NCBI GenBank assembly: GCA_017506865.1
Contig: JAFCMP010000423.1
Location: forward strand, 744,001-808,000
Origin: Tribonema minus
Taxonomy: Eukaryota > Sar > Xanthophyceae > Tribonematales > Tribonemataceae
Reading direction: 5' to 3'
DNA length: 64,000 nt
Under the pieces are notes generated by a model. That model was not told where the DNA came from, ran no database searches, and saw only the letters and a program-made list of their open reading frames with translations. Numbering within the stretch: position 1 is the first letter of the stretch; every line of letters begins with the position of its first letter. Of the stretch, positions 1-64,000 are shown one piece after another. Made by a program: the position numbers and the translations under genes.

Positions 1-1680
1 CTCAATTGACCTGCCCAGATCTTGAGGCTATGACATGAGACATCGAGAATGTGGTCCATTGAACTAGTCCATGGCAGCCACCAACAAACGCAAGTGGGCT
101 GCGAATTCGCGCGAAGTCGTGGCTGCAGCTGTCTGCAGCAGCAGCAACCATTGACAACAATCTTGAAGGAGCGATTTGACCACTCGCATTGCGTACAGTA
201 GCACAGGGTTGGTCAAAAGCCAGAGATCAGGGCTATGCTCAAAAGCACGCCAGCCACCACCATGACCAAAACAGCAGGAGCACAAGTCCCACTAATTCAT
301 TGCTTGCCAAGTGAGTGTTTTGCTGTGTTGTGGACGCACGGCAGCGTGACTCAATTGCATGGGGCACGCCGGATCCAGTGTACCACCCCCAGTCCAATTG
401 TCTGAGACCACGGTTGGCTTGAGAGGTGATGCGCTGAACACAGCCTAACCCTACCTGACCCTGCTGTGAAACTACTTCAAATTGAAGTGCAACGGATGAT
501 TTGTAGGCCAGATGACTGGCATTTCTCCACTTTTTGTTGTTGTTTTGTTCAGTGTTGCAGTTGCTCCAGCTCACAGCTTGTTTCACCCATGTGAGGTATG
601 ATTAGAAGTGATCATCGATGTGCATTGCACCATTTGTGTTGTCACTAGGGATAACTAGAAATTTCTGGCATATACATTCGATGCAATGCAGTTGCACCTC
701 AATTTGGCCAGATCATCCAAAAGAAGTTGCACTGCGTACATGCGCATGATTTGACCAGAGTTCAATTGTCCAGATCAGATCATGAGACTATGACATGAGA
801 CATTGAGAGCGCATGTGACTCATTACAATCACCGGCCCGTGGCAGCCACGAACAAGTGCAAGTGGGTCACGTAGTTGCAGCAGCAAGTGCACGCATGCTT
901 GCTCCTGACGAACACCTTCCACTGGCATTTGCCTGCAAGAGCACAAGATCGCATGCCACAAGCAGGAGATTGTGGCTGTGCTCAAAGATATGCTAGCCAG
1001 CGGACTATCAGGACCATGTGCAAGTCGCATAATGTTGTGGACGCACGGCAAAGTAAATGAGTTGCAGGAGGCACACCAGATCCAGTGTACCACCCCAGTC
1101 CAATTGTCTGAGACCACAATAGCCTTGTGAGGTAATGCGATGAAAGACACACACAGCCTAACCCTACCCAAAACCTACTTCAAATTGAAGTGGCAAAGTT
1201 GGGGTCACTTGCAAACTATTGTGTTGTGGTCCATTGAACCAATCTATGTCAGCCACCAACAAGCGCAAGTGGGCTGGGCCACGAGGTCGTGGCTGCAGCA
1301 GCTGCAACTGTTGACAACAATCTTGAAGGAGCGATTTGCAATGCATGTCTGCCTCTGACGAGGCCACTGGCATTGCGTACAGTAGCACAGGATTGGTCAA
1401 AAGCCAGAGATTGAGGCCATGCTGAAAAGACGCCAGCCACCATGACCGAACAGCAGGAGCACAAGTCCCACTCATTCTTTGCTTGCCAAGTGAGTGTCGT
1501 ACTGTGTTGCGGACGCACGGCAGCGTGACTCAATGCATGGGGCACGCCGGAGCCAGTGTACCACCCCCAGTCCAACTGTCTGAGAGCACGATTGGCTTGA
1601 GAGGTTATGCATGAAACACACACAGCCTAACCCAACCCTCAAAAACCTACTTCAAGTTGAAGTGAGTTGGTGTGACAAGT
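1..1680. repeat. Three diverged copies of a 0.4-0.75 kb repeat
   Basis: Three direct-repeat units begin near 1, 763 and 1218. Shared blocks occur in the same order: a 'tatgacatgagacat' segment (units 1 and 2), a segment around 'gcagccaccaacaa', 'ttgacaacaatcttgaagg' (units 1 and 3), 'gtggacgcacggca', 'ccagtccaa.tgtctgaga', and an ending 'cacagcctaaccctacc'. Units 1 and 3 are the most alike; unit 2 is shorter and rearranged. No unit holds a convincing reading frame, as the frames are broken differently in each. The unit is of unknown type and could be a decayed transposon or a local tandem duplication. Confidence 0.75.
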
Positions 1681-1750
1681 GTCAATCATCACTGGAGCAT
1701 AGCACTCGTCGATCACTGCTCGGGACCGCACTACACAGCAGATCGAAGGA

Positions 1751-2807
1751 ATGGCAGAGCTATCCTATGGCAAGGCCAGGCGCACGGGAAGCAGCGCTGC
1801 AGCAGAACATCCGGTTTTCACGCTGGGGTCGCACATCCTCGCCTTCCTGGCTCCCTCGGTCATGATCAGGAGCACGTGCCGGGGCTTCCATGGCATTATC
1901 GAGCAGAATCACGAGGCCAAGAGGCGGTGCTTGACGGTGGTTGCGGAAGCTGTCGCTAGCGCCAGCCTGCTTGGGTGGGCCGTAGAGAAAAAGGTCTGCA
2001 GCCCGACATAGCTCTCACATCGTGCATACAATTCGGCGAGGTCAAGGGCTTGTGCTTGGTCCACAGCACATACGGCCTGCCTCTGACAACGCATCATTGT
2101 TCTTTGGCAGCTTGCGGAGGTCACCTTGAGGTAATGCAGTGGCTGCGGGGCCACGGTTGCCCCTGGGATAGTTCCACGTGCTCTAGCGCCGCGGGCTGCG
2201 GGCACCTGGAGCTCTTGCAGTGGGCGCGAGCTAATGGCTGCCCATGGAGCGAAAACACCTGTTGCAGCGCTGCGCGGGAAGGACATCTCGAGGTGCTGCA
2301 GTGGGCACACGCAAACGGCTGCCCAGGGAGCGACATTTGCCGCGCTGCTGCAGCGGGCGGGCAGCTGCACATCCTGCAGTGGGCACGAGCTCGTGATCTT
2401 CCTTGGAGCAGCACCACGTGCACTGTCGCCGCCACATATGGGCACTTCGATGTGCTGCGGTGGCTGCATGCCAATCAATGCCCGTGGGACGAGGAGACCT
2501 GCAGCAGCATTGCTGATTACGGGGACCTCGAACAGCTACAGTGGGCACTTGCTCACGGTTGCCCATGGAATGAGGAGACCTGCGTTAGCGCTGCCGGTAG
2601 CGGGAACCTTGAGGTGCTGCAATGGACGGGTGCCCATGGGATGAGGACACCTGCTGCGGCGCTGCCAGTAACGGGGAGCTCGAGGTGCTGCAGTGGGCAC
2701 GCGCAAATGGGTGCCCTTGGGACAGTTGCACCGGCCGCTGCGCCGCGCGGTGGGGGCATCAAGAGGTACTGGAGTGGGTGCGCGCGCACGGATGCCCGGA
2801 GTAACGG
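1751..2807 (+). pseudogene. Ankyrin-repeat protein gene, frame-disrupted
   Basis: The reading starts at an ATG at 1751 with an N-terminal helical segment (around SHILAFLAPSVMIRSTCRGF) that resembles a degenerate F-box-like head seen before this kind of ankyrin array; that reading is inference. It changes frame between about 1975 and 2046, either by a very short intron (donor at 1994, acceptor near 2046) or by a frameshift. From about 2047 to 2620 there are at least seven ankyrin units of the form C..AA..GHLEVLQWARANGCPW. Near 2621 a unit has lost about ten bases, and the array resumes in the third frame to a stop at 2805-2807. Ankyrin arrays bind proteins, but no partner can be inferred. Two frame changes make a decayed gene more likely than a working one, although the first could be a real intron. 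Confidence 0.75.
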
Positions 2808-4254
2808 ATGCTAACCGCGTCAGAGGGGGCGGAAGGGCGGTGGGGGGGAGGGGGCATTTGTGAGTGGAAAAAGGGAGCACGCAGCTGCGGCGGCAGCAAC
2901 GGCAGTCAGGAGGCTCAGGACATGATAGCTAAGGGCTGCCGGTACAGGTACGATAAATCGTCTATCTTTTGAGTTGATTGATTAGTGCGGTGCAAGCGTG
3001 CGCGCAGTGCACAGTGCGCATAGCCGCTGTAGGAGAGACTGGTACAACTTGAAGGCCTCTTGCGGCCGTCATGACAGCGTGTTAAGCCTACCGTGCCCCC
3101 TTCTCCCAAGCATCACACCTGCGGTGAGCTATGAGTTCAAATGCACGTGCGCTCAGCGGATGACCTTCGTGCAACGATGAGTTCTGGTGTCTGACAGCTG
3201 TCTAGAGTCTCCTGTCTGCTGTTAGACGTTAGCATGTGCTGAAATGCATGCAGTATGATAGTACATGATAGTACAACGCCAGTACACAAGCGCGCGTGCG
3301 CACACGGCACTCAGCACTGCATATGCAGTGCTTCCGAAGTCACTGTTGTGCCACGCACGCACCAGAACCTCTCGGAGGTTGGCCAACGCGCGATGCGTGC
3401 ATCCACTCGCTTTTGCGCTTTAGCATAAAGTTAGGTGTTGCTTAGACACACTTGCAGTTTTGCAAGCACGACAGCGCTGCGACTCAGGTAATGGCTATTT
3501 CACAGCCCATCCTCAGTAAGGCTTGCCTTGCTGTCAAGTAGATGGTTGCTGCACTACTGCACTCGCATCCGTTCTCATGCATGACACAGAGCGCTGTGTT
3601 ATTATGTGATGAAGACCGTGTGACAATGCTGGGGGATATGCCATGTCATCATAAATGGAGCAGCACACAATGCTCGGCGATGATCCTGGCGCTGTTTTGC
3701 AGCCCATAACTACAAATGCTACAAATGCATGACAATGTCATTGACACTAAGCGCTGCATTACGTGATCAAGAAGATGACGGAGGCGTCACTGTCATGTCT
3801 TGAATGACACAGCACACAGTGACTGTCACTGTGCTCCATCACACTGAAACTCAAACGGCACCTGGATGCAGCTAGCACATCCAATTCCTCTTCCGCAAAT
3901 GCCCTTGTCCTCATTGATGGCACGTTCACACCCTGCTGATAGTATGCTAATTTCTTGCCCGCGAATGAAGTAAGCCATGTGGAGTGCTGCACTTGCAGCA
4001 TAGTCGAACAAGTGTATCATTAGTGTACGCAAGATGAATCATGACAATTGCTGCTAGTTGAGGAATGTGGCCTGCTTCATGGTTGATGAAAGGATCTCTG
4101 CACACGAGTTTTGGTAATGAACATTTGCGAGCAAGTGCAGCTTTGTCAACAGATTATGGGAGCTGTCCAATCAGCAACGCTGATGAAGTAACTGAGGCTC
4201 AGGGCCAGAGATGACTTTCGGAAACTTCAAGTTATTGTCAACTTTTCTTTACTG
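2808..4254. other. Non-coding stretch
   Basis: No coding region is convincing. The stretch holds short direct repeats of 'gatagtacatgatagtac' type at 3255-3275 and AT-rich sequence. The segment at 3130-3240 has a diverged relative at 42478-42570. Confidence 0.5.
3130..3240 (+). repeat. Dispersed repeat, copy 1
   Basis: The segment runs through 'gctcagcggatgacctt', then 'gtgcaa.gatga' and 'tgctgtt..cgttagc'. The same order is found at 42478-42570, about 39 kb away and in the same orientation, and both are followed by a cluster of 'agtacat' repeats. This is a small dispersed element or segmental remnant of unknown type. Confidence 0.6.
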
Positions 4255-4262
4255 ATTGCAAT

Positions 4263-5008
4263 CAGGGTTGTTAATGACGTAATGACGCCAAATTACGTCA
4301 GAGTAAGTAAGTAAGTAAGTTACTGCAAATATTCATGAAGTACGAATGACGGCAGACTTCAAGTTGAGCTTCGTACTTCAACACCCCACGCATGTGTTGA
4401 TACTCTGGTGAAAGCATTACTATAATATTGTATTGATAACATTGTGTTGATACTCTGGTGAAAGCATTACTATAAGATGCAGGAAAAGTGACACTGCATG
4501 CACAGTGCCTTTGTATACAACGTGCTTAGCAGTTGCTGTAGTTGTGCATAGTAACGGTGCAATGGCCGAGCAGATGCGTTCGCGCTTGGTCACGCAGGAG
4601 CTCTGTGCAACCTCTGTAGAAAGCGCATCATCACTGACATTGTTGCAGATCTTATAAGCATATTGAATGCTTTCTGCAAGTACATATGAAGCATATCTGC
4701 AGGCCACCGCAGCGAGGTGCACAGCCCACCTCGCGAGAGAGTGCTTGCACAGAACTTCGTCCCCACCACTTCTCCACGCCAACAGCAGCTACAGTCACGG
4801 TGTACGCATGCCAGATACTGATTTTAATGCTATCGGCAGACACACTAGTGCAGCGAGGGCGCGCTGTAGGAGGAACACACGATAAAAACACAAGTTGAAG
4901 TTTGAAACCCTTGAAGTTGACAAGGTGTTGAAGTTGAACTTCAACTATAATTGGTCGAAGTTGGCCGTACGGACGTAATTACTCGATGTGCCGTCATTAA
5001 CAACCCTG
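4263..5008. mobile_element. hAT-like MITE, 746 bp, with 17-bp TIRs
   Basis: The element begins with CAGGGTTGTTAATGACG at 4263 and ends with the exact reverse complement at 4992-5008, giving 17-bp perfect terminal inverted repeats. It is flanked by an identical 8-bp direct repeat ATTGCAAT at 4255-4262 and 5009-5016. An 8-bp TSD together with CAGGG termini is the signature of the hAT superfamily. No transposase domain is visible in any frame, so it is non-autonomous and would depend on a transposase encoded elsewhere. Inside, a 31-base segment starting 'gtgttgatactctggtgaaa' is directly repeated at 4395 and 4444, and the right part is rich in 'ttgaagttgaa'. The perfect TIRs and TSD suggest a fairly recent insertion. 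Confidence 0.85.
4395..4475 (+). repeat. Direct repeat inside the MITE
   Basis: A roughly 32-base unit (tgttgatactctggtgaaag followed by cattactata) occurs twice in tandem, about 49 bases apart. Confidence 0.8.
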
Positions 5009-5163
5009 ATTGCAATGTGCACGAAGAGGATGCGCGCTGCCATTCACGTTTATTAAACCTTACAGTACCGTAGTGACTGCTGTGCAAACTACGACTCGGA
5101 TCACGGCTTACTGAGCGCAGCATTTGGGTTTCTGGCACTGTGATCCGCTCCGCTCATCCGCGA

Positions 5164-5532
5164 CCCTGAAAGCCAAGAAGCAAACGAGGCCAGTAGTAAA
5201 TTCAAGTCTCCGGGCTAATGATATCCCTTGGAGCACTGCCACGTGCACTGGCGTCGCCAAGAATGGGCACCTCGAGGTGCTGCGGTGGCTGCATGCCAAT
5301 GGGTGCCCGTGGGACGCGGGCACCTGCTGCGGCACCGCTTGCAGGGATCTCGAGGTGTGCACCCGCGCAAATGGGTGCTTGGGACGAGGAGACCTGCAGC
5401 TACGCTGCCAGTACTGGTAGCGGGAGCCTCGAGGTGCTGCGGTGGGCACGAGCCAATGGGTGCCCCTGCGAAAGCCCCCTGTCAGGGCTGCACACCTCGT
5501 TCGACGGTTCAACGACGTGGCCGTTCGCTTGA
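5164..5532 (+). pseudogene. Ankyrin-repeat fragment, shattered
   Basis: Around 5215-5350 one frame reads ankyrin-like units (NGHLEVLRWLHANGCPWDAG, then CCGTA). The array loses residues at 5350-5385, shifts frame, and resumes with EETCSYAA and SLEVLRWARANGCP in the next frame up to about 5470, followed by unrelated residues to a stop. The repeat style is the same as in the gene at 1751-2807, so it may be a copy of it or of a paralogue. At least two frame changes and missing repeat parts mark it as a relic. It lies 150 bp to the right of the MITE. Confidence 0.7.
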
Positions 5533-5797
5533 AGTTGCTACTGTGTGTGTGTTCGTATTCAGCACCAAACTAGAGACACATCGTGTGTCCCTTGCGTCAA
5601 CGTGCTCAAGCTACTGCATACAGGAGGGTACCACTGTGTGTGAGCCGAACTCCCACCCGGACACGACATCCGATGGTCCATTTCTTTTTCTGCGATCTTT
5701 CGCCACAATGTTTGCCGACGGCGGCGCGGCATTTTTTGAAAGCGGCGGCGTTTCTGAAAGCAGCGAGGCGAGAGACTGAGGACTAAGGAGGACGAGC

Positions 5798-6022
5798 ATG
5801 GGTCGGTGGGAGCATTGCTTTCAGCAGCTGGCAACCAATCTGGCGCATGCGGCTGCGGCGTACCTGCTGTCCGACGGAGTGCAGCTGTCGCCAAGTTTTG
5901 CTTCGGACACTGGCCTTCCCGTGTCAGGACGTGCTGACCGCTTTGTGGTCATCATGGCCAACGGACTGCCCCAGGTGTTTATTGAATACTTTATGAACCG
6001 TGCTGCTGCCGCGTCAGACTGA
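5798..6022 (+). CDS. Small hypothetical ORF, 74 aa
   Basis: The frame runs from an ATG at 5798 to a TGA at 6020-6022. The predicted peptide is 74 residues, has no recognised domain, no membrane segment and no repeats, and contains a moderately hydrophobic stretch (ADRFVVIMANGLPQVFIEYF). Codon third positions are GC-rich, as in the real exons of this window, which is the only positive sign. It might instead be an exon of a longer spliced gene. No function is proposed. Confidence 0.25.
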   Translation: MGRWEHCFQQLATNLAHAAAAYLLSDGVQLSPSFASDTGLPVSGRADRFVVIMANGLPQVFIEYFMNRAAAASD

Positions 6023-7218
6023 TAGAAGCCCTCAAGCTGACCGAAATTCATGAGTGCAAGCTTCACTTCCTCAAGACTTGACGTTTTTCAAAACTTCGCA
6101 TCGCGCTGAAGGCATCACTGTGGCTGTAGTTGTGGCATCTTAGTGAATACAGTAATTTACAAGACAGCTTGTAAAGTCAATCGCAGACCAAGCACCAGCA
6201 GGCTACCAGCAGTAGGTAGACCTCAACCTCGGGGTCCTAGCTACTACATGAGGATTACTAATCAGCAAAGCAAATTTGAGAAGGAGTTACTGTAGTAGTA
6301 GCAGTAGTGGCCCGCCAGGCTTTGCATCAGACTCCGAATCAGTACACTGGCACCGCACTCACAGAGATACTGACAAGCATCATGTCATGGCATATATGAT
6401 ACCTCTACATGGTAAAACGATTACTCAGTCTGACGATGAATAATATTATGTTAGTAAAAATAAGTTAAACCTACTACTAGTAGGGCCTATAGTATAAATG
6501 AGGCCGGTACCCTAATTCCGGCGTTTTTCCCGAGCAAAGGGGGTCGCTTTGATTTCGGCACTAACTTTAACCCTATAGGCAGCAACGTGCATGTTGGTCT
6601 GTGGCGCTGACGCGCGCTGTACTCCACTGTGACAGCAGGAGACAGCGAGATGCATCTCAATGGCCTCAGATGCTGTCGTGCTTGCCTACCAAGCGCTTCA
6701 CCCCAAAGTGGTTGCTAGCGGGTAAGAAACCATTTTTGGGTTGGGACCTCTCGGTGTGAACAGCAGCGTTGATGCACACCACTCCTGCTAGAGGCGGTGC
6801 ACTGCGTTGCTACCGCTATGGTGCAGAGTATGTACATTCATGTTAGCTACAACGTGTCCCGCCGTTCTGCATGGCGAGCCTAAAATATATTTTTGGGCCG
6901 AACGGATACGTAAGCATTGTAGCCCTTGGTGCATACATGAGTTCTTGTTAAGAAACCTATAGCTAATTCCTCAGCTGTGATGAGGTCAACTTGATGCCTT
7001 TGGCGTAATTCAATAGCATTCGGTTCAAAAGTGCGCGCGCGCGCGCGCTTTCGGAAACCCGCAAATCAAACCCCAGACTGAGGGCACCGGCCTCTTATAA
7101 ATAAAAAAATACAAGTACTAACCTTCAATGTACATTTTTGAGGTTCTTCACATTGTTCAGTCAGTCTGTGTAACAGTCTGTAATAGTTACAAGGATTTTT
7201 TTCTGTATCAATGCAGCT
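6023..7218. other. Non-coding stretch
   Basis: AT-rich sequence with short runs such as 'tagtagtagcagtagt' and a (gc)n run of about 16 bases at 7033-7048. No coding region or element is recognised. Confidence 0.5.
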
Positions 7219-7362
7219 GTGCGCCCAGGTGGTCAATGCAACGCATTTCGACCTGTACGACATGTCGTACAGGTCGAAATGCAACGCACGCAACGCACGC
7301 ATTTCGACCTGTACGACATGTCGTACAGGTCGAAATGCGTTGCATTGACCACCTGGGCGCAC
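7219..7362. repeat. 144-bp foldback with nested perfect palindromes
   Basis: The arms 7219-7282 and 7299-7362 are exact reverse complements (64 bp each) separated by a 16-base spacer. Each arm itself contains a perfect 40-bp palindrome, at 7243-7282 and 7299-7338, centred on GTACGACATGTCGTAC. The DNA or RNA could therefore fold as one long hairpin or as two hairpins. A diverged relative lies at 16286-16402, so this is a small repeat family, probably a MITE or foldback element; no flanking target duplication is clear. Confidence 0.9.
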
Positions 7363-9186
7363 ACAGCATCAAAGGTATACTCAGTCTGGGACATTAAAAT
7401 ATTAGATTGCTTGTATTCAGTCAACTGAATTCAACTTCTTCAGACATGACATTGTGTGCGAGCTGAGCTGAATATTTGAATTCAATTTGGCAGCTTAAAG
7501 AAATTTCTGGGGCCCTCCGAGTTTATGCCCCACTCAGTCACAGTGACTGTTCGAGTCAGGTAGTTAATGAATCAGATGATGATTGCTTAATATGACTCTT
7601 AGACTACTTGGTCTACTACTTTGAAGTAGTAATTTTAGATAGTAAGCCATCAGTGACTGATGGCCCAGGGTTCTCCGGCTGCCAGACTGAGTGGTGCCAC
7701 AGTGCTGCAGGCCTGGCGTGAAAGCACTGGCAGCTGGGTCATCAATTCGCCCCACTGAGCCTTGAGTAAATGAAGTACGAAGAATGATTATCTTGGTGAC
7801 TCCGAATTTATTTCAATGTGCATTCAATTTGTCATCAGTGTAACAGACTGGCAGTTGCTGTACACGTGATCATTTTTACCCCAACAAGTAAGTGCACAAT
7901 GACATGTGTACACTCATTCATTATTTGGAGGGAGCTCCACATGCCATTGGCCCGTGTGGCGCACGGTGCAAACGCACCAACAGACAAGCGCGGGCGACCG
8001 TCGCCACAACGCTACCAGTACAGCGTGCCGCAGTGCTGGCCAGCAGCACAGAGTCTCAGATCGGATCCACAGTCCGACAGCTGCGGCACAGCTGTGCGTT
8101 GCACACATACGCAAGCACAGTGACTGCAGCACGTACACGCTCTCATTGACAAACTGCCTCCTCCCGTGCAAGCGCTGCCCGGGCCGACAGCCGACAGCCT
8201 GATGGTGCCCACCGTTTCAAAGTTCAATGACAGCTGTACTTGAGATTTATCCCCGCTCAGGGCTTGAAAAGCCCTAATCTGAGGTCACACTGTGATTTGC
8301 GGCTTGTATACATAGACTGAGTTCAGAACCTGCACTGCATGTGCCATGTGACAAATTGAATCTGAAAGTGTCTTAATGAAAATCACTTCTAGCTAAGAAC
8401 GACATGATCGCCGAAAGGCACCTCCTCACCTCACTGACAGGCTGGGCCACAGTGGCACTAGAAGTATATTTTTGTCCACTTAGTAAGTGTGCGGCGCCCG
8501 CTTTGGACTCTCAGACTGCCATGTTTGTCATAACACGTAAGGACTCGGAGTATTTTGCAGTTTCTCTGAGTGGCGGCCAAATGTCACAGATTATGACTCA
8601 AAGCTCAAGCTTACTCCTGGACCAGCCTGTCAGTGAGGCCTGAGGGACATGCAGACAACGTCACTGAGCCTCTCTCCGAGACGGCTCTCTTGGGGCCTTG
8701 AAGTCTTCATCCAGATTGATTCATCACACTGTGCGTGTCACACCATGCCAGAGTGTGACAGACTGAGTGTGACAGTGTCATCTTATTGCATGTTAACAAA
8801 GGGATCATTAATAACATAACTTGTTGAATATGACAACATCAATAAAACTGAATTATATTAGTGCCAATTTGCATAACTCAGTTAACAAGTACTACTAGTA
8901 GCTATGGTACTAAGTAACTTAGTGACCGTAAAGTACCAAATAAATGCCCGCTTAGCCTAAGGGTCTTCAGCGGTAAACAGCCCCTGCGCTGTAAGATACC
9001 CGCCGGGAGTCTTCTAGCACTGTCACAGTGACAGGGGGTCACTGTGGCACAGTCACCCTGAAGTTGAGCATCCACTATATCATGACGGTGAAAGACCCGG
9101 GAGTCGTGTGTCAAGTGATGCTTCCGAAGAGTCTGTGGTATGACTACTAGTAAGTTATAGTATTGCCCACCACAATCATGGTCAAA
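7363..9186. other. Non-coding stretch
   Basis: Only short frames of biased composition are present and none resembles a known protein. The sequence is studded with short motifs of the type 'cagtgactg', 'agtactactagtag' and 'gacagtgtcat'. Nothing else is recognised before the LINE insertion. Confidence 0.45.
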
Positions 9187-9197
9187 GTACCATCATG
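9187..9197 (+). repeat. Target-site duplication, left copy (LINE copy 1)
   Basis: GTACCATCATG is repeated exactly at 12384-12394, immediately after the LINE 3' end. This 11-bp duplication defines the insertion. Confidence 0.85.
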
Positions 9198-12100
9198 GCA
9201 GTACCAGCAGCAGGGGCGGGGAAGGCAGGAGGGCTGGACGGCCTACGCTATGAACACCTCTTGATGGCCGCTGGGCCTGGTGCACCAGTGAAAGTAGCCA
9301 CCCGCCCCGTGGGCAGTGCCTCGCCAGGACTAGCTGGTGATTCAGAATCGGATGTGATGGAACCGGCATTCGCCCATCACCTGGCCAAGGTGTTCACGAC
9401 GCTGCTTGTTGAGCCCGAACTGCTGCCGGAGCAATCGCAACGGCTTCTCCGCGCCGCGGCCCTCTCAGGCATAGGACAGAAGCGGCGTCCGATCGCCTGC
9501 TCCAGTGTCTGGCGCAGACTCCTCGGGTCCACAGCGGCACGGGGTGTCAAGGGCAAAATATCGGGGCTGCTGGCCTCCATGTCGCAGTTTGGCGTAGGAT
9601 ACCGGTCTGGCGTCGAGCATGTGGCAGCGCGCGCGCGCGTGTGGCACGAGCTGTATGGCACCACAATCCAGCTGGACTGTGAGAACGCATTTAACAGTGT
9701 GGATCGCGCCGCCATTGTGCGGGGACTTATGCTCTTCTGTCCGGAGCTGCTCCCGCACTTTGAGTCCGTATACTGTGGTGACACTGCCCCAGAGATGCGA
9801 GTGGAGGTGAACGGTGAAGCTCGCATTATCTGCTCCCACCTAGGGTGCCAGCAAGGGGACCCTCTAGGGCCGCTGTACTTTGCAGTGGCAGCGGCATTCC
9901 TACTCTTCTACCCTGATGGAGTGAATGCGACGCCCGGCAGTATGCCGGCCTACGGCCACAGCACAGCGGAACCGCCAGCCCCGCACTGCGCTTTCTTGGA
10001 TGACCTCAACGTGCTGCAAGCTGCCTACTTCGACGATGCAGCGGCCGCTGGGGTGGCAGAGGTGATCCGTCGGCTTGCGGCAGGGGGCCTACGCGTTCGA
10101 CCAGACAAGTCGCTGGCCATTGCCATGCGCGGCACAGTGTTTGATGAAGCGGCCAGAGCACGCCTGCGCGCCCTTGACATACCGTTTGTGGACGCCACCA
10201 TGCCAGATTCCAGTCAGGGCTTTACGTCGGTCGGGGTACCGGTAGGGCACCCAGCCTATGTGCATGCTGCCATGAGCAAGCATCTTGTTGACGCAGGGAC
10301 ATGGCGATTGTCGTGGCAGCTAGCTGGGATGGCGCGGCATCACCTACAGGCAGCACAGTTCATTCTGCGCAGGTCACTGACGAAGCGGATGGGCTTCTTA
10401 GCTCGGGTCGTTGACACGGCTTTGAGTGAGACATGGCTGCACGCATTTGACGGGTTCTGTGCATGGACGCTTGAACGCATGCTGCACCTGCACGGCTGCG
10501 CTACCGCGGCAGTCATGAAGGCACACCTGCTGGCCGCCTGCACTGCTGGTGACAATGAGGTAGCCAGCAGTGGCAGCGTGCTGGTATTGCCGCGCTTGGG
10601 CCCGCCAGAACTCGCGGACATCGCAGTGCCACTGCGGGCGTCACGGTTGCCGGAGCGACGAGGCGGTCTGGGCATGCCGCTTTTGGGGCTACTGGCACCA
10701 GCCGCATACACGGCCCAGGCATGCACAACACTGCGGCCTGCAATAATTCATGCCACTGTGGCAGCAGGGGCCCTGAGGCTCGGCACTGACGAACACGGCG
10801 CAGTCACCTGGTTCGCGCAGCACTCATGCGCAATACGCGAGGACCAGGGACTGCCGCCAATCATCGAGGCCGTGCGACGCTCTACGCGAGCGCTGACAGC
10901 TGATGGCGGCGAAAAATCACGCACAGCTGTGGCCGAGCAGCTCCCAGCATCGTTGCTACGGTGGGCAGCGGATACAACGGCCGCAGCGTCGACGCTCCCC
11001 ACTGCGGTGCAAGCGATCTACGCCGCAACTGCCGTCACGGAGACGGGGACCACTGAGCCAGCCCCACACACTCACGGCATTGTGCCTGGCGCCGAGGCGG
11101 CCGCTGCGGCGGCGACCGTACCTGGCCCTCAAGCCGCTGCCGCGGCTGCCTCTTCCACGCCCGCTAAAACACAAACTAGCGCGGAAGAAAGCAGCTGCAG
11201 CGGCGGGCAGGAGGACGACGACGACGACTGGGAGGCCTATGCTGACGAGATCTGCAGAAAGGTAGTGCCCCGCCGCCGGCGCGGTCACTTCACGCACGGA
11301 CTACAAGCCCGCCTTTCAAATGTTCTTCGACGTCAATACGAGGACTGCCTGGTGGAGGACCTAGAGGCTGCCTCGGCTGGTGCCGTGGCCAAGCCGACGC
11401 AGGCTACACTTATTGGTGACTTGCGTGGCACCAGCCGCCGCCGCCAACAGGCTAGCGCGCGGGTCCTGGCGCAGCTGCGCAGCCAGCGTGCGTCCGGGGC
11501 AATGGCGTGGATGAGCGTGCCACCCGCTGCCAATGACCGCCCGGGTGCGGCGCCCATGTCCAGTATGGCAGCAGCCACGATGATTATGGTTGCGATCTTT
11601 ATAGACGGGTGGGGCATACAGGGCGAGGTGTGCCCATGGCGGTGCAGTGACGTGAGCCCCACCTCCACGCATGCGATCAGCTGCCCCAGCCAGCACATAC
11701 GGGGGCACAACGCGACACACACTGCCCAAAAGCGGTGCCTACAGCGCATCTTGAGACAGCACCATGTCTCTATTGTCCGCAATGAGGACGCTAGCGTCTT
11801 CAAGGTACCGGGGTATCGGGCGGACACAGTCATTGACCCAGGGTGTCTGCACTTTAGCAGTGCATACCGTAACAAGGGAATAGTGCTAGACACAAGTGTG
11901 CGCGCGCCCACAGCGAGCTCGTACCTGACAGGCAAAACAAATGCCTCGAACACGGACGGCTATGCTGCTGGGGTGGGGGAGGACGCGAAGGTCAAGCACC
12001 ACACCGGCACCTTGACGTCATCTTGGGCTTTTGTGCCATTCGTGCAGGAGTCGTACGGACGGCTGGGCAAGCAGACAAGCCTTTTTGTTAAGGAGTTGGC

Positions 12101-12305
12101 AATGCACTCAGCACTGTGCTCAGGGGGGGGGAAGGCAGATGTGTTACGCAAGGCCGGGTTAGCTAAGCGTCAGATCCACATTGAGCTGAGCATATCGCTG
12201 GCGCGGGAGTTGGCGGAGCGCGTCATGGCATACACACGTGGAGCGCGAATGCTGGGCTGTGTTGCGGCGCCGGTATCCAAACTCCTAGGGCACAGCGCAG
12301 ACTAG
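9195..12305 (+). CDS. LINE ORF remnant: reverse transcriptase plus RLE-like endonuclease
   Basis: An uninterrupted frame of about 1036 codons corresponds to the C-terminal third of the ~2950-aa LINE protein. The ATG at 9195 belongs to the target site, so it is not the original start. Reverse transcriptase motifs are visible in order: GKAGGLDGLRYEHL, LDCENAFNSVDR (catalytic Asp), GCQQGDPLGPLYF and CAFLDDLN (the YxDD box as FLDD). After a low-complexity Ala/Thr linker with a run of five Asp come a Cys/His knuckle (CPWRC...H...C) and a restriction-like endonuclease-like domain (YRADTVI...LDTSV...DAKVKHH). It differs from the full-length copy at roughly ten residues and has no stop, so the insertion is recent. 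It lacks the OTU and N-terminal zinc-finger parts and should not be autonomous. Confidence 0.9.
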   Translation: MAVPAAGAGKAGGLDGLRYEHLLMAAGPGAPVKVATRPVGSASPGLAGDSESDVMEPAFAHHLAKVFTTLLVEPELLPEQSQRLLRAAALSGIGQKRRPIACSSVWRRLLGSTAARGVKGKISGLLASMSQFGVGYRSGVEHVAARARVWHELYGTTIQLDCENAFNSVDRAAIVRGLMLFCPELLPHFESVYCGDTAPEMRVEVNGEARIICSHLGCQQGDPLGPLYFAVAAAFLLFYPDGVNATPGSMPAYGHSTAEPPAPHCAFLDDLNVLQAAYFDDAAAAGVAEVIRRLAAGGLRVRPDKSLAIAMRGTVFDEAARARLRALDIPFVDATMPDSSQGFTSVGVPVGHPAYVHAAMSKHLVDAGTWRLSWQLAGMARHHLQAAQFILRRSLTKRMGFLARVVDTALSETWLHAFDGFCAWTLERMLHLHGCATAAVMKAHLLAACTAGDNEVASSGSVLVLPRLGPPELADIAVPLRASRLPERRGGLGMPLLGLLAPAAYTAQACTTLRPAIIHATVAAGALRLGTDEHGAVTWFAQHSCAIREDQGLPPIIEAVRRSTRALTADGGEKSRTAVAEQLPASLLRWAADTTAAASTLPTAVQAIYAATAVTETGTTEPAPHTHGIVPGAEAAAAAATVPGPQAAAAAASSTPAKTQTSAEESSCSGGQEDDDDDWEAYADEICRKVVPRRRRGHFTHGLQARLSNVLRRQYEDCLVEDLEAASAGAVAKPTQATLIGDLRGTSRRRQQASARVLAQLRSQRASGAMAWMSVPPAANDRPGAAPMSSMAAATMIMVAIFIDGWGIQGEVCPWRCSDVSPTSTHAISCPSQHIRGHNATHTAQKRCLQRILRQHHVSIVRNEDASVFKVPGYRADTVIDPGCLHFSSAYRNKGIVLDTSVRAPTASSYLTGKTNASNTDGYAAGVGEDAKVKHHTGTLTSSWAFVPFVQESYGRLGKQTSLFVKELAMHSALCSGGGKADVLRKAGLAKRQIHIELSISLARELAERVMAYTRGARMLGCVAAPVSKLLGHSAD

Positions 12306-12383
12306 GCTGCTGCGTTGACGCAAGCTTTTCGATTGCATAGGCAACCCGGCCTCCCTTGGGCCTTTATAAATACAAGTCCATAC
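9198..12383 (+). mobile_element. 5'-truncated LINE (OTU/RT/RLE family), copy 1
   Basis: The sequence is nearly identical to the 3' third of the full-length element at 32559-42297 and lies between 11-bp TSDs. Homology starts at about 9207 (gcagcaggggcgggg), just upstream of the reverse transcriptase. The 9 bases 9198-9206 (gcagtacca) are not in the full element and look like filler or microhomology at the 5' junction. 5' truncation is the usual result of incomplete target-primed reverse transcription. The 3' end is a 78-bp untranslated tail ending aagtccatac, with no poly(A). Confidence 0.92.
12306..12383 (+). other. LINE 3' untranslated tail
   Basis: The tail begins right after the TAG stop (ggctgctgcgttgacgcaag), continues through 'acccggcctccc' and ends aagtccatac. 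It is the part shared by every relic of this family in the window and is the likely recognition site for the element's own reverse transcriptase. Confidence 0.8.
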
Positions 12384-12394
12384 GTACCATCATG
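12384..12394 (+). repeat. Target-site duplication, right copy (LINE copy 1)
   Basis: GTACCATCATG matches 9187-9197 exactly. Confidence 0.85.
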
Positions 12395-12780
12395 ACCCTC
12401 GATGATGAGTATTTTGTTTCAATTATACTTCTACTATTTAAATCAAATGTAGCGAGCGTGTTGATGGGTGTAATACTATCTGGTGGTATTGCCTCACCGC
12501 CCTGGGGACGGTTGACATTCAATGAGTCAACATCGTGCTGCCTTGAAAAGGGACAATGTCATGTCATGTCAATGATATATAGAAGTACACAATTTATTGT
12601 TATGCCTAATAGTAATACAGTACGCGGTTCAATAGGCAGTACATCACACAGCAAAATGGCATTGCGGAGTCAGCCATATGATTGACGACCTCATTCACTT
12701 TGACAGTTCAATGAAACATCCCTATATTCTCAACCTGAAACTCCGATGGTGCCCCCATGATGCGTGCATTGACCCTGTGA
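12395..12780. other. Upstream region of the Pmp-like gene
   Basis: About 390 bp without a coding frame. It may hold the promoter, a first exon with the signal peptide, or part of an intron. No TATA-like or other motif is strong enough to name. Confidence 0.35.
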
Positions 12781-15700
12781 CAGGTTCCCACACAGTCAGG
12801 TCAACAGCGTCAAGTTGGAAACTCAGCCCTATGCAAGCGTAGACTGCCGGGTCTTGCAGCGGCTGCGGCAGCCGCTGCAAAGCCAGCCTGCGGCGCATTT
12901 CCAAAGACATTGGAGCTCATCGTGAATGACCGACAATCAGCATCAAGGCTGATCGCTGCTGCCCAGTGTGAGGACCGTCACATCAGCGTCGAGTGGCAGG
13001 GAAAGGTGCTGCTGGATGAGCCCATCCAAGTTGCCTTCGGTACAACAGTGAACATCACTGGCTCCAGAATGCATGCGTCCAACAATGTGCAAGCGATCAT
13101 GGATGGGCAACCTGACGGTTACCGGGGCAATGCCATGGTGTCAGTGGCAGATGGAGGGCACCTGTACCTCAAAGATATTACTCTGCAGCACGCGCCTGCT
13201 GGTGCCATTTCTAACTCTGCTGGTGGGAACGTGCACTGCACATCGGTGACATTCAAGGACAATGCAGGCAAGTGCCAAATTGAATATTACAGTGACTGTA
13301 AGAGTCACTCTCAGACTCGCACTCAGTCTGTCACACTGTCACAGTGCCCCAAGGCTTCCGAATCCTCATCAGTGCACCGCCTTCAAGTTGCGAGTGTCAC
13401 TCAGAGGCTTGTTCACCAAGCGTATACAATGTCATGTTCAGATGTTAACAGGGTTTAACTGTTTAACTGTAACTTATTTGTCGTATAATCATTAGGTTCA
13501 ATCGTAACAGTCAGCAGCTGCTGCTGTCTAGTAGTACTATACTAATACTATGCTATTTACTAATAGTATTATTGTCTTGTCAATTTAGTGTCAACATATC
13601 ATTGAATGACTCATGATGACTCAGAGCCTGCGAGATATATCATAATTGCCATAAAACTACTAGGAAGGACACATGTCAACCTCGCAATGGCCTGTCACAA
13701 AGTAATACCGTACTACTAGTACCAATGTATATATCATATACTTCGAAGTATTATTATTGCTTTTGCAATCTTGTCCATGAGTATTACTCAGCCTGTTCTG
13801 CTCAGAGCCTGTGAGATACATCATGACTGCCACCTTGAAGCTAGGAAGGACACATATTAACCTTGCAATGGCCCGGCCAGGGCCTGTCTTCCAGTTGTAG
13901 TAGTACAAATGTATATATAATATAATGCTATTACCAACTTGAGAATTACAGTCGTGTTGCGCGTGTATTCACGTGCAGTGAGGTCCAATTCTCGGGCCAT
14001 CGGGTTGATAGTGTGTGTGTGAGTGCGTCGTACGTCTATGTTTGAAGCCTTCAACTTGCGAAATGCTGATCGCTCAAAAAGTAAGCACGTGCTGCCGCGC
14101 ACGCACACTTCAGGCGGCGCCGGTAGTCGGAGCCGCACCGCTCCAGCGTGACGCTGGTGACATTCCTGAAAAAGCAAGGCTTGCCAACGGTTTGATGCAA
14201 ACAGTAGGCATTCGACGAAATTCACTCAAGCTTCAGGAACTACGAGGAACTTCAAGATTATCAGTAGGATTCTCAACATGACCAAAAAAAGGTCGGCATT
14301 CTCCAAACTTCGATTTAAATGCCAATGGCATGTACAACTTGCACTCGGCACTGTGCTCAGGGGGGGGAAGGCAGATATCATATTGTTGCGCAAGGCCAGG
14401 CTAGCTAAGCGTCAGATCCTCATTGAGCTGAGCGTGTCGTTGGCGCGGGAGTTGGCGGAGCGCATCATGGCGTACACACGCAGAGCGCGAATGTTGGGTT
14501 GTGTTGCAGCGCCGGTATCCAAGCTCCTAGGGCGCAGTGCAGACTAGACTGCTGCGCTGACGCAAACTTTTCGATTGCATGGGTAACCCGGCCTCCCGAT
14601 TAGTAATTAAGGCTTGGGCCTTATGAAATACAAGTCCACAAGTACAACTTGAATACACTGACTGTAACTGCTGCTATCCGGTAGTGTCGTTGTTCATGTT
14701 CATGGTTTATCAACCTAATAGTATTGGCAATGCGTGCGATGCGGCATCGGGCGAAGGTTGCAATGGCATGTTGCTCTGGGCTTTGTACGCTTGAAAAATA
14801 ATTATCTGGACTGAGCGATATCTGAAGGTCATCATCATGATACTGCACCAAACACTTGTCATGTCATGCCAGTGCAGGCATGTGCTGAAAGAGCACATTA
14901 TCGTCTTGTCGATAATCAAGGCCCCTGAATGCTGTACTATTAGGTTATATCACAGCAACATGAATAGAGGTCACCTTTTTTGGGCTGCACTCAAGTGCGT
15001 AACGGTTCACGCCCTCATTTTTTCACCGCTGCAGTCGCTACAATGCTGCATTAGCGTGCTGCTGCCTTGTTGCTTCTAGCAGCTGTACTATAGCCGCAGA
15101 CGCATTTATCATGAGCAGCAACAAGTATCGATCAGCTGCCTTGGCTTCAGAGCCGGGCCCGGCTTACGGGGCTCCGCTTTGCCTAAAACATGGCCAACTT
15201 TAATTTATGACGGCGCCATTGATGAGAGCCAGGCAGCACTGCAGCACCACAACAACCGTTGTGACAGCGAAGTACAAGGAGTTAATCCTCGTGCTTGATG
15301 TAAAGTTTTGCCCACCTATTTTCTCGCACCATAGAATCCACTGCCACCCCCCTTTATCGCTGGGTACATAGCAAAACGTCCAGTCACTGTGGCCTGAATT
15401 ATCGACAAGACGGTAGACTTGAGGCCTGCTCAGCTTTGAAGGGGGCAGGGCCCCCCCCGGGGGGGAAGAGCGCTCGAGCGTCTGAGAATGGTTCAGGGCT
15501 TGCCATCCTGATTGAGTTGAAGCAAGGATGGCTAGCTTTCGGAGATGTATTCACCGGCCGCTGCTGCTTTAAACCTTGAAGTTATTCAATCATATTATGT
15601 ATCACTAGAAGTTGATCGCATGACATGATATCAGAATCATGATTGTATTATGTAATTTCATACTGCAATATCAGGCGGTTGTCGAGAATCAGCGTGACAC

Positions 15701-18700
15701 ACTGTGCAGAATACTATCTTACACTGAGCCTGTGGCAAATACTGTTGGCGCTCCTAGGTGGCTTCTGACTCAGTCGTGCTGCTCGATGACATTGAGTGAC
15801 TGCCAGGGAGACAAGTTGAACGTGCGTTGAATTGCAACATTGTGGACGCTACTGATGCCTAGTGATCATGCAATGCTGCACCGTGTGACAGGTGTACATG
15901 GAGGTGCAGTCAACAGCGAAGGCGCATTCAGCTGCACGTCTTCGCACTTCATTGCCAACTCAGGTGGGCCGTTTGCAATTGCCTAAGCACTGTGGCACGC
16001 CATAAGAAATCACACCAACTAGGAACTGGAGCAACGGCTGTCACTGTGACAGGGCCAGTCATTTCTGGTAGTGAGTGAACAACGGGCACACACAGAGATG
16101 CGTCGTGTGCCTATATGCCATGGCTATGGGAGTCTCAGACTGGTGAAGCAGTCACAGATCGCACGTGCAGCACCACCTTGAAAATGTTTCAGGCGCGCTT
16201 GGCGGCAGAGATACACATGAATTTATCTAAGCGGTAGCAGGCTGGGTTCAGAGTTTTAAGCCTAAACCTACCGTCTCTCACTACGCGCCAGGTGTTGCTG
16301 ATGCAACGCATCCCGGTACCTGTACGACTGAGTGTAGCTGTATGACCGAGAATCATACAGGTACAGTGACGCGTTGCATTGACAACACCTACACACCACC
16401 TGGTCTAAGCGCGCTTTGAGTTACTGAATAAAATACTATTACTGGTAGTAGGAAGATTCTCGAATGTGGACAACATATCCGTAATGCACACGCTCGTGAT
16501 GTCAATCATTCATCATCCCATTTCCTGGTAGTACCGGTGGCACTATATTATCATGGCATTCAAGTTGCAGGGGCGCATGCACTCAAGGTACCGTAACGGT
16601 AGCAAGTACCCCCCCCCCCCTTACCGTCTGCACAAATTTCTTTGCATCAATGTAGCACTCATGCGGTGTGGTATAGTCTGGGCTTTTGGCAGCATGATGC
16701 TTGAAGTACATTGCGGCATCATGATCTACACAGCCTGAGTGTCATGACATGAGCCCTAGGTGCCCTGCAGCCCATGGGTCACATGCGAGCTCATGTACTG
16801 CTAGTAGTACTTGACTGGATGCCAGGTCAGTCTTGCATACTAGTAGTCTACCAGTACTGCGTAGTAGGTAGTATAACTCTGAAAGCTCTTGGAGTACACT
16901 GTATGGCATGTATGTATGCATGCATATTATGCCCAAATTGCTGTTTCAAACAAGTTGTCATGACTGCATCATGGTAAATGTGTAGTTGCGGAAGCAGCTG
17001 CCCTTCAGCATGTGGTGATTACAAATTCTTCAAGCGCTGATCAATTAGTCGTGACTGCAGTATCCTGGATGAACATTAAGGATTCAGTGGGTACTGTACA
17101 CCTTAGCAAGGCAACCAGGTCCATTGACCAAACTTTAAGGTGCATTCTGCTGAAGTAGCACCAACCTCTGACAAGTTCAAGTTGAGCTTATAACCTGAGG
17201 TAGCATGGCGGTGTGTATTTATTCGCCGCATTGACAGCCTACAATATAATTAATCATTATAGATGCATGTTGCCAAGTCGACCAGACACAACAACAACTT
17301 GGCAAGTTGAACATGATTTGTGAGCACCACAGGTGCGTGGCCCACCTTGGCAATATGTGCCAGTGAGTTATCGCATGTCATTGTCTGACAAAACTGCTTC
17401 TGGCCAAACACTTTGCCCGTGATGATTTTACTCATGACCGTTGATACTCCAGAACGTGTATATTATTTACTTGATATTCGATGATCATGAGCAAACTGCA
17501 TACATGTACACACAACAGGAGCTTTAAAATATGATTTCCCAGATCTCTCCAACCACGGTGCGGTGTTTGTTAATCCATGTACACATTGACAGCAACTGGC
17601 GATGGCGGCGCCGTTGCAAACTATGAGAATGGAAGCTTTTCGTGCACAGGCTGTCACTTCACTCGCAATACAGGTGGGTAACCGGACGCTACAATATGAA
17701 GATGAGTACTTCAAGTACCACTATTTATTGAGTCAATTCGCACACAACGCGACACCTGTGCGGTTTGTGTCATAGATTTGGTCAAGAGCTGGACTGTAAA
17801 TTCGTACAAAAAGCACATACAGCATCTGCTTCAAGCTTCGCACTTGGGGCAGCAGTTCATGGTCTACAATTGAGCAGCATTTCAAGGAACTCCTGCCATC
17901 TTCAGGAGTGTCCATGCAGCTTTCGTTACAGCGCACCACTGGTATTCCTCGGGTAAAGTAGTCAGCAGTACTTGTGGACTTGTATTCATAATGGCCCAAG
18001 GGAGGCCGGGGTGCCTATGCAATCGAAAAGTTCGCTTCAACGCAGCAGCCTAGTCTGCACTACGCCCTACAGTATCTGCGAAATCTCAACCACAAGGCAT
18101 GCCACATAATGACAGATCTTGCATCTGGTACTTCTTCAATGTACTTATTTGTCATCAGCAGCTAGTCTAGATCTCTTGAACATGTGCTGACGTCCCGCTT
18201 CCGAAACTGTCGCATTTGCCACTCCTTGACACCTCATGTTCCAAATCAGCGGGTCAGTACAACTGAGCTATCCCAGTGATGAGGTTGTTGCTATACTGTA
18301 GCAACAAGTGTACCCTTCAAGCTGATGCTTCCCGCTTTAATACACTTCTTGTACCTTCAACTTACCTTGAAGGCAAGTCGACGAAGTAACAAGGCATGTG
18401 GATCTATGTTGGGAACAAACCGCAGTGCAGGCGCAGCGCATGGCGAACACTAATTCAGCAGATGTTTTCAGTTGTCACACAGCATTGCACGTTGCATGCT
18501 TCCATGTGCCCCTGGAAGGTTTGCTCCAGGACCTGTTCAGGTGCCATTTGTTGTTTGCATATTTACAGCAATGATAGCACGTGGTTGACCGCTCATGCAG
18601 CTGCTGCTGCATCGGCAGCCGGTGATTTGCATGTCAGCAGTGCTTGAGAATGCCATGTACAAATGTTGTGATTGATCAATGGTGACAGCCAGAGTCTGAT

Positions 18701-21700
18701 TGCACCCCGGCGCTTCATGTTCATTCACCAGCCGCCACTGGCGGCGCCATCTTCAATACGGGACATTTCAAGTGCCGCTCGTCAACATTCTCCGATAATT
18801 CAGGTAAATCTGAAATCAAAAGGCAGTGTTTCAATGAGTGAAGTTGTGCGCTTTAAAGTACGCTGATTTGCCTGTCCTGCAGACTCTGAGCCCCCAAAGC
18901 ATCACCTCAGCAAACAATCATGATGTTGTCACCACTGGCATCAGTCCTGCGATGGATGCATGCATGGAAAGCATGTGATGTCCACAAAACATGGTTTTGA
19001 GCATCTGTTGATTAAAATCTTTGTACTTCTATCAATGATCCTCCCAACAAGAGTTCCATTGTGGCGTGCTGCGAAGCAACGAACCTGCAGGGATTGTGAG
19101 CACAGTGCTTACCACTTACCACTGCAGCAACCACGTGCACAGCGAGCCCACTACTGACAAGACCCAGCGACTGGCCTCAGCTTGCAGCATGACACTGTGC
19201 AGGAATCTGCATGAAGCTGTGCCACTTGCCTGCGCAGGCAGCTGCTGTGAAGCGAATTCATGAAAGCTTGGCGGAGTTAATTTGTATTTGCTGTTTACAC
19301 AGCAATGATGTGAAGCCAGAGCGCATACTGCATGCATTAGGTGTGTTGCCATAAAATAAGCGGTAGTAGTAATACTTGTGGAACAACGTTTAGCACTGTG
19401 AGACGTGTCTTCTCTGCAAGTAAAAGCCGTTTTCTCGGACAGTATACATTTTGCTAATGTGGTGCAATGCCAACCAGCACCTCTTGTGCTTTGGCAGCTT
19501 CTGTCATGCTGATGGCCCTCATGCGCACCACAACACGAGTTATCCTCTCGCGATTGTCCAACCTCAAGTGATTCTTGAGGCAGAAAAAGTATACTCAAGA
19601 AACATCTCTGCACCCTTTGCATCTGTGCCGGTTGTACTTTTTATTAAGGCGCGAAAAAGCCCAGATGAATGGCATGTAACTTGAAGCTTGCTGTACGGAA
19701 TCAACAAATGTCGTGTGACAGTCTGAAAGTGTCTCAACGACAACCACTCAAACGCCGCCGCCGCCAAATGGCATCTCGGGAGTTGTACTTTTGGAGTTGT
19801 ACTTACAAACGCCCCGATGGAGGCCGGGTGTCCTATGCAACCGCGAAGTCTGCTTGTACGCTGCAGTTGTACACCGATGGTTGAAGTTTGCAGCATCATG
19901 TTCACTCAACACTGAGCCGCATTGCTGCCCATGGCTGCATGTCTCTCGTCGCCACAGCTGGTTCAGCAGGAGCGGTCTCCAACGGGGATGCAGGCGTTTT
20001 CATCAGTGATTCGACCACCTTTACTTACAACTCAGGTTACCGTACAAGCTGCCTGATCATTGTTTCTTGCTGTCTGCCACTGCGGCTGTCGCTTCAGGAC
20101 TGCCTGTCAGCATGTGAGGCAGCGTGATGATTCGGGCACAATGCTGCTTCCGCAACACAGCAAACATGATGCTTGTGCACTGAGTATGGACCTCAGCGCT
20201 GCTTGCCACTGCAGCTTCATCCCAGAGTCTTCAGTATTGCACTGGAGCAGCATATGCTGGCTGAAATGGCACTCGTGCAGCGCAGCAGCGCAGCTTGACC
20301 ACTATATGCCTTTATTAACTGTCAGCAGGTGAGGCGGCTCGATGATTCGGGCTCAATGCTGCTCAGCAATAGCAAACATGATGCTTGTGCACTGTGCATG
20401 AACTGCAGCGCTGCTTGCCACTGCAGCTTCATCTCAGAATCTGTGGTATGTACAATATTGCACTGGAGCAGCATTGCTGGCTGAAATTGCAAAACTCGTG
20501 CAGGCGCAGCAGTTTGACCGCTAGATGCCACTGTTAACCGCCAGTAGGTGAGGCGGCACGATGAAGCGGGCACGATGCTGCTCTGTAACAGCAAATATGA
20601 TGCTTGTGCACTGTGTATGAACTGCAGCGCTGCTTGCCACTGCAGCTTCATCACGTCAGTATTGCACTGGAGCAGCATGGCTGGCTGAACCTGCAAGACT
20701 CATGCAGGCGCAGTAGCTTGACCACGAGATGCTATTATTAACAGCCACTTGGCACCGCTTATCTGCTGATGCTGTCTATGTCTTAGCCAAAGATTATGGA
20801 GGCGCCCTGGTCAACGACCCCCGTGCAACAGTCGATTATACCTCGGCAGCCTTCATCGGTAATTCAGGTACTCCTATACTTCGAAGTCTTTCACACATGT
20901 TTGCGCAGTAACCACCCATGTGCACGCCGACTCAGTCTGCGAGAGCGCATAGATGCATGCCATCAGTGACTTGATGCCCATGATCTACCTGCCAGGAATC
21001 TCTCTCAGTCCTGTCTTGGTTCAACTATGGCTCTCTCAAGGAAGTACACGAGGTCGCCGCGCTTTGCCAATCCTGCGTGTTGCTGCCTCTATGGTATCAT
21101 TGCTGATGCACGATACGCCAGCGCTCAGGTGTCCACACTTTCATATGCACTCCACGGATGACACTTTGTCAGCGCCCCCCCCCCTCCCCCCCCCCCCCCC
21201 CCCCCCCCGCCTCATGCTGCAGTGAAGAGAGACATTGCTAGAGACATTGCTAACAGGGAAGCCACATGAGATAATCTTTTACTAAAGGCGCAACCTATAC
21301 AGTCGTCAGCATTTCAAAGTACCTGAATTACTAAAGCGTACATGTTGAACTGATCTCACGTATGTCAATGGTGTCCCTCTGTTCATCAAGCCGCTGGCAG
21401 TTACAGAAACCTTCTGGTAAGCATGGCAAGCTCATGGTGCTTGCGCACTACTAGCCCTGAGCCTTGCGCAGCGGTGATCCCAAGTGCGCATGCAGCTGGC
21501 GCTGGTTCGGGATCCTGCTGTTGACCACAACTGCATGACTGTCCTAATAGTAAACCAAAGCCTGCTCTAATCCCCTGCCCCACCGCAGACAGCGTGTGTG
21601 TTGAGGCGTGAGCTTTGCACCATTCGTGATACGCGTATTGCCAGAAAGAGTGTGCCAGTGGTTGCTTAAGCTGGTGCTGCAGACCACGTCTTGTGGCTTC

Positions 21701-24700
21701 TTACGCATGCGGTCACGATGGCGTGCAGCTGTCAGTGGGTGAACCGCTTTCAGGCTGCCGCATCCTGCATGAATGTGCTACTGTCAGAAGCAGGAGTGTT
21801 GCAGATGCCTCTCCCGCCAACAGACACACACTTGCAACGTTCTGTTGCACTGCCGCAGCTATGAACGGCGGAGCGATATCCAATGCTGGCACGTGTACCT
21901 GCAGCTCCGTGAGCTTTGTCAACAACACAGGTGAAAGCACACTGTCCACGCCTGCTGAATGTTTTCCTGTCCCATCATAATGCCCGCTGAATGTTTTCGT
22001 ATGCTGAATAGTGTGCTGCACTGCAATATTCCGCTGTGCAACGCCCCTTGGGTAGGAACGGCCTGAGCACTGCACCCAGGCTGCAATGGGCCATGTTGGC
22101 CCATTCTGGCCCCTTTTGTTGCCGCGTCTTCTGCTTCGTCTTACCTGAATGGCAGTGCGTACCCATTAATTGTTGGTTTGCGTGCATGCCATGCACCAGT
22201 TCGCTAACGGCCGCCACCAGACCACTCGCTTACACCTGGTACTCACGGACCTGCAATTCAGGAAGGTCTTTAAGGTCACCGCATGTCCCATATGTCCTAG
22301 GTTTTGTCCCCTTCATGGCGACCTAGTCTGCGCTGCGCCCTCAGTCTGGATAACAGTGCTGCAATACAGCCCAGCATTCGCTCTCCGCATGTGTACGTAG
22401 TGACGCGCTCCGCCAGCTCCTGTGCCAATTTGTACACTTGGAAGCCTTAGAGTATCAAGTCAGCAAACTGATCAACATATTCAGTGAGGAGTTGGCTGTG
22501 CTTGCTGGCTCCGTGCGCCTTTGGCCGGGCCCTCAAGGCCATTGTGATCTGATGAATGTCGAAGGACTCCGAGTAGCCAGAACCAGGGCCCCTGCATCAA
22601 ACTCTATTGGCAGCGCAGTGCCAACAGGGACTGGCAAGGCTGTTGGGCATGGTGCACCGTCACGGTCAATGTCGGCCACCTCAGTAGAAATGGGAATGTG
22701 AGATCAAAGCCTGGTCAGGCAGACGGCCAGCGGCAGCTGTATGGATGGTGTCAGGCTTTTAGTTGCTGTTAGGGCAGTGACAACAAGCTAGGCCCAGTGG
22801 CAGCGTTAGGCGAGTGGTGTCATACTTCTGGTTCAAATGTGCCATGATGCAGTGACAGAAACCTCTTGCAATTGCCAGTTGTCTGCCAATCAATGCCTGA
22901 GTGCGGCGAAGAGCGCATATGATGGCTTGCACGCTGTTTCTATGACTCATATTTAGGTGCCAGCGGCACACGCTCAGGTGGCACCGGTCAAGATGGTATG
23001 GTATGGTGCTGTGCATGCACCGTCTCACGGAGCTCACCATTGCAACAGGAGTGGCGCGCCTCTGTGACATTCTGCACCTGGCTTTAGCATCCCTGCAGCA
23101 CACGCATGCAGCTGTGCTGTCGACATAAGAAACATGTTTGCCGTTCCCTTGAATGCCACAGCCAGCACATACGGTGGCGCCATCACCAGTGACGGTTCGG
23201 CCAACGTGACCTGCAGTGCGTCAACGTTCAGAGGCAATAGAGGTGAGACACTTGCAGCCTGGGGAGCTCAGGCTGAGAATAGCGCCATGAATGCGTGAGG
23301 CTTCAAGTTGTGGACAGCTGTTTTGTGCGCGATCCAAGGGATGCCGCCAGCGATGATGAGGAAACGTACTCCAGCAACTTGACAATTGGCTATGAACTCG
23401 ATTGCCAATGCCGTGTAGCTGCACATGAGCCCGATGCAGGCTGCAGACAATGCATGTGTGGCGTAAAGCCCTGCTCCTAGCCCTGGTGCCAGAATCAGCC
23501 AGAAAATTAGCCAGCACGGCCGAAATGTCACATATCAAAACAATGTACTTCGAAGTACTTGAAGTAGAAATTCACAGCACGGGTTACTTTGAAGGAGAGA
23601 ATGAAAGCTGCCAGTGTCGTCGGTGCCATGAGTGCAACTCAATGGCGACATGTACATTTTCACAGTATGCAACTCAGAATATGCATTGGACTTTCTTAGA
23701 ATCCAATCTTAAGATCATATGCTACCCAAATCGGTCATTCACAACACTCAAATATAATGACTTCGCACCCGTGTTTACATGATGTCACCTCACCAAGCTG
23801 ACGTGGGCTCAAAGGTGCCTGCCGGCATGCGATGGCCTTGCACATTTGACATAGCACTTGCCCAAGGTATTCTCAGCACATGCTCTCTGTGCACTCAGGT
23901 GCCACCTGGCAGTGTGCGAGCTTGCTCATGCGTGGAGTCTGACGTTGCATGCACCAACGTGAATGTACCGACGCATTGTTTCTCGGCACTGGACACACCT
24001 GTAGGGCAGACACGCGCAGCTCAGCTGACCTGCCTCCTGATGATAGGCTCAGCATTATACAAACCTGCTGCATGTCCTCACATTCACGCATGATCATGCT
24101 ATCTGCTCTGTCTTCAGCCAGCAGTGCTGGAGCCATCTCCAATGCTGCGATGCTGACGGTAATTGGCACGGCTTTCTTGAATAATACAGGTGAGGGCTAA
24201 GCACTGCCGCTGCATGTGCAAGAAAACATTCACACCGCATTGCTTTGAGCGGGCACTGCGCATCAATAGTGTGCGGTTGAGGTACTTATATTTTATGGAA
24301 ATTGCTTCAAAAGCTGATTCAAAGCTTCCGTATGTAGGCATTGCCCTGAACGTTAGCCCTCGCCCAGACTTGATGCTCATGCTGACCTATGTCATCATAA
24401 TCCTCAACTTGCCTCAACAACATGTGTTGAGAAGCAGGCCTGGGGTTGGACGTATAAGGAAACTGGTGTATAAGTGATCGCTGCTTGTACATTCATATAT
24501 ACTATGCCGTGGACATGCCAAATGTGCCGTTCAAACCTACTTGGTGAAAAGTTTCCAAATAGGCAGTTTCGCAGTGCACCTTAAGAGCAGTACATACCAC
24601 AACAGCAGGTATGCATGCACTTGCTGCAAAGTGTGTAATATGTCTCCTGCATGCTTCCCCCCTCCCCCCTTTCACCGACGGCTCCCACTTGCCGTAAGCT

Positions 24701-27700
24701 ACATGCAGTGCGCTGCCACTGAGGCAGCTGCGAAACCACTGTCTTCTCAAGTTTATTGAGCATCCTGGCGCGGTTGGCGTCAGTTTTCAACATTACACCA
24801 GCTTCTGAGACCGCAGCACTCAAGCTTGGAGCTTTTTACGCCTAAGGCTTGCAGAACAACATCACACCAGCTTTTGACCGCACCACTTAAGCTTGGAGCT
24901 TTTTACGCCTTCAGGTTGCAAAACCTGTCGCCCACGCTTGGGCCTAGTGCGCTCGCTGGAGCAACTGGTCGCATGAGCTGAACGCAGTATCAGTGGGAAA
25001 TGCCTCACAACAACAAGAACACTGTGCTGCAGCGTTGCTTATGCCTGGGAGCAATGACTTAAAGTTTGATGAATGTACACGCTCATCTTATAAGCATGCA
25101 CTCAGAATCGGGCAGCAGCAGTCTGCTTGCCATGTGCTGGTATGGAGTCGTATCCAAATATGGTACACTCCTACGCCTGATGTGGGTCAGGTATACATAC
25201 TTGAAATATTCTGCTAAAGAGTGCCATCTGCGCGGCTGAACTGCTTGAGGCATCCAGCGTCCGTGAGCTTACTGAGCGGCAAGTACCAACCTTGCTGGCA
25301 CAATGAGGCCACTTGCTTGTGCAAAGCCAAGTTCCCTCGTATCGACGCCAATACTGTTGCTGAGTTGCTGTTGGTCAAACCCAATTCTTCAGCCCGCCTC
25401 GCTTCTTCTACTGTGCGAGTTATAGTGCTTGTCGTTCACCTTGTATGTGACCAAACTGTGTGCCCGGCCCTGAGGCCTGATCTTCGCCCCACAATTGGAC
25501 GTCGTGACATGCCACTGTCTTTGTTTGGTTGATTATGGCTGGGGTAGGGTTGGGGTTAGGGTTAGGGTTAGGGTTAGGGTTAGGCGGCAATGCTCCTGAA
25601 GCGCTAGCCTCCTGCCCAGAGGTGTCCAGGCTTGTTGCGCTCGCTGGAGCATCCAAATAACGATAATCCACACACATGAAGGAAGCGTTCTGGCGCCATA
25701 TACAAAGTGCGTGTTTACAAAATGTTATATCATACGAAGTATGTATACGCCCATATGCGAAACCTATATACAAATACGCCCATCCCTGACCCTACTTGCA
25801 AGTACTCACTCATCTACACGAGTTGACATGAAGCTCCAGACACATGCTTTCGAGCTTGAATGACAATCCTTGGGCTGCCATCAGCGTGTACATGGTGGAA
25901 TGTGGTCAGGGTTCCAACCTGAGTCAGTGCGATTCAAGCTTATGAGACCCGTTACAACTGGTGAGAGCCGGGAAGGACTTGATGTGATTTCATCTGACCC
26001 CGATGCAATGTACCGTGTTCGCAGGCTGCTGCTGTAACTTGACGTGTATGCGCTCACACCGCTGGCACGATGCCATTCCTCAGAAGCTCTCATGTTCACA
26101 TTTCTTTCTTTTTGGTCGTGCATGTCAGCTGATGTCATAGGTGGCGCCATCAACAACGACCCACTCAGCAACTTCAAGTGCACCGACTCGGTTTTCATTG
26201 GCAACTCAGGTGACGCTGCTTACCAAACACCCTCAGGTGTCCGGAGGTCTGCAATCTTGTCTCAGTTTCTGCCCATGTGCGTATAGTCTGGCACCTGGAA
26301 GTATTCACAACACCAAACACCAAATGAGAAGAGGCATCGAATGCGCAAGCATTTGGACTACTTGTTGCTGTCACTGGACCCATTTCATGTACTTCGAAGT
26401 ATGCAGCGCTGACAGTCAATGGATACTGAACCAATGACAGATCTACTTGTTCAGCTGCAAGTTTACAAGTCTTTGGTGCAGCAAGGAATGCACTCTCGTG
26501 GTCAACCAATCATTTGTTGCACCCTAAGCAAGCTTGTTGCTGAGAAGTACATCGAGTATACGCAACCGGTGCATGTACATGCATATCGTCCATTATGGTG
26601 ACTTGCCTTGTCAGCTCATGACCTTTGCCGGATGCCGCCCTCGTTGTGGCAGCTGTGGGATCTGGCGGCGCCATCGCCAATGACGGCAACATGACCTGTG
26701 CAACAACGCGGTTCGTGAGCAACTCAGGTACGTGTTGCACCAGTCAAGCACCTGCAAATTACAGAAGTAACTTACTTGTTGAACACGTCGGCTGTGAGCG
26801 CACCGAATGCCGTTACCAACGTACACATTTTGTCACACTGGCGAGTTGAAGCATCCAGCACTCGCATACGAGCCCACCCTCTTTTGTGTGTTGTGCTGCG
26901 GTGCTGAAAGTTTCTGCACCTGAGAGGCCTGTAGCTATCGATCCTTCGGGTATTGTCACATGATATTTACGAAATGTTCGTCGCATTAGCGTGTCATTCC
27001 ACGTGCATGGTGAGGCAATGACAGGGCGCCTTCTGCTTTCTTTCTTTCGTTCGGGGGTATGCTGGTCCTGCGAGGTTATGAGTATGCGATTGTTGGCGCA
27101 TCAGGCTCATCATCATGTGCTGTGCTGTGGCAATTCCGTCTGCACTGATGGACGTGTACTTGTAGGGCCGTACATACAGTACAGTAGGCCCTAAGCTTGA
27201 GCGAATGAACTTTGTGGCTAGAGAGAGAAGCGCCGGCGTCGCATGCGAAAGCAGGGCGCAGGCAGCTAACTGAACTCGAATCACTGATTAAATGGTGGCT
27301 TGCCCCCATAGGTGCAGCTGGCAGCAGCCCACAGCAGATGTGGTCCATCTCTCCCCACCCTCTCCTGTAATGCATGCACATCGAGCAGCAAGCTGCCTAC
27401 CTGCCTGTCAGCAGCTGCCGGTACACACGTGATGATTCACAACACCTGAAAATTTGCATGTACCCATCCCGCTCTCTCAGCTGTGGGCAGCGGCGGGGCA
27501 ATTGGTGGGAGCGGCACCATCTACTGCAGCGCCACCAACTTCTCCGGCAATTCCGGTGAGAGCATCGTGATACCGTTCAGTCTGACACACGCACCAAGCT
27601 GTATTTCCGAGCATGAGAGAGCTGCGCCACCACAGACTGTCGTAGCAGCTGGCGCGTTTCGTGCTGAGCACTGCCGCCAGCATTGTCAAGTGTGCTGACG

Positions 27701-30700
27701 TGCAGTAGTACCATGCACAACAGACATAGGCATAGCGCACTTGGATATTATCAACATTGAAGTTGAGCGTGTGAAACGAGCACCCATCACACCGGGCTGC
27801 CTCACACACGTGGTCACAAGACCAGCAGCGCAACTATCATTGCTCATCTCCATTGATGCACGCAAGAGTATGCTGGCCCTGCTTGCTTGGCACTTGCATG
27901 CTCGTTGCAAAAAAGACTCCTACACCGTGACGGGCAAACACTTGTGAACATGTGCGACAGAAACGCAGCTACAACAGCTGCGCCAGGATGACGCACACCT
28001 TCATAATATGTTTGCTAGCGGCATTGATGCACACCCCAGTGCAGGTCTGGTGCACGATGCTGCAGCATTCTGTCCAAAAGCTCACACTGTAAAGCGTGAC
28101 GACAGTCAGCGCCCTAACAATCACTCTCCTCAATCATTCCAGCTTATATCATCACTTCCCGTTGAAACCCCTGGCGCAGCCGCTGCCGGCGGTGCCGTCT
28201 TCACTGGCGCAGCACAGCAGAACCTCAACTTCAACGGCTGCGCGTTTCTCGGCAACTCCGCCGGTGCTGGCGCGGGCGGCGCCATCCTGCAGCAGGGCAA
28301 TAGCACTATGTCCAGTGCGGTGCTGGAGGCGTCTACCTTTGAAGGCAACACGGCGGGGTGCTGCTACACGGGAGGATATGAGGCCAACGCTCAGTACACG
28401 TGCTTGGACGCCACCGCCGGCTACAGTACCAGCTTGTGAGTGGTCTTATCCGCAGCTGTGTTCGCCATGGTGCTCGGGGTACTGTACTGGGTGAGACCCC
28501 CCAGGACAGGACATAAGGTGTCGTTAATTAAGGACATGTGTCGCAATGATGTGTTGCTAGTTGAGGTGCACCACAATTCTTGCTGGTGTCTACAATTTTT
28601 TTTAAACACTCAGGGATGCAGTGCAGGGGGGCTGATCACAGCCAGAGCAATACTTGGACAGTATACTCAGTGATACAAATCCCTCTCACTACCAGCATTC
28701 TATTTGTGGACATCTCTCTCTGCCGTATTTGCGTCCGACTCGCACACCCGCCGATGCAAGTAATCGACTAAAAAGGTCTTCGACTCACACAATGCCGGCT
28801 CGGTGCACGCACTCATGCATGCACGTGTGCAGGCAGTGCTGCAGCGCCGGGCAGTACATCGGTGGCGGCAACAACGGCGCATTGCTGTGCAAGCCGTGCT
28901 TCTCCAACGCGTTGGACTGCAGTGGCATTGTCGTTGGCAGCACAGTGGCGACGCTCCCGCTGATGAGCGGTTACTGGCGAGAGACACTGCAGCAAGAGTC
29001 GATCCGAGACTGCTGGAACCCGGGGGCTTGCAAAGGGGGCATGGCGGTAGCGGAGGGGGACCCGCTGAACTACTGCGCCGAGGGGTATCAGGGACCATGT
29101 GAGTAGTAAGCACTACGCGTCCGGGCCTGAAGCAGTTGTTGACGAAGTGGAGTTTGGACGAGACTGGCAACATATATGAGAAGCAGCAGGCCATTGAAAT
29201 CATTCTTGTCAACATGAGATAGCCAATACTCCAGTGCTGTTCAGAGTGTTGTGCCTCCATTGGCCGAAGCTGGCCTGCAGAAGGTGGCTTGGGTCAGGAT
29301 CAGCATGGACCGGCTCGAGTTTGGCAGATGATAGCACGTTGAGTCACTGCGTTGGATGGGTATTGGTGCGGGATCCCTGGCTCTGACGGTGGTTCTATCT
29401 GCTCTGCATCACTCTGCTGCCGCTGGACCCATCTGCAGCAAGCCACCTGGCCGCAACTTGCACGTACTAGTGTACCGGACAGGGGCGAGCAACTGTAAAA
29501 ATGCAGGCCAGGAGCTACACGGTGGTGCAGAACTTGAGAACCTTTGTCAATTATGTCAATTGAGCATGATCAGAAGTACATGGCGGGTGCAGTTTCCCAC
29601 AGCATCAGTGATCCTGAGCGCGCAGATTCCCCTTGCGCCCCTCATATGCACTCTGTGTCACGCGTGCGCGCTGCAGACTGTGCCGTCTGCCGCGATGGTT
29701 ACGCGGGGCTGAGCGGCTACCGGTGTAGCAAGTGCACGCCAAGTGCTGCCGCAGTCGCATTCGCAGGCCTGGCGCTGCTGATGATGGCGCTGGCGCTCGT
29801 TGCATGGCTGCATGCGTCAGGAAGGCTGGAACTCGGCATAAATAGCGCCGTGTCAGTGGCCGCTCTTTTCTGCCTGCAGGTGTTCAGGCGGCTGCGTATC
29901 CCCGTAGTCGTCTTCCAGGTACGCATGCATACAAGCTCTACAGTGGGGTACAGACCGTCACGGCGTGCCATTGTGAAACAGCGCCTGGAGGAGAGTTAAC
30001 TCATTGCATCTACTGCAAAATTGTCTGACCTGGTTGATAGGCAAAACGGAACCTTCTTCCAACACAAAAGAAACCAAGGTGCACTGTGAGGCTGTGGGAG
30101 CCACTACCTCTTGAAAACTGTTGTAACAGTTGCTCAAGTGTACTTGTTGCAATGACTGCGGGATTGTCTGGCCTGGATGACTGGCAACATGCCATTTGCA
30201 AAACCTATCAACATCACTGATCAACCAAAAACACTTGTGGGAGCCCCACCTTCTGAACATTGTTGTTGAGCGAGCCTGGCAGCGCAAGGACGCCCTTCAA
30301 GTAGGTTGGTGTCCTTCTTGCACAGGAGTTTGGGGATGGCCTCTGTATTTGCCCGTTTTCTGAGGCTACTACTTCAATTCATACTTACCAAATCCGGTGC
30401 CACATGCACAGCTTCACAAATATGCTGACCAGAGACCTGCCAGCAGAGCACTTGGCAAGAGCAGCACGCCTTCATGTCTTGTCAACGCGGCAGTCAAACG
30501 TGCACTGACAACAATCCCTTGCCCACTGCCCGGCCCTGCCCGCTTTGAAATTCTCCCATGCAGGTGCTCACGCAGTTCGTGCGCGTCACCGGCGTGCTGT
30601 TGCCGCTGCACTACCTGCAGTTCCTGCGCGGCCTAGACTTCGTCAACTTGGACCTGACCTGGCTCACGGCGCCGGCCTGTGTGGCCAACTTCAACTTTTA

Positions 30701-31619
30701 TGACAGGCTCCTCATTAGCACGCTGGCACCGCCGGTGGTGGCAATGCTGATATTCACGCCGCGGATGGTCGCCGTGGCAGTGTCACATGCCCGTGGCGCC
30801 GCATCCCGCGGGCCACCGCTGCTGCAGCGTGTCATCGCGCGCGACATGAACGCTCTCCTCGTATTTGTATTCCTCATCTTCTCGGGGGTGTCACTCACCG
30901 TATTTCAGACTTTCGCGTGCGACGATACGCTGCCTGTCGCGTACCTGCGTGCGGACTACAGCATACGCTGCTACACGCCAGCGCACCGCGCACACATGGC
31001 GTACGCCGCCGCAATGATTCTCGTCTACCCCATCGGCATCCCGGCGCTGTTTGCCTGCACACTGCGGCGCCACATGCTGAGGCAGCGGCAGCGCGGCGAG
31101 GCACTGTCAGTGGATCCGCCGCCGACGACGGAGGCGGCGGCGTCAGCAGCGTTCCTGTGGCGGCCATACAGGACGAACGCGCCGTACTATGAGTGCGCGG
31201 AATGCGTGCGGCGGCTGCTGCTGACAGGTGTGCTGGTGTTCATCACGCCGGGAACGGCAGGGCAGAGCGCTGCTGCGTGCGTCTTCGCGTTCGCGACGAG
31301 CGTCGCATACGACCACGTGCGGCCGCACCGCGCGCGCAGCGATGCGTGCCTGTACGTGGTTGGCTACATTGTCATCTTCGCCAGCATGTTCACGGCACTG
31401 CTGATGCAAGGCGCGTATATTAATGACGTCTCGCAGGCAGCCATTGGCGGCCTGCTGATAGCGCTCAACGTGCTGCTGGTGCTGCTTGCAATTGGCCAGG
31501 TGTATGTGGGTATGAGCAGCAAGAGCTGGGACTGGAATGCGTCGCTGAACGCGCTGATAGTGGTAAATTCAGGACCTGCAGGAAGCTCGGATCCAATGTC
31601 AATGGCACCTGCCTTGTGA
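12781..31619 (+). CDS. Pmp-type beta-helix receptor with Cys-rich and multi-pass membrane C-terminus (16 exons)
   Basis: Exons: 12781/12860-13267, 15892-15963, 17593-17673, 18732-18803, 19958-20035, 20787-20867, 21859-21930, 23162-23242, 24118-24189, 26129-26209, 26653-26727, 27481-27555, 28180-28435, 28833-29098, 29677-29918, 30564-31619. They join in one frame. Counting from codon 12910 this gives about 1005 residues; the true start and signal peptide lie further 5' and were not found. Residues 1-119 are an N-cap of the parallel beta-helix. Residues 120-485 are Pmp-type rungs (GGAI.N.G...C....F..NSG) as in chlamydial polymorphic membrane proteins and many algal surface proteins. Residues 485-600 are Cys-rich (GYWR, GP.CAVC.DGY, C..C). 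Residues 600-1005 carry about eight hydrophobic spans. The likely role is a plasma-membrane adhesin or receptor with an extracellular helix; the ligand is unknown. Introns are 0.3-2.6 kb and several contain LINE relics. Exon boundaries fit both frame and consensus, but no transcript was seen. Confidence 0.85.
12860..13267 (+). CDS. Pmp-like gene, exon 1 (N-cap of beta-helix)
   Basis: The frame is open from 12781 and there is an acceptor-like 'gtcttgcag' at 12851-12859, so the 5' edge is uncertain. The coding sequence includes ELIVNDRQSASRLIAAAQC, then a 'gkvlLdePIqVafGTtvnITGS' segment typical of the first coil of these proteins, and one rung (GAISNSAGGNVHC...FKDNAG). The exon ends AATGCAG, followed by gcaagt: a GC donor in phase 1, the same phase as all following exons. 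Confidence 0.75.
13268..15891. other. Pmp-like gene, intron 1 (GC-AG)
   Basis: A 2.6-kb intron with donor gcaagt and acceptor gtgacag. It holds a LINE 3' relic at 14342-14641 and AT-rich sequence with many short palindromes, including tacttcgaagta at about 13740. At 15445-15475 there is a C-run/G-run palindromic tract (gggccccccccgggg). Confidence 0.6.
14342..14641 (+). mobile_element. LINE 3' relic, 300 bp, with 10-bp TSD
   Basis: The sequence matches the last ~220 bp of the LINE ORF (ALCSGGGKAD...KLLGRSAD in the peptide) plus the 3' tail. It is flanked by GTACAACTTG at 14332-14341 and 14642-14651. Relative to the intact copies it carries point changes and two short insertions: about 7 bases near 14378 and about 16 bases of AT-rich sequence near 14600. 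It lies in intron 1 of the Pmp-like gene in sense orientation and is too short to code for anything. Confidence 0.9.
15892..15963 (+). CDS. Pmp-like gene, exon 2 (one rung)
   Basis: 72 nt, phase 1-1, one 24-residue rung with GGAVNSEGAFSC and FIANSG. Acceptor gtgacag, donor AACTCAG/gtgggc. Confidence 0.85.
16286..16402. repeat. Diverged relative of the 7219-7362 foldback
   Basis: The outer arms (gcgccaggtgttgctgatgc... and ...gcgttgcattgacaacacct) match the arms of the palindrome at 7219-7362 with several changes. The centre keeps a gtacctgtacga / tcatacaggtac inverted pair. It lies in intron 2 of the Pmp-like gene. Confidence 0.7.
17593..17673 (+). CDS. Pmp-like gene, exon 3 (one rung)
   Basis: 81 nt, phase 1-1, with GDGGAVANYENGSFSC and HFTRNTG. 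Acceptor cattgacag, donor AATACAG/gtgggt. Confidence 0.85.
17972..18070 (-). mobile_element. LINE 3'-tail relic
   Basis: About 100 bp match the LINE 3' tail and the last codons in minus orientation (tatgcaatcgaaaag, cagcagcctagtctgc on the plus strand). The element 3' end abuts GTAC at 17968-17971. It is located in intron 3 of the Pmp-like gene. Confidence 0.8.
18732..18803 (+). CDS. Pmp-like gene, exon 4 (one rung)
   Basis: 72 nt, phase 1-1, with ATGGAIFNTGHFKC and FSDNSG. Acceptor ttcaccag, donor AATTCAG/gtaaat. Confidence 0.85.
19803..19860 (-). mobile_element. Decayed LINE 3'-tail fragment
   Basis: About 58 bp resemble the LINE 3' tail (ggaggccgggtgtcctatgc against ggaggccgggttgcctatgc). 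The 3' end abuts GTAC. It lies in intron 4. The short length keeps confidence moderate. Confidence 0.5.
19958..20035 (+). CDS. Pmp-like gene, exon 5 (one rung)
   Basis: 78 nt, phase 1-1, with AGAVSNGDAG and FTYNSG. The central Cys of the rung is replaced (FISDSTTF). Acceptor cgccacag, donor AACTCAG/gttacc, which is a weak donor. Confidence 0.75.
20103..20755 (+). repeat. Three tandem repeats of ~215 bp in intron 5
   Basis: Units start near 20103, 20326 and 20547. Each contains 'atgatgcttgtgcactg', 'cagcgctgcttgccactgca', 'tattgcactggagcagcat' and a 'tgcaggcgcag.agcttgacc' end. The third unit stops about 30 bp before the acceptor of exon 6. The array contains no rung-coding sequence. Confidence 0.9.
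20787..20867 (+). CDS. Pmp-like gene, exon 6 (one rung)
   Basis: 81 nt, phase 1-1, with DYGGALVNDPRATVDY and FIGNSG. Acceptor tatgtcttag, donor AATTCAG/gtactc. Confidence 0.85.
21174..21210 (+). repeat. Poly(C) tract
   Basis: An almost pure C run of about 35 bases, interrupted once by T, in intron 6. The minus strand could form a G-quadruplex. Confidence 0.9.
21859..21930 (+). CDS. Pmp-like gene, exon 7 (one rung)
   Basis: 72 nt, phase 1-1, with NGGAISNAGTCTC and FVNNTG. Acceptor actgccgcag, donor AACACAG/gtgaaa. Confidence 0.88.
22322..22428 (-). mobile_element. Decayed LINE 3' fragment
   Basis: The segment matches the last ~100 bp of the LINE ORF in minus orientation (cctagtctgcgctg, cagcccagcattcgc, gacgcgctccgcca on the plus strand), with changes. 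The 3' tail is lost or unrecognisable. It lies in intron 7 of the Pmp-like gene. Confidence 0.75.
23162..23242 (+). CDS. Pmp-like gene, exon 8 (one rung)
   Basis: 81 nt, phase 1-1, with YGGAITSDGSANVTC and FRGNRG (Arg in place of Ser or Thr before the last Gly). Acceptor aatgccacag, donor AATAGAG/gtgaga. Confidence 0.85.
24118..24189 (+). CDS. Pmp-like gene, exon 9 (one rung)
   Basis: 72 nt, phase 1-1, with SAGAISNAAMLTVIG and FLNNTG. The rung Cys is absent. Acceptor tctgtcttcag, donor AATACAG/gtgagg. Confidence 0.85.
24785..24915 (+). repeat. Tandem duplication in intron 9
   Basis: Two copies, about 70 bp apart, of a segment with 'acaccagctt.tga.accgca' and 'aagcttggagctttttacgc'. Confidence 0.8.
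25541..25584 (+). repeat. Interstitial TTAGGG array
   Basis: Five near-perfect TTAGGG units in intron 9 of the Pmp-like gene, preceded by degenerate 'ggggtagggttgggg'. This is probably a telomere-type repeat placed inside the chromosome. Confidence 0.9.
26129..26209 (+). CDS. Pmp-like gene, exon 10 (one rung)
   Basis: 81 nt, phase 1-1, with IGGAINNDPLSNFKC and FIGNSG. Acceptor gcatgtcag after a T-rich tract, donor AACTCAG/gtgacg. Confidence 0.88.
26653..26727 (+). CDS. Pmp-like gene, exon 11 (one rung)
   Basis: 75 nt, phase 1-1, with GSGGAIANDGNMTC and FVSNSG. Acceptor gttgtggcag, donor AACTCAG/gtacgt. Confidence 0.88.
27481..27555 (+). CDS. Pmp-like gene, exon 12 (one rung)
   Basis: 75 nt, phase 1-1, with GSGGAIGGSGTIYC and FSGNSG. 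Acceptor gctctctcag, donor AATTCCG/gtgaga. Confidence 0.88.
28180..28435 (+). CDS. Pmp-like gene, exon 13 (two rungs and Cys module)
   Basis: 256 nt, starting in phase 1 and ending in phase 2. It encodes two consecutive rungs (GGAVFTGAAQQN...FLGNSAG and GGAILQQGN...FEGNTAG) and then CCYTGGYEA...TCLDAT, the start of the Cys-rich module. The acceptor is ctggcgcag. A nearer 'cattccag' at 28142 would run into an in-frame stop. Donor TT/gtgagt. Confidence 0.8.
28833..29098 (+). CDS. Pmp-like gene, exon 14 (Cys-rich module)
   Basis: 266 nt. It encodes CCSAGQYIGGG, LLCKPCF, LMSGYWRE, then CWNPGACKGG and YCAEGYQGP. This GYWR / C..GY.GP arrangement is found between the beta-helix and the membrane domain in related algal proteins. 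Acceptor cgtgtgcag, donor CCAT/gtgagt. Confidence 0.82.
29677..29918 (+). CDS. Pmp-like gene, exon 15 (Cys pair and first membrane span)
   Basis: 242 nt. The start completes GP-Y and gives CAVCRDGYAG...CSKC, then a strong hydrophobic span (AVAFAGLALLMMALALVAWL) and a short amphipathic stretch. Acceptor gcgctgcag, donor TTCCAG/gtacgc (phase 0). Confidence 0.82.
30564..31619 (+). CDS. Pmp-like gene, exon 16 (multi-pass C-terminal domain)
   Basis: 1056 nt encoding 351 residues and a TGA stop. It starts VLTQFVRVTGVLLPLHYLQF and contains about seven further hydrophobic spans (near STLAPPVVAMLIF, LLVFVFLIFSGVSLTVF, AAMILVYPIGIPALF, RLLLTGVLVFITPG, SAAACVFAFATSVAY, LYVVGYIVIFASMFTALL and IGGLLIALNVLLVLL). 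A TRP-like or receptor-like fold is possible but cannot be shown from sequence alone. Acceptor tcccatgcag. Confidence 0.85.
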   Translation: MLTQFVRVTGVLLPLHYLQFLRGLDFVNLDLTWLTAPACVANFNFYDRLLISTLAPPVVAMLIFTPRMVAVAVSHARGAASRGPPLLQRVIARDMNALLVFVFLIFSGVSLTVFQTFACDDTLPVAYLRADYSIRCYTPAHRAHMAYAAAMILVYPIGIPALFACTLRRHMLRQRQRGEALSVDPPPTTEAAASAAFLWRPYRTNAPYYECAECVRRLLLTGVLVFITPGTAGQSAAACVFAFATSVAYDHVRPHRARSDACLYVVGYIVIFASMFTALLMQGAYINDVSQAAIGGLLIALNVLLVLLAIGQVYVGMSSKSWDWNASLNALIVVNSGPAGSSDPMSMAPAL

Positions 31620-32103
31620 ACACATGTAGTGCCGCAGCCTTGATGTTGTTTGCTACAATGATGCCATTGGTTGATTATGTGTTGTCATGCTTACATCCTT
31701 GCAGTTGTGCCATGTACCAGGATGCACACAGGCTCCAGGCTGCATGATTGTCTGTGCACAGATACTGCAGTCGTGCTGGGAATGAGGGCTTCAGCGACGG
31801 GGCCTCATGTCACCAGTTGTTGCTTGACACGCTCTTCTAGGTCATACTTTATCCGAGTGAGAGGCTGGTCACATCCGCAGGCCAAGCACAAGCAATAGTC
31901 ACAGAACAGAAAAAAAAAACCATCAGAAGGGTCACCGTGGAGGAAACAGTAGGCAGCCTCTGAGCCAGATTTGCGACTCATGACTCATGCATAGCAGCAG
32001 CCCGGCGTACTGCTGCAAAGTCTCTCAAAAACAGGTGTTTGCAGAGCGATTCTAGGCAACGCTGGCAATGGTGCAGCAGCTGAAGCACATGGGATGACTC
32101 CAC
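31620..32103. other. Intergenic spacer after the Pmp-like gene
   Basis: Holds the presumed 3' UTR, an A10 run at 31910-31919, and no coding region. Confidence 0.45.
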
Positions 32104-32106
32104 TTG

Positions 32107-32515
32107 TTCAAGGTGACCACGACGCTGCTTGTTGAGCCTCAGCTGACTCAATTGCTGCCGGAGCAATCATTGCAACGGCTTCCCCAAGCCGCGGCCCTCT
32201 CAGGCATACTAATAGTACATGTACCTAGTAGGACAAAAGCGGCGTCTGACCGCCTGCTCCAGTGTCTGGCGCAGGCTCCTCGGGTCCACAGAGGCCCGGA
32301 GCGTCAAGATATCGGGGCTGCTGGCCTCCACATTGCAGTCTGGCGCCAAGGATACCGGTATGGCGTCGAGTATGTGGCAGCGCGCGCACGCGTGTGGCAC
32401 GAGCTCTGTGGCATCACAGTCCAGCTGAACTCAGTCTGTGAGAACACATTCAATAGTGTGGATCGCGCCGCCATTGTGCGGGGACTTCAAGTGCTCTTCT
32501 GTTCGGACAAAGTAG
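32107..32515 (+). pseudogene. Old LINE relic (reverse transcriptase part)
   Basis: The sequence corresponds to 9390-9735 of LINE copy 1, covering the start of RT through the LDCENAFNSVD region, with many substitutions. It also carries short insertions: about 9 bases near 32145 (actcaattg), about 22 bases near 32210-32232 (containing tagtacatgtaccta) and about 6 bases near 32430 (ctcagt). Both ends of the element are missing. The full-length LINE inserted about 30 bp to its right, in the opposite orientation. Confidence 0.85.
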
Positions 32516-32544
32516 CTGAAAGCGGCCGATACAGGACCTGGTAT

Positions 32545-32558
32545 GATTACTTGTGTAC
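32545..32558 (+). repeat. Target-site duplication, left copy (full-length LINE)
   Basis: GATTACTTGTGTAC is repeated exactly at 42298-42311, 9.7 kb away, on either side of the LINE. Confidence 0.9.
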
Positions 32559-32636
32559 GTATGGACTTGTATTTATAAAGGCCCAAGGGAGGCCGGGTTG
32601 CCTATGCAATCGAAAAGCTTGCGTCAACGCAGCAGC
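32559..32636 (-). other. LINE 3' untranslated tail
   Basis: 78 bp, identical or nearly so to the tail of copy 1. On the plus strand it starts gtatggacttgtatttataa immediately after the TSD. Confidence 0.85.
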
Positions 32637-35600
32637 CTAGTCTGCGCTGTGCCCTAGGAGTTTGGATACCGGCGCCGCAACACAGCCCAGCATTCGCGCT
32701 CCACGTGTGTATGCCATGACGCGCTCCGCCAACTCCCGCGCCAGCGATATGCTCAGCTCAATGTGGATCTGACGCTTAGCTAACCCGGCCTTGCGTAACA
32801 CATCTGCCTTCCCCCCCCCTGAGCACAGTGCTGAGTGCATTGCCAACTCCTTAACAAAAAGGCTTGTCTGCTTGCCCAGCCGTCCGTACGACTCCTGCAC
32901 GAATGGCACAAAAGCCCAAGATGACGTCAAGGTGCCGGTGTGGTGCTTGACCTTCGCGTCCTCCCCCACCCCAGCAGCATAGCCGTCCGTGTTCGAGGCA
33001 TTTGTTTTGCCTGTCAGGTACGAGCTCGCTGTGGGTGCGCGCACACTTGTGTCTAGCACTATTCCCTTGTTACGGTATGCACTGCTAAAGTGCAGACACC
33101 CTGGGTCAATGACTGTGTCCGCCCGATACCCCGGTACCTTGAAGACGCTAGCGTCCTCATTGCGGACAATAGAGACATGGTGCTGTCTCAAGATGCGCTG
33201 TAGGCACCGCTTTTGGGCAGTGTGTGTCGCGTTGTGCCCCCGTATGTGCTGGCTGGGGCAGCTGATCGCATGCGTGGAGGTGGGGCTCACGTCACTGCAC
33301 CGCCATGGGCACACCTCGCCCTGTATGCCCCACCCGTCTATAAAGATCGCAACCATAATCATCGTGGCTGCTGCCATACTGGACATGGGCGCCGCACCCG
33401 GGCGGTCATTGGCAGCGGGTGGCACGCTCATCCACGCCATTGCCCCGGACGCACGCTGGCTGCGCAGCTGCGCCAGGACCCGCGCGCTAGCCTGTTGGCG
33501 GCGGCGGCTGGTGTCACGCAAGTCACCAATAAGTGTAGCCTGCGTCGGCTTGCCCACGGCACCAGCCGAGGCAGCCTCTAGGTCCTCCACCAGGCAGTCC
33601 TCGTATTGACGTCGAAGAACATTTGAAAGGCCGGCTTGTAGTCCGTGCGTGAAGTGACCGCGCCGGCGGCGGGGCACTACCTTTCTGCAGATCTCGTCAG
33701 CATAGGCCTCCCAGTCGTCGTCGTCGTCCTCCTGCCCGCCGCTGCAGCTGCTTTCTTCCGCGCTAGTTTGTGTTTTAGCGGGCGTGGAAGAGGCAGCCGC
33801 GGCAGCGGCTTGAGGGCCAGGTACGGTCGCCGCCGCAGCGGCCGCCTCGGCGCCAGGCACAATGCCGTGGGTGTGTGGGGCTGGCTCAGTGGTCCCCGTC
33901 TCCGTGACGGCAGTTGCGGCGTAGATCGCTTGCACCGCAGTGGGGAGCGTCGACGCTGCGGCCGTTGTATCCGCTGCCCACCGTAGCAACGATGCTGGGA
34001 GCTGCTCGGCCACAGCTGTGCGTGATTTTTCGCCGCCATCAGCTGTCAGCGCTCGCGTAGAGCGTCGCACGGCCTCGATGATTGGCGGCAGTCCCTGGTC
34101 CTCGCGTATTGCGCATGAGTGCTGCGCGAACCAGGTGACTGCGCCGTGTTCGTCAGTGCCGAGCCTCAGGGCCCCTGCTGCCACAGTGGCATGAATTATT
34201 GCAGGCCGCAGTGTTGTGCATGCCTGGGCCGTGTATGCGGCTGGTGCCAGTAGCCCCAAAAGCGGCATGCCCAGACCGCCTCGTCGCTCCGGCAACCGTG
34301 ACGCCCGCAGTGGCACTGCGATGTCCGTGAGTTCTGGCGGGCCCAAGCGCGGCAATACCAGCACGCTGCCACTGCTGGCTACCTCATTGTCACCAGCAGT
34401 GCAGGCGGCCAGCAGGTGTGACTTCATGACTGCCGCGGTAGCGCAGCCGTGCAGGTGCAGCATGCGTTCAAGCGTCCATGCACAGAACCCGTCAAATGCG
34501 TGCAGCCATGTCTCACTCAAAGCCGTGTCAACGACCCGAGCTAAGAAGCCCATGCGCTTCGTCAGTGACCTGCGCAGAATGAACTGTGCTGCCTGTAGGT
34601 GATGCCGCGCCATCCCAGCTAGCTGCCACGACAATCGCCATGTCCCTGCGTCAACAAGATGCTTGCTCATGGCAGCATGCACATAGGCTGGGTGCCCTAC
34701 CGGTACCCCGACCGACGTAAAGCCCTGACTGGATTCTGGCATGGTGGCGTCCACAAACGGTATGTCAAGGGCGCGCAGGCGTGCTCTGGCCGCTTCATCA
34801 AACACTGTGCCGCGCATGGCAATGGCCAGCGACTTGTCTGGTCGAACGCGTAGGCCCCCTGCCGCAAGCCGACGGATCACCTCTGCCACCCCAGCGGCCG
34901 CTGCATCGTCGAAGTAGGCAGCTTGCAGCACGTTGAGGTCATCCAGGAAAGCGCAGTGCGGGGCTGGCGGTTCCGCTGTGCTGTGGCCGTAGGCCGGCAT
35001 ACTGCCGGGCGTCGCACTCACTCCATCAGGGTAGAAGAGTAGGAATGCCGCTGCCACTGCAAAGTACAGCGGCCCTAGAGGGTCCCCTTGCTGGCACCCT
35101 AGGTGGGAGCAGATAATGCGAGCTTCACCGTTCACCTCCACTCGCATCTCTGGGGCAGTGTCACCACAGTATACGGACTCAAAGTGCGGGAGCAGCTCCG
35201 GACAGAAGAGCATAAGTCCCCGCACAATGGCGGCGCGATCCACACTGTTAAATGCGTTCTCACAGTCCAGCTGGATTGTGGTGCCATACAGCTCGTGCCA
35301 CACGCGCGCGCGCGCTGCCACATGCTCGACGCCAGACCGGTATCCTACGCCAAACTGCGACATGGAGGCCAGCAGCCCCGATATTTTGCCCTTGACACCC
35401 CGTGCCGCTGTGGACCCGAGGAGTCTGCGCCAGACACTGGAGCAGGCGATCGGACGCCGCTTCTGTCCTATGCCTGAGAGGGCCGCGGCGCGGAGAAGCC
35501 GTTGCGATTGCTCCGGCAGCAGTTCGGGCTCAACAAGCAGCGTCGTGAACACCTTGGCCAGGTGATGGGCGAATGCCGGTTCCATCACATCCGATTCTGA

Positions 35601-38600
35601 ATCACCAGCTAGTCCTGGCGAGGCACTGCCCACGGGGCGGGTGGCTGCTTTCACTGGTGCACCAGGCCCAGCGGCCATCAAGAGGTGTTCATAGCGTAGG
35701 CCGTCCAGCCCTCCTGCCTTCCCCGCCCCTGCTGCGGACAAGGTCGACAGTATGTCTGTCGCCTCCACCTCGAGGCGCCGTCCGGCTGCGCTGGCAGCAT
35801 CCTCAGGCCTATCGCTGCGATCATGCGCCTGACCCGATTCGAAGACGGGACTGCCGCTGCCAGCGGGCCCGGCGGTCGTTGCCACCCCTGCGCCGTGCAA
35901 GCAGTGCCGCCGGGCGTCGCGTACCAGGCCGCGCACTTGCTCCATTGGCGTATCGACTACCCCGGGCCGGGTGCCAGTTTCAGGGTGCTTTGCTGCCAGC
36001 ACCTGTGCCGTGACCTCGTCTGCTGGGGCGCATGCTTCACGCGCCTCTAGTCGTGCGGCAGCCAGGCCTACCCCCCGTCGCTTGCCTGAGAGGGCAGCGC
36101 ATGCTGTTTGCTGCCTGGAGTCAGCCTCCGTCCAGTCGGCATCGAAGTTCGTTTGTGCCGACGCCGTAGCTGCGTTGTTTGGTTTGGGGGCCCGCAGCGC
36201 CGCTGCTGCTGACAGCGTCTTTCTCAGTAGCTCCGCAAAGTCGCCAGACAGCAACGCTGCCAGCCGGGCCGCAGGCGGCATACCGGTTCCCTCCGGTTGC
36301 CTACCAAAGGCCATTGCTGCTAGCAGGTGCAGCAGCCTGTAGCCGCGCTGCACTAGAGTCTGAGAAACCTGATGAGCAAACGCCCCGGCACCATGGTGGA
36401 GGCGCACCCGTGCCGCCTCACGTGCACTGTCTGTGGCGTCCGCCAGTAGTCGTGTGGCGTGCTCCACTAGCCGTGCCCACTGGGTGCACTGCAGCTGAGT
36501 GCGGAAGGGGTTGGCAGTCGTGGTGAACCGTAGCAGCAGTAGATCCGCCTCATTGGTCTGGTCAAGTGCGTGGACGACCGAGGGCGTCGAGAGGTCCCAA
36601 GCCAGGGATGCTCGTGACTGGGGCTTTGAGGGCCTGCCACTGGTGGTGGTGGTCGGGGGGGGCGGTGACGCGGCATCGTCCGGCGGGTCCAAGTCCATGT
36701 CCGCCCATCCCACGGCCGTCCCGTGGGGGGGGCTGCTGTCCTGCAGCCTTAGGCTGTTAGACTGAGTGCGGCTGCCGGCGCTGCCAGGCGGTGCCGCAGC
36801 AGCTGCCGTTCGGCGCCGGCGTTGCGCGCCGGTTGCCGTGGCCGCCGGGCGTTTCTTGCTGGACTTTGAGTTGGCAGCGCCACTAGCCGGCGCCGCCGGT
36901 GGCTTTGGAGGTGTCGCTGCGGCAGCCCCCGCCGCCGCGGCCGCGCCGTCGCTACCCGCACCCCCGCCCTCGGACTGGCCCGGGGGTACTGCCGGGCGTG
37001 CGCGCGTGGGGGCGCTTCCATTCCGTCGACACGTGTGGCATGGCGAGGTCAGCGCGCATTGCCTCTGCCCCGCGCTGGCTGACATATGGACCAGACCGCA
37101 GGCACCTGTGCATGCACTCAGCTTCCTTACCGCCCGTAGGAAGTCTTCTGCCGTGCAACCATACATGGTGCTCATCTCCTGCACACGCTTGGCATGGTGT
37201 GCCCCAGTGTTGCAGGTACTGCTGCCTGAAGGGGCACGGTCACCGGATGGGTCGTGATCAACCTGCTGCCGGATGCCCTTGGCGTATGCTGCCGCCAGAT
37301 TTTGCTGACAGTGTGATGTGCTCGCCTCAGGGTTCAGCATCGACCTCGTGCAGCTACCACCGTTGAAGTGGGCCACTACCGGTGCCATGCGGCTCGCAGC
37401 TGACAGTTTGCCTCGCTGTTTGCTGTCCTCTTTCTGACCAAGCTGCCAAAATGCCAGTGTGCATAAAGGACACCTCAGTGGCTCAGGCTGCTGTGGCAAC
37501 TGCAGCGCAGTACGGGGCTGTGTCCGACTCGGAGCCGTGATGTGGGTGCTGTTAGCTTGAGTGGTCGCCGACGCTGTCATAGTGGTTGGCAAGGGCGGAG
37601 CTGCCGCAGGGGCGACAAGCAGTTCAAAGTGTCCCACATTTGTATATAGCCCAGGCGGCGTCCACAGCACATCCAGATGGCAGTCAGGCTGAGCTGGAGT
37701 TGCCGGTGCGAATACCGCTGGCAGCCCCATCAGTTGTGCCAGCACCAGCCCTGTTGATTTTTGCGTGCTGCCAGTGGCCTGAGGCTCGGCCTGCCACACC
37801 GTCACCGAGACCGCGTAGACCGCTGCAACAATGGCCCACACAGACAAACCGAGGGGCCGTCCCCACACGCCCTCTTCCTGTAGGCGTTGCAGCAGGAGCG
37901 TGTGCCCGCTGTCCGCGCTGTCCGTTTCATTTGTGCCGTACTCGATTGCGAGGCAGCGAGCGCGTGTCCCGTACGTGTCGAATTGTTCACGTGTACACGC
38001 AGGTTGGGCTGCTGCATGCGCGGTCAGTTGACGCATCGATGACATGCTGGCCCCTTGTTTGCCCGCCCCCTGCGTGACGTATGCCACCATCCCGTCCAGC
38101 AGTGCCTCTCGCATGGCAATCACCAGTGCTGGGGCCGGCAGTCCGTGCTCAACTGCGACGCTGCCTATGCCGTGTAGAGCTGTATGAATCAGGCAGTTGC
38201 CGTTGCCCACGTTGCTCACGGGGCGAAGCTCCCCACCACGTGCTAGCGTCGCTGTGTTTTCCCCAAGCGCCTGTTTGTGGAGTGCCTGCAGGCCCGTGTG
38301 CCAAGTGGAAAAACCATAGTTGGTGGCTTTTGCCAGCGCGTCTTGCTGCTCCTCCACGGTGACTGTATGGCACACGGTTGAGGGTATCCGGGTCGCCACC
38401 GTCACGGTGGTGACCTTCGCCGGCCCGGATATTGGTGCTGAGGGGGCAGAGGCACCGCCCCTCGGCGGTGTGGTGGCTGGTGCCAGGGGTGCACGAGAAT
38501 TGTCGCACTGGGCCTGTCGCTCCTGCGTCCGCCGTCTGTGTTTACCTCTGCGTCGACTGCGCTTTCCACTGGCAACCATAGCCGTGACAGGTGCTGTCTC

Positions 38601-41489
38601 GGTCATTGTTGCGTGGGTGCTGTTATCACCAGCCTGCGTTACGTCTGACTCACCACGTTTCCCGGCTGGCTGGCGAGGCGACCTGGCAACGACCGGTTCC
38701 CTAAGGGAGAGTTGGTCAAACACCGTTGCCAGGTCATTACCTTCTTCTCGGAGGGAGAGCAAGCTGAACGTGACCGTCAGGTCATGCATCTGACTCACCA
38801 GCGGTGCGCAGGAAGTCCGGCCCAGCAGGGTCTGTGTTGCTGGCGCGTCGCTGGGCGCCGGCCGCATATGCAGTCGGCGTGACGTGCGGCAGGGTCCAAG
38901 CTTGGTACCCGTCGGCCAAGCGCAAAGCACCGTGACGCGTGCCCGATTGGGGGCAAGGGCCAGTGCACGTACCCTGCGCGCGAGTGCGCCAGCCGCCCCC
39001 AGCAGGCCTTGCCAGTGTGATCCCGTCGGGTCCCTGGGGCATTCGCTAGACTGAGCGCCCGCTGCGACAGCAGCTGCGGCACTGCCAGGTGTGCTGGGCA
39101 CACGATCGTTGCTTGACATCGTTGCGCCGCTATCGCTAGCACGACTTTCGCCAGGCAGCACACCCATTGTGCTGCTCCGGGTCAGTCTCGGCAGCGGCGC
39201 ATCTGCCACACCGTCCAACGTAGATGCATGGGCTTGCCTGGGGTCTACCCCCAGGTGCTCGCATCCGAGGATTTTGCGTATGGGACCACATTTGCTAGCG
39301 GCGGCGAGCAGCGCGGCTGTTGGCTTCAGGCTATTCCCCCCACCGACAGCTGCACCACCCGCTGCCGCCGCGCATGTCGTTGGTCGGGTGTGTATGTCAG
39401 CAATGTGATCATGGCCTGATGCACGGTCACAGCCTGACAGTGTGCATGCTGTCGCGGCGACCGGGCCTGCGAGGCAGTCGGCGCAGCGCCACACGTCGCA
39501 CTGGTCCAGGGCCCCTAGATCACCAGATGGTGTCGTGGCGCTTGCTGCTGTGCGTCTGATGAAGAGGTTGCCGCACCCGTCGCAGACCTGCTCCAGGCCG
39601 CCGTATACTGGTCGGTGGTCTAGGAAAAGCTGAACATGCAGTTCTGCAAATTGCTTCCCTTTCCCTGTGTGGCGCGTGCGCTGGTGTGCACATGCGTGTG
39701 CCGCTGGGCAATTCTTTCCCGGGGCCCGAGGATTTGCTCGCACTATGAACTTGTCGCACATGCGGCAGTCCAGCCCCGGGATATTGACCTTCCGGTTGGC
39801 AGCGGGTGTCTTGGCGGGCGCCAAAACTGTCATAGCGGTGTTGCCGGATATTGGGTGCCCGTTGCGACTGTTACCGTCAGAGGTGACGCTGCCGCCTGAC
39901 AGAGAGGCGCCGCTGCCAGCTGGCTGCAAAGACCGGGACGTGATTCGTCTCTGGTGACCCGCCGGCCCAGGTTCGCCAACTTCCATCGGTACAGGCATGG
40001 TCACGGTGACCGGCTTTGCCAGCGCACCGCCAGACTGTGGCTCTGGACGGGTGACGCTGCCAGTGCTTTGGGCGCTGGCGCGGCGCCGACCCCGCCGGGG
40101 TGCAGCCGCCCCACGTTCGCCGCCCGGTGCAGCAGCCGCTGCGGCCGCTGGTGCTGTTGTCACCATGTCTGCAGTACATGGGGTTTCCGCTGCGGTGACC
40201 TCCATCGGCTGAGGACCGGGATGCCACTGGGGAGAGGCGCCGCTGCTAGCTGGCTGCGAAGGCCGCGACGTGATCCGTCTCTGGTGACCCGCTGGCCCAC
40301 TGGTAGGTTCGCCAACTTCCATCGGTACGGGCACGGTCGTGGTGACCGCCTTTGCCAGCGCACTCAGTTTGCCAGACGGCGACTCTGGGCGGTTGATGCT
40401 GCCAATGCTTCCGAGGCGTCCCAGGGGCGGCCCGGCGCTGGCGCCGCGACGCCGACCCCGCCGGGATGCAGCTGCCCCGCGTTGGCCATCTGATGCGGCA
40501 GCGCCTGCCGGCGGTTTTGGCACCATGTCTGCCGCACGTGGCGTTGCCGCCGCCGTTAAGTCGGAGGTAACCTTGCGACCGCATGCAGCGGCGGCTGTGA
40601 CAGTCGTCCGTGGCTGTGCAACCACCGGGTTGGCCGGTGCGGGCCCCGCCGCTGGTGCGGCAGTGGCAGCCGTCACTAAAGGCGTTTTCCGCCGCGAACG
40701 TCGTTTTGGCATTGGCGTTGTCGCTACTGGTGAATCCGGCGGCAGTGTCGCCCGACGGCGTTTATTTGCCGCTGGTGGCGGTAGTACCACCAAGCTCAGT
40801 ACAATCATCGCTGCTGGCGGCAGTGCCTCCCGTAAACTCGCCGCTTGAGACTCCGAGTCACTGGCAGGCTGATGCCGCGGGCGCTTCGTCTGTGAGCATC
40901 CCCTGTCACAGTGATTAGCGGCACCTGGGCTAGACAGATGGCGGCGGCGCTTCTTGACGTGCGCGTGGCTGCCACTGCCCTGAGGCTCGTCCGAGTCGGC
41001 TGACGACAAGTGTAGTCTGCGCATGCTTCTGCACAGCTCTGCAACCTGACTGCACACTGGCACCTCTGGCATCGGCCGCGGTCTAGAGCTCTGGGCCATC
41101 AGCTGAGGTGGTGGCGGGCCGGGTATCGGTGGCGGGTCCGGTATCGGCGGCGGGCCCGGTATCGGCGGTGGGCCCGGTATCGGCGGCGGGCCCGGTATCG
41201 GCGGGGGGCCCGGTATCGGCGGCGGGCCCGGGATCGGCGGCGGGCCCGGGATCGGCGGCGGGCCCGGGATTGGCGGCGGGGCCGGGATCGGTGGCGGCGG
41301 CGGTATCACTAGGCGTACCCAACGGCCAACACCATGGCGGCGTCTGCGGCGTGTGTCAGATTGGCGTGCAGCTTTGACCTGCCACCACCACAAGCCAGTA
41401 TTCAGCCCGTGGTTGCGCTGTTCCCGTTTGCGTTTCAGAGGTGACCCCTCCCCACGTGAGGCAGGGCTGGTAAGCCAGTGGAGAGCCAT
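32637..41489 (-). CDS. LINE polyprotein: zinc fingers, OTU protease, reverse transcriptase, RLE-like endonuclease
   Basis: I start at the first in-frame ATG (41489). The frame is open further 5' through a poly(T) run, but only with non-ATG codons. Residues 64-125 hold about ten IPGPPP repeats. About 320-530 is basic and Ala-rich with a ~100-residue internal duplication (PMEVGEP..., GHQRRITSR). Cys/His clusters lie near 570-607 (CRMC...H.C.H), 634-674 (CDGC, CADC) and further on (CPLC...H...C). The OTU-type protease has GNGNC with Cys1099 and VGHFELL with His1287. The reverse transcriptase runs from about 1919, with Asp2075 in LDCENAFN and FLDD at 2183-2184. The C-terminus has a knuckle (Cys2727, Cys2731, then H..C) and Asp2791...Asp2813...K, like a PD-(D/E)xK nuclease but with wider spacing than usual. 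No apurinic-type endonuclease was seen. It would mediate target-primed reverse transcription in the nucleus; the OTU part may deubiquitinate a host protein (inference). Confidence 0.92.
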   Translation of the reverse strand: MALHWLTSPASRGEGSPLKRKREQRNHGLNTGLWWWQVKAARQSDTRRRRRHGVGRWVRLVIPPPPPIPAPPPIPGPPPIPGPPPIPGPPPIPGPPPIPGPPPIPGPPPIPGPPPIPDPPPIPGPPPPQLMAQSSRPRPMPEVPVCSQVAELCRSMRRLHLSSADSDEPQGSGSHAHVKKRRRHLSSPGAANHCDRGCSQTKRPRHQPASDSESQAASLREALPPAAMIVLSLVVLPPPAANKRRRATLPPDSPVATTPMPKRRSRRKTPLVTAATAAPAAGPAPANPVVAQPRTTVTAAAACGRKVTSDLTAAATPRAADMVPKPPAGAAASDGQRGAAASRRGRRRGASAGPPLGRLGSIGSINRPESPSGKLSALAKAVTTTVPVPMEVGEPTSGPAGHQRRITSRPSQPASSGASPQWHPGPQPMEVTAAETPCTADMVTTAPAAAAAAAPGGERGAAAPRRGRRRASAQSTGSVTRPEPQSGGALAKPVTVTMPVPMEVGEPGPAGHQRRITSRSLQPAGSGASLSGGSVTSDGNSRNGHPISGNTAMTVLAPAKTPAANRKVNIPGLDCRMCDKFIVRANPRAPGKNCPAAHACAHQRTRHTGKGKQFAELHVQLFLDHRPVYGGLEQVCDGCGNLFIRRTAASATTPSGDLGALDQCDVWRCADCLAGPVAATACTLSGCDRASGHDHIADIHTRPTTCAAAAGGAAVGGGNSLKPTAALLAAASKCGPIRKILGCEHLGVDPRQAHASTLDGVADAPLPRLTRSSTMGVLPGESRASDSGATMSSNDRVPSTPGSAAAAVAAGAQSSECPRDPTGSHWQGLLGAAGALARRVRALALAPNRARVTVLCAWPTGTKLGPCRTSRRLHMRPAPSDAPATQTLLGRTSCAPLVSQMHDLTVTFSLLSLREEGNDLATVFDQLSLREPVVARSPRQPAGKRGESDVTQAGDNSTHATMTETAPVTAMVASGKRSRRRGKHRRRTQERQAQCDNSRAPLAPATTPPRGGASAPSAPISGPAKVTTVTVATRIPSTVCHTVTVEEQQDALAKATNYGFSTWHTGLQALHKQALGENTATLARGGELRPVSNVGNGNCLIHTALHGIGSVAVEHGLPAPALVIAMREALLDGMVAYVTQGAGKQGASMSSMRQLTAHAAAQPACTREQFDTYGTRARCLAIEYGTNETDSADSGHTLLLQRLQEEGVWGRPLGLSVWAIVAAVYAVSVTVWQAEPQATGSTQKSTGLVLAQLMGLPAVFAPATPAQPDCHLDVLWTPPGLYTNVGHFELLVAPAAAPPLPTTMTASATTQANSTHITAPSRTQPRTALQLPQQPEPLRCPLCTLAFWQLGQKEDSKQRGKLSAASRMAPVVAHFNGGSCTRSMLNPEASTSHCQQNLAAAYAKGIRQQVDHDPSGDRAPSGSSTCNTGAHHAKRVQEMSTMYGCTAEDFLRAVRKLSACTGACGLVHMSASAGQRQCALTSPCHTCRRNGSAPTRARPAVPPGQSEGGGAGSDGAAAAAGAAAATPPKPPAAPASGAANSKSSKKRPAATATGAQRRRRTAAAAAPPGSAGSRTQSNSLRLQDSSPPHGTAVGWADMDLDPPDDAASPPPPTTTTSGRPSKPQSRASLAWDLSTPSVVHALDQTNEADLLLLRFTTTANPFRTQLQCTQWARLVEHATRLLADATDSAREAARVRLHHGAGAFAHQVSQTLVQRGYRLLHLLAAMAFGRQPEGTGMPPAARLAALLSGDFAELLRKTLSAAAALRAPKPNNAATASAQTNFDADWTEADSRQQTACAALSGKRRGVGLAAARLEAREACAPADEVTAQVLAAKHPETGTRPGVVDTPMEQVRGLVRDARRHCLHGAGVATTAGPAGSGSPVFESGQAHDRSDRPEDAASAAGRRLEVEATDILSTLSAAGAGKAGGLDGLRYEHLLMAAGPGAPVKAATRPVGSASPGLAGDSESDVMEPAFAHHLAKVFTTLLVEPELLPEQSQRLLRAAALSGIGQKRRPIACSSVWRRLLGSTAARGVKGKISGLLASMSQFGVGYRSGVEHVAARARVWHELYGTTIQLDCENAFNSVDRAAIVRGLMLFCPELLPHFESVYCGDTAPEMRVEVNGEARIICSHLGCQQGDPLGPLYFAVAAAFLLFYPDGVSATPGSMPAYGHSTAEPPAPHCAFLDDLNVLQAAYFDDAAAAGVAEVIRRLAAGGLRVRPDKSLAIAMRGTVFDEAARARLRALDIPFVDATMPESSQGFTSVGVPVGHPAYVHAAMSKHLVDAGTWRLSWQLAGMARHHLQAAQFILRRSLTKRMGFLARVVDTALSETWLHAFDGFCAWTLERMLHLHGCATAAVMKSHLLAACTAGDNEVASSGSVLVLPRLGPPELTDIAVPLRASRLPERRGGLGMPLLGLLAPAAYTAQACTTLRPAIIHATVAAGALRLGTDEHGAVTWFAQHSCAIREDQGLPPIIEAVRRSTRALTADGGEKSRTAVAEQLPASLLRWAADTTAAASTLPTAVQAIYAATAVTETGTTEPAPHTHGIVPGAEAAAAAATVPGPQAAAAAASSTPAKTQTSAEESSCSGGQEDDDDDWEAYADEICRKVVPRRRRGHFTHGLQAGLSNVLRRQYEDCLVEDLEAASAGAVGKPTQATLIGDLRDTSRRRQQASARVLAQLRSQRASGAMAWMSVPPAANDRPGAAPMSSMAAATMIMVAIFIDGWGIQGEVCPWRCSDVSPTSTHAISCPSQHIRGHNATHTAQKRCLQRILRQHHVSIVRNEDASVFKVPGYRADTVIDPGCLHFSSAYRNKGIVLDTSVRAPTASSYLTGKTNASNTDGYAAGVGEDAKVKHHTGTLTSSWAFVPFVQESYGRLGKQTSLFVKELAMHSALCSGGGKADVLRKAGLAKRQIHIELSISLARELAERVMAYTRGARMLGCVAAPVSKLLGHSAD
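39905..40530 (-). repeat. Internal duplication in the LINE ORF
   Basis: Two in-frame units of roughly 300 bp encode the same order of motifs: ADMV, GAAA.RRGRRR, VPMEVGEP and GHQRRITSR. Both are in the low-complexity N-terminal region and keep the frame. Confidence 0.8.
41112..41300 (-). repeat. IPGPPP-coding minisatellite
   Basis: About ten 18-bp units (consensus ggtatcggcggcgggccc on the plus strand) encode consecutive Ile-Pro-Gly-Pro-Pro-Pro. The number of units is probably variable between copies. Confidence 0.9.
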
Positions 41490-42297
41490 AGCTTTGAAAG
41501 GCGACTTTGAGGCGCGAGAAAAAAAAAAAAAAAAAAAAAGCCCAGGCTCGGTCTCGAATGCGCGGCTGCCTACCGCGAACACTCCCCTGCACAACTATAC
41601 CACTTTCAGTTCAAGATCCCGCCCTGCTCTGGTGTACCTGTTGAGGTGCTTCTCCCGCCGTCGTGAAACGAGCGGTGGTGGAACGAGTCGGTGTGCTCAA
41701 GCTCTCTGCCTCTGACCAACACAAGGCAGCTGGGCTGAATGCAATGCTGTGCAATTCGTGTCCTTGCCGCTGCAGTGTCGTGGTCCTGTCGTGTCTGTGC
41801 GTGTGCTGAATGCAGTCAGTCTCTGCCAGGCGAGGTCCCTTGTGCGGCTGCAAGTCAAGCTGGTCAGCAAGCGTTCAAACCTTAATCTGGTGAACTGCTA
41901 TCTACTGCCCTGCGATCCAGTGTGCCCTAGGTTCCCCCTTCCCGATCCGTCGACGGCGATATCGTCTGATGTTTTTTTTGTTTTTTTTTTTTTAGTTTGC
42001 CCTTCTTGTGCTTCGGCCGATGTCGCTGTGTGCGTAGGTAGCTTTAGCAATATCAATGCGAGGCTTACTTGCTTACACCGGCGACCCACGCTGCGTGTCT
42101 GGCCTTGTTCGCCTCAGGCCCGCGGTGGAGCGAAAATCCGCTCTCTAGTCCTCGGCTGTAGCCAGGCCGACAGGTTGAGCGTGCGGTGCTGCTGTGCCCT
42201 CAGTGTCCCCTGTGCATCCTCGCCTTCCGCGCCGCCGCTCCGCCAGCGGCTCCTCCTTCGCTGCCTCCTTCAAATTGCACGTCTGACTGTACTACTA
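41490..42297 (-). promoter_or_regulatory. LINE 5' UTR
   Basis: About 808 bp between the TSD and the first ATG. On the minus strand it begins tagtagtacagtcagacgtg. It includes two T/A homopolymer runs (plus 41520-41540 and 41970-41995) and a tRNA-like segment near 41541-41620. As in other LINEs an internal promoter would be expected here, but no element is proven. Confidence 0.6.
41541..41612 (-). promoter_or_regulatory. tRNA-like segment followed by T20 (possible Pol III signals)
   Basis: The minus strand reads a box A-like 'tggtatagttg', then a hairpin with a 5-bp stem and 7-base loop (cgcgg taggcag ccgcg) at anticodon-arm position, then a box B-like 'attcgagacc', and then a run of about 20 T. 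The acceptor and T stems do not pair properly and position 33 of the loop is not T, so this is not a functional tRNA. It could be a tRNA-derived remnant or a coincidence. Confidence 0.35.
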
Positions 42298-42311
42298 GAT
42301 TACTTGTGTAC
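42298..42311 (+). repeat. Target-site duplication, right copy (full-length LINE)
   Basis: GATTACTTGTGTAC is identical to 32545-32558. Confidence 0.9.
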
Positions 42312-44085
42312 CCATCTGTTTGGTTCTTCAGCAGGGTGCAAGCTGATGCGCAGCACAGTGCCGCATGTACCCGTTGTCAGCAGCTACTAGTACAAGGCCT
42401 CTGGGCCGTCAATGCAGCCTCATAACTGCCAAACACCATGGCCTCCCCTTGCCAAGCTTCACAGCTGCGTTAGCGCTGAGTTTGAATGCACATGCACTCA
42501 GCGGATGACCTTTGTGCAATGATGACTTCCGGTGTCTCCTTTGTGCTGTTGGCATTAGCGTTTGTGCTAGGATGTACATGCTAGTAGTGGCGTTGGAGTG
42601 GTTGTCATTGAGAAACTTTCAAACTGTCACACGACATGTTGTTTCTGTATAGCAAGCTTAGATACCATTCATCTGGGCTTTTTCGCGCCTTGAGTGAGAA
42701 TTGATGAAAAGTACATGACAGTACATATCAGTACATGACAGTACATAATAGGCCACATGCGCGCAGCAGCACTGCAAGCTGAACTGTTGTCTCATGCATG
42801 TACTAGAACTTCTCAACAAAAAAGCCAGACTCACTATTCTGAGCTTTATGATCGGACTTAAAGTTTCTGCAAACATGTTGAAAAACAAAGTGCTTGCTTC
42901 TGTACAAACACAGCTGACTCACTTCAGAACTTGCGATTCAACATCGAAGTTTCTCTGTCTTGAACCAGGCTTCAAACTGTGCGCCCCTTTGATTGCTCCT
43001 TTGCGATCATCATTGTAGAGAGGGCCATTATGACGCATACACAAGACAAGCGGCAACTGAACTGAGCCTCAAACCGATACGACAGACGGCCAAGGTGATC
43101 GGCACCGTCCATTGAATAGGCCCGCGGTGTGGCCGGCACGACGTGTGTACTTCAACAAGACCTTGAAGTTCTGGATGAGTGAAAAATACCCTGACAGTGA
43201 AAACAAAAGCATCATCGAATCACCACCTTGTGACACACACCTCATTGGCATCGCTCTGACATCAAAGCCGTCGTGACACAGTTGTGGCCCCGCTAGAGAT
43301 ACGCGTTTTTGCCTTTGGCGCATTGGCTCTGTTTCGTGGACTGCTTTGCCAAGTTGATTACGTCACAGCCAACCCCCCCCTGTCCAGTTACCACATGTGA
43401 CACGTGTACTCTACGTTACAGCCTTCCCCGTGTCTGCTGGCAGATTTATTAGATGTTGTGAATAAAGCTGGTCACTTGCGCCTTGGACTGCTGCAGAAAA
43501 CTGATGGCAGCCTCAAGCAGCAGTAGCTGAGACTGCCAGCACCATGGCGCCACATAGGGGGGATGAGCACACAAGCAGGTTGCTTTGACGGCAGCAGGTC
43601 CAAATCAGATGACGCAGCGATTCCCACAGGACGAGGCTGGCAAGTCAAACGCAGAGTGTGATGTCTGCTGTTCAAACGCAGCTGAAAACATGAATCCACC
43701 CACAAGCTGTTGTGTCATGAACAAGGCGTCACTCACCTTTGATTTGCCCTATTGTAGCAATGAACATCGTGGAGAGTGCCTTCATGACCATACCCAGACA
43801 GAAGCAGCAAAACCGACACGACAGGCGGTGCTGGACACCCCTCAATTAGAGACCTGCGCGTATGACATTTGGTACTTCAACAAGATCTTCAAACAAGATC
43901 TTGCAGGATCTGAAAATCAAAAGCTGTAGCATAGCAAGCACAGCAATCACATCACCTAGTGACAAAACCACAGGCGGCGACGTCGTTGCCAGCGCTCTGT
44001 CATTTCAGCTGCTGCAACAGAACACGGCTCCTGAGTCGTGGCCTCAGCAACGATACGAAATTCATTTGCTGAAGCGAACCCCGCG
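42312..44085. other. Non-coding stretch before the LRR gene
   Basis: Contains the dispersed repeat at 42478-42570 and a cluster of 'agtacatgacagtacat' repeats at 42710-42745. Only short frames are present and none resembles a known protein. The promoter and any 5' exon of the LRR gene should lie in its right end. Confidence 0.45.
42478..42570 (+). repeat. Dispersed repeat, copy 2
   Basis: Diverged relative of 3130-3240, sharing 'actcagcggatgacctt' and 'gtgcaa.gatga' in the same order. Confidence 0.6.
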
Positions 44086-45646
44086 ATGGATGCCTCGGGG
44101 AACGCTGAGAGGACTAGATCAGGCGAGATCCCTGCTGCCGGCTGCGGCGGCGGTTCCTTCCCTCCTCAGGCTGGCGTGGCCTCTCGGCAGGGCGCCTCAC
44201 GGATGCAGCAGCGTGAGAAGCTGCCAGGGAGCGAGGCTTTCAGCTTGGAGCTGCTCACGCAGGCGCTCGCGGTGATGGCAAGCAACTGTCTGCTGCCAAA
44301 GGCTGTCTGGAGTCTCAGCAAGCTTGTGCACCAGAAGGTGAGGCCTCTTGCACGCCTCATTCTTGAGGGGCCACGGCCTCCGGCTGCAGCTGCCCACGCC
44401 TTCATCAGCAAAACTGTCGTCCACCTGGAGCTGCGGGGATCATTCGACGTCGATCCGCTGCTTGCTCTGGCTCTAAGCCCTGCGGCAGCTGCTGTCGGCG
44501 CCGCGCACAACTTTGACACCCTATTCAGAGACGTTCACCCTGCGGCGCCTGCAAGGACCGCTGACGCGCATCATGCCGCGTGCGCTGCAGGAGCTGCGCA
44601 TTGCAGAGTGCGACCTCAGCAGCGTGCTGCCGCAGCTGCATGCGCTCATCCGATTTACAAATGCGGGCCCCCAGGCAGATGCGCTGACGCTAGTCAAGTC
44701 TATCTCGGCAAGTTCCACCTTGAGTCTCCTGCCGACTTGCTTTGGCGGTCTGTCAGCACTGACGGTTCTGGACCTTACCAACTGCGCAGAGCTAGATAGC
44801 CTACCCGACAGCATTTGTGATCTGGCGTCACTGACAACGCTGCGGTTGTGCAACTTCGCCGGCCTGACATTTTTACCGGATCGCATCAGCGACCTCAGTG
44901 CGTTAAGGGACCTTTGCCTGCACACATGTCCGCAGCTGACAGCCCTGCCGCAGACCATGAGCAATCTGACGTCGCTGACTCACCTTGAATTGGCGAGGGT
45001 GGCGGTGACCAGTCTGCCGGACCGTCTTGGTGATCTGGCAGCGCTGACAAAGCTGTCGGTAAGGAACTGCGATGTCCTGATGACAGTGCCTGACTCCATC
45101 GGCACTCTAGGGCGCCTGCAGTCGCTCAGCCTCAGGGACTTACCCATTGAGTCTCTGCCTAGGAGCCTTGGCGGCCTGGAAGCTCTAACGTGCCTTCAGG
45201 TGGAATACTTTAGTGCCTCACACTCCCTGCCTGACACCATAGGCGACCTGCATGCGTTGACGCAGCTGTCACTCAATGAGTGCGGCTTGGTCGCCCTGCC
45301 CGACTCGATTTGCCGCCTCTCAGCGGTCACAAAGCTCAGTCTCACGAGCTGCGAACAGCTGGTAGCGCTGCCAGAGCGCCTGGGCGACATGCGCGCTCTG
45401 ACGCAGCTCAATCTGTGGTACTGCATGGCGCTGACCGCTCTGCCAGACAGCATCTGCGACCTGCCATCACTCATGGCGCTCGAAATCAACACCTGCACGC
45501 ACCTTGCGAGGCTGCCGGACCACATCGGCAAACTTACGACGCTACGCAAGCTGGACGTCACAGCTTGCAATGAGCTGCTCGATCGAGCACCGGACTCGCT
45601 AAAGTGGGTGAATTGGTGGGTCGAGATTGAGTACGACAATTGGTGA
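44086..45646 (+). CDS. Leucine-rich-repeat protein (one frame break)
   Basis: The ATG at 44086 is the first in-frame Met. The N-terminal ~145 residues are Ala/Gly-rich and then helical (LELLTQALAVMASNCLLPKA), without a known domain. Near 44515-44525 the coding frame moves by +1: the first frame degenerates into Ala/His-rich residues while the next frame continues with LRRLQGPLTRIMPRALQELR. Residues after that form about 13 leucine-rich repeats of 23-24 residues (LPDSICDLASLTTLRLCNF type), ending KWVNWWVEIEYDNW and TGA. LRRs of this kind mediate protein binding in plant-type resistance proteins and bacterial effectors; there is no NB-ARC, kinase or membrane span. The break may be a one-base sequence error, a very small intron or a real inactivating mutation. 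Since all repeats after it are intact, error or recent mutation is most likely. Confidence 0.8.
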
Positions 45647-47292
45647 CACGGCTTGCAGCAGAGCTCAGCGCTGCACCCCCGTTTTGGCAGTTGCAGTCAG
45701 TACCCGGTGAATGACCCGAGCAGCAGCGGGGTGCCCACCTTTGAAGCTGGCGAAATCCTGGCTTAGCTTTTTGTCGCACTCGATCGCTCTGCGCTTACGC
45801 ACTCAGTCGAGAGTAGGTATGCCAACTCGCAAGGCAGCCTAGGCAGAAGGAATTGCAGTCAGTAGTGCTGAGGCGAGTTGACAGAGATGCCTGAGTGCCA
45901 GCGCACACAATGCAGGAATCATGGTGCGCACACAACAATGCACGCGCTTGCATGCAGTAGCTAGTCTTGCGTCGCGCCCTGTGTGGAATGCACAGCCTAT
46001 ATACTGGACGTGTCAGCATGTTGCTCAAGCATGTTCCTTGTGATGCTTTTGTCGTGCTGCCCTGCCTGGCCCCTTGAGTGCTGGTGAAAGTATGCATGTC
46101 CATTGCATGTTGTCCATGCTCTGCTACATCCTTTGTGAATTTCGCTTTGTCACTCACGACGGATCACTAGTCCACGACTCGCAATGCAATGCCATGACCA
46201 CTTGTACGATGAAGCGCCTTCTGAAGGAATTGAGGCAGCAGACTGGGCGATAAGAACAGCTGCTTTACCACTGGTTTATCGTATGATGCACCAGCGGTTT
46301 GGTGTCCCTAGGGCCTAGTTGAAGAGAAAGGCTGGCTAGCTGGCGTGAGATCACAGCTCTATTGCACACGATGACCAAGGTGAGCTTACCTCGGCTGCTC
46401 TGATGTTGCATCTTTTGCTGTTCGTAAGCCACATCACAGCCCCCGTGTTCAAGATGAAAGACAGTATCTTGTTCATGTTTGAAGGCCATGAGTCAGAGGC
46501 CTGTTGTTCTGCACATGTGCTCTGGGTTGACAGCCTCCCTACATGCAATGTTGGCAATTCAAAATGGCCCCAACAACTTCAAAGTAGGCATTATGCAGTA
46601 CTTGATAACCAATGATGGCGTTAACATGCCGGCAGATTGCGTGGGTGACATGACACAAAGGCAGATTTCAAGAAACCTTCTAGCCAATGACGCGAGCTGT
46701 TGCATGAACTTCAAGTTGAACGTTCAGCGGCAAAGTGTATAGGCTACCCACTTTGAAGTTGCTCGCACAGGGTGTCACCAGCTCAGCTGAGGTGCAACGG
46801 GTGCATGCAACTTACAGCAGTCTCTCCAGCGCATGTGTAGCTTATTCAATATTTGGGCTCTTCTTGCGCCCAAGTGAGGTTTCTGCCCTCCAGGACATGC
46901 CAAAATTCACTGCTTCAAAATTAAATGCTGCTAAGAAAGATGACCTCGCTCGTACGCTGTGATGTGCAATGTACAGTCAAGTATTCGTTCAGTCACATAG
47001 AAAAATGTCACAACTCTTCAGGATCCCAGCCATAGGGCCAGGTTACCAATAGGGTTGGGATAGCAGCCTGCAGGCTTGTCCTCTGTGTCTACCCTTGGCT
47101 GTGCCATGTGTGTCATTCAACACAGAGAGTGTCATGGAGAGCGCTGCCATCAAGATGCTTGCACGCACAAACTACTGATGAACAAGTAATTTGACGATGC
47201 GCATGTGAACATGCACATGTACGTAGCATGCGCGCTCAAGCGGCTTAGCTCTTGAGAGCCAAACAGGTTGACCCAACATAAACATGCAGCAC
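45647..47292. other. Intergenic stretch
   Basis: No coding region is supported. Short frames such as 46735-46962 have no recognisable domain and no coding-like composition. Confidence 0.45.
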
Positions 47293-47650
47293 GTATGGAC
47301 TTGTATTTATAAAGCCCCAAGGGAGGCCGGGTTGCCTATGCAATCGAAAAGCTTGCGTCAACGCAGCAGCCTAGTCTGCGCTGTGCCCTAGGAGTTTGGA
47401 TACCGGCGCCGCAACACAGCCCAGCATTCGCGCTCCACGTGTGTATGCCATGACGCGCTCCGCCAACTCCCGCGCCAGCGATATGCTCAGCTCAATGTGG
47501 ATCTGACGCTTAGCTAACCCGGCCTTGCGTAACACATCTGCCTTCCCCCCCCCTGAGCACAGTGCTGAGTGCATTGCCAACTCCTTAACAAAAAGGCTTG
47601 TCTGCTTGCCCAGCCGTCCGTACGACTCCTGCACGAATGGCACAAAAGCC
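47293..47650 (-). mobile_element. LINE 3' fragment, 358 bp
   Basis: Essentially identical to the last 280 bp of the LINE ORF plus the 78-bp tail; the encoded ~93 residues match the C-terminus of the full copy. It breaks off at 47650 inside the endonuclease-like domain. The left neighbour is GCAC on the plus strand (GTGC in element sense), not GTAC, and no TSD is clear. This is a very recent, severely 5'-truncated insertion. Confidence 0.9.
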
Positions 47651-48697
47651 ATACTACTTGTGGCAATGGACCATTTCAATGCGCGACATATGGGCGAATT
47701 GGTCTACACATATAGAGAGACCTGCAAAGAGCAGTGAAGTACCTGACATGTGATGTCTGGCTTCCACAATTTATCGCGTATGGCTAGTCTCATGAGCACA
47801 ACTACAGCACGTACGCAAATGGCGCAAATACATCTGAGCGAGTCATTGACCGCAGCATGCAACATAATATCCTGCACTGCCCTTCTCTCGCAAGCTCAAA
47901 TACTGTCGGCGCAGTTGCAGCAGTGAGTCGATTCAACAAAACAAACAATGCTCCCCCATCACATGTTGCATTCCCATTTTGTGAACTCTTCCAGGGTAAA
48001 GGTGTTCGCGCGTGTGCAAAGTGGTCGGTGTCCGTGTGGCGTGCACGGCAGATAGTGTTGGTATTCTCGATACTCGCAACATCCTTCACAGCAGCTTTGG
48101 CAGTGGCGCAGCTACGTAGCAGCTGGCAGGCGCTATCGTGCTTTGACTGTTCGCCTGCGCCTGCACTTTTTGCTTGTCTGCAGTGCTCAGCAGCAGGCCA
48201 AGCTGAGCACTGCCTCACACAATGGCAGCGCTCAACCTCAATTATCCAATGCTCGGCGGCAGGCCACGCTGAGCTCTGCTCAAAGCTGTGGCAGCGCTCA
48301 ACGTCCATGTGCAACCCCACCGCGCTTCGCTCTCCAAGAGCATCCGTCTGTCTGTGATTGGTGAGCCTCGCAACTCTGTGCTTCTAGGTAGACCGACCCC
48401 GCGTGCATTCGGTTTCAGCAGGGAAGCTGAACTGCATCATCAGCGTGCAGCATTCACTCTTAGGCCCTTCCTCTCTCAGCTTCCTATCGCACAGCCAAAA
48501 ATCGCCGGTTGCTGCACTGCAGTACTGCCGCATTTTGGTGCCACACCCCCGTGGTTTCTGATCAGGTCAGAACTGAAGAAAGGAGGCACGGTTCACTGCG
48601 GTACGGCTGCGGTTGCTGTAACTGGTTGCTACCCCCCCCCCCCCCCCCCCCAGGCCATTGACTTCGAATTTCTTGATGGGCAGACCAGTGGTGGGTT
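47651..48697. other. Spacer between LINE fragment and EF-hand gene
   Basis: No coding region is supported. It includes a two-copy ~63-bp tandem repeat at 48178-48310 (gctcagcagcaggccaagct / gctcggcggcaggccacgct and 'ggcagcgctcaac') and a poly(C) tract at 48632-48651. Confidence 0.5.
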
Positions 48698-48802
48698 TCA
48701 GCTGAGGATATCGTTCAGCCACTGCGAGCTCTTGAGCTTCTGCTTGACGGCAGAGGTCACCTCCTCCGCTGCGTGGCTCGCCGCATTCGTTATCTTGTCC
48801 AT
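48698..48802 (-). CDS. EF-hand gene, last exon
   Basis: 105 nt, phase 0, encoding MDKITNAASHAAEEVTSAVK and QKLKSSQWLNDILS, then TGA at 48700-48698. Acceptor tgttgcag. Confidence 0.85.
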   Translation of the reverse strand: MDKITNAASHAAEEVTSAVKQKLKSSQWLNDILS

Positions 48803-51800
48803 CTGCAACACAGCAACAGATTCAATGACACCGTAAGTGTGAATTTCCAGGAGCACATGAAATACCCGGCCTCCCTCAGGGCCTTTCATTGACAGACGCA
48901 CACAGAAGGGTCAGACGTAAAGGGTGCCTAGCAACTTTCTACCCAGTTGTCCAGTACCCACATAACAAGTGCCTTCGTTTGCTTTGCGGCATGGCTTGCC
49001 GCATTCGGAATCTTGTCCATCTGCAATACAGTGACGGTTTCAATGACAGCAAAGGATTGAACCCTAGGAATACACGAGATACCCGGCCTCTCTTGGGGCC
49101 TTTGGAAATACGAGCCCAAAAAAACGAAGACAGACAGACACTAGGGGGGTCAGACACGTGACGGTGTTTACAGCTGCTGCACGTGGCGGTATTTACAGCT
49201 GTTGTACGAAACAGGTGGTAAAACGGTGCAAGCAGCGCACTGACAACACAAAACATGTTATGATAGGCAGGCATCAGCTCTGGAAGGGGTTGCTGTGAAT
49301 GCGTACTTCAACTCTTGAGTGAAATATCCAAGATGTGGTGCACACAAGCAAAGTTTCATTCAGAGCAATGACTTAGCCCTGCAGGGGATGCAGCCGTGTG
49401 ACATGCCATGCTTGCATTCCCTTGTTCATGCGCAGCAGAATGGCTGTGTACTTTTTGACGTGTCAGGGGGGCGGGGTGTGTGTGTGTGTCTTCGCTATGC
49501 TTTCAAGTACAAAATGCAGCACTTCACTGACATCCCAGATGGAGACGGTGAATAGCTAACATGAGTGCTAAGGAAGAGCCCTTGGACTCTGTCACTTCAA
49601 CCGTGTGAATGGCACTCCCTGACCCCCCCCCGACCCCCAAACACACACTCAAACACCATTCAAGCGTTGGAATGAGGGTGGAAGCAAACAAATCAGCTTT
49701 GCATCTGACCTGCTGCCTGCGCTTTTCCTTCATGTAGATCCGTCTTTCTCTCCAGGCGTCACGGTACTCACCTTCTGCTAGACCACATGAGGCCAAGCTC
49801 TTGTGGACACGGCAACACCAGTCAGCAAGCCGGCTCTGTCGCACATCTGCCCAAGTTCCTAATTATAGAACTGACCTGTTGCCTGCGCTTTTCCTTCATG
49901 TAGATGCGTCTTTCTCTCCAGGCATCGCGCTCCGCTGCGCCCAGCTGTTCGGACGCCACTTTCTCCCTGATCTCCTGGAACTTGAGACCCTTCTTGAGCC
50001 AGAAGTCGCGACCCAGGAACTGCGGCAAGGAGTAGAGTGAGAGTCAGAGTCAGGGACAGATTGAGCCATGCGTGCGTGATCGCACATTGTGCATCGGAGA
50101 GAAGACGACCTGCTGGCATGGCCGTCATTGAGGTTTGTGTACTGCATAGGGCCTCTCACATGGTATTACCATGAGTCGCACGGTTCCTTGCAGGTTTTAA
50201 GCAGCGTACAAACATCGTTGGACGTCTGTGGGTGCGAAAGCAACCGTTGACTCTCTGCTGCCATGACTGCGCTTGCGAAGCGTTTGTTCGGTTTCCATAC
50301 CTTAGAACGCATGGTGTCCTGTAGGTCCTGAACGGGGTAGAACATCTTGGGAAACCTGCGACGGATTCAGAGCAGGCATGCCGTGCTGATCACTGTGACA
50401 GATTGGCTTGCAACAGTGGTGTAATCCCACTTTGTATGATCTGAAACTGATGAACGCATGCCAACGAGGTCCTCCACTTGCATATAATGGGTTCTGGGAG
50501 TACGTGCACCCAGCATCGGAACATCAAGCGATTTGCCACCTGCAAAGCCTGCAGGGACTGGTCGAGATGAATTGTGGCCTGAACAAAACTCAAAAAGGTG
50601 CAGCTGCAAGACGTTTTGAGCCACATGTGGCTTTTGTTGGCCCTGACTGTGCAGCGCATGAAGAGAATGTGTCATCGAGCAGATTGCCGCTAGCAGCGCA
50701 CATACTTCCAAACTGTGTACACACGTATACCAGTATATGGTTCCAAGCAGTAGGCCCGGTGCCCAACTTCACGAAATGGATAAACTTCAAGATTGAACTT
50801 ACCCAGGGAGTCAGCGTCTATGATACTTTCTTCACTGACACTCCCATTGCTTCAAGCATATGCCTTGAAACAGTATGTTTTCAAAACCTCAACTTTGCTG
50901 GATTGGAACACATAACAATACGACACTTCAAGTTACCTCTTGTCCAGTCCCAGGAAGTCTGCGTACATGATTCTTCCTCCGTTCACTGTCGAGAGACTGA
51001 GCTCTCTGAGACCCTTGATGACCTGGCCCGTTGCTGAGCGGTGCAGCATATTGAGCAATGCCAATAGATCGTCAAACGAAATGTAGCCTGTGCGCGGCGG
51101 GGGGGGGGGGGGGTACATGTGTTAATTGATGGTGCGCATGTTAAATCTCTGACCTGAATCATCGCTGCGCAATGCAGCATGTTGAGCAATGCCAGCAGGT
51201 TTCCTCATGTAAATTAGTGAAATGTAGCCTGCGAGCAGGAGGGGTATGTACATGAGTTGTTGGTATGTACATTGAACTGGCCGTTGCTGAGCAGTGAAGC
51301 AAGTCGAACGTGATGTAGCTTCCGGAAAGAGGGGGGGGGGGGGGGGGGGGTATGCGATATGATATGTTGAGCAGGTCCAAGAGGTCATAGTCTAGACCTT
51401 AATGTCGCCTGACAGGGAGTGCGTATGTAGGGATACTGCAGAAGTTGTTACCCAGTCCTAATGCCTAGAAGGCAGTTGGGACTTACTGTGATGTGGCTTG
51501 CAGGGAAAAGTATGGCGTCATCACAGCTAGAGTACACTTCCGACTGGAAAAGCTACGTGCCACCATGCAGTCGGAAACTGTCTGCCATCATACATACATA
51601 CCTCAGCATCTTCGCTCAGCATGCCAGGAAGTATCTGCGATACATACCTGGCACCCGCTCAAGCAGCATTCACACAGGTAAGTATATAGATACATGTTTG
51701 TATGTTCGAGTACCCTTGCCATCTGCATCCTGGATCGTATAGCCATACGACAGGAGATCTTTCTCCTGAGCACGGCAGTCGCACGCAGAGTGCACTGCAT

Positions 51801-54800
51801 TCTGTCTGGGAGTATGTATTGATTGCGCTGGTACATACCTTTACCATCTCCATCTTAGGCGTATGTGAGTCGCTCGTGATTCGGTCGCATGTATGCCCTG
51901 GGGTAGGTATGGGTGTGGTGATATACATACCCTTTGCCGTATACTTACCCTTGCCATCCATATCCTGGACTGTGTAGGCGTACGTGAGCAGCTCGTTCTT
52001 CCCGAAGAGGCAGTACGTGCAGACTACGCGGACAAAGTCTCCAAAGTCCAAAGTTCCGTCCTCATCCAAGCTCTCCATGAAGGTGAACAGGAAGTCACTG
52101 GCAGCAGCCACAGTACGAGGATTAGGGTTAGGGCTAGGGTTAGGGTTAAAGTTCGGGCTTATGATCAGGTGCAGGTTGGAAAGGGCAGTCAGCAGACAAA
52201 GTAGCACGGGGGTCAGGACTGCTGAAGTGGCGAAAGTGGCATGAGCACATCTGGTGGGGTGCAAGCGTGCAGCAACCAGCACATGCTGATGAGATCAGCA
52301 GTACAGAATGGAGTACACTCCTAGTACAGCATGAGATATACTTTGGAGGGCAATCTACTTCTGGAGCATACTCTGTGAACTGTAGCCCAGCCCTTGCCCA
52401 AAGCAGCACTACGTTCTGTGTGTTTGCACTTATGCTCACCCTAACCCTAATCTCAACTCTAACCCTAAGGTGGCCTCAGCACTCAAACCTCCTAGTGTCA
52501 GCAGCATAACACAGTAACCTAGTCTAGATGCAGCTCAAACATTTGCTCCTGCCCGTTGGTGACATCGTCAATGTGGCATGGCAGTATGGAACTGAGCAGT
52601 CTGGTTGTACTAAATGGCTGTGGCCTCACCTGAACTTGCTCCTGGGCCACCGGATGTACGCATAGAACTGCTCAATGGTAATGAGGCCTTTCCGCTCCTC
52701 GTCCATCGCGGCAAAGTGGTCTATGAACCTGCGCGCACGAACGACGAACGGCTTCCATAAGTATATGTGCGTCTAAGTAAGGTGGTAACGTGGTTCTGAA
52801 ATTGGATTCCTTCTTCTCCATGAGTCCTCAACTGGTGTGATTTATGCTGGTGGTGTATGCAGAAGCAATCGGGCGTGATAAGGAAGACTTTATCGGGAGT
52901 GCTCTGTGTGCTTTGTGAGATGACCCTGATTGTCTCAACTCACGCGTCTGGTGTTCAGTGTTGTAATTGGCGCTGGTGAGTGAGCGCACAATGAGTGGCC
53001 CACCTCCATATACTTCAATGTGGCAGTTCAAAGTGGTATTTCAAAGCGCCATGCTGCATGTTCCCCATTGTCTCATGGGGATGGAGGAACGGATTTTGAC
53101 AACCAGCTTAGACAAAAAGAGGCGCCAGCCGGGTGCATGAGGCCACCTACTTTACCTCAAACTTGAAGTATAGTAGAAGCTAAAAGTTAGGTGTCACCAG
53201 TGCGTTTCACTCCTTCATCGCCAGCAGCGCTGCGCGCAGCAGTCTTAGCGGCAAACTGGACGTACACACATACATACATACGTTTACACCCACCACAGGC
53301 TTAGATGTACAATGTTGTACACGCACTTTGTGTTAACATGGGACACCGGAGTAGATGTAGCACGGCTCACCTCTCAATGTCAGCAGCCTTCAGTGCAAAG
53401 GCCTGCATGGCAAACGATACCTGCTGATACAAATACATTTCATATATAAACGGCCACCAGAGCGCATATAGCATGGCTCACCCTTCAATGTCAGCGGCAC
53501 TGAGCGCAAAGGCCCGTGTGGCAAACCACGCCTGCATACCTACTCATACAAATACATAATTTCATACATATGTGGCAACCAGAGCGCATGTAGCATGGCT
53601 CACCCTTCAATGTCAGCAGCATTGAGCGCAAACGCCTGCATGGCATGGCAAACCGTGCTTACATGCCTAGTGATACAACTACAAAATGCATGCATATATA
53701 TTGGACACCAGAGAGCGCATGGCTCACCTTTCAATGTCAGCAGCATGGAGCGTGAAGGCCTGCATGGCAAAGCATACCTGCATATACTGATGTACATATC
53801 TACTAATGTGAAAAAATATTTCATACATACACGGCAACCAGAGTGCATGTAGCATGGCGTACCCTTCAATGTCGGCAGCGTCCCACGCGAAGGCCTGCAT
53901 GGCAAATCATACCTACATATACATGTGTAAATATCTACTGATACAAAAACACATTTCATACAGACATGGCAACCAAAGCGCATGTGTCGTGGCTCACCCT
54001 TCAATGTCAGCAGCATTGAGGGCGAAGGCCTGCATGGCAAACCGCAGGGGGTCTTCGGCGTCCTTGTGACGCTTGTCTTCCATCTCTTTCGCCTGCGCCA
54101 GCTTGCCCTCGAGCTGCTGCAGCTTGGCCAGCAGCCGAGCATCGCCGGGCATTGCTGATAGCATACGCCTTGCCTGTAAACGCACGAAGATTTACATGGA
54201 CATCGGCGGCGTGAGAGTTGGTTATGATACATCAAGGTTGCGACATCTGATGAAAAACACAGATTCATTGCTGTGGCGCCCGGCACCGCTGACAGCATAC
54301 GCCTCGCCTGGCCGTGAGAATATTGTGCACGATGTGGGAGTCGGTGTTCGCAAAATCAATTTGTGGTGGGGTAATGACATGTGATCAAACAGACTTTATC
54401 GGTCACTGTAGCAGCTATGTAACACTGGGCATCGCTGATCGCATAGAAGTACGCCTTGCCGAGCGGCGACAGTTTTGAATATTGTACATGCTAGCACGCG
54501 CCTTGCCTAGCAGCCAAGTACCAAATCATTGTGTGCACAGCGCGAGAGCTAGGGTTGGTCGCTTTGTGTGAGAGTTGTGAGGGGGCGGGGAAACAGAAGG
54601 CGTAACTGACGTAACCGCCTGACGGTTGCGCACAACCAGGCACCGCTGACAGCGTGAGTCTGACCTAGTAGAGTGAGCATTGATATATATGAAGTATACA
54701 GAATTGACGGGGGGGGGGGAGGGGGGGGGGGGGGGGGGGGTGCGCCCATGGCACATCAACTGCAAGTATGCAGTTGGACTCAACGAAAGATTTGACGCAG

Positions 54801-57800
54801 ACGCACGTCTGCAATCTCATGCGCACATGATCCATAGGGAGAAGGTTAACGTCGCAGACCTTTAATTTGAAGAATGCAGCTTTGAATTGAATCAACTTCA
54901 ATATTCACTGATGCTGTTTCACCTCCCCGATGTCGTGTTGAAGTTGGTTGACCGGGGGGATAACTTGTGCGCCACGGCCGCCAAGTTACAGCACTTCAGC
55001 TTGAAGTATTCAGTTCAAGGCTGAAGCAGTCAGTTCAAACTCACCTCTCCGATCTCATGTTGAACGTGGTTGACGGGGGGAATAACTTGCGCGCCGCGGC
55101 CACCGAAGAAGATCCACAGTGTTGCAATTTAAAGTATTTTATTGAAAAGTTGAAGTATTCAATGATCTCCGATCAGTGTTGCAATATGAGATATTTTATT
55201 TAAGAGTTGAAGTCATCAATGAACTCACCTCTCCGATCTCGTGTTGAACGTGGTTGACAGGTGGGATGACTTGCGCGCCACGGCCGCCGAAGCGGATCCA
55301 CAGCGTTGCGTCTGCCAGGCCAAATTCGGACAGGTTGCCGGGTATCTTGCGGCACCCTGACGCCTTCTGCTGCGCTTCGTCCTGAGAGGAGAGCACAAAT
55401 TGGCAGCGATGTGAATTTCTGCGCGAGTCAATGTTGCACATGATTAGTGTCCTGACCCTACCCTAAACCCAACCAGATACCTAACCCGAACCTACTAGTA
55501 GACTGGTACTAACCCTAACCCTAGCGCTTTCTGTTGCGAGTCGACCTGCAGGAACAGCGCAGGCCTGGAGAAGCAACGATGTCACACCCTGTGGTGAACT
55601 TGGTGGCCGCAAACAGTGCTGAATCTTAGGGTTAGGTTTAGGGTTAGGGTTAGGGTCAGGGCAGCGCAGGAACGGCAATGATGTCAAACTCTGTGCCAAC
55701 AGGCAACTTGGACTTCTGGGTAGCCTTGAAGCGTGCCAAGTGCAAGTGCGCAGAAGCACATTTTGCGACAGCCCAACAACCTTCATCTGGGTGACTTAAA
55801 TACACTACGCAGGTGCAGGACAAAGGTAAATCGGTCACAACACACGTGTATTGGGCACCCAAACAGCTGGGGTGCCAAATCTTCTTCCACCGGTGGCAAA
55901 CTTCAAGAACTTAAATGAAAAATGAAAAACGAATCAAAAAGATCGTTGAGCTCCTAGCTATAATATTCTCAATACCCCAACTTTGTGCTCCTCGCAAATT
56001 ACCAGAACCAGGCTACTGCTGATGACGCGCCTCACTGCAGTGCGGATCTGGCACTTGAAGTTTGTTGTTGCAATAAGCTGTGGCACCCATGATGCCACTG
56101 CTCTGGTGGCCATCCTATATGCAAACCACCACACATTGTCCACTGCCTCCAGGTTGCACATCAAGTACTTTGAGCAATGATCAGCTGACATCCAAAAACT
56201 GCCAGTGCCAATCTGGCGCTTTGGATTAGCACCCCCCCTTGAGTACCCCGAGATGTTTCACAAGCATACGCTTCAGGAAACGGACATGTCAGTGAGCATT
56301 TGCCATTTCAAATCAGGAAACTTGCGGTCATCCATACATACCTTATCGTCATAGGCGACTTCAAGACCTTCAATGCCGCTGCTCTGGCCATCCCGCTTGC
56401 CCCAAATAACCAGAGTCGGCCCGCCGCCACCGGTCTTGGCACCAAGTGCGGGATGCGCGAACCTGTCGTATCCCTCTTTTCGCAAGTCCTGTCGCAGCAG
56501 AAAGTGTAACTGGTGACACTCAAGCACGCAGAGACTGTGTGATACAGGCAGACGATTGGTCCTTACACAAAATGAAGTTAGCAGGTGCGCATTGAAATGG
56601 CCGTTCGACGCAAGCCTCAGATGTCTAGCTCTGCACCAACACCCCGTCCGAGCTGTGATGCCTAGCACGGGGCGCAAGTGCCGCTGTGACTTGATGTTTT
56701 GCAGCTGTTGCTGTGAACCTCAATCAATGACGCCGATGCACGCAGCGCATCAGCTCTGAAAGCCAGCCTTTCGAGCAGCAACGTCAGGCAAGCACACTCC
56801 ACGTAGGTGACAATAACTGATCAAATCCGTGCATGTCTGTGGCGTGTACTGGATTTCAAACGGCTGACTTGTACATACCTGGTGTTCACATTGTGCACCC
56901 ACACTGTTACCACCCCAACCGCAACCCTACTGGAGCTCTAACTTCAATGCCAGTCCTGTCCCGTACCTTGTACAGCTTGTGCCCGGGGTCGAAATGCGCC
57001 AGCTGCAGCTGCGCCCAGATATTTGTCAGGGTCAACGGTTCTCATCGGGCCTGGGACTGACATGTACCTGCCAGTGGTGTTAACATACAACTTCTATATG
57101 CACCCGAATTGTTACCAGACGAGCCCTACTTGAGCTCTGACTTCAATATCGGCCCTGTCCCATACCTTATACAGCTTGTGGCCAGGATCAAAGTGCGCCA
57201 GTTGCAGCTGTGTCAGAAACTCGTCAGGGTCGATGGTCCTCTTCTGCCAGATATCTACGGCCTCCGAGCGGCCGACACCGCGCGCGAGTTTCTCAAAGTG
57301 CGGGAAGCCCGCGTTTTTGAGGCGCATCTGCTCCTCGTAATTGCGCCCTGTCTCCTCGTTGCCAATCGTGAACCTGCGCAGCATAATATTGCAATGTCGC
57401 GGTTATAAAGAGGTGCTGCAGTGTGAGGATTTGTGGGCCACCGACGAAAAGCTATGTGCATTCTGTGCTTCCTATTTTTTTCAACAATGGGCATGATGAC
57501 ATTATCAGGCACATGCAGAATCAACATGAGCTTTTAACAGTCAACCTACAGTGGTCATCATAGTATTTTGAGCACGCTTGTATTTGCGCCCCGTCTCCTT
57601 GTTGCCAATGGTGAACCTGCGCAGCGCAATGTAACAGAAACTGAGTGCTACACATTTGAAGCTGATGTTCTACAACCTCAGAGAGTTTTGTGCTGTCACA
57701 GTGGGCGTCATGTATTTGCATACTCAGTGTGATACTTGTTCAGAATAAAGTGTTCGCTATAACTGCCTTGTCGCATGCCAATGGTGAACGTGCGCAGCGC

Positions 57801-60800
57801 AGAGTGGCGGTTACACAGAGGTGTACAGGGTCAGAATTTGTGGGCCGCCAATGAACACATTTGAACGCTCTCAAGCGGCCGCCTCCCCCCCCCCTCCCCC
57901 CCCCCCCCCCCCCCCCCCCCCCCCACGCACACACCACTCTCACCCTGTTGCTATACATCATATGCCACGGATTTTGTGCTTCGTGGTTTTTGCAAGGCAT
58001 GATGCATGTTTCAGGTACGTACAGAATCAGCAGGAGCGTGCAGTCAGCATGCAAGTGTCATTTTATGGTTGCACAATATCACGAGCACGCTCGTAGCTGC
58101 GCCCTGTTTCCTCGTTGCCGACGGCGAACCTGCAATGTGACAATTACAATGCGACAGTCATTATGGGTGCAGGCGTGAAGTTGCGAGCGTGTGTTACAAC
58201 CTCAGAGTTTTTGTCACAGAGGGCGTAATGTATCTGCGGACTCAGTGTGGGACTTGTTGAGAATGAAGTGTTTAACAGAGGTGCATCGTTGCCGATGGTG
58301 AGCCTGCGCAGCGCGCAATGTGGCAGTTACACAGAAGTGCACAGAATCAGGATCTGTGGACTGCCGATGAAACGAGTAAATGCATTTCGTGCTTCGTGTT
58401 TTGAAGCGATCGTTGACTTGATGTACTTCACTGTTGAGTTCAGAATGTGCAGTGCAGTCTCGCACCTTCGCAGTACGGGGGCAGGTTCTGGTGTGACACA
58501 ACAAGAAGTACGTCATTTGTGCCTGAAGCGGTAGCCCTCGCCTCAGAGTTGCCGCAGGCATTCTCTGTGGGCTGCGTTTGTGAAACATAACGAGCTGTGC
58601 AGTGCTCTTCCGATGAACAGCGCATTCCTTTCGGGTTGAGGGTAGGTTTAGGGTCAGTAACAGTAATCCTAGGTACTTTGTCCTGCCCCAAAGAATGTGT
58701 AGGTGTAGTGCAGTTGGTGTCAGAGCCGTTGGAATATTGTGCACCTCAAGATCTTGCGCGCATTATGGCCTTAGTTACATCATGATGACATGATTCAACC
58801 CGCTTGGGTTTAGTTGGTGAGTACATATCATGTCATTGAGCTCGCCGGAACTGCAAGCACTGACTGCAACATGGTGGTTGCAATACTAAAGCACATAAAT
58901 GTAGACGACCGGTGACACGACTCTGTGAGAGCACAATCGCAGTAGAGCTCTGGTGCAGCCCAAGATTTTGCCTGCAACGTGGCAGCATTCGCACACCCCA
59001 TGTCTCCGTATCAAGCTTTGATTAGCACAAACACGAATCGGCATTCACTGCAAGTGAAGGCAGACATTGCAGCATCACGGTGGTGCTATCAAAGCCCAAC
59101 CCTAACCCTAACCCTAGCCCTAACCATAACCCTAAGGAAAATCACCCAAATAACCACGCACGAGCAAGCCAAACCACAGTACGTGTACATGCTGTTTGCA
59201 CTGCAAAGGCATCTATTTTACAATTTGCAGTTGAAGTTATCATGGAGAGTCACACTCACATGATTGCTGACACGCCCTCCACCTTCCCGAGCCGTATCTT
59301 GTGCTTTTCGCGTATGGCCGCCTCCATGGCCGCCTCCTCGGTTTGAAATTGCAAACTGAAGGGCGCCACCGGCTGTGTGAGGTGGGATACCGCGTTTGCT
59401 GCCTGCAGAGGACAAACAGGGGGCACTAATAATGATGAATGGCCACAGCTCAAACGGTGGACCGCATGCAAACCTGCATTCGTTGCCTGCAGCCAACAAC
59501 CGGGGTGGGGGGGAGGGGCTGGACGTGATGAAAAGTTAAGTCGCAGTGGAGACGATGCAACAGACACGGATGAAAAATCTAAACTCCGCATTTGCTGCCG
59601 GCGAGACGCTGAGGGGCAGTCATGAGCAAATGATCCTGAGAGCAGGCGGACAAACGCTGACGAAAGGGTGCTGCCGATAGCGTGAAACACGGCACTTGCT
59701 GTCTGCGAAAGAGGGAACACTTGAGATGCCGGCTGCTATCTGTGTCAGGTGTTACAGAAACAGTGGCATGGGTTGCGGCACTGCAACTGCACAGTGGGCA
59801 CCACGGTGTTTGCTGTTCCATGAGGTGGCACTTGGCACCTGTGCTGATGGAAACCAATAGACGCTGCTGAGGTAGTAGGGCGCTGCGCAGACTAGGCTGC
59901 TGCATAGGAATTAAACCTTCGGAACACACGGGTTCCTGGCCTCCCTTGCAGCCTGCACAACCCCACATCCATAAGTGCTGATAGAAGCAAGATGTGTGGG
60001 TGCTGGGATAAAGCAATTGGGGTAGTTTGAGGTAAAAAATTACAGGTGTCCGTCCAAGACAATTGACGTTCTGAAGTAGCAGGATTCAATCAAAATACCT
60101 GAGCGCGCTGTCCTGAAGCTAGGTCGTGATTAGGGGGTAGGCGTAGGTTTTAGCAGTTGGCTGAGCAAGCAGCCATCTGCTGCTACATGAAAGAGCACCT
60201 TAGACGCGCCTGCATTGAGATGTCCTAGATGATTTACAGTACACTGTCTGTTACATGAGAGAGCACCTTAGATGCGCCTGCATCAATATGGCCAAGATAA
60301 GTCACAATGAATTTTTAAAATAAAAAAACATGCTCAGAATCACCAGTCGCACAAGGCTATGAGCAGGCTGTCTAGACAACTGCTCATTAACTTCTTGTGA
60401 TGTCCCTGCTGACAGCATGTGAAGCAAAAGAGACAAGTGATGGTAGGAATTGAATGTGGGGCTGAGGGTTAGGGTTAGGGTTTGGGGTTAGGAAAAAAGT
60501 GTTTAGGGTTAGGTAAACTTAACCCTAAACTTTAGGGTTAGGTAAAACTAACCCCCTAAACCCTAACCCTAACCCTAACCTAACCCTAACCCTAACCCTA
60601 AGCCGTACTGCAAAGCCGATGCCGTTTACACTGCAGATATTGCAGTCCTTTGCGCTGTATAAGTCCCACGTTATGCCTGGCTATCGCAGCATGGCTCCGA
60701 TGTGCCAGCTTAGGGTTAGGAACCCCAACCCAAGCCTGGCCCTCACCCTGGCCCTCGGTGTGTGCTGCTTGAATCAATGTACATTCCAGACCTTCCAGGC

Positions 60801-63800
60801 TGTGTGCCAGTATTTGAATGTCAACACTGCAAATTTAGTTACATCAGGTTTCGCATCAATGTAATCTCCAAACTCGTACGACCTATACCATTGGTGTCCA
60901 ACAATTCTTTGAAATTAGTTTAAAACTATTACTTCTAAGTCCCACGATCTTATTAGCCTAATTGCTGCTGGTTTTTTTTTTACTTGCCTTGGGCAGCAGG
61001 TCGTGGTGACGCTCCTCTTCCGCTGCAATTCTTGTGTGGCGGTATTCAGATGTCAACACTTAGGTTTACTTGAATTTACCTTGTGCAGCCCACTTCTCAC
61101 AGTCAAAACATACAGGTACTCAAATGCCAAGTCCACTTCAACTTGCCTTGTGCAGCAGGCCGTGGTGACGCTCCTCTTCTGCATCGTACAGGCCTGCAAT
61201 ACCGAGCTCCGCGGCCTGCTGGTTTGCGAGCTCCTGTAAATGTTGCAGTCAACAGGGGTCAAGGTAAGGATTAGTAGCAGCCGCGCAACGCTTGAGGGTG
61301 CTACTTAATGTATGCAACTTCAGGTTCTGAGAACCACTGGGCACAGCAAGGAGGGCCGCCATTGCATGGATACAAAGAATGAGAATCAGCCGCACTACGC
61401 CTGAATGCGCTAGTTCAAGTACATGATTTCAAGATCTGGAAATCACTGGGGGCAGAGCAAGGAGATCGGCCATTGCATGATACGTGCTACTTGTATGAGC
61501 CTTCAAGCTCTGAGGACCAGCAAGGAGAGTCACCATGATCGCGGATGCATCCCTCCACTCCCAAGCAAACATGACCCTTGAATCTTTTGCAGCTAGACCA
61601 CATGACACTTGGGTGGGCCTACCAGAATTGGGATTGCTAGGGTTAGGATTAAACTAGAAGTAGTCAGGAAACCGCACGCGCTTGCACAGTCAGCGGCACA
61701 ATCACTCAACTCAAAGGCAGAATGCAACGCAAACACACTGCTCCACTGACCTTTGCCTTGGCCCGTGCTTCGGCGGCTGCGGCCGCTTGCGCTGCGGCCT
61801 TATCCTCTGCTGCCTGGCGCTGAGCCTCCTCCTGCAGTAAGCACATACAGTTACATGGCACGCACTACTAAGTCGAATATTTGAAGTACCTGAAGTAGTT
61901 CTTTTATATTAGGTAATGTTGAAATTACTTTTGTGAGCCCCAAGCAAAAGTCAGACTGGCTCACAGGAGTAAATTACCGAGTCAAAATTTACTGGAGGAG
62001 GTTGTTTGCATTCAGTACTTTAAATGTGTGAGTGACTGCAGCAGCTCTTCAGTACGCTTGGCCTCTGTGGCACCTAGTACTTCAATCCTGACTCAGTTAA
62101 AGTTCATCTCCGCAGGTGGAGTTTATCTTGCACCTCTTTAGCGCGTTTGGCCTCCTGCTTGTGCTGGCGTATCCTCATTTATAGATGAACGAATTTTTAA
62201 AAATTACTGTTGTGAGCCCTAAGCAAAAGTCAGCATGGCTCACAGGTACAGATTAAAAGGTTCAAACTTACTGCAGGTTGTTTGCATTTAGTTCTTGAAA
62301 TATGCGAGTGACTGCAGCACCTCTTTAGCGCGCTTGGCCTCTGTGCGCCTAATGCTCTAATGCTCTGATTCAGTTGAAGCTCATCTCCTCAGCTTAAGTT
62401 TATTTGCACCTCTTTAGCGCGTTTGGCCTCCTGCTTGTGCTGGCGTATCCTCATCTGGAGGCTGGCCACGCCGTCGCCGCCCTCCTCCGCTTCCTTGCTC
62501 AGCTCCAGTTGAAGCTGCAGCATCGCCTGCGCGCAGCACCACAGCAGCAGACGCTGAGGCATGAAGAGCATAACGAGCACCGTAATTCTGAAGCACGAAG
62601 GGCATAGCAAGCACGGTAAACCTACTGTAGTCTCACATACTAATCCTGTGTTGAGCTCAGCGATGCCGCACTCTCAAAGCCTTTATGCTTTGCTCTAGCT
62701 CCAATTGAAGTCAATGTTGAAGTTGCACGATCACCTGCGACGTAGCAGAAACGCAAGCATGAAGGGCGTGTCAACAACCCTAGCCCTAGTATCAGAACCT
62801 GACACTATGTTGCACTGATGCCGACTCTCATGGCCTTTGCTGAGCTCCATTTAAAGTTGAAGTTGCAGCATCATGCAGTTGTATCATTACAGCCGAGGGG
62901 CACTCAAGGGCTCATACGTGCTGTAAGGTCTGATGGCACACTCCCAAAGACAGTAGACTTCTCTGGCTGCATCAGCGGTGAACTCCATCAATCGAGTACC
63001 ATGCAAGTCTTCAAAATTGTTTGATGACACGTCAGTGAGTACAAGTCCCATATTCAGATAGCTTTGTCTGTGTATGCTTGATATACCCCAGCAGGGAAAG
63101 CTTGCATGAGCTCAATGGGAGCATACTGTGGTACATGTTGTATATGACATGGTGCAAAATAGGATTGCCGCCCCTCAAGCGAAGTACAAGTCAATGGGTA
63201 CAAGTCATTGAGTAAGTACCATGTGAGCCTCAGGCGAATCCGGTCCGCCTGCAAGGGCGCTCATGGCCTGTCCCGAGTCCTCAATCTTGCGCTCGAGTTC
63301 GCTCAACTTGGCTCTTCGCTCCACCTCCATCGCCTGCACAACCGACATGAAAGACCATGGCGAAAAGCAGCTGTGGCTGAGTTTTGATGAACATGCAATA
63401 CAAAATACCAGATTACCAAACGGATCGGCAAAGCTCCTTGGAAGCATCCAGCCCTGAGCCAAGCCTTCACTCTGAAACCAAACTTGATGCACACCTTCGG
63501 AGCTGCGTCGTCACCGCCGGTATCAGCCGCTGCGTCCTCCGCGTAGCAGCGCCGTCAAGCCTACCCTAACAGTAACCGTACCTGCAACTCCGACCTTAGT
63601 CCTAGCCCTAGCCCTCCACCTTAGAAGCTGCGCCGTCACCGCCTGCATCAGCCGCTGCATCCTCCGCATCCGAGCCGCTACCGCTGCCGCCGCCGCCGCC
63701 GCGCAGTATATGAGCCTCAGACGGATCAGCAGAGCACCTTGGGATTATGTAATCCTATAGAAAACGTGCACCCGAACTGTAACACCAACGCCCACCTTTG

Positions 63801-64000
63801 AAGCAGCATCATCAGCGCCGGCATCCGCCGCTGCGTCCTCCGCTTCTGCGCCGCCGCCGCGCAGCAATCCACCAGAGCGCAGCAGCCCCGCCAAGCCCTT
63901 GCGGGAGCGTGCCGCCTCCTCGCGTGCGCGCTTACCGCTCAGGACATCGTGCTCTTCGCGGAGGTGTGCCACACGTGTGCGCAGCCGTGCCACGGCCGCT
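48698..64000 (-). CDS. Coiled-coil and EF-hand protein, at least 17 exons, 5' end outside the window
   Basis: Exons in transcript order: 64000-63796, 63333-63220, 62526-62410, 61831-61751, 61233-61147, 59402-59260, 57373-57166, 56488-56342, about 55725-55672 (3' edge unresolved), 55381-55229, 54173-53998, 52728-52630, 52097-51949, 51087-50937, 50355-50301, 50019-49876, 48802-48698. All but the ninth join in frame with GT (one GC) donors and AG acceptors; about 730 residues are visible. The first five exons encode a Glu/Lys/Arg-rich coiled coil with Ala/Asp linkers. The middle (NEETGRNYEEQMRLKNAGF, HFDPGHKLYK, LADATLWIRFGGRG) is unrecognised. Then come four EF-hand-like units: DEERKGLITIEQ, a shortened DEDGTLDFGDF, a canonical DMDGKGYISFDD and a degenerate VNGGRIMYADF. 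The C-terminus is basic and helical (WRERRIYMKEKRRQQ), ending WLNDILS. A calcium sensor or cytoskeletal/ciliary protein is plausible, but the family was not identified. Confidence 0.83.
48985..49120 (-). repeat. Copy of the last exon's start with flanking intron
   Basis: The minus strand repeats 'gcagatggacaagat', then 'cgaatgcggcaagcca' (MDKIPNAASHAAK in the same frame as the last exon), and upstream a segment with 'ggcctctcttggggcc' that matches 48860-48890. The whole unit is a ~195-bp tandem duplication. Confidence 0.88.
49708..49785 (-). repeat. Copy of the exon 16 3' end in the next intron
   Basis: The minus strand reads RDAWRERRIYMKEKRRQQ, identical in protein to the exon end, followed by gtcaga. 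It is preceded by an acceptor-like 'ctagcag', so it could be spliced in as an extra exon. Confidence 0.92.
49876..50019 (-). CDS. EF-hand gene, exon 16
   Basis: 144 nt, phase 0-0, encoding FLGRDFWLKKGLKFQEIREK, VASEQLGAAERDAW and RERRIYMKEKRRQQ: a basic amphipathic helix. Acceptor ttgccgcag, donor gtcagt. Confidence 0.86.
50301..50355 (-). CDS. EF-hand gene, exon 15
   Basis: 55 nt encoding FPKMFYPVQDLQDTMRSK. Acceptor gtcgcag, donor AAG/gtatgg (phase 0). The following and preceding introns show no clear copy. Confidence 0.82.
50937..51087 (-). CDS. EF-hand gene, exon 14 (EF-hands 3 and 4)
   Basis: 151 nt encoding YISFDDLLALLNMLHRSATG, then LSTVNGGRIMYADFLGLDK. It completes a canonical loop (D-M-D-G-K-G-Y-I-S-F-D-D) and carries a degenerate fourth one. 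Acceptor gcgcacag after a C/G-rich tract, donor AAGAG/gtaact. Confidence 0.87.
51155..51350 (-). repeat. Two copies of the exon 14 start in the preceding intron
   Basis: Near 51155-51235 the minus strand has 'gcaggctacatttcac', then 'ctgctggcattgctcaacatgctg', and near 51285-51330 'gaagctacatcacgttcga' with 'cactgctcagcaacgg'. Both match the first ~70 bases of exon 14 with small losses. Confidence 0.85.
51695..51875 (-). repeat. Copies of the exon 13 3' end in the next intron
   Basis: Near 51712-51750 the minus strand reads TIQDADGKG followed by a donor-like gtactc, and near 51840-51865 it reads DGDGKG followed by gtatgt. Both repeat the end of exon 13 (TVQDMDGKG). Confidence 0.85.
51949..52097 (-). 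CDS. EF-hand gene, exon 13 (EF-hand 2 and start of EF-hand 3)
   Basis: 149 nt encoding SDFLFTFMESLDEDGTLDFG and DFVRVVCTYCLFGKNELLTY, ending VQDMDGKG. The DEDGTLDFGDF loop is about two residues shorter than canonical. The third loop is split between this exon and the next. Acceptor ctgccag, donor AAGG/gtaagt. Confidence 0.88.
52121..52150 (+). repeat. TTAGGG-type tract
   Basis: Four to five TTAGGG units just upstream of the acceptor of exon 13; a CCCTAA tract lies at 52436-52470 in the same intron. Confidence 0.85.
52630..52728 (-). CDS. EF-hand gene, exon 12 (EF-hand 1)
   Basis: 99 nt encoding FIDHFAAMDEERKGLITIEQ and FYAYIRWPRSKF. The loop D-E-E-R-K-G-L-I-T-I-E-Q lacks the usual Glu at position 12, so binding may be weak. 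Acceptor gcgcag, donor TTCAG/gtgagg. Confidence 0.86.
53371..53930 (-). repeat. Five tandem copies of the exon 11 3' end in the next intron
   Basis: Copies near 53861-53906, 53727-53772, 53603-53652, 53481-53527 and 53371-53416, with a period of about 115-135 bp. Each encodes a variant of FAMQAFALNAADIE followed by a GT donor (gtgagc in most, gtacgc in one), with intron-like sequence rich in 'acatacatac' between. The real exon end at 53998 is the first member of the array. Confidence 0.95.
53998..54173 (-). CDS. EF-hand gene, exon 11
   Basis: 176 nt encoding a coiled-coil segment (ARRMLSAMPGDARLLAKLQQ, LEGKLAQAKEMEDKRHK) and the end LRFAMQAFALNAADIE. Acceptor tttacag, donor GAAGG/gtgagc (phase 2). 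Confidence 0.86.
54705..54740 (+). repeat. Poly(G) tract
   Basis: About 30 G interrupted by one A, in intron 10. Similar G tracts lie at 51101-51113 and 51331-51350. Confidence 0.9.
54914..55115 (-). repeat. Two copies of the exon 10 3' end in the next intron
   Basis: At 55045-55115 and 54920-54990 the minus strand repeats GGRGAQVIPPVNHVQHEIGE (slightly changed in the second copy), each followed by gtgag. They lie downstream of the exon they copy. Confidence 0.92.
55229..55381 (-). CDS. EF-hand gene, exon 10
   Basis: 153 nt, phase 0-0, encoding DEAQQKASGCRKIPGNLSEF, then GLADATLWIRFGGRGAQVIP and PVNHVQHEIGE. Acceptor cctctcag, donor gtgagt. No named domain. Confidence 0.85.
55451..55526 (+). 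repeat. Degenerate CCCTAA-type tract
   Basis: Scattered CCCTAA/ACCCTAAACC units in the intron before exon 10. A further TTAGGG tract lies at 55625-55660. Confidence 0.8.
55540..55600 (-). repeat. Partial copy of exon 9 end and exon 10 start
   Basis: The minus strand has 'tgacatcgttgc' and 'cctgcgctgttcctgcag' (compare tgacatcattgc and cctgcgctg in exon 9), followed by 'tcgcaacagaaagcg', which resembles the exon 10 start 'gcgcagcagaaggcg'. Confidence 0.7.
55672..55725 (-). CDS. EF-hand gene, exon 9 (3' edge unresolved)
   Basis: The minus strand reads KSKLPVGTEFDIIAVPAL after an acceptor 'gctacccag'. Instead of a donor it then runs into CCCTAA-type repeats at 55662. A second partial copy at 55546-55590 has the missing end (PALFLQ) followed by gtcgac and then a copy of the exon 10 start. 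I could not find splice sites that join these in frame, so the exon is either misread or damaged. Confidence 0.5.
56342..56488 (-). CDS. EF-hand gene, exon 8
   Basis: 147 nt, phase 0-0, encoding DLRKEGYDRFAHPALGAKTG, then GGGPTLVIWGKRDGQSSGIE and GLEVAYDDK. Acceptor tgcgacag, donor gtatgt. No domain recognised and no extra copies seen. Confidence 0.85.
56965..57030 (-). repeat. Copy of the exon 7 3' end in the next intron
   Basis: The minus strand again encodes QLQLAHFDPGHKLYK followed by gtacgg. Further 5' in the copy the frame is broken. Confidence 0.87.
57166..57373 (-). CDS. EF-hand gene, exon 7
   Basis: 208 nt encoding FTIGNEETGRNYEEQMRLKN, then FPHFEKLARGVGRSEAVDIW and a DPDEFLTQLQLAHFDPGHKL-YK end. 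Asp/Glu-rich but without a canonical EF loop. Acceptor cgcag, donor AAG/gtatgg (phase 0). Confidence 0.85.
57575..58325 (-). repeat. Four copies of the exon 7 start in the preceding intron
   Basis: At about 57580-57620, 57775-57800, 58090-58132 and 58287-58315 the minus strand repeats 'tgcgcag/gttcaccattggcaac' and, in two cases, the following 'gaggagacagggcgcaa' region with changes. They copy the acceptor and first codons of the exon at 57373. A long C tract lies between two of them (57888-57924). Confidence 0.88.
59096..59135 (+). repeat. CCCTAA-type tract
   Basis: About six degenerate CCCTAA units in intron 6 of the EF-hand gene. Confidence 0.85.
59260..59402 (-). CDS. EF-hand gene, exon 6
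   Basis: 143 nt, starting in phase 0 and ending in phase 2. It encodes AANAVSHLTQPVAPFSLQFQ, then TEEAAMEAAIREKHKIRLGK and VEGVSA. Acceptor ctctgcag, donor ATCAT/gtgagt. No named domain. Confidence 0.83.
59455..59705 (-). repeat. Copies of the exon 6 start in the preceding intron
   Basis: Near 59470-59493, 59578-59605 and 59690-59706 the minus strand repeats an acceptor-like region followed by 'gcaacgaatgcag', 'gcaaatgcggag' or 'gcaagtgccg', matching the start of exon 6 (gcagcaaacgcgg). The last two are short and less certain. Confidence 0.65.
59881..59945 (+). mobile_element. Possible LINE 3'-tail fragment
   Basis: 'cgcagactaggctgctgca' equals the LINE stop region and 'ggcctccctt' its tail, with a different middle part. 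Short and uncertain. Confidence 0.4.
60465..60602. repeat. Head-to-head telomere-type repeats
   Basis: TTAGGG units on the left (60465-60545, degenerate) change to CCCTAA units on the right (60518-60602) through alternating inverted blocks. This gives a foldable inverted array in intron 5 of the EF-hand gene. Confidence 0.88.
60980..61045 (-). repeat. Copy of the exon 5 3' end with its GC donor
   Basis: About 60 bp repeat the end of exon 5 (EEERHHDLLPK in the same frame) followed by gcaagta. The unusual GC donor was duplicated along with the exon end. Confidence 0.85.
61147..61233 (-). CDS. EF-hand gene, exon 5, with GC donor
   Basis: 87 nt, phase 0-0, encoding ELANQQAAELGIAGLYDAEE and ERHHGLLHK. 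The acceptor is tttacag. The donor is AAG/gcaagt, a classical GC-AG intron start; no usable GT lies nearby. Confidence 0.82.
61751..61831 (-). CDS. EF-hand gene, exon 4 (Ala-rich helix)
   Basis: 81 nt, phase 0-0, encoding EEAQRQAAEDKAAAQAAAAA and EARAKAK. Acceptor ttactgcag, donor gtcagt. No extra copy was seen. Confidence 0.83.
62040..62345 (-). repeat. Copies of the exon 3 3' end in the next intron
   Basis: At about 62124-62172 the sequence equals the exon end MRIRQHKQEAKRAKE followed by gtgcaag. Shorter, more decayed copies ending 'aagaggtgct' lie at about 62318-62340 and 62045-62070. Confidence 0.82.
62410..62526 (-). CDS. EF-hand gene, exon 3 (coiled coil)
   Basis: 117 nt, phase 0-0, encoding AMLQLQLELSKEAEEGGDGV and then LQMRIRQHKQEAKRAKE. 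Acceptor gcgcgcag, donor gtgcaa. Confidence 0.85.
63220..63333 (-). CDS. EF-hand gene, exon 2 (coiled coil)
   Basis: 114 nt, phase 0-0, encoding AMEVERRAKLSELERKIEDS, then GQAMSALAGGPDSPEAHM. Acceptor ttgtgcag, donor gtactt. Confidence 0.85.
63495..63700 (-). repeat. Two extra copies of an exon 3' end in the next intron
   Basis: At 63621-63690 the peptide-equivalent is DAEDAAADAGGDGAASK, and at 63495-63550 it is YAEDAAADTGGDDAAPK. Each is followed by a GT dinucleotide (gtggag, gtgtgc) as in the real exon at 63796. They lie downstream of the exon they copy. Confidence 0.88.
63796..64000 (-). CDS. EF-hand gene, first visible exon (coiled coil)
   Basis: Encodes LRTRVAHLREEHDVLSGKRA, a Gly-rich turn (LLRSGGLLRGGG) and the end AEDAAADAGADDAASK. 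The exon is cut by the window edge. Donor AAAG/gtgggc. Two copies of its 3' end follow in the intron. Confidence 0.8.

Follow-up and report, generated by a model that had tools for sequence, protein, structure and literature searches.

Serial copies of exon edges in adjoining introns of Tribonema minus genes: probable tandem duplication across splice junctions

An EF-hand gene of the xanthophyte alga Tribonema minus has introns that repeat, sometimes several times over, the edges of the exons beside them. How did these copies arise, is the pattern peculiar to this gene, and do the copies serve any purpose? Rubisco fragments suggest an alga whose plastid is of red descent. The gene lies at one end of the window, the whole 64,000-nucleotide stretch that was analysed (contig JAFCMP010000423.1, positions 744,001 to 808,000), and its coordinates are collected in Table 1.

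Copies of exon edges in the EF-hand gene

The coding sequence remains open for 710 codons and then meets a stop. Exon 1 is truncated by the end of the window; its acceptor is predicted in the sequence beyond, at position 64008. A chaining predictor recovered 14 of the 16 exons exactly, which is a consistency check only, as this same gene had supplied the training data for its signals and its first coding model.

Smith-Waterman comparison of each exon with each intron separates neighbours sharply from the rest. None of the 210 non-adjacent pairs scores above 16, while 14 of the 30 adjacent pairs do, with a maximum of 61. At a score of at least 20, reached by 0.15% of 666 unrelated exon/intron pairs, copies are found at 13 of 31 edges, 24 copies in total. 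The exon 1 acceptor just beyond the window has four upstream copies. Exon 62526-62410 has two copies of its end: the outer one is identical over 45 nt, and the inner one, 21 nt long, scores 19 and falls under the threshold.

These results confirm the original prediction in part: it had named 13 edges, 11 of which have intronic copies above background. All eight of its donors (63796, 62410, 61147, 57166, 55229, 53998, 51949 and 49876) are copied downstream. Among its acceptors, 57373 and 48802 hold, as does 51087, less cleanly, but 59402 (adjacent score 11) and 55381 (score 14) do not rise above background. Its count of at least eleven exons becomes ten at the threshold used.

Table 1. Exons of the EF-hand gene and intronic copies of their edges, in window positions
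Feature	Position	Strand	Remarks
EF-hand gene, 16 exons	48698..63999	minus	open 2133-nt CDS and EF-hand matches
Exons 1-8	63999-63796, 63333-63220, 62526-62410, 61831-61751, 61233-61147, 59402-59260, 57373-57166, 56488-56342	minus	
Exons 9-16	55381-55229, 54173-53998, 52728-52630, 52097-51949, 51087-50937, 50355-50301, 50019-49876, 48802-48698	minus	
Two intronic copies, donor-side end of exon 63999-63796	63706-63620, 63554-63495	minus	Smith-Waterman scores 38 and 34
Two intronic copies, end of exon 62526-62410	62341-62321, 62178-62134	minus	
Copy, end of exon 61233-61147	60988..61023	minus	GC donor retained
First upstream copy, start of exon 57373-57166	57577..57616	minus	AG retained
Second upstream copy, start of exon 57373-57166	58090..58129	minus	AG retained
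Copy, end of exon 57373-57166	56967..57046	minus	intron part repeated too
First copy, end of exon 55381-55229	55045..55125	minus	GT retained
Second copy, end of exon 55381-55229	54923..54982	minus	GT retained
Upstream copy, start of exon 54173-53998	54277..54307	minus	AG retained; absent from the original prediction
Five-copy array, end of exon 54173-53998	53374..53906 (53906, 53771, 53645, 53527, 53415)	minus	GT retained in 5 of 5
Copy, end of exon 52097-51949	51714..51779	minus	
Upstream copy, part of exon 51087-50937	51150..51194	minus	starts 24 nt into the exon
Copy, end of exon 50019-49876	49710..49763	minus	4 of 4 differences synonymous
Upstream copy, start of last exon 48802-48698	48986..49020	minus	AG retained

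Spread among genes and relation to splice junctions

The copies had been presented as a peculiarity of one gene, and this does not hold. On C423, the contig that carries the EF-hand gene, 44 of 104 edges have copies with this gene included, and 31 of the 73 edges outside it do. Six loci of unlinked kinesin genes, on C13, C516, C141, C180 and C246, have them at 25 of 57 edges, where the null is 3.4% of pairs. Among the kinesin exons, 26 of 31 overlap a kinesin family match. Two of the 42 kinesin copies are doubtful in that the edge is not reached (L025 off 938, which is glycine-rich, and L031), and the exon-1 matches of L029 are partly a run of G. L026 was left out of the counts, having no predicted gene; its family-match coordinates gave no copy (best score 16). 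An assembly artefact is a negligible prospect: the copies differ from their exons by 0-36%, contain indels and occur on six contigs.

Edge counts for C423 and C1 were made on 106 exons, namely the 16 curated EF-hand exons and 90 of 189 predicted ones (those beyond the EF-hand gene that scored 9 or more and were not transposon-like); two of 193 edges were dropped for introns shorter than 60 bp. The coding model combines the window gene with coding segments. Of 200 coding segments, 122 were retained and 78 dropped as low-complexity, transposon-like or scoring below 9. Predictors sometimes call copies exons, so that some exons of other genes may themselves be copies, which may dilute the codon test there; one such copy (A- 130842-130777) is included in the edge counts. 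A gene finder retrained on its own predictions strayed into frames that were merged or transposon-like, and was abandoned.

Some loci are nearly devoid of arrays. The C1 stretch has copies at only 2 of 87 edges, and C522, C101 and C50 have next to none or none; three C50 matches scoring 22-28 are all GC-rich simple sequence away from exon edges and were not counted. These array-poor loci argue against a purely genome-wide process, which does not predict them. The words AACTTCAA/TTGAAGTT and telomere-like words were considered as a cause and set aside: array-bearing and array-free introns are both enriched in them, so that they cannot explain the difference.

The arrangement of the copies is strongly polar. 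Copies within 12 nt of the edge that they abut comprise 33 of 36 on the acceptor side and 44 of 47 on the donor side, or 77 of 83 together. As in internal tandem duplication, they are head-to-tail, on the same strand and near their source. In addition, the repeat unit reaches past the exon into the intron: the intron part is also repeated in 31 of 54 copies tested at p<0.05, where 2.7 are expected, while intron homology is undetectable in the other 23. Polarity and repeated intron flanks together point to tandem duplication of units spanning the splice junction, in keeping with the original proposal that an existing junction is duplicated and the outer copy left in the intron.

The step between copies has a median of 162 bp (IQR 128-212, n=75). 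This median brought nucleosome spacing to mind, an idea that, given the wide spread, was kept as a lead only. Ageing outward from the exon is weak, as the farther copy is more diverged in 32 of 51 non-independent pairs (18 less, 1 tie; p 0.03); it is not clear by eye in the kinesin arrays. Among introns of A, the 28 with copies are longer than the 15 without (medians 1029 and 626 bp, p 0.016).

Repeats equally common away from junctions would have spoken against the original prediction; in the loci examined they are not equally common there. Sixty of 77 repeat clusters involve a junction and 17 are intron-only, where simulated random duplication gives 23-27% junction clusters (binomial 2e-20 at 0.27), an excess that relies on this simulation, on gene models that are in part predictions, and on a clustering able to merge intron-only events into junction arrays. 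Simple clusters alone, counted by hand, give 21 junction against 12 intron-only (p 1e-5).

The excess bears on whether duplication is purely neutral and falls at random in introns, edge copies being visible only because their constrained exon member decays more slowly. That detection bias is real and has the expected direction, and the codon ratio of other genes matches neutral decay; the simulation, however, already includes the bias. Moreover, when junction clusters are scaled to the 57% of copies whose intron part is independently visible, about 34 against 17 remain, still an excess (4e-9, a scaled figure). Random neutral duplication is quite improbable as the whole account.

The explanation that we consider probable is serial head-to-tail tandem duplication of junction-spanning units at the same splice junctions, in many genes of this genome. 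Each unit would be about 130-210 bp, consisting of a few dozen bases from the end or the start of the exon and about 100 bases of adjoining intron, and the same junctions would be struck repeatedly in many genes. The junction attached to the exon body presumably stays in use while the other copy and its splice site end up in the intron, and repetition would build arrays and lengthen introns. Break repair or replication slippage, more frequent or better retained at exon-intron borders, could be the source. Most copies would then decay; those of the EF-hand gene may first have been used for a time, or have exchanged sequence with the exon.

A stronger version makes splice junctions hot spots, with junction-anchored outward intron growth in near-nucleosome-repeat steps that leaves splice-competent, partly constrained edge copies, at least some used now or formerly. 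We consider it rather unlikely; its odds are lowered by the acceptor AG, which is retained in 22 of 32 copies and so not above neutral simulation.

Constraint and possible use of the copies

In the EF-hand gene, copies differ from their exons at rates of 0.095, 0.062 and 0.302 by codon position, a ratio of 0.26 (bootstrap by edge 0.19-0.32) where 0.56-0.64 is expected under neutrality. Differences between copies follow the same pattern (0.134, 0.103, 0.321). CpG mutability and composition were considered as causes of the third-position excess and do not explain it. The bias suggests past or present constraint, although other measures are mixed.

One reading is that the copies work as alternative coding segments, which enter some transcripts by splicing and are under purifying selection. 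The codon pattern fits it; so does the lack of stops among 22 EF-hand copies, and the splice sites of 20 of these (13 of 14 donor-side, 7 of 8 acceptor-side) reach at least the 10th percentile of the scores of real sites. Yet few copies are accompanied by a frame-keeping partner splice site (1 of 14 on the donor side, 2 of 8 on the acceptor side), 4 of the 22 contain frameshifting gaps, and the exon/intron divergence ratio, 0.62, is near the neutral range of 0.66-0.72. Other C423 genes have a near-neutral codon ratio of 0.51 (0.40-0.62), with 5 stops and 13 frameshifts among 53 copies, and kinesin copies have a ratio of 0.53 with stops in some. The exon/intron divergence ratio in the other genes is 0.45, though their codon ratio is near neutral, and frame-0 partner sites on C423 outside the EF-hand gene number 13 of 28 and 6 of 22, against 17 and 10 when the real exon is searched in the same way. 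The AG retention given above likewise argues against selection, and on balance functional use is unlikely.

Ordinary cassette exons are unlikely in particular, because frame-keeping partner sites are rare; isoforms with repeated segments, which the original prediction had allowed for, do not find support in this ordinary form. The copies may still act as decoy splice sites, since those of the EF-hand gene look usable as judged from sequence.

Synonymous-looking differences could also result, with no splicing role, if the copies repeatedly exchanged sequence with a diverged allele or a paralogue since lost, or were kept alike by gene conversion. Such exchange would account as well for the missing GC-to-AT decay at third positions of EF-hand copies, where 36 GC-to-AT changes stand against 50 AT-to-GC. 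But in the one stretch tested, 57000-57400, the only genome matches are the stretch itself and its own intronic copy, and conversion should homogenise the intron spacers too, yet these diverge more. We regard exchange as rather improbable.

Relation to known forms of duplication

The arrays bear on how introns lengthen and on how the spliceosome distinguishes a genuine edge from an almost identical one 150 bases away. With dozens of natural copies that differ in age, the genome offers material for studying splice-site choice, decoy avoidance and intron growth. If confirmed genome-wide, the junction excess would also suggest some process, mutational or selective, linked to exon-intron borders.

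Tandem exon duplication, which gives rise to mutually exclusive exons, places an exon and its splice site in an intron. Here too exon sequence and splice site are copied into introns, but the copies are partial: one edge is duplicated, and the second, frame-keeping splice site of a whole exon is usually missing. Introner-type mobile elements would place similar sequence in introns of different genes; the one stretch compared with the genome, 57000-57400, has no match elsewhere in it, and the exons of the EF-hand gene match adjacent introns only. Gao and Lynch (2009), cited in PMC4974935 and PMC3488318, reportedly described internal gene duplications spanning splice sites. These arrays resemble them in being head-to-tail within a gene with splice sites included, and differ from the reported description in being serial at a single junction, present at many junctions of one gene and in excess over intron interiors.

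Intron gain in which an exon segment containing AGGT is tandemly duplicated (Rogers 1989; Hellsten 2011), outlined in PMC4974935 and also in PMC2891723, likewise yields an extra pair of splice signals. The original prediction had invoked this route, and it is not supported here: units carry part of a pre-existing intron, which they enlarge, and no new intron positions were seen. Rather than a new intron opening with a copy of the downstream exon start, exon-start copies sit upstream within an existing intron, mostly behind their own AG and not at the donor. Fill-in at staggered induced breaks (PMC8355091) is a further way in which mutation can produce short tandem duplications; the overhangs there measure about 43-50 bp, less than the steps of these arrays. 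Such arrays were not found described in the literature searched, which leaves out most subscription papers. The type of event is already known; what is new is its serial, junction-favouring form in many genes.

Exon-edge copies in the EF-hand gene

The genome searched comprises 158 Mb in 554 contigs, with the window at C423:744001-808000, and the stretches analysed besides the window are its flanking sequence (together stretch A, C423:684001-848000, numbered so that subtracting 60000 gives the window position) and stretch B (C1:100001-200000). The EF-hand gene joins 16 minus-strand exons into a 2133-nt open frame of 710 codons and a stop, and its product resembles EF-hand proteins at residues ~470-605. 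Of the 16 exons, 14 are reproduced to the base by a custom chaining predictor whose training drew in part on the same gene. Exon 61233-61147 is followed by a GC-AG intron whose GC donor, at 61146, is retained in one intronic copy.

Alignment of all its exons against all its introns gives scores above 16 in 14 of 30 adjacent pairs (maximum 61) and in none of 210 non-adjacent pairs. With the copy threshold set at 20, a score that 0.15% of the 666 unrelated pairs reach, the gene has 24 copies, spread over 13 of its 31 edges. The original prediction had named eight donor-side and five acceptor-side edges; all eight donors and three acceptors carry copies, acceptors 59402 and 55381 drop out, and acceptor 54173 joins the list.

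Spread over other loci and probable junction preference

The phenomenon had been described for one gene, a scope that proves too narrow. Stretch A holds 81 copies at 44 of 104 edges, 31 of 73 outside the EF-hand gene, versus copies at 2 of 87 edges in B (Fisher, 7e-12). Kinesin genes were picked by family profile to obtain exons less dependent on the custom predictor; a family match covers at least part of 26 of the 31 exons taken. Six kinesin loci carry 42 copies at 25 of 57 edges, against a null in which 3.4% of unrelated pairs reach threshold because the motors are paralogous. A seventh, L026 on C101, has no copies, and a random C50 stretch with long exons has none at any exon edge. Exon-edge copying is widespread yet patchy across the loci examined.

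All local direct repeats were scanned in 13 loci (noise, 2 of 3000 unrelated comparisons). Equal abundance of repeats away from junctions would have refuted the original prediction, and it is not what these loci show: in gene models that are partly predicted, 60 clusters outside B include an exon edge and 17 are intron-only; B has one of each. Simulated random duplications in the same genes, aged with the exon constrained and the copy free, yield 23-27% junction clusters. Restricting the count to simple clusters, those with no more than two pairs, leaves the excess in place (21 junction versus 12 intron-only by hand count, p 1e-5). The best reading of these results is that tandem duplication has recurred with a preference for splice junctions; the original observation is real, mostly as described, and wider.

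Features of the loci examined, with kinesin copy counts
Feature	Location	Observation
Kinesin L029	C516	18 copies
Kinesin L027	C13	12 copies
Kinesin L028	C141	6 copies
Kinesin L030	C180	3 copies
Kinesin L025	C246	2 copies, one doubtful
Kinesin L031	C522	1 copy, doubtful
Exon	A minus, 130687-130475	four upstream copies of start, four downstream copies of end
Repeat cluster	A minus, oriented 39323-39970	probably an array of EF-hand gene exon 1; scored intron-only because exon 1 is outside the scanned stretch
219-bp unit, three repeats	window 20108-20747	consensus start CAGCAGGTGAGG, donor-like; possibly another exon-edge array
TTAGGG/CCCTAA telomere-like arrays	window 25541-25584, 55626-55661, 59098-59135, 60554-60601	short, noncoding
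Runs of 32-40 C or G	window 21175-21208, 54709-54740, 57885-57924	
Long frames	A 152112-157469; B 53213-58570	one difference in first 60 residues; probably a retroelement
Similar coding segments	B minus, 13650-13419 and 10735-10494	3 kb apart; maybe whole-exon duplication

Other features of these sequences are listed alongside. The introns examined show a strong enrichment of telomere-like words, and the words AACTTCAA and TTGAAGTT occur at about 20-28 times expectation in introns of scanned loci, whether or not those introns hold exon-edge arrays. Fragments of a plastid-type gene for the Rubisco large chain, read by eye on the reverse strand, lie within long contigs at L003 (C334) and L004 (C112); they are probably of the red type, which would point to an alga with a red-derived plastid. 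Search identifies the C112 fragment as Rubisco (first matches listed 8bdb, 6ftl, 5mz2).

Origin and divergence of the copies

Acceptor-side copies lie upstream and come within 12 nt of the exon start in 33 of 36 cases, while those on the donor side are found downstream and extend to within 12 nt of the exon end in 44 of 47; these counts include the two B copies, each edge being searched only in its own adjoining intron. The same tendency appears when whole coding segments are searched against both flanks. For donor edges, ungapped identity is ~0.87 over the final 20 bases of the exon and drops to ~0.35 within some 16 bases of intron, and gapped comparison finds the intron part of the unit also repeated in 31 of 54 copies. 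Polarity and repeated intron sequence bear out the proposed mechanism, tandem duplication of a unit spanning the junction. Successive copies are a median of 162 bp apart (IQR 128-212, n=75). The farther copy is more diverged in 32 pairs and less in 18, with one tie, which weakly supports outward growth from the exon; the kinesin arrays give a mixed picture of outward ageing.

For a free copy against a constrained exon, the neutral ratio of per-site differences at codon positions 1+2 to position 3 is 0.56-0.64 by simulation and 0.61-0.63 when the mutation spectrum seen in introns is applied. The observed ratio is 0.26 in the EF-hand gene (bootstrap by edge 0.19-0.32), 0.51 in other genes of A (0.40-0.62) and 0.53 in kinesin copies (a point value). 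Differences between one intronic copy and another in the EF-hand gene also fall mainly at third positions. None of its 22 copies contains a stop and four have frameshifting gaps; the 53 copies in other genes of A include five with stops and 13 with such gaps. Further measures point in different directions. The exon/intron divergence ratio is 0.51-0.53 over all copies versus 0.66-0.72 simulated, with 0.45 in other genes and a near-neutral 0.62 in the EF-hand gene. Judged from these comparisons, EF-hand gene copies diverge in a codon-like manner without overall slowness, and those of other genes show the reverse. Third positions changed from GC to AT 36 times and from AT to GC 50 times in the EF-hand gene, against 106 and 55 in other genes, whose copies display a GC-to-AT decay that the EF-hand gene's do not. 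The codon-like pattern in the EF-hand gene could reflect earlier use of the copies, their exchange with the exon, or rapid synonymous change in the exon. Finally, GT or GC is retained in 39 of 43 donor copies (neutral simulation retains the same dinucleotide in 0.67-0.81), and AG in 22 of 32 acceptor copies, no more than neutral.

Consequences and known processes

The copies had also been proposed to allow isoforms with repeated segments. Ordinary cassette inclusion requires a frame-keeping second splice site, and in the EF-hand gene only 1 of the 14 copies on the donor side and 2 of the 8 on the acceptor side have one. Elsewhere in A the counts are 13 of 28 and 6 of 22, which do not exceed the 17 and 10 that the same search gives at the real exon. 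This scarcity of partner sites makes cassette inclusion an unlikely general role. Copy-bearing introns have a median length of 1029 bp, compared with 626 bp for introns lacking copies (p 0.016), so the duplication process may also enlarge introns.

Internal tandem duplication was reportedly described by Gao and Lynch in 2009. Serial, junction-favouring duplication in many genes was not reported in the literature searched; the cause of the junction preference and any splicing role of the copies are directly testable. Tandem duplication within genes is an established process, as is intron gain by the AGGT model (PMC4974935, PMC2891723), and short tandem duplications can result from break repair (PMC8355091).
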